Positions 1 to 42,928 of a stretch of DNA of 42,928 nucleotides are shown here, piece by piece. Location of the stretch: the IMG/VR virus record IMGVR_UViG_3300045738_000513, positions 1-42,928 of that record; one strand, given 5' to 3'. Position numbers and translations under genes: made by a program. How positions within the stretch are numbered: the first letter of the stretch is position 1; the number at the start of each line of letters is the position of its first letter. Under the pieces are notes generated by a model that saw only the letters and a program-made list of their open reading frames with translations, made no database searches and had not been told where the DNA came from. The stretch is from a virus.

Positions 1-2
1 AG

Positions 3-704
3 TGGGAGTGGTTCTATTGGCCTGGGACCATCGATCCGTCAGGCATCTCGGCGACCACCATACCAGTGCCCAAGATGCAGGCGCATGGTGTGGGCCCAGT
101 CGGCGGTGTGTCCGGTGTGTCCGAGTTCACATCCCTTGTGCCCGCCATCGCCGCCACTGGTGGACGAACGATGACCGGATCGTGTGCCATGACTATCCCG
201 ATTGGGACGCTTGCGGCCACCGGGTATGCAAGGAACGTCTCGGTCGTCGGTAACTTCACATCGAGTGCCCCGGTGCCGACGATCTCTGCCACGGGTGTCA
301 TGGTCACCTACGGGTCTCCTGAGTGGAGCATCCTGATCCCCACGATTGCCACCACCGGCAACGTGTTGTTCACTGCCAACGCCGAGACTCAGTACACTGC
401 CGATGGCGCGACCGAGACGTTCCTTATTGGGTTCGGTTACCTGTCGGTGGACCACTTGACTGTGAAGGTTGCGGGGGTGGAGTTTGAGATTGGCAGTGCC
501 GACCTGTCCATCAGCGACGACGGAACAGAGATCACGTTTACCACTGCCCCAGCATCCTCCGCTCTGGTGCAGATCATCCGCAACACCCCGCATCCCACGC
601 TGGAGGTGGAGTTTTCCACGCGGGCAACGATTACCCCGGAAGCCCTGAACCGTGCGATACTCCAGTGTCTCTACTACGCTGAAGAAGTGGATGATCTGAT
701 ATGA
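3..704 (+). CDS. Tail protein with T7-fibre-type adaptor domain, 5' end outside window
   Basis: The frame is open from the first bases of the window, so the true start lies upstream; 233 residues are visible. The first ~120 residues carry five degenerate copies of a short motif of the form [I/V]PxIxATG (IPVPKMQAHG, VPAIAATG, IPIGTLAATG, VPTISATG, IPTIATTG), a pattern seen in phage minor tail proteins. From about nt 393 the sequence YTADGATETFLIGFGYLS opens a ~100-residue region resembling the N-terminal domain of T7 gp17, which fixes fibres to the tail. It ends in LQCLYYAEEVDD, matching the end of the protein at 39362-39730. It overlaps the next fibre gene by ATGA. A tail or fibre-attachment role is inferred from the domain and the neighbour. 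It may be the 3' end of the gene that runs off the right end of the window. Confidence 0.75.
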   Translation, partial: WEWFYWPGTIDPSGISATTIPVPKMQAHGVGPVGGVSGVSEFTSLVPAIAATGGRTMTGSCAMTIPIGTLAATGYARNVSVVGNFTSSAPVPTISATGVMVTYGSPEWSILIPTIATTGNVLFTANAETQYTADGATETFLIGFGYLSVDHLTVKVAGVEFEIGSADLSISDDGTEITFTTAPASSALVQIIRNTPHPTLEVEFSTRATITPEALNRAILQCLYYAEEVDDLI

Positions 705-1879
705 CGGAAGACGAGACCCAACGCAAGCTACGAGTCCTTGAGGCACTACTGGCAGCCAAATCATCAACTGATAGCGGTGGCTACTCTGCGCATGGAGAGT
801 TGGAGGGCATCGGTACGTATGACCACGCGGCGTTGGACACCCACGTTGACGACACGTCGCTCCACTTCGCGGTAGGGACCATCAATCACACCTTGCTGCT
901 GAACATCGGAACGAACAGTCACGCCGCCATCGACACGCACATTGCGGACGCCGATCTGCATTGGAGCAAGACCGCGCACAATGCAAGCGGCGACCATGAC
1001 GGCAGGTACTACACCGAGAGTGAGATTGACACGACGTTCCTACTGTACCTGCCCCTGGCGGGGGGAACCATGTCTGGGCCAATCGACTTCAGTGCCGAGA
1101 ACACCACCGATATCGGCAAGGCATCAGTGGGTGTGGCGGCGTTGGATGCCAACGCCAAGGTGATCATCCAGAACGCTGCTTTCGGTGGTGGTGCTGCGTC
1201 GGCGGCAGATGACAACCTGCTGATCAAGAGTGCGACCAACGTCGGAATCAACTTTGTGTCCGCTGCCGTGCAGGCAATCCGGTTTTCGGACACGGTGCGC
1301 GACCGCGCCAACATCACCTACGATCACAGCACGGACGCCATGACGTTGAAGTCCGCAGGCACGACGATGGTTGGCCTGACAAATGCGGGGATGATCCTTC
1401 AGGTTGGGGTCGCGGGACTCCCAGACCCGGACCACATCTTGGACGCGAACGGCAACGTGCTGGCTGACGGTGGTGCCAGCGCATCTGGTACCACACGGAA
1501 CGGGCAGGTCAACACTTGGGCAGACCAAGGGTTTGGACACGAGCTTCACTACCACGCCACGCATGGCTTCTGCTCTGCCTTCTATGGGAGGACAACGGAT
1601 ACCTTGTCCATGATCTTCGGGGGCTACGCCGCCAACGCCACCGCTCAGAACACCATGTCTGCGTGGGGTGGGATCAAGGCATCGAATGGCTACTGGGCCT
1701 TTGGCCACTTGGTCCCGCTGGAGATGGTGCACTCATCTGCTAAGGTCCGGGCCAACGGTGTGTTCAATCACAACGGCACCGATGGGATTACGACGTCCTT
1801 TTCGTTCACAGACGGGGACTTCAGCACCCAGAACTTCACCTTCAGTGGTGGGCTGCTCACCGCACACAGCGTGACCTGA
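701..1879 (+). CDS. Tail fibre / receptor-binding protein
   Basis: This is a 392-residue protein starting inside the stop of the preceding tail gene (ATGA), so the two are probably co-translated. The N-terminal ~30 residues are helical and charged. Repeated histidine-rich segments follow (DHAALDTHVDD, SHAAIDTHIADADLHW, ASGDHDGRYYT), a style common in phage fibre shafts. Near residue 115 is YLPLAGGTMSGPIDF, a signature segment of many tail fibres. The rest is Gly/Ala/Ser/Thr-rich, beta-prone and low in lysine, ending in alternating Phe/Ser strands. No peptidase or chaperone domain is recognisable at the C-terminus. Receptor binding is inferred from family style and position; the receptor cannot be read from the sequence. 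Confidence 0.8.
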   Translation: MTEDETQRKLRVLEALLAAKSSTDSGGYSAHGELEGIGTYDHAALDTHVDDTSLHFAVGTINHTLLLNIGTNSHAAIDTHIADADLHWSKTAHNASGDHDGRYYTESEIDTTFLLYLPLAGGTMSGPIDFSAENTTDIGKASVGVAALDANAKVIIQNAAFGGGAASAADDNLLIKSATNVGINFVSAAVQAIRFSDTVRDRANITYDHSTDAMTLKSAGTTMVGLTNAGMILQVGVAGLPDPDHILDANGNVLADGGASASGTTRNGQVNTWADQGFGHELHYHATHGFCSAFYGRTTDTLSMIFGGYAANATAQNTMSAWGGIKASNGYWAFGHLVPLEMVHSSAKVRANGVFNHNGTDGITTSFSFTDGDFSTQNFTFSGGLLTAHSVT

Positions 1880-2076
1880 TGCCGAAGCAGCGCAACCCTT
1901 ACCGATTCAAGGCAACAACAAAGCACGATGCGTGGTCGATCTGCGACGAGTGCCAAACCAGATTCTTCTACGTCGATGCCAAACGCACCGAGAACAAGGA
2001 GTACACATTTGAATGTCCGACATGCCAGAAGGAAACAAGCCCGACACTGTCGAGAACGCGCAACCCCCTACTCTGA
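1879..2076 (+). CDS. Small zinc-ribbon protein
   Basis: This 65-residue basic protein has two CxxC knuckles (CDEC near residue 23 and CPTC near residue 45), the layout of a zinc ribbon. The start overlaps the stop of the fibre gene as TGATG. The last ~20 codons overlap the next gene in another frame, and the codons for the second knuckle contain that gene's start. Zinc binding is inferred from the cysteines. Function is unknown; a nucleic-acid-binding or structural role would be typical for the fold. Confidence 0.6.
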   Translation: MPKQRNPYRFKATTKHDAWSICDECQTRFFYVDAKRTENKEYTFECPTCQKETSPTLSRTRNPLL

Positions 2077-2288
2077 AAGAGAACGCAGCGGGCCTTCTCG
2101 GCGCTGCGCGGCTTGAGCTTGAGGCTCTGGACAAGGAGTTGATCCACATGAAAGGGCAGCGGCAGCAACTGGAACAACGCATCCTGATCCTCACCACCCG
2201 GTGGTCAGAGACCAAGGGTAAAGCCCAAGGTCTGGAACAACTACTAGATATGCCATGCAGCGAACCTACCCCATCCGATCCAATCTGA
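2013..2288 (+). CDS. Small coiled-coil protein, unknown function
   Basis: This is a 91-residue protein. Residues ~30-80 form a heptad-like amphipathic helix (LELEALDKELIHMKGQ and onward), predicted coiled coil. It has no signal or membrane segment. The ATG at 2013 has AAGGAG about 11 bases upstream; a second in-frame ATG lies at 2025. It overlaps the zinc-ribbon gene by 64 bases and the next gene by 34. The long overlap lowers confidence, but the clear SD and the coupling to the next gene support translation. I do not recognise a family. Confidence 0.55.
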   Translation: MSDMPEGNKPDTVENAQPPTLKENAAGLLGAARLELEALDKELIHMKGQRQQLEQRILILTTRWSETKGKAQGLEQLLDMPCSEPTPSDPI

Positions 2289-2854
2289 AGGTGGCCGTCA
2301 GCGGGGCGACCAACGCCCTGCCCGTCGTCATCACTACGGGTGATCCACACGAGTTGGTGACCGCTGACACCGTGGACATCACGGGGGTGATCGGCAACTT
2401 GGCTGCCAACGTGGGCGGCAAGGCGGTGACGGTGTTGTCCACCACAACCTTCTCCCTGGCTGGGATCAAGGGCAGCGGGGACTACCCTGGTTTCTCGGGG
2501 GAGGTGGAGTCACTCGACGCCAAGGACAGGGATTACGCAGCGGTTACGGCGCTCGAGGGCTCGGTGCACCAGCCAGCCGAAGGGGAACGCCGCTTCGACT
2601 TCTACGTGGATGCTGCCAGCGACCCGGGTACCAGCAACAAGGAGGTGGATGTCATCGTCTACGGGCGCGGTGGTCCTGACGCAGCCTGGTTCCTCATCAA
2701 ACAGATCGACCACGCCACCGCCGGGTGGGCACGGGTGGGCAGTGGGCGCTGGGTGAACAAAGCCCTAGACTTGAGGGTGCACGCGCATCTCCGCATCGAC
2801 ATCCTTGCCGAGGCGGGATCGACCAACACGGTGAAAGCCTGGATAGCGACATGA
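2255..2854 (+). CDS. Hypothetical virion-associated protein
   Basis: This 199-residue protein is beta-rich with a Val/Thr/Gly-rich first half (VDITGVIGNL, KAVTVLSTTTFSLAG) and a more charged second half with several aromatic residues (RRFDFYVDAAS, DAAWFLIKQID). It has no membrane segment or catalytic motif that I can see. It sits between fibre-associated genes and the small terminase. It starts inside the preceding gene and ends in an ATGA overlap with the next. Its composition resembles small phage structural or decoration proteins, which is only a weak argument. Function unknown. Confidence 0.6.
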   Translation: MQRTYPIRSNLKVAVSGATNALPVVITTGDPHELVTADTVDITGVIGNLAANVGGKAVTVLSTTTFSLAGIKGSGDYPGFSGEVESLDAKDRDYAAVTALEGSVHQPAEGERRFDFYVDAASDPGTSNKEVDVIVYGRGGPDAAWFLIKQIDHATAGWARVGSGRWVNKALDLRVHAHLRIDILAEAGSTNTVKAWIAT

Positions 2855-3093
2855 GCAAGAAAAACCCACAACCCAACGATCTGTTCAAGGCGATGGTCCG
2901 GTATCTGCACGGTCAGATGATCTGCGAGGACGGCCCTACCGACGTGGTTCTCAAAGAGACTCGCCAATTCCTCAAAGACTTCGGGTTCATGGCAGTCACC
3001 GGAAAGGTGGCGGTGAACGGCAACGCCCAGGCGCTAGGAGAAAAACTTGCTGACCTTTACCCCTTCCCTGCCAGCTTCTCGACGGGGGGGTAG
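2851..3093 (+). CDS. Putative terminase small subunit (T7 gp18-like)
   Basis: This 80-residue protein starts at the ATG overlapping the previous stop; an in-frame start further upstream exists but would overlap too much. It is helical and charged, with the segment LKETRQFLKDFGF, reminiscent of the helix-turn-helix region of T7-type small terminases, which recognise concatemeric DNA and stimulate the large subunit. Position supports this: in T7 the order is small terminase, Rz, Rz1, large terminase, and here the next genes are two spanin-like membrane proteins and the large subunit. Similarity at this length is weak. The coding end carries GGGGG-GTAG-CCCCC, a short hairpin with the stop codon in its loop. 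Confidence 0.55.
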   Translation: MSKKNPQPNDLFKAMVRYLHGQMICEDGPTDVVLKETRQFLKDFGFMAVTGKVAVNGNAQALGEKLADLYPFPASFSTGG

Positions 3094-3218
3094 CCCCCTG
3101 CCAGCTAAGGCATCGTACTATCAAGTCTTCGTATGACTACATGCGGCAGACATGGCAACTCAAGCGACCAAGATCGAAGGGTTTACCAGTGACCGGTTCG
3201 GCCCGGTAAGGTGGGGCT

Positions 3219-3584
3219 ATGACCCCGATGGAATGGATTGTCTTGGTGTTCACTGCTGTAGTGGTCCCATGGTTCATGTGGGCATCGGGCAAACTGCGTT
3301 TGATCGGCACCGTTTACGACCGGGTAAAGTTGTTGCAGCAACTTCATGGTCTTGTCAGAAAGATGGCTGAAGACACTCAGGATCTACTCGAAATGCACAG
3401 CCCAGGACCAGACGGCGTTCAAGAGTGGAAGAACCCTGGCATGAGACAAGCAGCGGAACAACAAGTCGATCTCCTGCGCTCCATTCTCGAGGCTCTCACC
3501 AAGGAAGGCACTCGCCTCGATCAACTGTTCCAAGGCCAGTCGGAAGTCAAGCAGGCTGTCCAAGCCATGAGAGACAAGCGATGA
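3219..3584 (+). CDS. Membrane-anchored coiled-coil protein, Rz-like (i-spanin) candidate
   Basis: This is a 121-residue protein. Residues 4-22 (EWIVLVFTAVVVPWFMWAS) form one N-terminal membrane segment, and the remainder is a hydrophilic helical domain with heptad-like spacing. That is the architecture of Rz-type inner-membrane spanins, which act with an outer-membrane partner at the end of lysis. The slot between small and large terminase is the T7 gene 18.5 (Rz) slot. AAGGTGG lies just before the ATG, and the stop overlaps the following lipoprotein start as ATGA. If the host lacks an outer membrane, a holin-like or other envelope role is the alternative. The upstream 125 bases (3094-3218) hold no convincing gene. 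Confidence 0.55.
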   Translation: MTPMEWIVLVFTAVVVPWFMWASGKLRLIGTVYDRVKLLQQLHGLVRKMAEDTQDLLEMHSPGPDGVQEWKNPGMRQAAEQQVDLLRSILEALTKEGTRLDQLFQGQSEVKQAVQAMRDKR

Positions 3585-3859
3585 ACTATAAATTGAAGCT
3601 AGCGTTCCTGTTCCTTCTCCTTGCCGCGATGCTTTGTGGGTGCGAGTGGTTGAAGGCCACGCAGGAGGTGGCAGCCACCGCCGAGGGTAGGGCGGCAGTC
3701 AGTGGTCTGGTAAGCAACGTGATCAGCGGCAACTGGCTCGGTGCGGTCTACAACCTCGTCGAGTTCCTTGGCCTTGGCTACGGTGTGCACAAGGCGACAA
3801 TGATCCGTCGCGATGGTCTCCGCAAGAAACGAGGTGAAGAGGTTGCTGTCGAGGCGTAG
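3581..3859 (+). CDS. Lipoprotein-like small membrane protein, Rz1 position
   Basis: This 92-residue protein starts in the ATGA overlap with the Rz-like gene. It has a Lys-containing N-terminus, a hydrophobic core (LAFLFLLLAAMLCGC) and a lipobox-like LCGC, so it may be lipid-modified at the second of the paired cysteines. A second hydrophobic stretch (GAVYNLVEFLGLGYG) lies near residues 53-67, followed by a basic tail. In T7 this slot is gene 18.7 (Rz1, o-spanin). Unlike typical Rz1 it is not proline-rich and has the extra hydrophobic stretch, so equivalence to o-spanin is uncertain. Confidence 0.55.
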   Translation: MNYKLKLAFLFLLLAAMLCGCEWLKATQEVAATAEGRAAVSGLVSNVISGNWLGAVYNLVEFLGLGYGVHKATMIRRDGLRKKRGEEVAVEA

Positions 3860-3947
3860 GCAAGACGGCGACAACGGTGGCGGGATCCTGGTGGTGTGCG
3901 CCATCATCCTCACCGCCTGCGTCATCGCGGTGGCCTGCACATCGTGA
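3813..3947 (+). CDS. Very small membrane peptide overlapping lipoprotein and terminase genes
   Basis: This 44-codon frame starts at ATG 3813, or gives 37 codons from GTG 3834. A basic N-terminal half (KRLLSRRRQ) is followed by DGDNGGG and a strongly hydrophobic end, ILVVCAIILTACVIAVAC, then Thr-Ser. LTAC fits a lipobox. The stop overlaps the GTG start of the large terminase as GTGA, the coupling used throughout this genome. Neither start has a strong SD. It could be a small holin-like or spanin-like peptide, or simply a coupling frame. Function is not claimed. Confidence 0.4.
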   Translation: MVSARNEVKRLLSRRRQDGDNGGGILVVCAIILTACVIAVACTS

Positions 3948-5650
3948 CCGCAGCAGACCCACTACTGGATTCGCGCAACTTCTTGGCTGGTGCGTGGCGA
4001 GCCAACCGGCTGCCACCGCCAACCCGGTTGCAGTATTATCTCGTGGACCAGATGCAGAACGGTCCCGATGACCTCGTGGTGCTCTGCTTCCGTGGGTTCG
4101 GCAAGTCCATCATCGGTACTACGCAGGGCAACCAGGTTTTGTACGTCGATCAGGAGCGACGCTTCCTCAACGTGTCTTGCAGCAAGGGCAAGGCCGACGA
4201 GTCGTCGAACTACATGCTGGATCTGATTCAGGCTATGCCCGAGACCCGACACCTCTACCCAGACCGCGAGCAACGGTCTTCATCGGTGCAATTCGATGTC
4301 AAGGGTGCGACACAGGCACACGCTCCGTCTGTTCGTAGCCTTGGCATCCTTTGACTTTCCAATCAGATCACAGGCTGCCGGTCGTCGAACATCCTCGCTG
4401 ACGACATTGAGTCGAAAGAGAACAGCGCAACGCTTTCCATGAGGGCTCGCGTTCGTGAGAAGAACAGGGAGTTGGGCGCATATGTGTTGCGATCTGCGGA
4501 CGACTTCCCCGAGAATTTCCCCCCTAAAATTTGCCATCTGGGTACTCCCCAAATTGAAGAGTCACTCTACTGGGAACTGGAGCACGCGGGTCACAACGTG
4601 GTCATCATCCCGGCACGCTACCCCGACGAAGAGATGGAGGATCTCTATGGTGATCGCCTAGCCGAGATTCTGCGCGACGACCTTCGCAAGGACCCAGACC
4701 TACGTGGTAAACCGACCGAGCCCGCCCGCTTCAGCGACCGCGAGTTGCTCAAGCGGGAACGCAAGGCGGGGCCGCATGGCTGGATGTTGCAGTTTATGCT
4801 CTCGCCGACCCTTGGTGAGTCCAACCGGTTCCCGCTGAAGCTCCCCGATCTGATCGTCACCGACTGCGACGACCGCGAAGCACCCGAGAAGCAGTGGTGG
4901 TCAAGCGTCAACTTGGTCTTGGATCTGCCGTGTCCAGGTCTGGCGGGTCAGGACTGGCATGGCCCCAACGCGGTGCACGAGGGCAAGATGATGCCCTACA
5001 CCGAGTGCATTCTAGCGGTGGACCCCAGTACAGGGGGTACCGACGAGTTGGGCTATGTGGTACTCAAACTTCTCAACAGTCAACTCCACTTGCTGGACTG
5101 CGGCGGGTTCGTGAAGGGCGACAGCGATGCGACGATGAAGCGACTGGCCCTCGTCGCCAAACGCTTCAAGCCACACAAGGTCATCGTGGAAAAGAACTTC
5201 GGGATGGGCATGTGGGGCAAACTGTTCGCGCCCTTCCTGCGCAAGGAGCACAGTTGCGAGATCGAGGGGGTCCACGTCACCGGCAAGAAGCAGCCCCGGA
5301 TCTGCAGCACGCTCGAGCCCGTCATCGCTTCACACCGGCTGATCGTCAGCAAGGCAGCTATCGAGAGCGACATCCGCTCATCCCATGTGCATGAGGCCGA
5401 CGCGGTGGAGCACCAGTTGTTCTACCAAATGGCTCACATCACCCGGGATCCCGACTGCCTCAAGAAGGATGACCGCATTGACGCTCTATCGCTGGGCGTG
5501 GCACACTTTGAGGAAGCCTTGGATTTGGACTTCTACGAAGAGATGCAGGAGCGCGAGGCTGATGAGCTAGACCAACAACTTGAGGACTGGAGTGAGCGAG
5601 CCCTGTTTCAGGGCAGCAACGCAGAGCCTTCCCACAACTGGATCAACTGA
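3944..5650 (+). CDS. Terminase large subunit (T7 gp19-like), interrupted by in-frame TGA
   Basis: This is the DNA-packaging motor. From GTG 3944 the frame gives 568 codons, close to T7 gp19 (586 residues). The Walker A region is CFRGFGKS (codons 48-55). The Walker B region NILADDIE is at about nt 4388-4411. The nuclease residues are D in ILAVDPSTGGTDELGY, E in VIVEKNFGMGMWGK and the DD in KKDDRIDALSLG; TLEPVIASHRLIV matches the family. A TGA at 4352-4354 splits the frame after the Walker A half. Walker B lies between this stop and the next in-frame ATG (4439), with no ATG/GTG/TTG between, so reinitiation alone would lose it. The codons CTT TGA CTT look like a 9-base insertion relative to T7 (SVRSLGI...QITG against SVKSVGI...QLTG). 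Readthrough, recent mutation or a sequence error are possible. Confidence 0.88.
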
Positions 5651-7233
5651 TGGCAGCTTACCCAACCTACATGATGCTCGGGCAGGAGATATTCTTAGGC
5701 TCTCTGTCGGAGGACTGGCTCACCGACAACGAGGATGACCGCTGGGATGACGCCGAGGCCAGCATCGACATCTACGACCACGTTGCGGGAGCCGTGACTA
5801 CCTACACCACCCTGCCCGGTGGGCTCAAGTCCAACACCCAGGACGCGGGGGACTCAGCCATCGTGGGGATGGATGTCTCCATGTGGCGCTGGCTGCTGGG
5901 CGAGTCCCACCCGTCTGGCATGGCGGTCTTCAAGCGCACTGACCCTGGCGTGGTGGGCAACTCGGGATCGAACCGGTGGGGCAAGACCTACGCCCAGTCG
6001 TACTCCAACATCGCGGCAGGGCACACCGCCCTCAACACCCTGATCACCGGGCGCGGCGACACCATGGACATGCTCGGGATCTTCCTGGGCGTGGGCTACA
6101 ACGAAGCGGTGGCGGGAAGCCCCACGCTAGACGCTGCCTTCAAGGTCGATCTGACCCAACTGATCTTGGACCTTCGGACGGACTACGCATCCGCCACCAC
6201 CCCCATCGTCTTGGATCTGCCGCCGAAGACGGTGCCCGGGTTCACGTCTGCACAACTCACGTCCCTTCTGAGTGCGCGCAACGTGATCAAGCAAGTCGCA
6301 GCCGCAGATGAGAACGTGAGTTACGTGTCAGCCGATCTGCTCTACCGCAGCAACGGGGCGACCAAGTGGTTCTACACGGGCGAGGCGACCGTCACCCAAG
6401 GGGACGCGATGGGCAAGGAAATGTCCCGCCTGGTCACCGGCAAGGGCACCAACCCGGGTCTCGGCGTCCCGGTCTACGTCATCCTTGGCGACGACAACTG
6501 CGTTGGCTCCATCCCTGGCACCTACTTGGATGACGGGGCCGACGAGGCGTACAGCGAGCCAATGGCCAACGTGAAGACGTGGAACTGGGCCAACAACACA
6601 TGGGAAGCCCTCGACACGGATAGCAACTCCAACACATCCACCGATGGGACATCGAATTACGGTCCTGACATCAGCATGGGCGTGGCGTTGGGCACAATGC
6701 ACCCTGACGAGACGGTTTACCTCTTCAAGCTGGGTCGGAACACCTCGAGCCTGGGCAACGCATCGAGTACGGGTGGGAACTGGCTAGCCTACAACGCGGA
6801 CATCTACGCAGAGGTGGTCACAGAGTGGGGGCTAGCGAAGACCGCGCTGGACGCCGTAGAATCCGTTGTGCCGGACGTTCGGGGTGTTGCCCTACTATTC
6901 GGCGCGGGCGAGGACGTGGGCACACGCGCCCTGGCAGACGCCTTCCTGGCCAACCTTCGGCAAGCGGCTAGCGACTACCGCACCCTGTTCCAGACCAGGG
7001 TGACCGGTGGGGATCTCACCGTGGCCATCGTGAAGCAGCAAGACACCGGGCAATTCACCCAGGAGTGGGTCGATACCGTGCGGCGTGCTGTGACCCTGGC
7101 TAGCGAGGAAGACCCCGCCATCGTGGTGGTCGATGCCGACACCGCCCGGGTCAACGCCGACAACACCACGCTAGCGGGGGACGGGATCCTCGATGTTGGG
7201 AGAAGGATCGCCGCCGGTTTTGCGGGGGGCTAG
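5650..7233 (+). CDS. Tandem SGNH/SASA-esterase-like protein, probably catalytically inactive
   Basis: This 527-residue protein shares one base with the terminase stop (TGATG). It reads as two ~250-residue copies of a sialate-O-acetylesterase-like (SASA, SGNH-fold) domain. Copy 2: block I VYVILGDDNCVGSIPG (family GQSN), then GPDISMGVAL and VYLFKLGRNTSSLGN (family GPE..FG.AL and ALIK.A.GGTSL), block III ALLFGAGEDVGT (family WYQGESD), and a C-terminal GDGILDVGRRIA where the family has the catalytic Asp-x-x-His. Copy 1 shows MMLGQEIFLG and GIFLGVGYNEAV. In both copies the nucleophile Ser is replaced and the catalytic His is absent. Family members deacetylate surface sugars. Here a sugar-binding or purely structural virion role is inferred. 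No signal peptide. An alternative is an enzyme with relocated residues. Confidence 0.6.
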   Translation: MAAYPTYMMLGQEIFLGSLSEDWLTDNEDDRWDDAEASIDIYDHVAGAVTTYTTLPGGLKSNTQDAGDSAIVGMDVSMWRWLLGESHPSGMAVFKRTDPGVVGNSGSNRWGKTYAQSYSNIAAGHTALNTLITGRGDTMDMLGIFLGVGYNEAVAGSPTLDAAFKVDLTQLILDLRTDYASATTPIVLDLPPKTVPGFTSAQLTSLLSARNVIKQVAAADENVSYVSADLLYRSNGATKWFYTGEATVTQGDAMGKEMSRLVTGKGTNPGLGVPVYVILGDDNCVGSIPGTYLDDGADEAYSEPMANVKTWNWANNTWEALDTDSNSNTSTDGTSNYGPDISMGVALGTMHPDETVYLFKLGRNTSSLGNASSTGGNWLAYNADIYAEVVTEWGLAKTALDAVESVVPDVRGVALLFGAGEDVGTRALADAFLANLRQAASDYRTLFQTRVTGGDLTVAIVKQQDTGQFTQEWVDTVRRAVTLASEEDPAIVVVDADTARVNADNTTLAGDGILDVGRRIAAGFAGG

Positions 7234-7257
7234 TCACTCATCGTGGTACTTGGCTCG

Positions 7258-7286
7258 TTGCGTTTACCTCAGAGTTGAGTCATACT
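7258..7286 (+). promoter_or_regulatory. Candidate sigma70 promoter for a leaderless XRE transcript
   Basis: TTGCGT (7258-7263) and CATACT (7281-7286) are separated by 17 bases. The first expected transcribed base falls at about 7293, exactly the GTG proposed as the start of the XRE gene, which would make the mRNA leaderless. No SD precedes that GTG. Pattern-based only. Confidence 0.4.
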
Positions 7287-7292
7287 GCCAGC

Positions 7293-7556
7293 GTGCCAGA
7301 TTACCAGAAAGGCCCGGAGGCTATTACCCCGGCTAGCGACATCGGGAAGCGCGTCGATGCGCGGCGGCTAGAGTTGCACCTGTCACGCCGCGACCTGGCT
7401 CGAGCTTGCGGGGCCGTGATCCCCACGTTCAACCGGCGGCTAGTCAGTGGCAAGCTCGCCGCCGAATGGCTGCAACCGCTAGCCAAGGCTCTCCACTGCT
7501 CGGTCAACTGGATCCTCACGGGGCAGATTCCTCGGAAGCGGAAGGTCGGGAAATAA
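7293..7556 (+). CDS. XRE-type helix-turn-helix regulator
   Basis: This is an 87-residue protein from GTG 7293; a TTG at 7275 would add six residues. Residues ~18-75 (IGKRVDARRLELHLSRRDLA, then VSGKLAAEWLQPLAKALHCS) follow the five-helix Cro/CI-type pattern, with a basic tail. Such proteins bind operator DNA and often control early or late switches. It stands alone at the end of the rightward late block, facing the leftward early cassette. The best promoter lies so close that the mRNA may be leaderless. Its operator is unknown. The 83 bases to the next, convergent gene hold no clear terminator. Confidence 0.7.
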   Translation: MPDYQKGPEAITPASDIGKRVDARRLELHLSRRDLARACGAVIPTFNRRLVSGKLAAEWLQPLAKALHCSVNWILTGQIPRKRKVGK

Positions 7557-7639
7557 AACCCCCCGCCGCACCGCCTCGGAAGGGAGCACGACAGAGGGCA
7601 CGGAGTTACCCGACGACAAGCCGGGGAACGATGATCGAT

Positions 7640-7933
7640 CTAGGGCACCACCATCCGTCCGTCCCGGATGATAACAGCGCCACTGGCTAGGTCTTCTCGG
7701 AGGACCCCCTGAACGGCCTCGTATTCGAGGCCTTCCTCTTGGGCTATCACTGCAGCCATGTACTTGACGGTCAAGTCTTCCTCCAGTCGCTTGCCCACGT
7801 CCCGCCATGCCTTGTAACGGGCGTTGTGCGGCTTCCGCATCGGGTGGCCTTCATGGTTCCGGCACTGGTCGTCGGGGACCGCGTTGCATGTAGGGCAAGT
7901 CATCTGCTGCGCCCATTCTGCGGGGGTTCTCAT
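7640..7933 (-). CDS. Small zinc-finger protein of actinobacterial-phage type
   Basis: This 97-residue protein starts at the ATG at 7933; the longer frame upstream is not credible because it runs through two other genes. The segment CPTCNAVPDDQCRNHEGH with a following His-Asn-Ala-Arg matches the CPxC-x-AxPxxxC...H pattern of small zinc-finger proteins that I associate mainly with actinobacteria and their phages. The rest is helical and charged, ending in a short beta hairpin (GAVIIRDGRMVV). It overlaps the upstream membrane-peptide gene by ATGA. Role unknown; nucleic-acid binding is plausible. Confidence 0.65.
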   Translation of the reverse strand: MRTPAEWAQQMTCPTCNAVPDDQCRNHEGHPMRKPHNARYKAWRDVGKRLEEDLTVKYMAAVIAQEEGLEYEAVQGVLREDLASGAVIIRDGRMVVP

Positions 7934-8052
7934 GTCACCCACCCCGGGAACCCACAAGCTCCCCAGACGCACAGCCAGAAGACTACCCCGGCTAGCATCA
8001 CAGCCAGCAGACCGTAGCGCGAGAGGGGTCGGTGGTCGTAGGGGGTGGTCAT
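7930..8052 (-). CDS. Small single-pass membrane protein
   Basis: This is a 40-residue protein from the ATG at 8052. A polar N-terminus (MTTPYDHRPLSRYG) is followed by one membrane segment, LLAVMLAGVVFWLCVWGACG. Both ends use 4-base ATGA overlaps with the neighbours, which supports it being real. It is too small for family assignment. In an early cassette it could be a host-membrane takeover or exclusion peptide, but nothing in the sequence shows this. Confidence 0.55.
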   Translation of the reverse strand: MTTPYDHRPLSRYGLLAVMLAGVVFWLCVWGACGFPGWVT

Positions 8053-8516
8053 GCTCCCCCCTCGCCGCTTGGGAAGACCACGCAGGAGCAAGCCCCGCCC
8101 TCGATCTTCGCCGCGCAACCGTCCGCGTGCATGAAGTCGTCCGATGCTCCCCCCTCGCCGCGCAGGCGGGATAGGATACGGCTGGCTCGGCAGTCGTCCT
8201 TGTGTCCTTCCTCGGTGCCGCAGTAGAAGCAGCCCGGGCCACCATGCTCGCCATCAATCGTGGCGCTGTCGGTCATGGCTTCCTCGGCTAGCTTGACCAC
8301 GTCCGCCACCGCTTCCGGGTTGAGACCCGCGCAGGCGTTGACGCAGGCGACTATCCGGGCAGCGTTGGCCTTCGCTTGGTTGCCATCATCGACCGTAAGA
8401 AAATCGTGGGCGTGTCCTATCTGGCGCGGTCCTGCCATGATGCAATGGACCGTCGTCAGGGAGTGGGATCTGCCGTCGTACTCCCACGGTTCAGGCGTGT
8501 GCTTCGGGTTAGACAT
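8049..8516 (-). CDS. Phage hypothetical protein with TPEPW start and C-terminal zinc-binding segment
   Basis: This is a 155-residue protein starting at the ATG at 8516. The start MSNPKHTPEPWEYDGRS and the helix NAARIVACVNACAGLNPEAV are the two hallmarks of a widespread but uncharacterised phage protein group. The C-terminal third adds CFYCGTEEGHKDDC, a probable zinc-binding loop, and a Cys-rich tail. The stop overlaps the next gene by ATGA and the start overlaps the upstream gene by 8 bases. It is an accessory early gene by position. Function unknown. Confidence 0.65.
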   Translation of the reverse strand: MSNPKHTPEPWEYDGRSHSLTTVHCIMAGPRQIGHAHDFLTVDDGNQAKANAARIVACVNACAGLNPEAVADVVKLAEEAMTDSATIDGEHGGPGCFYCGTEEGHKDDCRASRILSRLRGEGGASDDFMHADGCAAKIEGGACSCVVFPSGEGGA

Positions 8517-9012
8517 CGGTCGCGGCCTCCTTCTCTTCGGCTCGCTGGCGCAGACTGTCCGCAATGCTGTGGAACACCTCGGAAGCCTCGGCACGCATCC
8601 CGTACCAGATGGCCGTCATCATGTCGCCGCCGCCGCCCATTTCGGCCTGTGCTTCGTCCACGTATCCAGGCCGGTAGCCGCTGCTGGCGAGCCACGCGGT
8701 ACGCTTGTAGGACTCGCAGTAGCTCGTGTTGAATGCTTCGTCGAACCGCTCGTGCAAGTCGTCGTCGTCGTTCGGTTTGGCCTCGATGATGTCGAGCGCC
8801 TCCCCGATGAACTCGTAGCGCCAGTCGTTCGGCATCATCGGGCCACACTCGGCACCGTGCTCGTGGGCTTCCATGCACATATCGCGCACCCAGTCGGGCG
8901 GGTTGTCGGTTACGAGAATCTTGCCAATCCCTTCTGTCTCGCGGTCGCCCCGCTTGAAGTAGGCCAGGGCTTCCGCCGCCAAAGTGGCGAGAGTAATCGT
9001 TTCGGTTGTCAT
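8509..9012 (-). CDS. Hypothetical acidic phage protein
   Basis: This 167-residue, strongly acidic, mainly helical protein has notable segments MMPNDWRYEFIGEALDIIEA and SYCESYKRTAWLASSGYRP. It has no membrane segment and no motif known to me. Translation starts after AACGGAGA 7-8 bases from the ATG, one of three near-identical leaders in this cassette. Early or accessory by position; function unknown. Confidence 0.6.
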   Translation of the reverse strand: MTTETITLATLAAEALAYFKRGDRETEGIGKILVTDNPPDWVRDMCMEAHEHGAECGPMMPNDWRYEFIGEALDIIEAKPNDDDDLHERFDEAFNTSYCESYKRTAWLASSGYRPGYVDEAQAEMGGGGDMMTAIWYGMRAEASEVFHSIADSLRQRAEEKEAATDV

Positions 9013-9063
9013 CGTTCAATCTCCGTTGGTGCCGTCCTACTTGTAACGCCGGATGGCTAGGCG

Positions 9064-9110
9064 GAATGGTTGTCGGTGCGGACCCGGCACCGATCATCGG
9101 GGGCGGCTAG
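9064..9110 (-). repeat. Intergenic hairpin repeat, copy A
   Basis: A 47-base element nearly identical to 9670-9715. It overlaps the stop codon of the upstream (right-hand) gene and contains the inverted repeat TCGGTGC (9073-9079) / GCACCGA (9087-9093) with a 7-base loop. There is no U-tract, so it is more likely an RNA-processing, mRNA-stability or partial-terminator hairpin than a classical terminator. Confidence 0.75.
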
Positions 9111-9634
9111 ACTTGAGCTTCCAACCCGCGCCACGTAGCTAACGACTCTTCAACCCGGTACCTACACTCCGAACCGCGATAGACTTCCGAGTTGAACCCG
9201 GGGATCTGGACGATGATCCGACTCGCCGGAATTCGCAGCGCCTTGGAGAGCATGGCAATATATGTCCACGCCGCCCGGTCATCGACATCACCGATGATCG
9301 AACGGTTCGCCTTGTCCACCGTTCGCGCAAACTTGATGTTCCGCTCCGCATCGCGCAACTCCGAATCACTTACGTGGACGTTTTCATGAGCGTAGAATCG
9401 GTCTTTTGCTGGATCACGCTTCTCTCCAAGGAAGTCTTCGCCCTTGCCAAACTGCATTCGGATCTTGCATTGGGCAAATCCCAGCGCCATCACGGGAAGG
9501 TGACCATCGGCGTCCCATTGCGTCGATACGTATGTGGTATCCGCGTCGCTCTCCCGGGCGATTAGGAGTCGTAGGACGTAGTAGTCATTCGGCTGGGTAT
9601 CTAGCAAGACCGTCAAGTAGCGTCGTTCTGTCAT
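9107..9634 (-). CDS. Hypothetical phage protein
   Basis: This is a 175-residue mixed alpha/beta protein. The first ~60 residues are strand-rich with a short-turn pattern (RRYLTVLLDTQPNDYYVLRL). A charged middle (DFLGEKRDPAKDRFYAHENV) is followed by a helical C-terminus with Trp and Tyr. No recognised motif or membrane segment. It is preceded by the shared leader AACGGAGA and followed by hairpin repeat copy A. Function unknown. Confidence 0.6.
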   Translation of the reverse strand: MTERRYLTVLLDTQPNDYYVLRLLIARESDADTTYVSTQWDADGHLPVMALGFAQCKIRMQFGKGEDFLGEKRDPAKDRFYAHENVHVSDSELRDAERNIKFARTVDKANRSIIGDVDDRAAWTYIAMLSKALRIPASRIIVQIPGFNSEVYRGSECRYRVEESLATWRGLEAQV

Positions 9635-9669
9635 CGTTTCGTCTCCGTTGGGGTTGCCCGGTTAGGGGC

Positions 9670-9715
9670 GAATGGTTGTCGGTGCAACCGGCACCGATCA
9701 TCGGGGGGCGGCTAG
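9670..9715 (-). repeat. Intergenic hairpin repeat, copy B
   Basis: Second copy of the 46-47 base element at 9064-9110. The stem TCGGTGC (9679-9685) / GCACCGA (9691-9697) is identical and the loop is shortened to AACCG. The change is confined to the loop and the G-run while the stem is kept. It overlaps the stop codon of the gene to its right, exactly as copy A does. Confidence 0.75.
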
Positions 9716-9990
9716 TCTTCGACCGGCCCATAGGCGGATTCAAGTTCCGCGTTGCAGTGGGAGCATGTCTCGGGTTCCCCTTCCCAGTGGATGAACGGGG
9801 CCTCGATACGCCAGCCATCGGCCTGCCCGTTGACGTGGCATGGGTTGGATCGGTCCGCAACACAGGGGCCGCAAAGGGTCGCCCCATCGTCGGCGAGGAA
9901 GTAGACCGGGTAACCTCCCGGCCATGCGTACGGGGCCTTGGCCAGTTTTGCTGTCTTGCGCATCAGCGTGATTGTCTCGGATAGGTTCAT
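9712..9990 (-). CDS. Small phage protein with zinc-binding cysteines
   Basis: This 92-residue protein starts at the ATG at 9990, after the conserved leader CCAACGGAGA. The segment YPVYFLADDGATLCGPC, the later GWRIEAPFIHWEG and the CSHCNAELESAYG end are typical of a small protein found in many phages. Its two CxxC pairs suggest zinc binding. It is the first of the hairpin-separated genes and lies downstream of the region 9991-10128. Function unknown. Confidence 0.65.
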   Translation of the reverse strand: MNLSETITLMRKTAKLAKAPYAWPGGYPVYFLADDGATLCGPCVADRSNPCHVNGQADGWRIEAPFIHWEGEPETCSHCNAELESAYGPVED

Positions 9991-10011
9991 TGTTCGGTCT
10001 CCGTTGGTAGT

Positions 10012-10033
10012 GGGGGCAAAAAACACTGCCCCC
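10012..10033 (-). promoter_or_regulatory. Leader hairpin before the leftward cassette
   Basis: GGGGGCA (10012-10018) and TGCCCCC (10027-10033) form a perfect 7-bp stem with an A-rich loop on the + strand, which reads as a U-rich loop on the leftward transcript. It lies about 10 bases before the conserved ribosome-binding leader of the 9712-9990 gene, so it may protect or regulate that mRNA's 5' end. Confidence 0.5.
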
Positions 10034-10073
10034 TCATGTTAACCACGTCCAAACCGAAAGAACCATGCCGAAC

Positions 10074-10089
10074 GAATCAAGAATGATTC
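10074..10089. promoter_or_regulatory. Palindromic operator candidate
   Basis: GAATCA-AGAA-TGATTC is a perfect 6+6 inverted repeat in the gap between the Fis-type gene and the leftward cassette. The flanking 10-mer ATGATTCAAT (10083-10092) recurs as its complement ATTGAATCAT at 14944-14953 in the divergent early-promoter region, which hints at a shared regulator. The XRE or Fis-type protein are candidates only. Confidence 0.4.
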
Positions 10090-10128
10090 AATGGCGAGGC
10101 TCAAGTAGCGGTGGGGTCACGGCTTGAC

Positions 10129-10353
10129 CTATCTCGGAGATTCCTTCCGCTTCGTCTGGTTGTTCCCCGGTCTTCCCTTCAATCCATGCTCCCGGCCCTT
10201 CAGTTTCTCACCAACGCGGTGCCGAGTGATTCCAAGCAACCTCGCAGCCTTCGCTGTGTTGCCGCCGCACGCTCGCAGCACGCTCTGGACGTGAAGACGG
10301 ACAACCTCAGTTAGGCGGCATTCTGGGGGCAATGGGGCGGTACTGGCTGGCAT
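10129..10353 (-). CDS. Stand-alone Fis-type helix-turn-helix protein
   Basis: This is a 74-residue protein. Residues ~14-52 (TEVVRLHVQSVLRACGGNTA, then KAARLLGITRHRVGEKLKG) are a good match to the Fis/NtrC C-terminal DNA-binding domain (ACGGN..AA.LLGI.R..L..KL). A basic tail rich in Lys, Arg and Asn follows. There is no sigma54 AAA+ domain; like Fis it would act by DNA binding or bending alone. It is the promoter-proximal protein of the leftward block, next to the large noncoding region. No SD is visible before the ATG. Confidence 0.7.
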   Translation of the reverse strand: MPASTAPLPPECRLTEVVRLHVQSVLRACGGNTAKAARLLGITRHRVGEKLKGREHGLKGRPGNNQTKRKESPR

Positions 10354-11126
10354 TGGGTGGGGATGGTAGCACGCGTTGATCTATTCCATCGGCCTAGCTA
10401 GCTAGCGAGCACAACCCGCCTCCCGCCTCGACCCGCCCTGGCCCCGCCTCAACCCCGGCTCTGCGGCCCGCCTCCCGCTGGGCTATACATAAGGAACGTT
10501 ATCAGAACATCCAACCCCTAACCCGTTGCCACGCCTACACATACCCTCCCTCAGTCTACCATGAAACTCCCTCCCGATGCCACAAGACGCGTACCTGCGC
10601 ACGTATATAAAGGACTTGCGTCGATCCAGGCTGGCCAGGAGAAGATCGAGCAAGACGCGTGGGCGCGGATCTAAACGCCTCGGGGGGGGCATGGGGGGCG
10701 CTAGCGACGGGTAACGTTAGTACTAGCGGTCAGAAATATATGCCCCAATTTTTTCACCCCCGCCAGTCTGCGTCCCGGCCCCCAGGTGCGTTTCCCAGAG
10801 ATTCACACCAATCGTGTTGGTTGTACGTACAGAGGTAAGGGTGTCGGGTATCCGCCGTCAATACGCACAAGTGCGTAGACAGGATGGCATGGGGCTCTCG
10901 TGGTGAAAATAGTTGTGGTGGGGCGAGAAAATACCCCTGTGGTGGTCCTCGGCAATTTTTCCTTAGCACTAGTGCGTAGGGACATTTCCCTACTCCTTTG
11001 TGCGTAGTCCTTCCGCCGCCGAGGACGGTGATGATCTCGCGTGGTAGTATGTGGGTGGTATGGATCCGTGAGGTTGGTCCTTGGGAGGGATCGACGGTTT
11101 GGCTGGCCCTGCTTGGCGAGGTGGGG
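10354..11126. other. Noncoding, motif-rich region (possible origin or control region)
   Basis: No frame here has a convincing start, SD and composition together. The left part (10400-10485) has several CCCGCC(T)C-type repeats. An AT-rich island, CAGAAATATATGCCCCAATTTTTT, spans 10730-10753. The right part has three GTGCGTAG motifs plus an inverted one, and two perfect palindromes. G/C-rich repeats beside an AT-rich island are compatible with a replication origin or a multi-operator control region. It separates the accessory cassette from the leftward modification and replication operon. Confidence 0.5.
10862..11007. repeat. GTGCGTAG motif cluster with palindromes
   Basis: Direct copies of GTGCGTAG occur at 10871-10878, 10972-10979 and 11000-11007, with an inverted TACGCAC at 10862-10868 that forms ACGCAC-AA-GTGCGT. 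GCACTAGTGC (10966-10975) is a perfect palindrome. GTAGGGA-CATT-TCCCTAC (10976-10993) is a 7-bp stem hairpin overlapping the second motif. The spacing suggests protein-binding sites. Confidence 0.55.
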
Positions 11127-11681
11127 TCAGTTTTTATTGAGTGCCTTCCCGCGTGTCAGACAGGCGATACACCCTCCGCACCTCTCTGCTGAGTAGCAGC
11201 TCCAGGTCTCTCCGAGTGGAACGCCGAGGCTCTCGCCGAGTTTGACGACGGATGCTTTGCTCTTGGTGGTGAATGGCGCGGATACCGTTACTCCGGTGTG
11301 CTGTGCGGCGTCGTGCATCAGGGCGACGAACTCGGGTCGGCAGTCAGGGAAGGCGTCGTAGTCGCCTTGAGTTGCGCCCAGGTAGACCGAGTCAGCCCCC
11401 ACCTCTACGGCCCAATTAACTGCGAGGGAGATCAGGATGGCATTTCGGAAGGGCCAGATCACCGCGCCGGGATCTTGGGCGACCAGGCCAGCGATATTCT
11501 TCACCCGGAAGTCGTGGCAGTAGATGTTGGCGATGGACTTTGCCGCTTCTTCTTCCCTGGGGAAGGCGGGTTGCCCGTAGTTGAAGATCAGCCCGAACAC
11601 CTCGTCTTCGTTACTCTTGAGGTGTGCGGTGAGGACGGACGAGTCGATGCCACCCGATAGCAAAACGATGACTTTGCTCAT
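11127..11681 (-). CDS. queC: 7-cyano-7-deazaguanine (preQ0) synthase
   Basis: QueC converts carboxy-deazaguanine (CDG) to preQ0 using ATP and ammonia. The 184-residue protein begins with the PP-loop ATP-binding motif LLSGGIDSS (residues 7-15), then has FNYGQ, PFRN and the substrate region GATQGDYDAFPDCR. The C-terminal zinc site is C162, C168, C171, C174 (CYSAERCGGCIAC). It is shorter than E. coli QueC (231) but keeps all motifs. It overlaps queE by ATGA at the end of the leftward operon. With the DpdA-like gene upstream, the product is probably destined for phage DNA rather than tRNA. Confidence 0.92.
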   Translation of the reverse strand: MSKVIVLLSGGIDSSVLTAHLKSNEDEVFGLIFNYGQPAFPREEEAAKSIANIYCHDFRVKNIAGLVAQDPGAVIWPFRNAILISLAVNWAVEVGADSVYLGATQGDYDAFPDCRPEFVALMHDAAQHTGVTVSAPFTTKSKASVVKLGESLGVPLGETWSCYSAERCGGCIACLTRGKALNKN

Positions 11682-12289
11682 CGGAAGCCCACGACATGCT
11701 GGTCCTGACGCGACAGCGCCCAGTTCGGGTGCCGCTCAAGAAACTCCATGCACCGCTTCAGGCTCGCGGGATCCTCGACGCCATCAATTGAGAGTGGTTG
11801 GACGTAGCGGTACCAGAAATCGGTGTAGCCATCCTTGTGCTCGGCGACGAACTCAAACAGATCGAGACCGTGGAGCCCATCCACCAACTTGATCTCGTGC
11901 CCGTAGCGCTGGACGAAGGATTCTGCCTTGTGAGGTGAGACAGACAACCAGTCAACCGTTGGAGTGAACCGCTTGTGTCCAGCAGTCGCGACGGCGACCG
12001 ACAATCCACGGGCGCGAAGTTCGCGAATGAGTGGGACCAAATCGTGATCCTGCGGTTCGCCGCCAGTTATCCATACCCACTTGTCTTTCGCTGATGAGGG
12101 GATCATGTCCCCCACCCGGAAGGACAGTTCCCTAGCGTCGTGGGTGGACTTTGCCGCGTAGGCGGTGTCGCATTCAGGGCATCCAACCGAGCAACCACCC
12201 AAGCGCAAAAACGCCATCTGGAAGCCGCGAAGATGACTCTCTCCTTGAATCGACCAGAAGATTTCGCTCACTGGGTATCGAACAGACAT
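11678..12289 (-). CDS. queE: 7-carboxy-7-deazaguanine synthase (radical SAM)
   Basis: QueE is a radical-SAM enzyme making CDG from carboxy-tetrahydropterin. In this 203-residue protein the cluster ligands are C33, C37 and C40 (CSVGCPEC, the CxxxCxxC form). The N-terminus EIFWSIQGES is the family's substrate-binding start, WITGGEPQDHD is the SAM-binding GGEP motif, and LSRQDQHVVGFR matches the usual end of the family. AAGGAG lies about 9 bases before the ATG. It overlaps the DpdA-like gene by 22 bases and queC by ATGA, so the three are one operon. Neither QueD nor FolE is in the window. Confidence 0.92.
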   Translation of the reverse strand: MSVRYPVSEIFWSIQGESHLRGFQMAFLRLGGCSVGCPECDTAYAAKSTHDARELSFRVGDMIPSSAKDKWVWITGGEPQDHDLVPLIRELRARGLSVAVATAGHKRFTPTVDWLSVSPHKAESFVQRYGHEIKLVDGLHGLDLFEFVAEHKDGYTDFWYRYVQPLSIDGVEDPASLKRCMEFLERHPNWALSRQDQHVVGFR

Positions 12290-12936
12290 GGGGTAGTGCT
12301 CCTTGTTTTGACGGTGCGGTGTTCGCGTTGGTATCGCTTGACGATGATTTCAAGCGTTTCGCCGTGGGTCAGCCATGGGAGTCCTTTCTTGATCTTCCAC
12401 GCATCGCGGAACCAGTTGGTGGAATCGAATGAGTCGAGACGTTGGCGGTCGGAGAATGCGCGGAGAGCCCAGCCATGGATATGGATGCTGGCGGGGATTC
12501 GCTCGAGTGATTCGTCCAGCCATGACGAGATCGTCCGAGGCGGTTTCATTCCGAGGCCGATCCACTTGGGTTTCTTGGCGAGGATGGCGTCGAGTGCTTC
12601 CCAGGGGTCGGTGTCGTGGAAGGTGGGGAACATGGTTGGGTATCTCTCCCAGTTGCGGAGACCTTGCTCCCAATCCCCAGCGATATCGTCGAGGCTGGCG
12701 ATGGCGCGAGCGTTGGTGAACTTGCTTGCCCATTCCGCGTAGGCGTCGAGGTCGATGGAGACGCCAGTGTTGAGGGTTGAGTAGGCTCCTGAATCGATCA
12801 GTAATCTGGGGAAGGACGGTACATAGTCGTCAATCCAGGTTACCCCTTTGTAGGCACCGAACGACAGGAGCACGGGCATCCCCCGGCAGTGGTCGGCCTG
12901 GAGTTGGCTCATCGGGCTGGAGAGATAGACCGTCAC
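12268..12936 (-). CDS. dpdA: DpdA-like DNA guanine transglycosylase
   Basis: DpdA proteins are tRNA-guanine-transglycosylase relatives that exchange guanine in DNA for a 7-deazaguanine such as preQ0. The start is probably GTG 12936, one base after the previous stop, after GGAGGAG, giving 222 residues; a longer frame upstream overlaps a real gene. Key segments are LLIDSGAYS (D48, compare DSGGFQ in TGT and DSGAFS in phage DpdA), the barrel strand AIASLDDIAG, WIGLGM, HIHGWALRAF and SFDSTNW (D171, the phage-type S.DSTSW motif). The CxCxxC zinc site of tRNA enzymes is not present, as in short phage forms. Neighbouring queE and queC supply its substrate. The gene symbol rests on motifs and context. 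Confidence 0.78.
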   Translation of the reverse strand: MTVYLSSPMSQLQADHCRGMPVLLSFGAYKGVTWIDDYVPSFPRLLIDSGAYSTLNTGVSIDLDAYAEWASKFTNARAIASLDDIAGDWEQGLRNWERYPTMFPTFHDTDPWEALDAILAKKPKWIGLGMKPPRTISSWLDESLERIPASIHIHGWALRAFSDRQRLDSFDSTNWFRDAWKIKKGLPWLTHGETLEIIVKRYQREHRTVKTRSTTPCLFDTQ

Positions 12937-12937
12937 C

Positions 12938-13183
12938 TCACTCCTCCGCGTCCTCGCCGGAGAGTGGGGCGAGAAGGATGGGTCCGGCGGGTTGTGGTGC
13001 TTGGATGGTGTGCTCGATCTCAAAGGAGGTAGCCCCACGATAGTTAGTCCCTGCGTTGCAGAGCTTGCAGTCGTCGGCCAATTCGGGGAACAGTGCCACG
13101 ATCCAGCGAAGGACCGTACCGTCTGGCACCTCGCATGTGGTTCTGATTCGCGACACTGAGATGGGTTTCAGTTTTTCTGGCAT
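12938..13183 (-). CDS. Hypothetical protein between DpdA-like and DnaC-like genes
   Basis: This is an 81-residue protein starting at the ATG at 13183 after GAGGA. Residues ~1-40 are helical with a possible helix-turn pattern (SVSRIRTTCEVPDGTVLRWI). CKLCNAG near residue 39 is a CxxC pair, followed by an acidic, Pro-rich end. It overlaps the helicase loader by 16 bases and is separated from the DpdA-like start by one base. Operon position suggests a link to DNA replication or modification. I do not recognise it. Confidence 0.6.
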   Translation of the reverse strand: MPEKLKPISVSRIRTTCEVPDGTVLRWIVALFPELADDCKLCNAGTNYRGATSFEIEHTIQAPQPAGPILLAPLSGEDAEE

Positions 13184-13953
13184 TGTTTTCCTCTGTGTGA
13201 GCCCCAGTCGAAGGTGAGGAATTTGCCGCCCTTGTCGCCGAGGCGATCAACAATGGGCTCCCCGAGGAATTCCTTGAGACCTTTGCGGTCGAGGTTGCTG
13301 ACCAGGAGTGTGGGCAGTGTCCCGCAGTAGCGACGGTCGAGGACGCGGAAGAGTTGTGCGGACTCGTATGCGGTATCGAGTTGTTTTCCGACTTCGTCGA
13401 TGACGAGGATCGCACAGGTCGTGAGATCCTCCATGACGGCCCGCTCGGTCTCCTTGGACTTCTGGTTGTAGGTGTCCTTGAAGCGGGAGAGCATGTCCAT
13501 GACGGTGGTGTATGCCCCGGTGTGTCCTTGGCTGAGAAGGTTGGCGAGGACGGCGATGGCCATGTGAGTCTTTCCGGTTCCGGTATGACCGAGGAAGACG
13601 ACGGATCGTCCGGTCTCGAGGGCCTGGTCGAAGTTGTCGATGTACTTGCGGACCCAGCGCCAGATGGCGCGCTGTTGGTCCATGGTGTGGATCCAGCTTG
13701 CCATGTCGCTTGTGGCGAAGCGTGCTGGGATGCCAGCGTCTTCCTTTTGGATTCGGTCGCGCTCGTTGCGGGAGTGGTCTGGGTTGCGGTTGCTGGAGTA
13801 CTCCCCGAACACTTGGTTGCACTTGGGGCAGTTGCTCCAGAACTGGCGAAGCAAGGTGGGAGCCTTGGATTCTGGGAGAGCCCAGAGCGTGGACGTGTAG
13901 GTCATCCCGTGGCTTTCACAGGTGCGTTCCTTGGTCTTGATCTGTACGTGCAT
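13168..13953 (-). CDS. DnaC-like AAA+ helicase loader
   Basis: This 261-residue protein has an N-terminal zinc site, C12, H15, C42, C45 (CESH ... CPKC), as in many phage DnaC homologues. It is followed by an AAA+ core: Walker A GHTGTGKT (122-129), Walker B ILVIDEVG with D186/E187, the sensor-like TLLVSNLD and the arginine-finger segment DRLGDKGG. Such proteins load the host replicative helicase at the phage origin. With the replisome-organiser-like gene just upstream and no phage polymerase in the window, this phage probably recruits the host replisome. IstB-type transposition ATPases are related, but the context excludes that. Confidence 0.85.
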   Translation of the reverse strand: MHVQIKTKERTCESHGMTYTSTLWALPESKAPTLLRQFWSNCPKCNQVFGEYSSNRNPDHSRNERDRIQKEDAGIPARFATSDMASWIHTMDQQRAIWRWVRKYIDNFDQALETGRSVVFLGHTGTGKTHMAIAVLANLLSQGHTGAYTTVMDMLSRFKDTYNQKSKETERAVMEDLTTCAILVIDEVGKQLDTAYESAQLFRVLDRRYCGTLPTLLVSNLDRKGLKEFLGEPIVDRLGDKGGKFLTFDWGSHRGKQCQKN

Positions 13954-13955
13954 GG

Positions 13956-14735
13956 CTAGATGTCCTGGATAGCTGGGCCGCTGAAGTCCTTGCCGACGCG
14001 CTTGGAGAGGTGTTCCTCCTGTACGGGCTGCAGGATCTCATCCTCCCAGCAGCCTTGGTTGAGCCATGTGGCGGGGTCCTTGCGGAACTTCTTGTCGGGG
14101 GTGGAGGCTACGTACACCCGGGCTTGGCTGATGATCACGGATGCGAGGGTGTTGTCGGGCTGGATCTTCTTCCAGGCTTTGAGGGTGTTGGCCTTGGACC
14201 GCTTCTTGTCGTAGGCATCCCAGAAGAGGTCGAAGAGACTCAGGTCGATGGCAGGAGCGGAGCGACGGGTACGTACTTTCTTCTCTGCCTCTGCCTCTGC
14301 CTCTGAGGGAGATAAATCGTGACGGGCATCACGTAACGTCACGGATAACGCTTCTCTCTTCTTCGCCCTATGCTTCCTAGCCCTGTCTGCAGCAAGCACT
14401 TGCGCTCTTGTTTGGCGTTCTCGGTACTCTCCGTGGTTCAGGACCAGCCACCCACCGGGCACCTTTTCGATGCGCTCGCCAGTGGTACCGTCGCGACTGT
14501 CGTCATCAGGGCCGAGGAAGAGATCGATGGATTCTTGGCACTGCTCTCGGGTGACCTGAGCTTGAATCGAGAGTCCACCGACCGATGCCTCCACGAGCCC
14601 ATCCGCGTCGGCCAAGGTCAGCAGGGTGATCCAGACGATGCGCACATGCAGTGGCAGGGTCCAGATGCTTGAGCGGAGAATGACGCCGTGGATCTTCACG
14701 AAGGACATGGGCGTGATGAGTAGCGGTCGCGTCAC
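13956..14735 (-). CDS. Replisome organiser-like protein (winged-helix plus DnaT/DnaD-like tail)
   Basis: The frame gives 259 residues from GTG 14735, or 250 from ATG 14708 (MSFVKIHGVILRSS), which is the likelier start by comparison with phage relatives; neither has a good SD. Residues ~11-105 look like a winged helix that begins with WTLPLHVRIVWITLLTLAD and ends in LVLNHGEYRERQ. A charged linker with an acidic run (SEAEAEAEKK) follows. The C-terminal part, from LFDLFWDAYDKKRSKANTLK to DPATWLNQGCWEDE, is typical of phage DnaT/DnaD-like proteins that bind the origin and hand over to the helicase loader. First gene of the leftward operon. Confidence 0.75.
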   Translation of the reverse strand: MTRPLLITPMSFVKIHGVILRSSIWTLPLHVRIVWITLLTLADADGLVEASVGGLSIQAQVTREQCQESIDLFLGPDDDSRDGTTGERIEKVPGGWLVLNHGEYRERQTRAQVLAADRARKHRAKKREALSVTLRDARHDLSPSEAEAEAEKKVRTRRSAPAIDLSLFDLFWDAYDKKRSKANTLKAWKKIQPDNTLASVIISQARVYVASTPDKKFRKDPATWLNQGCWEDEILQPVQEEHLSKRVGKDFSGPAIQDI

Positions 14736-14758
14736 GGTTCGTCAATAGGCAGAGAGTG

Positions 14759-14797
14759 AAAAACCGCCCCCCCCGGGCTGGTCAGAACCCGAGGGGG
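14759..14797 (-). terminator. Attenuator-like terminator in the leader of the leftward operon
   Basis: Read leftward, the run 14797-14788 (CCCCCTCGGG) pairs with the CCC plus G-run at 14777-14769, giving a ~9-bp stem with one bulge and a ~10-base loop. It is followed by CGG and five T (14763-14759). It ends only ~24 bases before the first gene and lies downstream of the promoter candidate at 14913-14940, so it would stop transcripts unless relieved. Confidence 0.5.
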
Positions 14798-14912
14798 ACT
14801 CGGTCGCGGAACGCGCTGTCTGTTTTCAGTCCATTGGTGCGCAACAGCACTTGCACCGTGGCACCGGAAGGAGGGGGGGGCACCACACGCCACTCACGCT
14901 GACCGTGCACGC

Positions 14913-14940
14913 ATCCTATCCAGGGAATTCTCCCCGTCAA
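14913..14940 (-). promoter_or_regulatory. Candidate sigma70 promoter for the leftward replication/modification operon
   Basis: On the minus strand TTGACG (14940-14935) and TAGGAT (14918-14913) are separated by 16 bases. The spacer contains GGGA-GAAT-TCCC, a small inverted repeat. Transcription would begin near 14906, leaving a ~170-base leader that includes the attenuator-like hairpin. Confidence 0.45.
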
Positions 14941-15099
14941 GCTATTGAATCATAAAGGATGCAAACCCGTTGACACCGAGGATTCAGTGTGGGAAGAAGG
15001 GAGTTGGGTCGTCGCCACAACAATCCGTGCGAGCTTCATACAGGGTGCGAGCACGGGACGAGATGGGGCGGCGATCCGATCACCCCACCCGAATCACAT

Positions 15100-15837
15100 A
15101 TGTACAGCCCCATCCAGCCACTCGACGGAGAAGTCTTCGACATCGAAACCCGGGGAGCCCAAGGGCTCGCCCAGACGCTTGGTATCCAAGAGAAGATCCT
15201 GCGGGTTGACGAGATGGAGGACGTGGAGGACATGCTCGAGTTTGCCTTCCAAGAAGAGATCGCACTCGGCAACGCCAAGAAGTACGAATCGGTGAAGAAG
15301 GTGATCACCGAGAAACTCGACAAGATCGTCTCCAAGGCAGCGGTCAAACTCTACGGCGCAGAAATCTACGCCATCGCTTACGCGGGATTGGCGGGTGGCA
15401 AGGTGAAAGCGATGGCCGTCACGGATGAGGTGGACGAGGCCAAGTTGATCCGCACCTTCTTGGAAGCCTTGGATCAGGGCGGGCCTCATTGCATGGTGGG
15501 ATTTAACATCCGTGGGTTTGATCTACCAATCCTGCGTGCGCGGTGTGCGTTCCACCAAATCCACTGGCCAGCCTGGTTGCCCCGCACGGTGCGGGAGGAC
15601 CGCTACGACACCAACGTGGTGTTCGACATCATGGATGTGCTGGATGAGGGACCACTCGACACTTGGCTGCGGGTGTTTGGCCTGCCGCCGAAGACTGCGT
15701 CCGGTGCGAAGGTCGCCGAGATGAGCCCTCGAGAGGTTGCCCAATACTGTGCGGACGATGTGGAGCGCGAACGGCTGCTTGCGCGCCGGGTGATGCGGAA
15801 CACGAAACACGTTGACCTTGTTGGAGATGACGAATGA
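15100..15837 (+). CDS. 3'-5' exonuclease of the PolB-exonuclease-like (DnaQ fold) type
   Basis: This 245-residue protein is taken from ATG 15100; an upstream extension to 14989 is compositionally unlike protein. Exo I is FDIET (D14, E16). Exo II is MVGFNIRGFDLPIL, with the conserved N and D. Exo III is YCADD (Y216, D220), so all catalytic positions of a DEDD exonuclease are present. A helical, charged insert (residues ~45-80) separates Exo I from the strand AEIYAIAYAG. It overlaps the RecT gene by ATGA, so the two probably work together, with the exonuclease making single-stranded DNA for annealing. Most RecT partners are lambda-exo or YqaJ nucleases, so this pairing is less usual. Confidence 0.8.
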   Translation: MYSPIQPLDGEVFDIETRGAQGLAQTLGIQEKILRVDEMEDVEDMLEFAFQEEIALGNAKKYESVKKVITEKLDKIVSKAAVKLYGAEIYAIAYAGLAGGKVKAMAVTDEVDEAKLIRTFLEALDQGGPHCMVGFNIRGFDLPILRARCAFHQIHWPAWLPRTVREDRYDTNVVFDIMDVLDEGPLDTWLRVFGLPPKTASGAKVAEMSPREVAQYCADDVERERLLARRVMRNTKHVDLVGDDE

Positions 15838-16835
15838 CCGAGAAGACAACCAAGAAGGCGCACCCATGCGCAGTCATCCTACGCGAACGCAAAGAGGCCC
15901 TTGAGGCCGTGCTCGGCCCCGAGCGAATCAAGGCGTTCATGGCGAACGTGTTTGCGCAACTGTCGCCAACCAACGCCGCTGGCAAGCCGAACAAGTTGCT
16001 GCAGTGCTCACCGGGATCGTTCTTCGCCGCGTGCCACCAAGCCGCCACGCTGGGACTGCAACCGGGGCCACTCGACGAGGTCTACCTTGTGCCCTACGGC
16101 AAGAAGGCTGGGCTGATCATCGGCTACAAGGGGATGCTTGAGCTTGCACGACGCCACTCAGACATCCTGAAGATCACCGCCAAGTGCGTCTACGCGGGTG
16201 ACGAGTTTGGCCACGATGAGGCGACGGGGCAGATCCATCACTCGTCCAACTGGGAGGTTGACAAGACGGACGACAACATCGTGGGCGCATACTGCCGCGC
16301 CGTCGTGCGCAACTGTGAGGAACCGATCTCCTTGGTGATGAACAAGGCGCAGATCGAGATGCGTCGGAACAGGTCTGCTGCCAAGAACGGCAACTTCTGG
16401 CGAGATGACTATGCGGCCATGGCTCGCAAGACTGTCATCCGTGCACATTTCAACGGTGGTGAGCTACCACGCAGCACTGCGTTGGCCGCAGCAATCCAGT
16501 ATGAGGTTGAGGAAGAGAAGCGTGCCGAGGTGCTGTCCGTGAGGACCGAGGAACCAGAGACCCAGCACGCGGCCATGGAGATAGGGTTTGATACGGAAGC
16601 GCCTGAACCGGATGCGTTTGGTCTTGGCGCACCAGAGCGGGCAAAGCCGTCAACGGGCGACAAGAAGGTGATGATTTCCGACATCCTGGCGCAGGGCAAG
16701 CGACTGAAATGGTCAGATGAATCAGTTCGCAAGTTCGCAGGCGATGTTCTCGGAAGTCCCGATGATCACCCCCTCACCTCGCACTCCGTCCGCGAACTAC
16801 AGGATGTCTTGGGCGAGATGGAGGTGCAGAAGTGA
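15834..16835 (+). CDS. recT: RecT-family single-strand annealing protein
   Basis: This is a 333-residue protein. The N-terminal half has the RecT hallmarks LLQCSPGSFFAACHQAATLG and LQPGPLDEVYLVPYGKKAGL, then IIGYKGMLELARR and a charged middle. AMARKTVIRAHFNGGELP is the conserved helix near the end of the core. Residues ~220-333 are an acidic, less conserved tail of the kind that often contacts single-strand-binding proteins. It anneals complementary strands during recombination or break repair. It is flanked by the exonuclease (ATGA overlap) and the first glycosyltransferase (GTGA overlap). A RuvC-like nuclease lies at the end of the same operon. Confidence 0.9.
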   Translation: MTEKTTKKAHPCAVILRERKEALEAVLGPERIKAFMANVFAQLSPTNAAGKPNKLLQCSPGSFFAACHQAATLGLQPGPLDEVYLVPYGKKAGLIIGYKGMLELARRHSDILKITAKCVYAGDEFGHDEATGQIHHSSNWEVDKTDDNIVGAYCRAVVRNCEEPISLVMNKAQIEMRRNRSAAKNGNFWRDDYAAMARKTVIRAHFNGGELPRSTALAAAIQYEVEEEKRAEVLSVRTEEPETQHAAMEIGFDTEAPEPDAFGLGAPERAKPSTGDKKVMISDILAQGKRLKWSDESVRKFAGDVLGSPDDHPLTSHSVRELQDVLGEMEVQK

Positions 16836-17725
16836 CAGGGCTCCCGCTCCCCCGCAAGAAGAAGTCGAAGTCGAAGAAGAAGAAGCGCAAGGGCGCGAAG
16901 AAGAAGGCAGTAGCGGATGCTGCCGCAGCACAGGATGAGATCGTCACCGCTGACGAAGTCACCGAAGAGGTGGTGACGCTCCCAACCATCGTCGAAACCG
17001 CGAAGAGGACCAACCGCGTCTTCTCATGCCTCTGGAAGGGCGAGGATCTCCCCGGGTTCTGCAACAACGTCTACGGCCCCAAGTACGTCGAGTGCCTAAA
17101 CCGTGGTGTTAGACGCCATGTGCCCAACGGGCAACTCACAATGCTCTGCGACGAGTACTACTACCAGATCCTGAAGAAGGACAAGCGGTTCAACTCGGTG
17201 CGGCTGGAGAAGTTCGCCGAACCCGGTGTCGGTGGCTGGTCGCGCATCTTTGAAGTGAACCGTGAGAACCTCAGACCGAAATTAGGCAAGCGTCACGTCT
17301 GGGTCGGACTCGACACCGTCTTCATGGGCAACTGCCAGTGGCTGTTCGACTGGTCCTACTCACCCGTGGGGCTACCGATGGACCCATTCCACCCGCATGT
17401 GGCCTGCAACGGGGTGTGGACCTGGGACTACGAGGGTGCTGCCTTCGTGTGGGACGAGTACCAAGCGGCGAAGGCTTCCAAGATGGAGAACTACCAACTG
17501 TTCGGACGACCATCCGAGATGATGCTGTTGCGCTACCTGTTCAAGGCTGAAGGCTGGGTGCCCCTCGAGGACAAGCCCCGGAAGTTGTTGAGTTACAAGC
17601 GCCACGTCCTGTTTGGCTACAACCCGTGGAAGATGCAAACGTCGATCACCTACTTCCATGGCAATCCTAAGCCGCACCAGTTGAAGAGGGACAACCTGAT
17701 GAGTGCTGAGTGGTTGAAGAGATGA
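16832..17725 (+). CDS. Glycosyltransferase-like protein with poly-lysine N-terminus
   Basis: This 297-residue protein starts at GTG 16832 after GGAGG. Residues 8-25 are almost all Lys/Arg/Ser, encoded by an AAG-rich purine tract, followed by an Ala/Glu/Val linker to ~60. The rest resembles a GT-A glycosyltransferase group: TNRVFSCLWKGEDLPGFCNN at the start of the fold, HVWVGLDTVFMGN in the position of the DxD metal site (here GLDTVF, so the second Asp is not conserved), ACNGVWTWDYEGAAFVWDE, and the C-terminal YFHGNPKPHQ, matching the usual FHG.PKP motif. The basic arm could bind DNA or an acidic polymer. First gene of the glyco-operon. Confidence 0.7.
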   Translation: MTGLPLPRKKKSKSKKKKRKGAKKKAVADAAAAQDEIVTADEVTEEVVTLPTIVETAKRTNRVFSCLWKGEDLPGFCNNVYGPKYVECLNRGVRRHVPNGQLTMLCDEYYYQILKKDKRFNSVRLEKFAEPGVGGWSRIFEVNRENLRPKLGKRHVWVGLDTVFMGNCQWLFDWSYSPVGLPMDPFHPHVACNGVWTWDYEGAAFVWDEYQAAKASKMENYQLFGRPSEMMLLRYLFKAEGWVPLEDKPRKLLSYKRHVLFGYNPWKMQTSITYFHGNPKPHQLKRDNLMSAEWLKR

Positions 17726-18465
17726 CGGAGCACTTGATCTACCAAGTGGCTGTCGGGCAGGAAAGCAAGCTCTACCAGTTCTGCACCCGGAGTGTCTTCG
17801 ACTACTGCGAGCGGCACGACATCGACTACATGCTGCAGACTGTCCCCATCCTCAAGATCAACCCAGACCCCAAGACCAGTGGGCGAAGCGAGAGTGCCAG
17901 CAAACTCGGCTACCTGCCGATCTTTGAAAAGGAAAACGCACTCCAGTATCTGGGTGAGTACGACCAGGTTGCCGTGATCGATGCGGACGTGTGGATCCGG
18001 CCCGATGCCCCGAACATCTTTGACTCTGCCAAGGGTGACTTCGCTGCCGTGGTGGAGCAGACAATGCCGATCAACTGGCGCTACAAGAAGAAGATCAGTG
18101 GCTATGCGTGGGGGCAGTACGGGGACAGGCACTACCCGTTCCTGAACATGGGCGTGATGGTGATGAACAAGACCCTGCTGCCTTACCTCGAAGGGCAGAC
18201 ACCACGGGAGTTCCTGATGCGTCCAGAGTTCAAGGACTTCGTTGACGGCGTGGGGCAATACAAGTGGAGCACTGACCAGACGCTGCTCAACACTTGGCTC
18301 AAGGACTGTGGGGCTGACGTGCACAAGTTGGGCTGGCAGTGGAACGGTCTCTACGGCGCACTCCAAGCCGACAAGATCAAGGACGCACACTTCGTCCACT
18401 TCTTCCTCTCCGACCATCTGGAGAACCAGGGCGAGGACGTGGCCGAGTTGGTGAAGACGCTGTGA
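17722..18465 (+). CDS. Glycosyltransferase, GT-A fold (GT8-like)
   Basis: This 247-residue protein starts at the ATGA overlap. The first strand is HLIYQVAVGQESKLYQFCTR. A clear DxD motif sits in VAVIDADVWIRPDAPN and would bind the metal and nucleotide-sugar. FLNMGVMVMNKTLLPYL and KWSTDQTLLNTWL are the acceptor/donor-site segments typical of GT8-like enzymes, and the C-terminus has HFVHFF where such enzymes carry the final metal-binding His. No signal or membrane segment, so a cytosolic enzyme. Substrate cannot be read from sequence. Confidence 0.75.
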   Translation: MTEHLIYQVAVGQESKLYQFCTRSVFDYCERHDIDYMLQTVPILKINPDPKTSGRSESASKLGYLPIFEKENALQYLGEYDQVAVIDADVWIRPDAPNIFDSAKGDFAAVVEQTMPINWRYKKKISGYAWGQYGDRHYPFLNMGVMVMNKTLLPYLEGQTPREFLMRPEFKDFVDGVGQYKWSTDQTLLNTWLKDCGADVHKLGWQWNGLYGALQADKIKDAHFVHFFLSDHLENQGEDVAELVKTL

Positions 18466-19247
18466 AACACATCGCCGTGCCAGCACGCAGCGTGCGGCGA
18501 AAGGACACCCCCTACACCTGTCCAGGGTTCGGTGACCGCGTTCACACCGTCATGCTTGGGTATCTCTACGGCAAGGCTGTGGGTGAGCCTGTGACGCTGC
18601 ACCTGACACGGGAACACGTTGTGAGCGGCAATCCTGACGTGGACAAGCAGCAGTCATGGAAGGACATCATTGATCTGTTCCCAGACTTGTCAGTATCGAT
18701 CCAGTCTCACCAGATCCGGGGGGGGTCAAACGAGGAATGGGTCCAGTACCTCCAGAACAAGGGCGTCAACGCGGAGTGCTACTACTACGGCGACACGTTT
18801 GGCATGTACCGCTACGACGAGAAGTTCGGCTTCGACATCGCGCCCTACCTCACGAAGAACCCGATGCTGGAACCTATCGTAGGCTCTGCCTATGAGTTGC
18901 CTGATGGCCCATACGCCACGATGCAGTGGGACGCGGGCAGTGCTGACCACTGTGAGCGCAGGATGCCCAAGGTGAAGCGGGAGAAGATCCTCTGTCACTA
19001 TGCGAAACTGGGCCTGAAAATGATCACTGTCGGCGGCGAGTCAGACGATCCACTACTGCGCACCTCGGTGAAGCACGTCGGCTACGTGATGGCGAACGCC
19101 AAGCTGCACGTTGGCGTAGCGTCAGGACCCATGTTCGTGGCCAACCTCTACCTGCCACCTGAACGCATTCACCTCTACACCATGAGGGAACGATCACATC
19201 ACACTGTCCGATGGCTGGCGAACGGAGTCGTGCAGAAACACCCATGA
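18462..19247 (+). CDS. GT-B glycosyltransferase-like protein (GT9/heptosyltransferase-like)
   Basis: This 261-residue protein starts at GTG 18462 in a GTGA overlap. The second half has the ADP-heptose:LPS heptosyltransferase pattern: YATMQWDAG, ILCHYAKLGLKMITVGGES, a short helix, then MANAKLHVGVASGPMFVANL, corresponding to the family's a..l.VG.dSGp.H.A motif. The first half, ending in a Tyr-rich segment (ECYYYGDTFGMYRYD), is divergent. GT9 enzymes normally add heptose to lipopolysaccharide. Here the acceptor is unknown and the class assignment is tentative. Confidence 0.6.
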   Translation: MKHIAVPARSVRRKDTPYTCPGFGDRVHTVMLGYLYGKAVGEPVTLHLTREHVVSGNPDVDKQQSWKDIIDLFPDLSVSIQSHQIRGGSNEEWVQYLQNKGVNAECYYYGDTFGMYRYDEKFGFDIAPYLTKNPMLEPIVGSAYELPDGPYATMQWDAGSADHCERRMPKVKREKILCHYAKLGLKMITVGGESDDPLLRTSVKHVGYVMANAKLHVGVASGPMFVANLYLPPERIHLYTMRERSHHTVRWLANGVVQKHP

Positions 19248-19834
19248 GCGAACTGGAATGGGATGACCGGGGGTGGGGGTTCTTGCCGCCTGACGGCCCG
19301 TGCATGAAGGACTACTGGACTGATTACCAGTTGCTCGACGCTACCCCGATGGGGCGGGTGTTGACGGCGCTTCGGGCAGGATTCGTCAATGGACACGTCA
19401 CTCTCACAGACGATGGGTTGGTTGACGTAGGCATTGGTGGTGGCGCGTTCTGTGAGTACATGGATTGCCTCGGCATCGACATCGATACTCAAGCACTCGA
19501 ATGGCTCGGTGTGCTCCGTTGGGAAGGCCAGCCGGTCGATGTGATGACCTTCTGGGACTCGCTTGAGCACATCGCTGACCCTGCTGATTACCTCGACAAG
19601 GTGCGGAACATGGTCTTCGTATCGACACCGATCTACCTGGATCAGTCCGACGCCCTGACCAGCAAGCACTACAAGCCCAACGAACACCTATGGTACTTCA
19701 CCCACGATGGCCTTCTTGCCTTCATGGACATGCACGGGTTGACCTGTATCGCGCACAACGGGCTTGAGATAGACGCGGGCCGTGAGGGTATCCGCAGCTA
19801 CGCCTTTGAACGATTCGGGCACTTTGAACCATGA
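19244..19834 (+). CDS. SAM-dependent methyltransferase (class I fold)
   Basis: This is a 196-residue protein from ATG 19244 (ATGA overlap with the GT-B gene). The SAM-binding loop is LVDVGIGGGAFCEYM, motif II is CLGIDIDTQALEWL, and motif IV/V is DVMTFWDSLEHIADPADYLD, as in methyltransferases of the Methyltransf_11/23 type. STPIYLD and a downstream HLWYFTHDGLLAFMDMHGL segment are typical of small-molecule or sugar methyltransferases that occur in glycan clusters. The operon context suggests a sugar or modified base as substrate. No DNA-methylase DPPY motif. Confidence 0.75.
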   Translation: MSELEWDDRGWGFLPPDGPCMKDYWTDYQLLDATPMGRVLTALRAGFVNGHVTLTDDGLVDVGIGGGAFCEYMDCLGIDIDTQALEWLGVLRWEGQPVDVMTFWDSLEHIADPADYLDKVRNMVFVSTPIYLDQSDALTSKHYKPNEHLWYFTHDGLLAFMDMHGLTCIAHNGLEIDAGREGIRSYAFERFGHFEP

Positions 19835-20427
19835 CCGACCTCAAGACCATCTTTGACCGCGCAGGGACAGGCAAGGGCAAGGATGGGTTTGCCTCGGTGT
19901 ACAGCAAGGTGATCGGCCCACGCCGGGAGGAACCATTGAACCTCTTGGAGATCGGGATAGACCAAGGACACAGTCACCAGGCTTGGTTGGAATGGCTCCC
20001 AAACGCAACCATCACCGGCATCGACACGTTTGAGCGGTTCGCACCCGAGGACATCGAAGTCCTGAAGGATCCGAGGATGCGCCACTACCGCCGGAACAGC
20101 ACCTGGGGACCACCCAAGGACATGGGGAAGCTCGACTTCATCATCGATGACGGGTGTCACTGGCACGCTGCGCAGACTGCAACCTTCCTTCGCTACTGGC
20201 CACTGCTGAAGAAGGGTGGGTCTTACTTCATCGAGGACGTGTGGCCGTTTGCACACATGAGACCTGAGTGGAAGAAGCATCCCTTCCTGCTTGGCTTCCC
20301 CGGTGCATGGTCGAACGATCTCTACGACCTGTTGATCACCACCATTCGCGTCGGCAGGGTGACGGAGTGGGACCTCCGTGGCGGTGAGAACAACGACAAC
20401 TTCGTCCTGCAGATCGACAAGGTATGA
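19831..20427 (+). CDS. Class I methyltransferase, Methyltransf_24-like
   Basis: This 198-residue protein is coupled by ATGA on both sides. Motif I is LNLLEIGIDQGHSHQAWLEW, followed by ATITGIDTFERF. DFIIDDGCHWHAAQTATFLR and KKGGSYFIEDVWPF are the hallmark segments of the family containing macrolide and sugar O-methyltransferases and the cephalosporin-hydroxylase-like proteins, where the DDG and ED residues bind metal near the substrate. A metal-dependent O-methyl transfer to a sugar is the natural reading. Two adjacent, different methyltransferases suggest that two positions are methylated or that two substrates exist. Confidence 0.75.
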   Translation: MTDLKTIFDRAGTGKGKDGFASVYSKVIGPRREEPLNLLEIGIDQGHSHQAWLEWLPNATITGIDTFERFAPEDIEVLKDPRMRHYRRNSTWGPPKDMGKLDFIIDDGCHWHAAQTATFLRYWPLLKKGGSYFIEDVWPFAHMRPEWKKHPFLLGFPGAWSNDLYDLLITTIRVGRVTEWDLRGGENNDNFVLQIDKV

Positions 20428-21098
20428 GAGCCTTCGTCATCACGCTCAGTGGCAACGAGCAGTCCGAAGCAAGTGCGGACAGGCTGCTTGAGTCGCACGA
20501 GAAGTTGGGGAACGAGTTTGACCTAGTGGTCTTGCCTGCGACCGAGCCAGGGGACGCGGTGTCGTTCCTCAAGCAGCACGGACTGGAGTGGACGTACCCG
20601 TGGGTTCGCCACGAGACTCGGGCTGGTCTCACCCTCCACCCCTACACTACGACCAACAGGCTCGCACGCATCGCGACGTTCGTGTCGCACTACCGTCTGT
20701 GGAAACTTGCCTTGCTGGACGAAGTGCTGATCCTCGAGGACGACGCGGTGTTCACACGTAAGTTCAAGCCGCACTTCGACCGTTTCGCGGTGCTCGGGAT
20801 CAACGATCCTCGTGGTGCAACACGACGCGCTGCTCACTACCACTTCATGGTTCAGACGCACACCGACGAAGTATCCGAGGTGCCGTGGATCGACAAGCGG
20901 GATACCCCACAAGGTCTCGCGGGGGCGAGCGCATACCTGATGCGTCCCACGGGGGCCACTGCCGCGCTGAATCTCGCTTCCAGGCATGGTGCGTGGCCCA
21001 ACGACGCGCTGCTCTGCAAGCAACTGATGCCTGGGATGCTGGGCACGATCAAGAAGTACTACACCAAGGTGCAAGGGACACCGTCAACACTCGCATGA
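20424..21098 (+). CDS. Glycosyltransferase family 25-like protein (first of two)
   Basis: This 224-residue protein starts MRAFVITLSGNEQSEASADR, the GT25 start. FVSHYRLWKLALLDEVLILEDDAVF is the GT25 core, with the EDD acidic site; GLAGASAYLMRPTGA is the second conserved block. GT25 enzymes include LPS galactosyltransferases and collagen galactosyltransferases. It is ATGA-coupled to a second GT25-like gene. The two share the core but not length or ends, so they look like an old duplication or two separate acquisitions rather than a recent copy. Confidence 0.78.
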   Translation: MRAFVITLSGNEQSEASADRLLESHEKLGNEFDLVVLPATEPGDAVSFLKQHGLEWTYPWVRHETRAGLTLHPYTTTNRLARIATFVSHYRLWKLALLDEVLILEDDAVFTRKFKPHFDRFAVLGINDPRGATRRAAHYHFMVQTHTDEVSEVPWIDKRDTPQGLAGASAYLMRPTGATAALNLASRHGAWPNDALLCKQLMPGMLGTIKKYYTKVQGTPSTLA

Positions 21099-21736
21099 AA
21101 GGCAAAGCCTACGTCATCACGATCACATCCCTCGCCCAGTCGAGAGACGCAGCCAAACGGTGCATCCAATCGGGGCTCGAGGCTGGCGTCCGCGTTGTCC
21201 CAGTCAAGGCGTTCACTCCCGAGGACGATCCCAAACATATGTTTGAAGTCGGGGGGCTGGATCCCAAGGGATTCCACAACAACACCTACTCTCGCCTTGA
21301 GCCCTGCATGGCGACGTTTATGAGCCACCACACGCTCTGGTGTGAGTGCTACCACTTGGACGAGCCCATGTTGATCTTGGAGCACGACGCCGTGTTCGTG
21401 TCACCACTGCCTGAGTTGAGGGATGACGACATGCTGGTCAACCTCGGGAAGCCTTCCTACGGAAAGTTCAAGACACCCAAGGAAGGGTTCAGTCGGCTGA
21501 CCTCAAAGAAATACCTGCCAGGTGCACACGGGTACTACGTGACCCCCGGAGGTGCTGCCGAGTTGATAGAGAAGTCCGAACACGAAGCGCAGCCGACCGA
21601 CATCTATCTCAACCTTGAACGCTTCCCGTTCATCACCGAGTTCTACCCGTGGCCTATCGAGTGCGACGACTCGTTCTCGACGATCCAAAAGGAGAAGGGA
21701 TGCAAAGCGAAGCACAACAAAGTCGAACCGATCTGA
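21095..21736 (+). CDS. Glycosyltransferase family 25-like protein (second of two)
   Basis: This is a 213-residue protein from ATG 21095. MKGKAYVITITSLAQSRDAA opens the fold. ATFMSHHTLWCECYHLDEPM leads into LILEHDAVFV, where the usual EDD is EHD, and YLPGAHGYYVTPGGAAELIE is the C-terminal GT25 block. The Asp-to-His change in the metal site may lower or alter metal use. The end overlaps the next gene by 37 bases, and that gene's SD (AAAAGGAGAAGGG) lies inside this one. Confidence 0.75.
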   Translation: MKGKAYVITITSLAQSRDAAKRCIQSGLEAGVRVVPVKAFTPEDDPKHMFEVGGLDPKGFHNNTYSRLEPCMATFMSHHTLWCECYHLDEPMLILEHDAVFVSPLPELRDDDMLVNLGKPSYGKFKTPKEGFSRLTSKKYLPGAHGYYVTPGGAAELIEKSEHEAQPTDIYLNLERFPFITEFYPWPIECDDSFSTIQKEKGCKAKHNKVEPI

Positions 21737-22422
21737 TCTACCGCAACAAACACGACGGCGAGACCGTTCTGATCGTTGCTGGGGGGCCAAGCGTGAATGA
21801 CTTCAATGTGAACGATATTCAGAGGTTTACCTCAATAGGAATCAACCAGATCAGCCGACGCTTCGACCCGACCTACGTCACGCTGTTCGACTCCCCCACA
21901 CGCTTCGGCGAAGGCATGGCCCCCGCCTTGCGCAGTTTGCTGAAGTCCATCGTGGTCTGCACGGCGCGGCACTCAACGGAGTGGACGATCCTTCACGACA
22001 AGTCCGTGCGCGACCAACAGCGCGTGCATACACTCCAGCCATGGGGTCTCGGGAAAGACTACATCCGCTTCGACCGGGGTGAGTACCAGACCGTCTTCAA
22101 CACTTGGGACTGGGAAGAGGACTGGACGATTCCCTTCGGCCCGACATCAACTGGTGTCGCGTGTTGGCTTGCCGCGTTCATGGGGGCCAAGCGCATCGGC
22201 ATCATCGGGCTCGACCTTGGCGGGGACTACTTCTTCAAGTCGGACAAGCCGCACGCTACTGACCCGGAGGCGATGAAGATGGCGATAACGCTCTGGGGAC
22301 AGTTGGCCTTCCACATGAAGGAGTGGCTTGGCGTGGAGATTTTCAACCTGTCGAACCAGTCCTTGGTGGACACGGTACCGCACGCTGAGTTCGGCCACTG
22401 GCTCATGGAGAATGGCTCGTGA
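21700..22422 (+). CDS. MptE/DUF115-like or sialyltransferase-like protein
   Basis: This 240-residue protein starts at ATG 21700 behind a strong SD. The N-terminal VLIVAGGPSVNDFNVNDI has the GGPS loop shared by DUF115/MptE-type proteins and GT42 sialyltransferases. FTSIGINQISRRFDPTYVTL gives the 'known-object name' strand pattern of both, and FGPTSTGVACWLAAFMGAKR with IGIIGLDLGGDYF is the second conserved block. Both families occur in surface-glycan loci. The last enzyme of the glyco-run; its stop overlaps the RuvC-like gene by ATGA. Substrate unknown. Confidence 0.6.
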   Translation: MQSEAQQSRTDLIYRNKHDGETVLIVAGGPSVNDFNVNDIQRFTSIGINQISRRFDPTYVTLFDSPTRFGEGMAPALRSLLKSIVVCTARHSTEWTILHDKSVRDQQRVHTLQPWGLGKDYIRFDRGEYQTVFNTWDWEEDWTIPFGPTSTGVACWLAAFMGAKRIGIIGLDLGGDYFFKSDKPHATDPEAMKMAITLWGQLAFHMKEWLGVEIFNLSNQSLVDTVPHAEFGHWLMENGS

Positions 22423-22850
22423 TCATTCTGGGCGTGGACCCCGGAAAGTTGGGGGGGATTGCTTGGTGGAACGGCGAGGAAATGACCGTCAAGAAGATGC
22501 CCGCGACCGAGACGGACATCTCTGTCAGCTTGAGGTTCGGCTGCGCATTCGCCTACATCGAGAAGGTCAACGCTGGCCCGAAGATGTCATCGGGTGCAGC
22601 CTTCAAGTTTGGGTGGGGGTACGGGGGCCTGCGCATGGCCCTCATCGTCCACGGGGTTCCCTATGAAGAAGTCCTGCCCCGCACATGGATGAAGCACTAC
22701 GGCATGATGAAGTCCAGGGGGGAGTCCCAGACCGAGTGGAAGAACCGACTCAAGGGCAAGGCACAGCAGTTGTTCCCTGACCTCAAGGTGACGCTGGCGA
22801 CCGCAGACGCCCTCCTGATCTGCGAGTATGGGAGGCGGATCCGTGGCTGA
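22419..22850 (+). CDS. RuvC-like Holliday-junction resolvase
   Basis: This 143-residue RNase H-fold nuclease has its acidic residues in the RuvC order: D in LGVDPGKLGGIAWW, E in AYIEKVNAGPKM, and the DA in TADALLICEYGRR. The middle PRTWMKHYGMM and KGKAQQLFPDLKV match the small phage and mitochondrial RuvC group. It probably resolves branched DNA before packaging, complementing the RecT pair. It lies immediately upstream of the head genes and downstream of the glyco-operon, so the whole 15.1-22.9 kb run may be one transcript. Confidence 0.82.
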   Translation: MIILGVDPGKLGGIAWWNGEEMTVKKMPATETDISVSLRFGCAFAYIEKVNAGPKMSSGAAFKFGWGYGGLRMALIVHGVPYEEVLPRTWMKHYGMMKSRGESQTEWKNRLKGKAQQLFPDLKVTLATADALLICEYGRRIRG

Positions 22851-23067
22851 CCAATACCCAGAGGACGCGCTGGACGCTCTACCCCTCATTTCGGACGCCT
22901 TTCTGGCGGCTCTGAGGGTCCTGTTCCCGCTTGAACTACCATCACCCACTAGCACGGAGCGCGAGGATTTGTTCCAATCCGGTCAACAGAGCGTCATTCG
23001 GAAACTCGAAGAGGCGCAAACCGACCAGATAGAGCGAGCCAGTGAGTCTCTCCAGCAGCATCCGTAA
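22843..23067 (+). CDS. Small acidic protein of unknown function
   Basis: This 74-residue protein starts at GTG 22843, with GGGAGG upstream, overlapping the RuvC-like gene by 8 bases. It is helical and acidic. LISDAFLAALRVLFPLE is an amphipathic helix, and the C-terminal half is Gln/Glu-rich (SVIRKLEEAQTDQIERA). It has no known motif. Podoviruses often carry an unassigned small gene in this place before the gp7.3-like gene. Function unknown. Confidence 0.6.
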   Translation: MADQYPEDALDALPLISDAFLAALRVLFPLELPSPTSTEREDLFQSGQQSVIRKLEEAQTDQIERASESLQQHP

Positions 23068-23455
23068 GTTTGTGCGCCGCACCCGCAACCAGATGATGAA
23101 GATGGGGTGGGACAGCAAGACCAGCGCCCGACTGCTGGACTTGCTGGGTGGCGTAACCTCAACCCCCGGCGAACATACACGCAACATCCAAACAGAAGAC
23201 AAAGCGGTCCGGGAGCGCGAGCACCGGGAGCGGTTTGAGATGTTCACCCGCCTGGTCCGTAAACCCGGGGGCCACTTGCCCTCCAAAATCGCCAAGACCG
23301 CGACCTCAGTCAGCACCGCCCCGGGCGCAACGGTCGCCGAACGGCGCGAGCGAGGTTCCGCCTTCGTCATCCCCAAGGGCCGTCGCCGACAGTTGACGGG
23401 TACCGGGGTGGGACTCCGGGTCACACCTTCCAAGGGCCTCAACATCGTCATCTGA
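23042..23455 (+). CDS. Putative T7 gp7.3-like tail/head-assembly protein
   Basis: This 137-residue, strongly basic protein starts at GTG 23042, overlapping the previous gene. It has an Arg/Lys-rich N-terminus (SIRKFVRRTRNQMMKMG), a charged middle and a Gly/Ser/Thr-rich end closing with GLNIVI. T7 gp7.3, a small basic virion protein encoded just before the portal, also has a basic start and a Gly-rich end closing with GGGINI. The assignment rests on position, charge and this ending, not on overall similarity. Confidence 0.5.
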   Translation: MSLSSSIRKFVRRTRNQMMKMGWDSKTSARLLDLLGGVTSTPGEHTRNIQTEDKAVREREHRERFEMFTRLVRKPGGHLPSKIAKTATSVSTAPGATVAERRERGSAFVIPKGRRRQLTGTGVGLRVTPSKGLNIVI

Positions 23456-23458
23456 ACC

Positions 23459-25057
23459 ATGGAACAACAACTCTATGTCGTCGGTCGCGGGAACGGCCAT
23501 GCCTCCAACGTCTACGAACGGCTGCGTATAGACCGGGAACCCTTCCTGCAACGCGCTCGGGAGTGTGCCCGGTACACCGTCCCGTCCGTGATGCCAGAGG
23601 AAGAGGGCAGTCTCCCCGGCACCAAGGGCCAGAAGATGCCTGAACCATGGCAGTCCTTCGGGGCTCGAGCGGTCAACAACATCGTGTCCAAGTTGGCCCT
23701 CGCCCTCATGCCGCTCAACGCCAAGTTCTTCCGGCTGGCGGTCGATGAGGCGTCCCTTGAACTTCTCGGGCAATACAAGGACTCCAAAGTCGAGGTCGAG
23801 AAGGAGATAGCGCAGATCGAGGACATGGTCTTGGACAAGATCGAGATGTCCGGGGTCAGGACCAAGGTCGGCGAGGCGCTGCGCTACACCGAGGTGTCGG
23901 GGAATGCCCTCCTGCACATCCCTGCGAACCGCCCACCACGGACCTACCGGATGGATTCCTACGTGGTCGAGCGGGATTCCCGCGACCACATCATGCAACT
24001 TTGCATTCGGGAGCACGTCACCCCGATGATCCTACAGGCGGATGTGAAGGCCAGATTGGCCCATCTGGGGGTGGAGGGAAGCTCCAACGAGCCCATCGAG
24101 GTCTTCACCATGACCAGCCGAGACTCCAACGGCGACGGGGGTTTCATCTTCAGGGAGTGGCAGGAGGTCAACGGTAAGGTCTTCGGCAAGGTCACCACCC
24201 ACCAGGAGCACCGAAACCCATACATCGCGGTCAGGGGCTCAAGCATCGATGGGGAAAGCTGGGGAAGGTCTCACTGTGAGGAATATCTGGGGGATCTTCG
24301 CGCCCTTGACGCTCTAAGTAAGGCTCTACAGCAGGGTTCCGCACAAGCGGCCAAGGTCGTTTGGTTGATCAGACCGGGCTCTCAACTGCGCATCCGCAAG
24401 CTCGCCAAGGCCGAGAACGGGGACATGATCCCCGGCAACGAGGGTGACGCGACCCCCCTGCAGATGAACAAGTTCAACGACTTCAGCATCGTGCGGGCTG
24501 AGATCCAAGACCTGAAGCGTGACCTGGGCATGGCGTTCCTGATGAACAGCACCGTGCCGCGCCAAGCCGAGAGAGTCACCGCCGAGGAGATCAGGCTGGT
24601 GGCCTCCGAGTTGGACGACACGCTGGGGCAGACCTTTAGCCTGCTATCGGCAGACCTCCAACTGCCACTGGTGAACATCATCCTCGGCAACATGCAGGAG
24701 GCTGGCGAGATCGAGCCCCTGCCCGATCAGGTCAAACCGGTCATCGTCACCGGTCTGGACGCCATTGGACGGGGGCACGACCTCCAGCGGCTGGACACAT
24801 TCATCGCGGGCGCTCTCCAGACCTTCGGGCCTGATGTGCTCCAGAGCATCAACATGAACGTCTATCTTCAGGCACGGGCCGTCGCCCTGGGGATCGACAC
24901 CGAACAACTGATCAAGTCCGACGAGCAACTGGCTCAAGAGCAGCAGGCTGCCCAAGCGCAGGAGGCTGCGATGAAACTCGGACCTTCACTTCTCAAGGAC
25001 GCGCCACCCGAAGCGATTGCCGAGGTGGCACAGCAATTCGCGGGTGCACCCGCGTAG
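23459..25057 (+). CDS. Portal (head-tail connector) protein, T7 gp8-like
   Basis: The 532-residue length matches T7 gp8 (536). YERLRIDREPFLQRARECAR opens the protein. ARYTVPSVMP, ARAVNNIVSKLALALMPLN and FRLAVDE are signature segments. TVPRQAERVTAEEIRLVASE and LGQTFSLLSADLQLPLV give the conserved region near residues 360-400. The C-terminus is Ala/Gln-rich and acidic. It forms the dodecameric ring through which DNA enters and leaves the capsid and the docking site for the terminase. It starts 4 bases after the previous stop; no strong SD, consistent with coupling. Confidence 0.93.
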   Translation: MEQQLYVVGRGNGHASNVYERLRIDREPFLQRARECARYTVPSVMPEEEGSLPGTKGQKMPEPWQSFGARAVNNIVSKLALALMPLNAKFFRLAVDEASLELLGQYKDSKVEVEKEIAQIEDMVLDKIEMSGVRTKVGEALRYTEVSGNALLHIPANRPPRTYRMDSYVVERDSRDHIMQLCIREHVTPMILQADVKARLAHLGVEGSSNEPIEVFTMTSRDSNGDGGFIFREWQEVNGKVFGKVTTHQEHRNPYIAVRGSSIDGESWGRSHCEEYLGDLRALDALSKALQQGSAQAAKVVWLIRPGSQLRIRKLAKAENGDMIPGNEGDATPLQMNKFNDFSIVRAEIQDLKRDLGMAFLMNSTVPRQAERVTAEEIRLVASELDDTLGQTFSLLSADLQLPLVNIILGNMQEAGEIEPLPDQVKPVIVTGLDAIGRGHDLQRLDTFIAGALQTFGPDVLQSINMNVYLQARAVALGIDTEQLIKSDEQLAQEQQAAQAQEAAMKLGPSLLKDAPPEAIAEVAQQFAGAPA

Positions 25058-25064
25058 GTAAATC

Positions 25065-25874
25065 ATGGGCACAACACACGTACACGACCGACCGCACGAA
25101 ACACCTGAATCCGATCAGGTCGCCGAGATGAGGGAATCCGCAAAGGCGATGGAGGCGCAGATCGAGGCCGAAACAGGAGCGGCGGGACCGCAGGATGAGC
25201 AGCAGGAAACACTCTTGGCGGGCAAGTTCAACACCCAGGAAGATCTCGAGCAGGGGTATCTGGAACTGCAGAAGAAGCTGTCCGAGTGGACACCCGCGAC
25301 GGAGACGACAGAAGACGGCCCAGCCTTTCAGATCAAGAAGGAAGGCGATGCGCAGGCAGACCAGGCCAGCGGGTTCAACGCCGACAAGTACAAAGCGGAG
25401 TTCATGGAGAACGGCAAACTGAGCGACGAGTCCCGCAAGGAGATCATCGCCCAAGGCATCCCCGAAGAGATGATCGCCACCCATGAGGCAGGGCTCCAAG
25501 CGATCCGTGACTCCCGGGCAGACACGATCAGGGGCATCTTCGGCAGCGAGGACCGCATGGAATCTATCCTCAAGTGGGCAAGCAACAACCTCGGTGACGC
25601 TGAGATCCAAGCCATCGAGTCGCAGGCCAACTCCCTCGACATGACGGTGTGCGAGGCTGCTATCAAGGGCTTGGTGGCACGCTACGACGCCTCGCCCATG
25701 GGTCAGGGCAATGCGTTGGAGGGTGTCCCGGGTGGCCCCGCAGTCGCCGCGTTCCGTTCCGAGGCAGAGCGCAACGAAGCCCACAACGTCCGCATGTCGG
25801 ACGGTCGCTTCAAGTACGACGTGGACGCTGCATACCGGGCGGATGTGGACGCCAAGACGCTGTCCATGGTGTAG
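25065..25874 (+). CDS. Capsid assembly scaffold protein, T7 gp9-like
   Basis: This 269-residue acidic, helical protein lies between portal and major capsid, the T7 gene 9 slot. The N-terminal half is Gln/Glu-rich with low complexity. LLAGKFNTQEDLEQGYLELQ is the segment typical of podovirus scaffolds. The C-terminus, RFKYDVDAAYRADVDAK, resembles the capsid-binding end of T7 gp9. It shapes the procapsid and is then lost. ATG 25065 follows the portal stop by 7 bases. Confidence 0.85.
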   Translation: MGTTHVHDRPHETPESDQVAEMRESAKAMEAQIEAETGAAGPQDEQQETLLAGKFNTQEDLEQGYLELQKKLSEWTPATETTEDGPAFQIKKEGDAQADQASGFNADKYKAEFMENGKLSDESRKEIIAQGIPEEMIATHEAGLQAIRDSRADTIRGIFGSEDRMESILKWASNNLGDAEIQAIESQANSLDMTVCEAAIKGLVARYDASPMGQGNALEGVPGGPAVAAFRSEAERNEAHNVRMSDGRFKYDVDAAYRADVDAKTLSMV

Positions 25875-25886
25875 CCGCTTGACAGG

Positions 25887-25905
25887 GTGACCCGTTCTGG
25901 GTCAC
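25887..25905 (+). terminator. Hairpin between scaffold and capsid genes (terminator or processing site)
   Basis: GTGACCC (25887-25893) and GGGTCAC (25899-25905) form a perfect 7-bp stem with a 5-base loop, 13 bases after the scaffold stop. No U-tract follows, so readthrough into the capsid gene is likely. A consensus TTGACA lies directly upstream (25879-25884) without a good -10. The rest of the gap contains the palindrome CCCTCGCGAGGG and ends in TATAAC just before the capsid SD (AGGAG). Confidence 0.4.
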
Positions 25906-26042
25906 TCTATCCACCTGATCAAGCGAAAGCCTGCGCCGCAGCCGGACCCCTCGCGAGGGATACTCCGCGCTTCTGTGACCAGATGCGGAAGCGAGATCGA
26001 ACACAGTTTCGATTTCCCCCTCTATAACACAGGAGCAGAAGA

Positions 26043-27074
26043 ATGGCCAACGAAGGCATCATGGGTCCGTCACGCTACGGCCAGACCCAACTCGCAGGCG
26101 CAGAAGAAACGCACTTCCTGAAGGTGTATGGTGGAATGGTTTTGACAGCCTTCCAGCGCGAAACAGTCACCGATGGGCGCATCAACGTCCGTACGATCAC
26201 CAGCGGCAAGTCCGCGCAGTTCCCCCTGATGGGTGCGATGAGCGCGAGCTTCCACACCCCAGGTCAAAACATCATCCAGGAAGGTGGCTCGTCACCGACG
26301 TACCTGTCCCAGCCGAAGTGGGACCAGAAGGTCATCAACATCAATGGCATTCTCCAGACCTCGGTCATGGTGAACGACATCGATGACTTCATGGGTCATT
26401 TCGAGACTCGTGCCGCGTACGCCCAGGAGATGGGATGGGCCTTGGCGAAAGAGATGGACATAATGACGCTCCAAACCATCATCAATGGTGCGGACACCGC
26501 TGCGACCATCGTGGGCGACGCCTCCGACTGGGGTGCCACCGAGAACAAGGACCCGCTCGACAGTGACTTCGACACGGGCACGGCAGCGAACGCCTTGCTG
26601 ACTATCGCAGGCATCTGTGCGTCCATGGACATCAACGACGTGCCGAAGCACGGTCGCCACATCGCCATCGAGCCCGCGCTCTACTACCGCCTCCTGAACG
26701 AGCAGAAGGTGGTCAGCGCGGACTACAACCAGCAGACCGGCGCATCCGGTACTGGTGGTCGCCCGCAAGCACTGCAGTATCTGGGTATGCAGATCCACCC
26801 GACCAACCGCTTGGTCGATATCCGCGCACTCACATCAACGTGGTCGCCACACGCGCAGCAACTCGGTTCCGACTACTACTCCGACATGTTCCCCGACATC
26901 CTCGCCGTCGCTTGGCAGCAGGACTGGTCGGTCGCGGTCGTCAAACTGCACAACCTGGGTACCAAATCCGAGTATCAACTCCCGTACCTCGGTACGCTTT
27001 TCGTCTCGGGCTGGAGCGTCGGGCATGGAGTGCTGCATGAGTCGGCGTGCTTCGTTGTCCAGGGCCAAATCTAG
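26043..27074 (+). CDS. Major capsid protein, T7 gp10A-like
   Basis: The 343-residue length is close to T7 gp10A (345). ALFLKVY-like HFLKVYGGMVLTAFQRETVT, SGKSAQFPLMG and ALAKEMDIMTLQTII are typical of the podovirus HK97-fold capsid group. The C-terminal part (LPYLGTLFVSGWSVGHGVLH) covers the last strands. It has a good SD (AGGAG) and the longest upstream gap in the structural block, as expected for a highly expressed gene. No slippery site for a gp10B-type frameshift is evident at the end; the stop is followed at once by the tail-tube gene. Confidence 0.93.
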   Translation: MANEGIMGPSRYGQTQLAGAEETHFLKVYGGMVLTAFQRETVTDGRINVRTITSGKSAQFPLMGAMSASFHTPGQNIIQEGGSSPTYLSQPKWDQKVININGILQTSVMVNDIDDFMGHFETRAAYAQEMGWALAKEMDIMTLQTIINGADTAATIVGDASDWGATENKDPLDSDFDTGTAANALLTIAGICASMDINDVPKHGRHIAIEPALYYRLLNEQKVVSADYNQQTGASGTGGRPQALQYLGMQIHPTNRLVDIRALTSTWSPHAQQLGSDYYSDMFPDILAVAWQQDWSVAVVKLHNLGTKSEYQLPYLGTLFVSGWSVGHGVLHESACFVVQGQI

Positions 27075-27077
27075 GCC

Positions 27078-27695
27078 ATGCCAAACGCTGACACGTCTGA
27101 ACTAGAGGCTGTGAACACGATGCTTGCCCTTGTGGGCGAGGACGCGGTGAACAGTCTCGTGACCAACGTGACAGCGGAGGTTGCACTCGCCATCCGCACG
27201 CTGACTGAAGTGAATCGCCAACTTCAAGCGCGTGGGTGGCAGTGGAATATCGAGACCGAAGTGACCATCACCGCCAATGGGGATAGCAAGTTTCCGTGGC
27301 AACAGGACTGGATCCGCGTCGATACTGACCGTGGTCGATACTCTGACGTTGACCTTGTGCGACGTGGGGCCTTCCTGTTCAACGCCGAGCGCAGGAAGAA
27401 CACCGAAGTGTTCACGCACGGCACGTTGAAGGTGAACATCGTGCGGTATCTGTCATGGGTCACCCTGCCCGAGACCGCACGGCAGTACATGCTGATCAAG
27501 GCGGCGCGCATCTTCTGCAACCGCGTCATGGGTGACGAGGTACGTGCGGGCTACGCCAAGTTGGACGAGGACGACGCTTGGCGGAACCTTCTTGAGGCGG
27601 AGACCGAACAGGCTGATTACAACTTCATGGCCACCGGGGCACCTGCAGAGGCTAACCGAGGTCTGTGGGGACCACTTCACCTTCCAACACACTAG
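27078..27695 (+). CDS. Tail tubular protein A, T7 gp11-like
   Basis: The 205-residue protein is close to T7 gp11 (196). ELEAVNTMLALVGEDAVNSL and TLTEVNRQLQARGWQWNIET are the signature N-terminal segments. ETARQYMLIKAARIFCNRVM and the later VRAGYAKLDEDDAWRNLLEA complete the match. It forms the ring linking the portal to the nozzle and fibres. The start is 3 bases after the capsid stop and the end is 9 bases before the nozzle gene. Confidence 0.92.
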   Translation: MPNADTSELEAVNTMLALVGEDAVNSLVTNVTAEVALAIRTLTEVNRQLQARGWQWNIETEVTITANGDSKFPWQQDWIRVDTDRGRYSDVDLVRRGAFLFNAERRKNTEVFTHGTLKVNIVRYLSWVTLPETARQYMLIKAARIFCNRVMGDEVRAGYAKLDEDDAWRNLLEAETEQADYNFMATGAPAEANRGLWGPLHLPTH

Positions 27696-27704
27696 GGGGC
27701 ACGC

Positions 27705-30700
27705 ATGGCTCGTCGCGATGGGCCGATTCAGACCAGCGTCAAAAACCTCCTTGGGGGCGTCTCTCAGCAACCGGACACGGTCCGCTTAGAAAACCAATGC
27801 GAGGTGCAGGACAACGCATTCTCGTCAGTGGTGGACGGTCTTGGCAAGCGTCAGCCAGTCGAGCACATCAAGCGGCTTGACCAGATCAAGGTAGGGCTGA
27901 CCGAGGATGAGGTGCTGGTGCACTGGATCGACCGTGACAACGACGAGCAGTACGCCATGGTCATCGACAATGCGTTGGGGTCAATACCATCGACCCCGGG
28001 TATCCACATCTATGACTTGTCGGATGGCACCCTGATGAACCTGTCGGGGAAGGACGGTCGGCGGCCAGTGGAGACCACCGTGAAGGACTACCTTGAAGCG
28101 TTCCCGGCACGTCCCATCGGTCTGCTGGCAAACGCGAAGCGTGACCTCAAGGTGCTGACACTCTCGGACACCACCTACATCCTGAACAAGGCGGTCACGA
28201 CGAAGATGGAGACCGGCTTGCCGCCATGGGACTCCCTCGCCGTGATGGGGCGCAAGGGTCCGCTGATTCAGCATGTTGGCAAGTCCGCACGCCGCTGGTT
28301 CCTGTTCCAACGCACGGCGAACCCCTTGTCCCGGTACGCGGTGAAGGTCCGATTCAAGACCGCTGATGAACATAGCTCCTACCCGGGAACGTGGGATCCA
28401 GCCCAAGGTAAGTGGAAAAAGGGCGACGAGGAGGAGTTATCCCTATCTTGGGTGAAGACGTTCTCCTTGGATTACACGCGCCGACCAAACACGACACCGG
28501 GAACAACCAGAGGATACGGCAAACCGGAGGACATCCCAACTTACGACCCTGCCAACAAACTCCATCGTGGCTACCAGATTCCAACCATTCAAACCCATGA
28601 GGTGGTGAAGCGGTTGTTCACAGAGCGCAACGAAGGCAGTACCTCCAGCGGCCCATTAGACCGTTACTATCGCGGTGGCATCCAAGATGCTTACAACACT
28701 TTCCGAACTAACTTGGGTGAGAGAATTTCGGAACTCATCATTTGGGACGAGGTCATCGCGACCTACAACAACTTCCCGTTCGTGTCCCTGCCCCAGAAGG
28801 GTCCGGTGATGATGATGGAGTTGCTTCCTGGTGCGCTGCAAAACGTGGCCAACAAGAAGTACCGCGAAGCCATCTCGATAGAGGTGGACTCCACGGGCGA
28901 CATCCAAGACAGCCTGGTCGTGTTCAGCGCCGAGGTTGCCCGGTTGTCGCAGTTACCATTGACCTGCAAGCACGGGCACATCGTCAAGATCACTGGGCTC
29001 GAGGACAACGACTCGGACGAGTACTACACCAAGTTCGTCGCCAACAAGGAGGAACATACGTCGAAGAAGTTCGATCCTCGCCAGTTCGGTCTGGTCGAGG
29101 GTCACTGGGAAGAGTCGCTGGCACCGATGGCTGATTACCGCATCGACAACACCACCATGCCGGTGAAAATGATCCGGGTAGACGACAACAGCCCCGGCAA
29201 CACCAAAGGGTTCCGCTTTGAAATCTTCCACGCGGATTGGACCGACCGCAGGGTGGGGGACGACGACTCCAACCCACTGCCATCGTTCATCAACAACACC
29301 ATCGAGGATCTCTTCCTTTGGCGTAACCGTATCGGCTTTCTCACAGGCTCACGCTTCGTGATGTCGGAGGCTGACGAGTACCAGAACTTTTGGCGTACCA
29401 CGGTGAAGACGCTGCTCGACAGCGACCCCATCGACATCGATGCTGGGCACGCGGACGTTGCGCATCTCAGCTTCGCCACGCCACTGGAGGAAGAACTGAT
29501 CATATGGACCGACCGCACCCAGTTCGTGGTGCAGGGCGATCCCATCCTCACACCGAAGACTGCAGGACTTAGTCCCGCGACAGCCTTTGAGGCGTTCAAT
29601 GACGTGCGCCCTGAAGTGCTGGACAACGGCATCTATTATGCCCTGCGATCCGGGGGCGGTGACTACTCGCAGATCCGTCAGTTCCATCGTGTAGCCGACG
29701 CCTCTGGATCGTTTACCTCACTCCGCGCAAGCGAACAGGTGCCGCGCTACATCAAAGGCAAGATCCAAGAGATGACGGCAACGTCGCTGGAGTCGATCCT
29801 GTGCACGCGCACTGATGACGCGGATGGCAAGCACGTCATCTACGTCTACAAGTGGCACGACACCGGGTCGGGCGAACGCATCCTGTCGTCGTGGTTCCGG
29901 TACCTGGTGGGTCCGTCCTACGGCACCATCGTGCACGGGATGAAATTCTATGAGGACGACCTGTACCTCATCGTCCAGCGGAACACTGAGGGCGAGAAAC
30001 TGCCCTACAGCCTGGAGAAGATCACCTTCTCTGGTCAGCGACAGGTCGATACCGACGCCCTGTTCCGCACGCTAATCGACAGAAGGATCTCAGATGCCAG
30101 TGTGGATGGTGCCGGGAACAAGTTGATCACGTACGACTACGACTCGGTGAACAAGACGCTGGACATCATCCTGCCCTACTTGGTGGGGAGCGATACGAAG
30201 TCCACCCTTGAGACCATGAGGATCGTGTCCAGGGTGGGCACAGCGACCGGCCCACAAGGCGAGCAGTTTGCCTACACGCACGCCTTCGGGACTTCGGGTG
30301 GCAACAGGGTCTCCGTCCTGAAGGTCTCTGACCCCATCCAGGCGCTCTACAACAGGGTCAAGGCAGGCGGCACCGACGACTTCAAGTTCTACGTGGGGTC
30401 GGACTACACGATGACCTACGAATTCAGCCGACCGAGCTTGCGTCGTCGGCGTGAGGGTCGGGTGTCCGAGGAAATCTCCACCGGGCGGTTCCAACTGCTG
30501 CGTGCCCACCTGACCTTTGAGGACACCGGTTACATGAAGGTGGAGGTGGCCCCCGCGCTGCACTCCGATGGCTCCACCATCGTGGACCGCGACACACGCA
30601 CGTATCTGGTCCCCATGCTGGAGGTGGGGATGGGCTCGAGCTACCTGGGTGTGGTCAATGTCCGTGATGGTAAACTCACGTTCGGCATCCGAGCCCAGCC

Positions 30701-30809
30701 TGAACACGTTCGCATCATCCTCACCAACGACAGCCCTTACCCGTGCAATCCCAAGGGGATAGACTACGAATCGAACTACTCCAGCCGGTCTCGGATCGGC
30801 GCTTTCTGA
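27705..30809 (+). CDS. Tail tubular protein B (nozzle), T7 gp12-like
   Basis: This 1034-residue protein is larger than T7 gp12 (794). It starts PIQTSVKNLLGGVSQQPDTV, the nearly invariant gp12 opening, with the following LENQCEVQDNAFSSVVDGLG. SRFVMSEADEYQNFWRTT, DVAHLSFATPLEEELIIWTD and TQFVVQGDPILTP are conserved mid-protein blocks, and YNVNNYSS-type endings appear as YESNYSSRSRIGAF. The extra length is mainly in the first ~450 residues. It forms the tail nozzle through which DNA passes. SD GGGGG lies before the ATG. Confidence 0.92.
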   Translation: MARRDGPIQTSVKNLLGGVSQQPDTVRLENQCEVQDNAFSSVVDGLGKRQPVEHIKRLDQIKVGLTEDEVLVHWIDRDNDEQYAMVIDNALGSIPSTPGIHIYDLSDGTLMNLSGKDGRRPVETTVKDYLEAFPARPIGLLANAKRDLKVLTLSDTTYILNKAVTTKMETGLPPWDSLAVMGRKGPLIQHVGKSARRWFLFQRTANPLSRYAVKVRFKTADEHSSYPGTWDPAQGKWKKGDEEELSLSWVKTFSLDYTRRPNTTPGTTRGYGKPEDIPTYDPANKLHRGYQIPTIQTHEVVKRLFTERNEGSTSSGPLDRYYRGGIQDAYNTFRTNLGERISELIIWDEVIATYNNFPFVSLPQKGPVMMMELLPGALQNVANKKYREAISIEVDSTGDIQDSLVVFSAEVARLSQLPLTCKHGHIVKITGLEDNDSDEYYTKFVANKEEHTSKKFDPRQFGLVEGHWEESLAPMADYRIDNTTMPVKMIRVDDNSPGNTKGFRFEIFHADWTDRRVGDDDSNPLPSFINNTIEDLFLWRNRIGFLTGSRFVMSEADEYQNFWRTTVKTLLDSDPIDIDAGHADVAHLSFATPLEEELIIWTDRTQFVVQGDPILTPKTAGLSPATAFEAFNDVRPEVLDNGIYYALRSGGGDYSQIRQFHRVADASGSFTSLRASEQVPRYIKGKIQEMTATSLESILCTRTDDADGKHVIYVYKWHDTGSGERILSSWFRYLVGPSYGTIVHGMKFYEDDLYLIVQRNTEGEKLPYSLEKITFSGQRQVDTDALFRTLIDRRISDASVDGAGNKLITYDYDSVNKTLDIILPYLVGSDTKSTLETMRIVSRVGTATGPQGEQFAYTHAFGTSGGNRVSVLKVSDPIQALYNRVKAGGTDDFKFYVGSDYTMTYEFSRPSLRRRREGRVSEEISTGRFQLLRAHLTFEDTGYMKVEVAPALHSDGSTIVDRDTRTYLVPMLEVGMGSSYLGVVNVRDGKLTFGIRAQPEHVRIILTNDSPYPCNPKGIDYESNYSSRSRIGAF

Positions 30810-31327
30810 TCCGCGAAGCGACCTTTGCAGATGGTCGGGAGGTTGCGGATGGCATGAGGTCCTTCGACTGGGCTGTGGCTGAGGAGTACGGCAACCCCTA
30901 CGACATCCTGGAGAAGTGCCGGTTGTCGTCGAACCCGCGTAGCTACACCCTCCTGATCGATGACGTGCCTGCCGCCCTATTCGGTTGCTACATCCATAAG
31001 ATGGACGAGTTCACCTACGGCAACATCTGGTGCTTTGCCACCACGGCGGTAGACAAGGAGGCCAGGTGGGTAGCCCGAAACTCCCGCCGCATCATCGCGG
31101 GAATCACAGACGGTTGCGACCTGAGTGGAAACATGGTGGACTCTAGGGAGCCAGCGCATATCAGGTGGCTTGAGTGGCTCGGATACGAGGTTTCTGACAC
31201 GCCAATCACGGGCACCAAGCTGGAGTACGCGAAGTATCATGGTGGAAATAGTAGCAGCAGTCGTAATTGCAGCGGGGACAACGTGGTACCAGGCCGAGGA
31301 AGCCAGGACTACGAGGACGAGGGCTGA
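30743..31327 (+). CDS. GNAT-fold virion protein, T7 gp13-like
   Basis: The frame from ATG 30743 gives 194 residues, but the first 21 overlap the nozzle gene and look like shadow sequence. The natural start of a GNAT fold appears at LIREATFADG, where an in-frame CTG (30806) overlaps the nozzle stop as CTGA; ATG 30854 is the first canonical start after it. SYTLLIDDVPAALFGCYIH, the Trp-rich strand NIWCFATTAVDK and AHIRWLEWLGYEVSD parallel T7 gp13, an assembly-related GNAT-like protein. The last ~25 residues are Ser/Gly-rich. The end overlaps the gp14-like gene by 89 bases. Confidence 0.7.
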   Translation: MQSQGDRLRIELLQPVSDRRFLIREATFADGREVADGMRSFDWAVAEEYGNPYDILEKCRLSSNPRSYTLLIDDVPAALFGCYIHKMDEFTYGNIWCFATTAVDKEARWVARNSRRIIAGITDGCDLSGNMVDSREPAHIRWLEWLGYEVSDTPITGTKLEYAKYHGGNSSSSRNCSGDNVVPGRGSQDYEDEG

Positions 31328-31769
31328 ACGCTTCAGGCGTCAACGCGAGTTGCTGGAGACCAAGAACGCGCTCGCGGCCCAGCGCATCGCCATGGGTGAG
31401 ATTCACGCCCAAGAGATCGCAGACGCCGACGCGGCAACGGTCGAGATCGATGCCAACCGGCGGGAGAAAGACCGAGCGGTCGGGACGGCGACCACTATCG
31501 CCGGGGAAATCGGTGCCTTTGGCGGTAACTATGAGGCTCTGGTGGGGGAGTTTGAGCGACAGCAGGCTGAATTCGAGGGGGCCGTGCAGACCAACCTCGA
31601 CATCAAGCGCCAGTTCGCCGAGTTGAACCTCCAGTCTATCGCGCTGAACACCAATGCCCGGATCCTCAACGCGCAGCTTCCACCGACCCCGCGCCCGAAT
31701 TACGCAAACTACGCGATCCAGGGCATCGGCACCGGGCTTTCGATCTACAGTGCCACCAAGGGGAAATAG
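31239..31769 (+). CDS. Internal virion protein, T7 gp14-like
   Basis: The 176-residue length is close to T7 gp14 (196). The start is taken as ATG 31239 because the next residues (MVEIVAAVVIAAGTTWYQ) give the short N-terminal membrane segment of gp14. A long Ala/Arg/Glu/Gln-rich helical region follows, and the end contains PRPNYANYAIQGIGTGLSIY, like the gp14 C-terminus. In T7, gp14 inserts in the host outer envelope during DNA ejection. The position, before the gp15- and gp16-like genes, supports the call. The larger in-frame upstream extension is unlikely. Confidence 0.78.
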   Translation: MVEIVAAVVIAAGTTWYQAEEARTTRTRAERFRRQRELLETKNALAAQRIAMGEIHAQEIADADAATVEIDANRREKDRAVGTATTIAGEIGAFGGNYEALVGEFERQQAEFEGAVQTNLDIKRQFAELNLQSIALNTNARILNAQLPPTPRPNYANYAIQGIGTGLSIYSATKGK

Positions 31770-34700
31770 ATGGCAGCCAAGCGGAAACTCACTCTGGCCG
31801 ACATCCAGTCCGCAGGTGACAAGCGGCGCATCGACCCTCAAGGCCACGTCCGACCAGCCTACGAGCGTATCCGTCCCCAGCGGTTCCAGCCTGAACGGCA
31901 GTTGCTCGACTTCCGGGGGCTGTCTAAGACGATCAATCAAGCAGCGAAGGCTGTGGGGCAGTATCAGGCTGCGCAGGAGGCCGAGGATGATGCCTCCAAA
32001 CGTCTCTCCAAGTACTATGAGCGGAGCGACGAGACCGTAGAGGATCTTGCAGCGGAGGACGGCCCCATCCGGTTCCTTGAGGGACCAGAACCGGTCTATC
32101 ACGACGACCCCCACCGAGACCCAGTCCTGGGACAACCAGGGATCTCGGCGGAACCACCCGATACTACGCCCCCGCATCTGCGCGAAACCAAGGAAGAGAT
32201 CAGCGATGCTGGGCGCGTGGGGGTCATCTCCCCACTCAGGATGCCCCTGCTGGACAGGGCCGTGGGCAAGGCGCAGGCTGAGGCCGCTGCTTACGCCATC
32301 TACGAAACGATGCGGAATGACGACCTTGGGGAGATGACCAGGGGTGTGTTCCGCAACGGCGAGTATGTCCCCAACGTGGACTTCAAGACCAGGCTGCGCG
32401 AGCGCGTGCAGCAGATGTGGAAACTTCACCCGGAACTGGATCCGAGATCCTCTGAGGCAGACCCCGCCGCTATTAGAATTTTCGCACACTACCTCCCACA
32501 GTACGAGCGCGACTTGTCTGACCGGGTGTGGAAGGATCTGGAGAAGAACAAACTCGCCCAGTATAAGGTTGAGATCGTCCGTGGTCTGCACGTCAGACTG
32601 GACGCGGGCATGGATGTCTCGACGACCACCTACACCGATCTTAGTACGCTCCAGTTGTACACACAGGGCCAGAAGGCACTGGGAGGGAGAGAACGTCCCG
32701 CGCTGGAAGTCATCAACGATCAGATGGTTGCGTCCGCGAGCAAGTGGATTGCCGACAACCGGCTGGGGTTCAAGGGCGACATCGTTGAGGTGTACGCCAA
32801 GGGCATCGTCGGCAAGGCGCGGCAGATCGAAGCCAAGTATCACGACAACCCCGATGAGTTGGAGTCGCAACTACGCCAACTCCTTGAGGTGTCGAGACAG
32901 GTGGTGGTAGGCCCCAAGGGGGAGTTGGCAGGCGATGACCCCCGCTTCGATGCAGCCGAGGATCTGCTCGACGAGATGCTGCGCAAGGCAGAGGCCACCG
33001 GGGTTGGCGACAACCGTGGGGCCGAGTGGCGTAGACACATTACCGACATGCCTATTTGGGGTAAAGTGTTCGACGCGCTGGAGGACAAGGACGCCTTGGC
33101 TCTGGCAGCCCTGGAGAAGGAGTTCAGGAAGTCGGCTCGGTCTGAAGCTGCGAAACTCAACCTCGGGCAGGGCCGGAAGTTTGACAACTTTATGAGGCAG
33201 GCCCGAATCACTTGGCGCAATCAGGCCACTCCGTTTGGCCACGAAACCACCCGCGCAGCGATCTCTGATTTCTCTGTCAACGCTGTCGCACGCATGGCGC
33301 AGCAGGACGTGAAGGTCGCACGCGATTACATGAACCAACTGTTCGATGCTGGGGCTATCAACATAAAGGGCTTGGAAGCAGCCGAGGCGATCCTTGGCAG
33401 CGTGGGCGCGTCGAACACGGTGCTCAACAACGATGCGCGCTACAAGGGGTTCTTCAACGGCATGAGCACCCGTCGCGATAAATACGGAGGGCTCGGAATC
33501 TCTGACCGGATGACACGTCCAGTGCTGGAGGAACACCGTCAGGCCGAGGCCGACATACGCCAAGAGGCGGCAAGCATTTTTCATCAGGCCAAGGCGTCGG
33601 GCGATGATGGCCTCTCCGCAGTACGTGAGTCCATGGCGACAGGACTTCTGAAGGCACTACGGGACGACGCGGACAGACCGATCAACGAGTTCAATGACAC
33701 CCGGCAGAAGCTCATCGAGGAACTGCTGGACCGGAAGTCCAAGGGGCAGCGTGTCGCACCGGGTGAGGTGGCCAAGTACCGCGAGGGCATCGGCGTGCAG
33801 TCACGCACCCTGATCGAGGACATCAACAAACTGACAAGCGAGGGCGTGGTCTTCTACTCGGACAAGGTCACTGCCCCTGCCGGTGATGCGTTGGTGAAGG
33901 CGTTGGATGTCGCCATCACTGAATTCGTGGACGGCAAATATGACCCTAAACTCACGATTGACCCTGATAAGAAGGCCAGAGAGTTAGCGTACATGCGTGC
34001 CAAGATGCCTCCCCTGTTCCGCAAGGCACGAATCGCGAGCAACAAGAAGCAGTTCGGCAAGGGCTCTGAGGCGTTTCGCAGCGAGCTTATAGAGCGTTGG
34101 AAGAAGGACCTTGACGAGATCAAGAAGCAGATGCCCGAGGTCTACAAGCAGAACAACGTGTCCGACAAATCCGCGCTGGCGATGCTCGAGGCAGAAAGGC
34201 TTCTCAATGAGACCAGCCACAAGGGGAATACCAGGGACACGATGGAGAAGAAGTCTGCTGCCTCCATGACAGGCACAGTCTCTCCCCTAGACCCACAGTT
34301 GCGTGGGCTGATCGATGGCAAGGCGTGGGGGCGACACCGGTCGAGAGCCAAATACGGGACGGGCGGTACTGCCGAGTGGCACAACTCACTCGGCGTGACG
34401 CTGGTCAAGATCGGCAGCATCCCGGCTGGCGGCGAGAAGTTCCGCAATCAACTGCGTTACGAGGCGTTGCAGATGTCGGGCAAGGTGTTCATCACCGACA
34501 TCGAGGGCGCGAAGGATGCGTCCTTCACGGTCAGGATGCCGATACCGGATGAGGATGTGGGGAGACCGGTCGGCGTATCTCAGAAGCACGGACAAGCGTG
34601 GGATGAGCGGTTTCATTTCCTGACCGAGCCCATCACCTTCTCGGTCGCCGACCTGAACCTCAAGCACAGCCTCGGTGCCATGTTCAAGTCGCGGGCTGAC

Positions 34701-35249
34701 ATGGAAGAGTTCACATCGGACGGCGACCGCTTCGCAGCACTGTCTGAGAAACTGGGGTTCGGCAAGTGGGATCCGGCGAAGAACCCATCTTTAGACCCTG
34801 ATGTCATTCGCTGGAAGAAGATCCAAGGCAAACTTATTGACCAGCACCCGAAGGGCTACCTACAGGACAACGCCCCGCATGGTAAGCCGAAGCCGAAGCC
34901 CGTTCTACAGAAGGAGATGACGGCGGATCTGACACCTGAACAGTCGGCTTCGATTAGTCGCCGCAAAGCCCGCGAGGAAATGCGCAAGGAGCACAAGGGG
35001 AAACACGCCGACGACGACCCGAACGTGCGTAGGCGGATGCGCCAGGGACTTATCGACCTGAAGAAACTCAAGCCAAAACCGAAGGCGAAGCCGAAGCCGA
35101 AGAAGGCAGCAGAGCCGCCGAAGAAGAAGATCGAGGACCCGGCAGACAGGGATCAATTCGGGCGCACCCGCATGGAGCAAGTAGAAGAGAAACTCAAGCA
35201 ATTCGAGCGGCTCGAACGCGAGCGTCAGAAGAAGGGGAAAGGTAAATGA
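31770..35249 (+). CDS. Internal virion protein, T7 gp15-like
   Basis: This 1159-residue protein begins at the base after the gp14-like stop. It is largely helical and charged, with no membrane segment. The N-terminal region has LLDFRGLSKTINQAAKAVGQ, of a type found at the start of podovirus gp15 homologues. T7 gp15 has 747 residues, so this is clearly longer. The last ~110 residues are Lys/Pro-rich (KKLKPKPKAKPKPKK, then PPKKKIEDP) and end in a charged helix, a feature T7 gp15 lacks. It would form part of the tube that carries DNA across the envelope. The assignment rests on order and general architecture. Confidence 0.75.
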   Translation: MAAKRKLTLADIQSAGDKRRIDPQGHVRPAYERIRPQRFQPERQLLDFRGLSKTINQAAKAVGQYQAAQEAEDDASKRLSKYYERSDETVEDLAAEDGPIRFLEGPEPVYHDDPHRDPVLGQPGISAEPPDTTPPHLRETKEEISDAGRVGVISPLRMPLLDRAVGKAQAEAAAYAIYETMRNDDLGEMTRGVFRNGEYVPNVDFKTRLRERVQQMWKLHPELDPRSSEADPAAIRIFAHYLPQYERDLSDRVWKDLEKNKLAQYKVEIVRGLHVRLDAGMDVSTTTYTDLSTLQLYTQGQKALGGRERPALEVINDQMVASASKWIADNRLGFKGDIVEVYAKGIVGKARQIEAKYHDNPDELESQLRQLLEVSRQVVVGPKGELAGDDPRFDAAEDLLDEMLRKAEATGVGDNRGAEWRRHITDMPIWGKVFDALEDKDALALAALEKEFRKSARSEAAKLNLGQGRKFDNFMRQARITWRNQATPFGHETTRAAISDFSVNAVARMAQQDVKVARDYMNQLFDAGAINIKGLEAAEAILGSVGASNTVLNNDARYKGFFNGMSTRRDKYGGLGISDRMTRPVLEEHRQAEADIRQEAASIFHQAKASGDDGLSAVRESMATGLLKALRDDADRPINEFNDTRQKLIEELLDRKSKGQRVAPGEVAKYREGIGVQSRTLIEDINKLTSEGVVFYSDKVTAPAGDALVKALDVAITEFVDGKYDPKLTIDPDKKARELAYMRAKMPPLFRKARIASNKKQFGKGSEAFRSELIERWKKDLDEIKKQMPEVYKQNNVSDKSALAMLEAERLLNETSHKGNTRDTMEKKSAASMTGTVSPLDPQLRGLIDGKAWGRHRSRAKYGTGGTAEWHNSLGVTLVKIGSIPAGGEKFRNQLRYEALQMSGKVFITDIEGAKDASFTVRMPIPDEDVGRPVGVSQKHGQAWDERFHFLTEPITFSVADLNLKHSLGAMFKSRADMEEFTSDGDRFAALSEKLGFGKWDPAKNPSLDPDVIRWKKIQGKLIDQHPKGYLQDNAPHGKPKPKPVLQKEMTADLTPEQSASISRRKAREEMRKEHKGKHADDDPNVRRRMRQGLIDLKKLKPKPKAKPKPKKAAEPPKKKIEDPADRDQFGRTRMEQVEEKLKQFERLERERQKKGKGK

Positions 35250-38200
35250 CCAAGTTCGACCCCACACCGACCGAGCCATTCGAGCCGTTCCAGCCCCCGC
35301 AGTTTGGCTCGCAGTTCTCACCCGATCCAGCGGAAGTGGAATCCGACTTCACAGTCTGGGATCACGTCTTCGACGTTGGGGCTGCACCCCTTCGCGGCGT
35401 GGAAGGATTCATCAACAGCGTCTACAACTTGGGTGACGCAATCGTCGGTGACGCGCTGCCTGACTGGGACGACGCACGTTTCCTTGGTCACAGCGAGACA
35501 GTCGCGGGCAGTCTGGTGGAGGGCATGGCGCAGTTCCTCACCGGGTTCATCCCGGGCATCGGACTGGCTGGCAAGGCTGGCAAGTTGGCGAGGCTGGGCA
35601 AACTGGGCAAGGGTGCAAAGAAGGCGCACAACACTATGCGCAAGCACTCGGTCGCCTCGCGCATCGGTCGTGACTTGGTGGTCGGTATGGGCACGGACTT
35701 CTTCGCCTACAAGGCACACGAGGCCCGCCTGTCCAACCTGCTCAAGGACAACTTCGATCTCGACAACGCGGTGGTCAACTACCTTGCCGCCGACGCTGAT
35801 GACTCGGAGTTGGAAGGCCGGATCAAGAACCTGCTGGAGGGTGCTGGGCTGGGTGTCGCGGTGGACGCATTCGTGCAGGGCATCAAGGCGATGGCCCGGA
35901 TGAAGGGCGGCAAGATCAAGGGTGTCGAGACCGGTGATCCCGAGGCGGGGGTGGTGGGTGACCCGATGAAGGGCGTGGATCACGATTTTAACGACGTATC
36001 CCTAGTGACCGACAAGATGAGGGCCAAGGACCAGCAGGAGGCGATGGATCAGGTCTTGCCCGAGTTTCGTCCCGATGACGCTGCAGCCAAGCGGGTGACC
36101 GAAGAAGATGAACTGATCGAACTGACCAAGACCGCCAAGAAGGCGGGGGGTGTCTACTCCGTCGAGATCGAGGGGAACACCTACAAGTTCTACAGGGACG
36201 TGGCCTTGCGGGTCTGGCGCATGGCTGACACGGACGAGATCCTCACCCTGCGGGACAAGTCCAAGGCCCACGCTGTCGCCGAACTACGGGACAGGGCCAA
36301 GGGAGCCGCAGGGGACGCTGTGCTGGACTCCGTGGAGATCAAGAGGCCACGAACGGGTGTGCACGAACCGAATATCACAGCGGCACTGGACGCCTTGAGG
36401 CGGGTGCAGCAGATCGAGGACGCGGGTGGGCAGGCCACCAACCCTCGCCATCCAGACGGTGCGGTGGGTGAGGTGATGGAGACCCACCTGAACCTGTCGA
36501 ACGTGGCCCCCACCGACAAGGGTTGGACAAGTTATGTGCGGGCAGTCGAACAACTCTACGATGAGGCCCGACCGCCCGACGTGGACGCGCAGACCATGAT
36601 CACCATGGACCAGCGTGCCGGTGACGAACTGAAGGATCTCTTGGGAATCCTGTCCGAGGCTGAGATCCCGGAATGGCTGGCCAAGGATCTGGAGTTCCGC
36701 AAGGCTGGTGAGGATGTCTTGGCAGAGGCACGGCGGGCCAGCAACAAGAAGCGGGCTTGGGTCAAGGTTCTGAAAGAGGTGGCTCGAGACGCACAGCGCA
36801 AGGCCACCGAAGCATTGGGTGCTGCGCCCGAGGTGGCTGGCGAGGCGCGAGTGGTCTACGCCATAGCGATGGACCGTCTGGAATCAGCAACCAGAACGGT
36901 GCGAGGACTTGGTGCCATCTCGGGTCGCGACCTGGTCATGCACAAGGCAGGGTTCGTGGGGGCAGCACGCCTTCAGGTTCTCGCTAGGCGTGCTTACCAA
37001 GGTGGTCCTGGGGCCAAGAAGTTCGACGAGTTGATGCGGCAAACGGCACACATGCCGGAAGAGTCTGGCATCATCGAACTGGCGAAGAAGGCGCACCGGT
37101 CCCCCACGCCCTTCGACGCACTGATCGAGTTCTGGCTGTCAGCCATCCTGAGCAGTGGTCGTACCTTCGCCATCAACCCCATCTCCAACGGGATGGTGGC
37201 CATGTACCGCCCGTTTGAGAAGTTGGTCGGGGCTGGGCTGGCTGGGAATCTCCCCGGCATGAAGCAGGCGATGTCCGACTACTCAAACATGATCAACAAC
37301 TTCTGGTCGGCGATGCGCGTCGGCTTCGCGGACATGAGGGCGGGGCATGGAAGGTTCCTTGGCGGCAGTAAGTACGAAGACGTGAGCGGCCCGCAGAAGG
37401 CGATGGTCGCTGACACTTTCGGGTTGTCGGACACGTCGGTCGCAGGACGCCTGATCAACACGCTGGGCAAGATGCGCTACTCGGGTGCAATTCTGACCGG
37501 GCAGGACAGCTTCGCGAAGTACCTGTCGTTCCACGTCAACGCTGAGAACCTGTTGCGACGGGTGCACCTCGAGCGACAGATCGACCAAGGGGTGCCCATG
37601 GATCCAGAGGCGGCTGCCACATGGGCGTCGAAGAAGGTCAAGGAGTTGACGTACGACAATCAGGTCATCAACGAGACCGTGCTGAATCAGAAGCACATGG
37701 ACGAGTTGAACCCTGACGACTTCGTCAACGATAATGAGATGATGGATGAGGCGAAGCGACTTGCCTCGGAAGAGTGGAACAGTGAGGACTCGCTACTGAT
37801 GCGCCTCGTCAACCAGAACGCAGGGACCAAAGCCAAGATCGACACCTACACCAACCCGTTGAGTCGCGACGGTAGAGTTATCGAGCGTTCAGGCGCATTA
37901 GCGCAGGACTGGGCACAGTCGGTATCTATCGCCAAGTTCTTCATCCCGTTCATCCGCACCCCCACCAACCTGTTGACGTGGGCAGCGGACCGTACGACTG
38001 ATCCACTGTTGGGGATGATGCGGATTTGGTGGAGTAAAGTAGTTGGTGGGAGGGTCCACTCGATGCTTGGTGATGGTGCACTGGGCAAGGCTGCCACTGC
38101 GATGAGGAAGGGCGACTTGGGCGCAGGCGCGGCGTTCATGGAGATGCCCAACGTCAACAGGATGCGCAGCAAGTTCCTCAATGACATACTAGGCAACGTG

Positions 38201-39361
38201 GATCTGCCCCCGGGGGTGCTTCCGACATCTGCCGAGGGCAGGGCCGCGATCAAGTTGGCACGCGAAGAGGCCATGGGGCGACTGACTGTGGGGCTTGGTG
38301 GGTTCTCTACGTTGCTCGCAGCAGCCGCATTGGTGAACGACAACCAAGACACGGTCCACCTGACTGGTCGTGGTCCAACGGACAGGGAGCAGCGTGCTCT
38401 GCTGCAGGCCACTGGGTGGCAGCCCTACTCGATTTTCATTCCCGAAGTGGGCTCATCAAAGGGCAAATACGTGGAATACCGCCGCCTCGACCCCTTCGCA
38501 ACCTTGCTGGGCACCATCGCGGACATGGTGACCATCGGTCAGTACCTCCATAACGATGACGCGGGTGTAGCTGAAGACTTGTCCTTGGCTGTCGTCGGTT
38601 CGATTATGAATAATGCCACGAACAAATCCTACATGACGGGGTTCAAGTCCGTCCTTGAGATCCTTCTCGATGGTGGTGGCAACAAGTTCGCCCGGTGGTG
38701 GCCGAAGTTAGCTGCTTCTTTCATACCGGTAGGTATTTCGGAGGCGGCGCACGCCCTGGCTGGCGACGACGACCCCTACATGCGCGAGGTGCGTGGGTTC
38801 ACCGACGCGGTCATGGACAAGTTGATCCCCTACCACGGGTCCGTTGACCCGCAGCGCAACTTCCTCGGCGATGAGGTACGGCGGATCAAGTCCATGGGCT
38901 ACTCGACCTTTGGTTCAATCGCCAACATGACGGTGCCCATGGCGTTCTCCGAGGTGTCGGACGATCTGATTATGACCGAGATCGCCAAGCTGCAGCACTC
39001 CTTCACCCCACCCAAGCCGAACCGTGGGGGGGTGGACCTCCGCTCCTTCAGGAACGAGAAGGGCCAGTCGGCCTACGACCGGATGCTGGAACTGCGCAAG
39101 GACACCAAGATCGGGGGCAAGACCATCCGCCGTGCGCTGCGTGATTTGATGCGGTCCCGTCGCTATCAGGCGATGGACCCCACATCCAGTATGGAGGTAG
39201 GCTCCCCCCGCATCCTAGAGATCCGCCGCATCGTGGGGCGCTTCGATACAGCAGCGTCCCGACTGATGATGAGAGAGTTCCCCGAAGTATCCAAGAAGTC
39301 CATTGAAGTCCGACAGGAAGTCATCCGGGCCAAGTTCTCCGAACTGCAGAAGGTGAGATAG
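35246..39361 (+). CDS. Internal virion protein, T7 gp16-like
   Basis: The 1371-residue protein is close to T7 gp16 (1318). A Pro/Phe-rich start (PTEPFEPFQPPQFGSQF) is followed by a hydrophobic and Gly-rich segment (TGFIPGIGLAGKAGKLARLG). ISNGMVAMYRPFEKLVGAGL, IAKFFIPFIRTPTNLLTWAA and GGFSTLLAAAALVNDNQD mark hydrophobic core regions. MRSRRYQAMDPTS begins the conserved end. I could not find the soluble lytic transglycosylase motif that T7 gp16 carries at its N-terminus. It is ATGA-coupled to the gp15-like gene. Confidence 0.8.
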   Translation: MTKFDPTPTEPFEPFQPPQFGSQFSPDPAEVESDFTVWDHVFDVGAAPLRGVEGFINSVYNLGDAIVGDALPDWDDARFLGHSETVAGSLVEGMAQFLTGFIPGIGLAGKAGKLARLGKLGKGAKKAHNTMRKHSVASRIGRDLVVGMGTDFFAYKAHEARLSNLLKDNFDLDNAVVNYLAADADDSELEGRIKNLLEGAGLGVAVDAFVQGIKAMARMKGGKIKGVETGDPEAGVVGDPMKGVDHDFNDVSLVTDKMRAKDQQEAMDQVLPEFRPDDAAAKRVTEEDELIELTKTAKKAGGVYSVEIEGNTYKFYRDVALRVWRMADTDEILTLRDKSKAHAVAELRDRAKGAAGDAVLDSVEIKRPRTGVHEPNITAALDALRRVQQIEDAGGQATNPRHPDGAVGEVMETHLNLSNVAPTDKGWTSYVRAVEQLYDEARPPDVDAQTMITMDQRAGDELKDLLGILSEAEIPEWLAKDLEFRKAGEDVLAEARRASNKKRAWVKVLKEVARDAQRKATEALGAAPEVAGEARVVYAIAMDRLESATRTVRGLGAISGRDLVMHKAGFVGAARLQVLARRAYQGGPGAKKFDELMRQTAHMPEESGIIELAKKAHRSPTPFDALIEFWLSAILSSGRTFAINPISNGMVAMYRPFEKLVGAGLAGNLPGMKQAMSDYSNMINNFWSAMRVGFADMRAGHGRFLGGSKYEDVSGPQKAMVADTFGLSDTSVAGRLINTLGKMRYSGAILTGQDSFAKYLSFHVNAENLLRRVHLERQIDQGVPMDPEAAATWASKKVKELTYDNQVINETVLNQKHMDELNPDDFVNDNEMMDEAKRLASEEWNSEDSLLMRLVNQNAGTKAKIDTYTNPLSRDGRVIERSGALAQDWAQSVSIAKFFIPFIRTPTNLLTWAADRTTDPLLGMMRIWWSKVVGGRVHSMLGDGALGKAATAMRKGDLGAGAAFMEMPNVNRMRSKFLNDILGNVDLPPGVLPTSAEGRAAIKLAREEAMGRLTVGLGGFSTLLAAAALVNDNQDTVHLTGRGPTDREQRALLQATGWQPYSIFIPEVGSSKGKYVEYRRLDPFATLLGTIADMVTIGQYLHNDDAGVAEDLSLAVVGSIMNNATNKSYMTGFKSVLEILLDGGGNKFARWWPKLAASFIPVGISEAAHALAGDDDPYMREVRGFTDAVMDKLIPYHGSVDPQRNFLGDEVRRIKSMGYSTFGSIANMTVPMAFSEVSDDLIMTEIAKLQHSFTPPKPNRGGVDLRSFRNEKGQSAYDRMLELRKDTKIGGKTIRRALRDLMRSRRYQAMDPTSSMEVGSPRILEIRRIVGRFDTAASRLMMREFPEVSKKSIEVRQEVIRAKFSELQKVR

Positions 39362-39730
39362 ATGCCAGACACCGACAAGAACGCACAGATGAGCTACAAC
39401 GGGAACGGGTCCCAGGACACGTTTCTCATCGACTTCAATGGTGGCTCGGACAAGTTCCTCAACAACACGGACATCATCGTCAAGGTCAGCACCGAGTTCA
39501 AGACGGTCGCGGCAGGCGAGTGGGATTTCGATTCAGCGGGTACCTCCGTCGTGTTCACCACTGGCAATATCCCCCCGGTGGGTGTGCTCAACGTGGTCAT
39601 CACCCGGGAGACTCCACACCCTGCACTTCATGTCACCTTCACAGATAGTGCACCACTGACGGCAGCACAACTGACCCAGTCTTTCCAGCAATCTCTCTAC
39701 TACACCGAAGAGGTGGAGGATCAGACGTAG
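39362..39730 (+). CDS. Tail-fibre adaptor (T7 gp17 N-domain-like)
   Basis: This 122-residue protein starts at the base after the gp16-like stop. SYNGNGSQDTFLIDFNGG and VKVSTEFKTVAAGEWDFDSA, then VFTTGNIPPVGVLNVVITRE, follow the layout of the N-terminal domain of T7 gp17. The end QQSLYYTEEVEDQT matches LQCLYYAEEVDDLI of the protein ending at 704. In T7 this domain is fused to the fibre; here it is a separate short protein, as in phages that use adaptors to attach interchangeable receptor-binding proteins. Confidence 0.8.
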   Translation: MPDTDKNAQMSYNGNGSQDTFLIDFNGGSDKFLNNTDIIVKVSTEFKTVAAGEWDFDSAGTSVVFTTGNIPPVGVLNVVITRETPHPALHVTFTDSAPLTAAQLTQSFQQSLYYTEEVEDQT

Positions 39731-39732
39731 CC

Positions 39733-40134
39733 ATGGCAATGAACAATATCTCCACCGCCGCACGAAACGGTATGTGCAATACACTTGTGGATCTTATCGA
39801 TGTCGGAACAACAGACGCAAACGGTGACTTCACCATCTGGGACGCAGGCTTCGCGGTCGAGTTGGCCAAGTGCGAGTTCGCCAACCCAGCGTTCGGTGCC
39901 TCTGGCGCTTCAAACATCGGCGAAGCCATTGCTGGCACGATAGCGAACGACACAAGCGCAGCCGGTGGTGCCAGCCCAGCAGCCGTGTGCCGCATTCGAG
40001 ACCGCAACAACAGCACCGTCTTTGAAGGCACGGTCGGAACCAGCGGTGCGGACCTCAACCTCAACACGCTGACCATCACGGCATCCGATATCGTGTCGAT
40101 CACAGCGATGACCGTGACGATGCCAGCAGCATGA
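39733..40134 (+). CDS. Phage virion-associated protein (NPAFG group)
   Basis: This 133-residue protein has the recognisable phrases ISTAARNGMCNTLVDLIDVG, CEFANPAFGASGASN and LNLNTLTITASDIVSITA, ending in a VTMPAA-type strand. These belong to a widespread small phage protein group found near tail genes and usually called virion protein; its role is not established. It has beta-rich composition and no cleavage or membrane signals. It starts 2 bases after the adaptor stop and overlaps the next gene by ATGA. Confidence 0.7.
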   Translation: MAMNNISTAARNGMCNTLVDLIDVGTTDANGDFTIWDAGFAVELAKCEFANPAFGASGASNIGEAIAGTIANDTSAAGGASPAAVCRIRDRNNSTVFEGTVGTSGADLNLNTLTITASDIVSITAMTVTMPAA

Positions 40135-40319
40135 GCATGACCAAAGAAGAAGTGGAGGCAGCAATCGTGAAGCTCGACGACAAGATCGACGACGCACGCA
40201 CGAAGCATCAGGGTGCGGCCTTGGACTTGGTGATTGCTGAGATCAACGCCGACATCGATCTACTTCGCCAGGACTGTCCCGAAGCGAGTCGCGTCATCCG
40301 AGGACAATTTAGGAGGTAG
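40131..40319 (+). CDS. Small helical protein of unknown function
   Basis: This is a 62-residue charged, helical protein (TKEEVEAAIVKLDDKIDDAR, then ALDLVIAEINADIDLLRQ), probably a coiled coil. It is coupled to the preceding virion gene by ATGA. Its last codons contain AGGAGG, which is also the SD of the following tail-spike gene. Small tail-assembly or chaperone-like proteins occur in this place, but I recognise no family. Confidence 0.6.
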   Translation: MSMTKEEVEAAIVKLDDKIDDARTKHQGAALDLVIAEINADIDLLRQDCPEASRVIRGQFRR

Positions 40320-40322
40320 CCC

Positions 40323-42928
40323 GTGGCTCAGACGGCGATTTGCCAATCAACGGAAGTCCCGTTTGAGATAACCGGTGCGACCTATGAGGTGGGTGCGTTG
40401 GCGTATCACGTCAAGCACATGACCTCGGTCAAGTTCAAACTGACCGACAACGTCGCGGCGACACTCACGACCACGGTGGTGGCGCGGTCGAACCTGACCA
40501 AGCACAACAACGCCATCTGGTGCTACAACACGTCGTTCGCGATGGGCTCCTTGGCGGATGGCCAAGTCACGGTGGAGGTGACGGCCACCCCGGTCAGTGG
40601 CACGGCCAAGGTAATCACCTACACCATCCTGAACAATGCGGGGGGATCGTTCAGTCCTGCCGCCCGCTACGTGAGTCCAGCGGGCAGCGACAGTAATGCG
40701 GGGACTACCACAACCTCCCCCTTCCGCACGATCCACAAGGCGTTGCGCGCCCTCGCTGCAGCGGACGGGTCGAGCGATGCGGGTGGGCACTACATCTTCC
40801 TGATGGCTGGCACGCACACGGAGTTCGCTGCGACCACGCCTAGCCCCACCTCGACACGGGGTTGGGTCACGATCATTCCTGCGGCGGGGGTAGCCAAGGC
40901 CGACGTGATCATGTCCGGGTTCGACAACTCGTGGCGCAATATGTCCCACCTGTTGTTCTACGGGATGACCTTCGACGTGATGGAGTTGAGGTCCGGTGCG
41001 TTGTCGGGGACGAGCACCTACCTGTGGTTCAGTGCGTGTGACTTGGTCGGGCCACCCGCCACCGATGAGACCCTGCCATTCCAGTGGGCGGATCCCGCGA
41101 GTTGGGACGGGGTCTACTACACGGGCTGCTCGATGCACCGTGTGGGCATCGGTGCGTACCAGCCGACCCTGATCCGTGATTGTCTCATCTACGACAGTCG
41201 GGAGTCGATCATCCACGAGAGCAAGGGGGCGGTGATCAACACCACTTGCTTCCTGCACCGCAACAACAAGTTGGTCAGGAACGATGGGTACCTGCAACCC
41301 AAGACCGTCACCAACCGGGTCATCTGTGGTCTGCGTATGTTCGACGCGCAAGACCTACAACTGCTGACCTTCAACCACGGTGGACATACCTACACCGACA
41401 TCGCCATCGAGAACGTGCTGGTGCAGATCAACACGGACACGCCACCGACTGCGATGAGATCCATGTTCAGTGGCACCCACGTCCACGTCCTGCTGCGCAG
41501 CATCACGGTCACGGGTCAGGACTTTGAGTTGGCCTCCGATCCCGGGTTCAACTACACGGCGCTGGACTGCGAGATTGTCAACTGCTGCTTCCGTTCGCTG
41601 ACGATCAATGACACCAAGCGGGTGGACACCACTGCCGAGATGAAGGTGGTGACGTGTCACTATGAGATTGGCAACAGCAGCAACAGCATCTTCGGCTCGT
41701 CCATCGGTGACCCCTTGTTCGATGACCCCTACCTGAGCACGAAGACAAACACCTGGGACTTCCGGTTTCCGGTGAGTTCGGGCTTGTACCAGAACGGCAC
41801 GCAGTCGTCGTACGACCTAGCCCCCGGCCCCAAGGGTGCGGGTCCACTGACCACACCACACATCGGCGCGTGGGGTGACGCAGCAGGCGCAGGTTTCTCC
41901 AAGGGTGGGTACGTCGCTGCACCCACCAACATCTACGGGCCGTGCGCCACGACCATCCCTGTCCCTGAGATGCTGGCGTCGGGCGGCAGGCCACTCGTGT
42001 CCCTCAATATGGACTACATCATCGCCGAGATGAAGTGGGAGGGCATTCAGATCCTCAAGGGGTTCCAGACGATGACCCCACCACCAGGGTCACCGAGCGG
42101 GCACTACTTCGGCAAGCACTTCCACGTTACCTTCGACGGGCGATGCTTCCGGGTGATAATGCGTGTGGATGCGTCAGCGGATTACCTGGACTTCTGGTTC
42201 TTCCACTACTGGGGACATACGTGGACCAGTCGATTGAACTGGCCGAGAACCTCACCCCCTGGTCCCGTCACCATGGAGGGCGGCAAGTCGTTTTTCGCGT
42301 TTGGCGAGGGCCGACCGGTGCGGGTGAACCAACACTTTGCGCACGGTCACTTCATCTGCGACCGCATCCGCATGACCTTCACGGCGCTGAAGGTGTGGAC
42401 AGTGGGCAAGGTCAGCAACAGCACGAACACCAGCAACCTGCTGCCGTACGAGGGGCACACGCCAGCCCCGTCATGGATGGTCAGCAAGCCGATCACCCTG
42501 CAAAATCAGATCGATGAGATGGCGAAGTACGTGACGGGTGATGATCGCGAGCACTTCGTGGACAACCCGTGGATGGCGGCAGAGCCTTACGCCACTGGGG
42601 ATCAAGAGCGGTTCGGCCTCGACCACCTTGGGGTGGACGTGTGGGCTGGTGGTGATGCACGGGAGTATTCATGGTGGATGGTGCTGCGCAAGCACGGCGC
42701 ACAGGTGGGCAACTGGGTCAACCCAGACGGCACCTACCCAGACTTCACCAGTTTGAAGTACGACGGTCTGACGATGACCGAGAATGGTCTTTTCCCTGGT
42801 GGCACTGGGTGGAACAACGACCCAACGAAGGGCCAGAACTGGATCAACCACAAGCTCTGGGATCCGAAGAACGATCCCGAAGGCTACAAGTGGATGTCCC
42901 GTAGCCCGAAGACCAACATCCGGTGGTT
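40323..42928 (+). CDS. Large tail-spike-like protein with beta-helix domain, 3' end outside window
   Basis: The frame is open from GTG 40323 (SD AGGAGG 6 bases upstream) to the end of the window, 868 residues visible. The first ~110 residues are an Ig-like beta domain. Then RYVSPAGSDSNAGTTTTSPF, TIHKALRALAAADG and HYIFLMAGTHTE are the opening of right-handed parallel beta-helix (pectate-lyase-like, DUF1565-type) proteins, which include polysaccharide-degrading spikes. The rest has Asn/Thr-rich turns typical of such helices. The last ~150 residues are Trp- and Asp-rich. A depolymerase role is likely but catalytic residues cannot be picked out. It may be continued by the gene at 3-704. Confidence 0.8.
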   Translation, partial: MAQTAICQSTEVPFEITGATYEVGALAYHVKHMTSVKFKLTDNVAATLTTTVVARSNLTKHNNAIWCYNTSFAMGSLADGQVTVEVTATPVSGTAKVITYTILNNAGGSFSPAARYVSPAGSDSNAGTTTTSPFRTIHKALRALAAADGSSDAGGHYIFLMAGTHTEFAATTPSPTSTRGWVTIIPAAGVAKADVIMSGFDNSWRNMSHLLFYGMTFDVMELRSGALSGTSTYLWFSACDLVGPPATDETLPFQWADPASWDGVYYTGCSMHRVGIGAYQPTLIRDCLIYDSRESIIHESKGAVINTTCFLHRNNKLVRNDGYLQPKTVTNRVICGLRMFDAQDLQLLTFNHGGHTYTDIAIENVLVQINTDTPPTAMRSMFSGTHVHVLLRSITVTGQDFELASDPGFNYTALDCEIVNCCFRSLTINDTKRVDTTAEMKVVTCHYEIGNSSNSIFGSSIGDPLFDDPYLSTKTNTWDFRFPVSSGLYQNGTQSSYDLAPGPKGAGPLTTPHIGAWGDAAGAGFSKGGYVAAPTNIYGPCATTIPVPEMLASGGRPLVSLNMDYIIAEMKWEGIQILKGFQTMTPPPGSPSGHYFGKHFHVTFDGRCFRVIMRVDASADYLDFWFFHYWGHTWTSRLNWPRTSPPGPVTMEGGKSFFAFGEGRPVRVNQHFAHGHFICDRIRMTFTALKVWTVGKVSNSTNTSNLLPYEGHTPAPSWMVSKPITLQNQIDEMAKYVTGDDREHFVDNPWMAAEPYATGDQERFGLDHLGVDVWAGGDAREYSWWMVLRKHGAQVGNWVNPDGTYPDFTSLKYDGLTMTENGLFPGGTGWNNDPTKGQNWINHKLWDPKNDPEGYKWMSRSPKTNIRW

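Follow-up and report, generated by a model that had tools for sequence, protein, structure and literature searches.

Eight consecutive genes (g1-g8) of an uncultured T7-like phage very probably constitute a phage-encoded glycan-assembly cassette, whatever the acceptor of its product. They lie in IMG/VR record IMGVR_UViG_3300045738_000513, whose whole stretch of 42,928 nucleotides was analysed and is called the window here. Core genes in the same order around a differing middle section were found in many unrelated uncultured phages, which suggests that the genes are probably a shared kit for a variable sugar coat of the particle or of the infected cell. The whole proposal, a transferable glycan-assembly cassette with virion proteins as acceptor, is plausible and is put forward tentatively. 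It is possible, though a shade more doubtful, that the locus is phage-specific and horizontally moving, and that tailed phages of T4-like, T7-like, Mu-like and other kinds use it to give their particles sugars that vary from strain to strain.

Gene content and layout of the block

An eight-gene operon at 16832-22422 had been proposed from the letters of the DNA, and all eight open reading frames were recovered on the plus strand (Table 1). The interval from RecT to RuvC comprises these eight genes, five of which are glycosyltransferase-like (a GT-A, a GT8, a GT9-like and two GT25 enzymes), the others being two methyltransferases and a last gene that is weakly MptE/sialyltransferase-like. Nearly all of the genes were said to be joined by ATGA or GTGA overlaps, and this was confirmed: a 4-base overlap of one of these kinds is present at nine of the ten junctions from the exonuclease through RuvC (Exo/RecT, RecT/g1, g1/g2, g2/g3, g3/g4, g4/g5, g5/g6, g6/g7 and g8/RuvC). 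The sole exception is g7/g8, which overlaps by 37 bases when g8 is given its best start, the ATG at 21700 with AAAAGGAGAAGGG ahead of it. In the promoter and terminator scan, promoter-like matches were no more frequent than chance would give, and the plus strand between RuvC and the portal gene had no terminator-like site. In GC and GC3 the cassette is similar to the remainder of the genome, which gives no sign of recent import.

Table 1. Coordinates of the cassette genes and their borders in the window, with the evidence for each assignment
Feature	Position	Strand	Evidence
DNA polymerase/exonuclease-like, opens overlapping block	14989..15837	+	phrog_403 E 6e-8; 4-base overlap with RecT
RecT ssDNA-annealing protein, upstream border	15834..16835	+	PF03837 146 bits; phrog_148
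g1, GT-A-like glycosyltransferase	16832..17725	+	phrog_1962 'glycosyltransferase' E 3e-11; hhalign to fam54 of cassette relatives (probability 97.8)
g2, GT8-like glycosyltransferase, front of conserved frame	17722..18465	+	PF01501 19.4 bits (E 9e-4), below gathering cut-off 24.3; viral homologues
g3, GT9-like glycosyltransferase	18462..19247	+	motif resemblance only
g4, class I methyltransferase	19244..19834	+	PF13489 33 bits (cut-off 27); phrog_6564 E 3e-52
g5, Methyltransf_24-type methyltransferase	19831..20427	+	PF13578 27.4 bits (cut-off 26.3); same family in 27 loci
g6, GT25a glycosyltransferase	20424..21098	+	PF01755 29.7 bits (gathering cut-off 24); profile matches solved GT25 structures
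g7, GT25b glycosyltransferase	21095..21736	+	PF01755 36.9 bits (gathering cut-off 24); fold model
g8, MptE/DUF115-sialyltransferase-like, cassette end	21700..22422	+	PF01973 25 bits, below cut-off 34.6; phrog_4603 'alpha-2,3-sialyltransferase' E 4e-5
RuvC-like Holliday junction resolvase, downstream border	22419..22850	+	phrog_1770 E 5e-24; 4-base overlap with g8

The family labels given by the sequence-only reading held to differing degrees. Those of g4, g5, g6 and g7 are backed by scores above the Pfam cut-offs, and those of g2 and g8 by scores below them. No match to g3 was returned from Pfam, PHROG or NCBIfam, hence none to a GT9/heptosyltransferase model, so its 'GT9' label denotes motif resemblance only; g3 is 22-41% identical to a family sitting beside GT8 in relatives. 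On its sequence, g2 is classed as GT8-like only; it shares 50-61% identity with viral homologues, and both aspartates of its DxD metal-binding motif (D87-x-D89) are invariant in 30 sequences. For g1, described as a poly-Lys GT-A-like enzyme, the GT-A likeness stood, and the poly-Lys N-terminus was found to require the GTG start at 16832, being lost with the starts at 16970 and 16973. Its homologues of about 229 aa are devoid of that N-terminus.

The GT25 pair carries acidic catalytic-type motifs, E105-x-D107 in g6 and E96-H-D98 in g7, which like the motif of g2 are invariant across 30-39 homologues; g6 is 34-60% identical to its own. The fold was examined for g7, whose model (pLDDT 94.6) adopts a GT-A fold and matches those of beta-1,4-galactosyltransferase (8xlz, Foldseek E 3e-10) and COLGALT1. 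By sequence profile or fold, GT25a and GT25b resemble the bacterial beta-1,4-galactosyltransferase 8xlz, COLGALT1 (9evj) and mimivirus R655 (9crz), although the structural alignments to solved enzymes reach only 15-20% identity. A collagen-like hydroxylysine acceptor was considered and dropped, as no Gly-X-Y run occurs among the window proteins and the GT25b model places the bacterial galactosyltransferase above COLGALT1. The fold model of g8, predicted without relatives, was unusable (pLDDT 34.6), and g8 has no detectable homology to the MptE-like family of the relatives. Taken by family, the set would be able to build an oligosaccharide and decorate it by methylation, as had been suggested.

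Relatives, carriers and the conserved frame

Relatives of the GT8 gene were confirmed in at least 560 viral contigs and those of GT25b in 198, compared with only 3 contigs with GT8 or GT25b relatives in the prokaryote genome collection. Shared gene order in other phages had been named as a check, and core genes in the same order were indeed found in many unrelated viruses. The frame runs GT8, variable middle, GT25a, GT25b, GT-A and MptE-like. GT25a stands immediately 5' of GT25b in 58 of 79 non-redundant loci, GT-A follows next after the pair in 64 of 77, and an MptE-like gene lies at most two genes away in 56 of 72. The middle, drawn from a pool that includes sulfotransferases, epimerases and methyltransferases among others, showed 42 distinct gene contents among 47 non-redundant loci. 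In g1-g8 the GT8 gene, a middle, the adjacent GT25a-GT25b pair and a last, weakly MptE-like gene are all present; the departures are g8, which shows no homology to its MptE-like counterparts, and the GT-A gene g1, which stands at the front. Relatives of g2, g3, g5, g6 and g7 are clustered elsewhere too, which together with the GT25a-GT25b adjacency and the invariant acidic motifs argues that the cluster did not arise by chance.

The carriers comprise T4-like, Mu-like and unclassified phages in addition to the present T7-like phage, and their GC contents range from 28 to 65%, so their hosts are probably diverse. T4 Gp23 was detected in 16 of 48 carrier records, but in neither the window nor the Mu-like carrier L008 nor a further carrier, L086. 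In the T4-like majority the cassette adjoins early genes (PhoH, exonuclease, ribonucleotide reductase). In all three non-T4 carriers it lies near what are likely morphogenesis genes: 1 kb ahead of the portal gene in the present phage, directly upstream of portal and MuF in L008, and between GroES and long fibre-like ORFs, which have no family match, in L086. T7-like phages had been said to carry no such set, and cassette families were found in none of the 83 loci related by this phage's portal. The objection that the cluster might be variable cargo not conserved in relatives therefore applies to the T7-like lineage, but the frame is conserved in unrelated phages. A cyanophage origin was unsupported, a psbA/D-type gene occurring in 0 of 46 records.

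Among phage isolates no full-length GT8 or GT25b match was obtained. When the region was searched at near identity, phage records yielded no match, and tblastn with g1, g2, g3, g6, g8 and one T4-like GT8 matched no phage record. With the GT25b tblastn queries, matches were confined to two records of marine single-cell viruses (25.6-37%) and, over short lengths, to three cyanophages, two of these short matches falling inside 2OG-Fe(II) oxygenase genes. Scans that used g3, g8 or RecT as a single sequence yielded no relatives. Since the core families have no full-length match in PHROG or in the phage records searched, they are largely absent from the annotation resources used.

Possible acceptors of the glycan

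What the enzymes do, in which order, with which donors and on which acceptor is inferred as follows. Host-supplied nucleotide sugars would be assembled stepwise in the cytoplasm into a short chain by soluble GT-A, GT8, GT9 and GT25 enzymes, g4 and g5 would O-methylate the chain, and g8 probably caps or anchors it. The fixed frame, GT8 ... GT25a-GT25b-(GT-A)-(MptE-like), would form a transferable module in which the exchangeable middle determines the decoration; phages would then share the trunk of the chain and differ in the outer sugars placed on it. The acceptor would most likely be a virion protein, or several of them (capsid or tail fibre), so that the particle acquires a sugar coat that varies, in the way of chlorovirus and some mycobacteriophage capsids. 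The proposal draws on the frame with its variable middle, the invariant motifs, the GT25 fold and the lack of a clear transmembrane segment in g1-g8, which agrees with soluble enzymes. In favour of virion proteins, the carriers have different virions and the cassette lies near likely morphogenesis genes in the three non-T4 carriers. Against them stand the early-gene neighbours in T4-like carriers, the RecT/RuvC coupling here, the weak assignment of g8 and enzyme families characteristic of LOS core assembly. A search for a virion acceptor shared by the carriers gave none: matches between the present phage and the first 163 loci were confined to cassette genes, and the spike-like protein of 868 aa had matches in 0 of 21 records in a search run without a positive control.

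Host LPS/LOS is a close rival as acceptor. The enzymes may extend or decorate the host lipid A-core (LOS) at the cytoplasmic face before export, blocking superinfection or re-adsorption to debris, a remodelling of the host surface that we consider possible but rather doubtful. LOS core assembly typically uses GT8, GT9, GT25 and GT42-like enzymes, the families seen in the cassette, and is not known to require a phage flippase or ligase. A test for a gtr-type seroconversion module gave no membrane flippase or bactoprenol-linked transferase family match among g1-g8, and hydropathy indicated no clear transmembrane segment (maximum 19-residue mean 1.54). Remodelling would also agree with the early-type neighbours in T4-like carriers and is compatible with the variable middle, as expected of a surface polysaccharide; the poly-Lys tail of g1, if translated, could bind an anionic membrane. 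For the GT8-rich pelagimyophage clusters, the authors of PMC7029224 favour O-chain modification. However, the core enzymes are kept across phages of 28-65% GC, which probably infect hosts with different LPS; for an adsorption block in lytic infection, a long chain bearing sulfate, carbamoyl and methyl groups seems excessive; and the cassette of the three non-T4 carriers sits beside head or tail genes.

Glycosylation of phage DNA, for example on 7-deazaguanine, was the target towards which the sequence-only reading leaned, and it now appears very improbable. The present phage does have genes for QueC and QueE as well as a DpdA-like gene, RecT and RuvC are coupled to the cassette here, and DNA-metabolism genes lie near it in T4-like carriers. 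Nevertheless, the deazaguanine genes are on the opposite strand and outside the block, and among 46 other large carriers, mostly fragments in which absences are not proofs, QueC was above cut-off in 2 and a thymidylate-synthase/hydroxymethylase-like gene was present in 8. Because the middle differs in nearly every relative, a surface glycan fits better than a base modification, which has to fit the duplex. Another product (a soluble glycan, a glycolipid or a small glycosylated metabolite) or largely dispensable cargo is unlikely as well. Cyanophage LPS-gene clusters have been suggested as possible 'stuffer DNA' for headful packaging (PMC3037559); by contrast, the active-site motifs are invariant over 30-39 diverse homologues, the genes overlap tightly here, and a genome of 43 kb has retained them, all of which speaks for a function under selection.

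When sugar genes are met in environmental phages, the label they usually receive is 'LPS genes', with no known use. Because phages with unrelated virions share one conserved frame and vary its middle combinatorially, the site of the glycan (particle, host envelope or DNA) becomes a testable question; if it is the particle, variation in the glycan would add an unseen dimension to the diversity of phage surfaces, relevant to adsorption, decay and recognition.

Comparison with known glycosylation systems

Glycosyltransferase or 'LPS' clusters in marine T4-like phages are described in the cited passages of PMC3037559 and PMC7029224 for the cyanophages P-SSM2, S-SSM7 and S-SM2 and for pelagimyophages, the P-SSM2 cluster being near phoH and the pelagimyophage cluster, in which GT8 is the commonest glycosyltransferase family (PMC7029224), within a host recognition cluster with tail fibres. 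The grouping of glycosyltransferase genes in T4-like genomes is alike, but GT8, GT25a and GT25b of the cassette had no full-length counterpart in phage records, and those passages describe neither a fixed frame with a variable middle nor T7-like, Mu-like or other non-T4 carriers.

Glycans have been reported on capsid proteins of the mycobacteriophages Che8 and Rita (cited in PMC11256854), tailed phages which resemble the present case in having glycosyltransferases of their own and a glycosylated capsid protein, and two putative glycosyltransferases are reported there for their relative Maravista. These phages differ in having no GT25a-GT25b frame and gave no match to cassette genes in the phage-record searches. 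A weak likeness connects the PF01973-like last gene g8 with Maf, a PF01973-type family. Maf glycosylates flagellin prior to export (PMC4065374), a structural protein being modified in the cytoplasm before assembly, as proposed for the cassette. In contrast, the PF01973 score of g8 lies under the Pfam cut-off, and neither nonulosonic-acid synthesis genes nor flagellin was seen in the cassette phage.

The capsid glycans of chloroviruses are made by mostly soluble, early-expressed virus glycosyltransferases and consist of a common core with virus-specific decoration (PMC5408694). Virus-encoded soluble glycosyltransferases, a methyltransferase domain and a common core with varying decoration (PMC5408694) are the points of likeness in description; chloroviruses infect algae, their genes are scattered without a single operon, and their product is known. 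If the proposal is true, the cassette would represent a widespread system of sugar-coat diversity in bacterial viruses, comparable to the O-antigen and flagellin glycosylation loci of bacteria and to the capsid glycans of chloroviruses.

Layout and families of the gene block

The sequence-only reading had placed eight ORFs in this IMG/VR virus record (42,928 bases), and all eight (g1-g8) were recovered at those positions, on the plus strand. Its claim that ATGA/GTGA overlaps join nearly all the genes held: nine of the ten junctions from the exonuclease-like ORF to the RuvC-like gene are 4-base overlaps of this kind, the one exception being g7/g8, where the overlap is 37 bases and a strong Shine-Dalgarno-like stretch precedes the ATG at 21700. 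Exo, RecT, g1-g8 and RuvC thus form a single closely overlapping block, whose arrangement suggests co-transcription and translational coupling.

The methyltransferases g4 and g5 and the GT25 genes g6 (GT25a) and g7 (GT25b) scored above curated family cut-offs, and the GT-A-like g1 has clear family support via PHROG. Matches of g2 (GT8-like) and g8 (MptE/sialyltransferase-like) fell below cut-off, and g3, which gave no match in database family searches, is labelled putatively as GT9-like by motif resemblance only. The Lys-rich stretch KKKSKSKKKKRKGAKKK at the g1 N-terminus is absent from relatives, and its translation hinges on which start codon is used.

Coordinates of features in the window and in two related viral loci
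Feature	Sequence	Coordinates	Strand	Remark
Tail-fibre ORF	window	3-704	+	T7-type tail-fibre N-terminal domain, matched at the ORF's C-terminal end, beside the contig start
Tail-fibre ORF	window	39362-39730	+	T7-type tail-fibre N-terminal domain
Large terminase, first ORF	window	3896-4354	+	phrog_38 285-394
Large terminase, second ORF	window	4439-5650	+	phrog_38 444-719
527-aa protein	window	5650-7233	+	SASA carbohydrate-esterase domain (PF03629, 40 bits); directly 3' of terminase gene
QueC, QueE, DpdA-like gene in a row	window	11127-13038	-
Exonuclease-like ORF to RuvC-like gene	window	14989-22850
RecT	window	15834-16835
Cassette g1-g8	window	16832-22422	+
Lys-rich stretch of g1	window	16832-16970	+
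RuvC-like gene	window	22419-22850
Unusual-sugar-type genes	L003	972-12146
Unusual-sugar-type genes	L107	9348-10493

A conserved frame with a variable middle

GT25b as sole query retrieved three viral contigs also holding GT8, GT25a and a g1-like gene. Alignment-based scans confirmed GT25b in 198 viral contigs and GT8 in at least 560, and found relatives of either in only three contigs of the prokaryote genome collection, all MAG-derived. Among 50,697 phage records, g2, g6 and T4-like GT8 queries gave no match, GT25b matched two single-cell virus records (25.6-37% identity) and three cyanophages (over 17-49% of the query), and no full-length match to core genes was found; PHROG returned no match, or short or weak ones only. 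The core families therefore look largely virus-specific and uncatalogued.

Among 163 loci, GT8 occurred in 142, GT25b in 130 and GT25a in 123 (the GT25 counts each take in the other's distant paralogues), a g5-type methyltransferase in 27 and a g3-type gene in 20. Dropping near-duplicates (GT25b identity ≥90%) left 79 loci, a biased sample of mostly fragments picked by similarity to the window, in 58 of which GT25a lies immediately 5' of GT25b. A GT-A gene comes next in 64 of 77 loci, and in 56 of 72 an MptE-like gene is among the next two genes. Where GT8 is upstream (47 loci), two to nine genes (median four) separate it from GT25a, with 42 different gene contents drawn from further glycosyltransferases, methyltransferases, sulfotransferases, epimerases and others; some cassettes hold or adjoin carbamoyltransferase and radical-SAM genes. 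By our own reading of L003 and L107, carbamoyltransferase-, radical-SAM-, UDP-galactopyranose-mutase- and UDP-sulfoquinovose-synthase-like genes in or near the cassettes point to unusual sugars.

The window matches this frame in its order of GT8, a middle of g3-g4-g5, GT25a, GT25b and an MptE-like gene last, but departs from it in carrying the GT-A gene in front instead of behind GT25b. Two departures carry weight: the relatives' GT-A genes that g1 matches belong to a minority family only, and no homology was detected between g8 and the relatives' MptE-like family. Three loci (L019, L020 and L024) have nearly the window's order, GT8-GT9-x-MT24-GT25a-GT25b, x being a different small gene in L019 and L020. 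The 49 kb record holding L020 also contains a QueC match above cut-off.

Carrier phages and the mosaic genome

The T4 capsid protein Gp23 was found in 16 of 48 large records, including all those above 97 kb except that of L086, and in T4-like carriers the cassette adjoins PhoH, exonuclease and ribonucleotide reductase genes. L008 (GC 65%), which we take as Mu-like from its portal and MuF genes, has the cassette immediately before these genes. In L086 (183 kb, GC 59%, without Gp23) the cassette is flanked by a GroES gene and by long fibre-like ORFs that carry no annotation. Since the window's nearest relative is L008 in the GT25b tree and L086 in the GT8 tree, exchange appears to occur between GC-rich phages of several types.

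The window genome is a mosaic. T7-like virion genes (portal, scaffold, capsid, tubular tail proteins, internal virion proteins) stand with genes for RecT, a RuvC-like resolvase, a DnaC-like protein and a replication-initiation-like protein, and QueC, QueE and the DpdA-like gene predict 7-deazaguanine in the phage DNA. A portal alignment recovered 83 portal-related loci, many on short contigs; none carried any cassette family, which argues that the cassette is cargo within the T7-like lineage, and none carried relatives of the window's RecT or RuvC. The split in the terminase could have arisen by frameshift or insertion, or be a sequencing error, and the SASA-domain protein may be a deacetylase that is carried on the virion and acts on surface sugars. 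Given the position of the first tail-fibre match, the record may have been cut from a longer sequence.

Pathway, acceptor and known systems

No clear transmembrane segment was seen in the cassette enzymes, catalytic-type motifs are invariant in 30-39 homologues, and the GT25b model (pLDDT 94.6) matched the folds of a bacterial beta-1,4-galactosyltransferase and human collagen galactosyltransferase. These features suggest a soluble pathway whose product would be a methylated oligosaccharide, variably decorated on a common trunk. The diversity of decoration points to an exposed surface as the glycan site.

A virion protein is tentatively favoured as acceptor. In the three non-T4 carriers the cassette sits close to likely morphogenesis genes, it is retained in phages whose hosts are probably diverse, and precedents are described for chloroviruses (PMC5408694) and mycobacteriophages (as cited in PMC11256854). 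Action on the host envelope is a somewhat less probable but serious alternative, consistent with the LOS-type enzyme families, the early-type gene neighbours in T4-like phages and the view expressed for pelagimyophages in PMC7029224. Some other product or role is unlikely. DNA, towards which the sequence-only reading had leaned, is a still more improbable target, because among the 46 other large carriers, whose records are mostly fragments, QueC is above cut-off in only two and thymidylate-synthase-like genes occur in eight.

Glycosyltransferase clusters are already known, and unexplained, in marine T4-like phages (PMC7029224, PMC3037559). What seems to be new in the cassette is its defined frame around a combinatorial middle, together with its occurrence in unrelated tailed phages, among them a T7-like phage of 43 kb.
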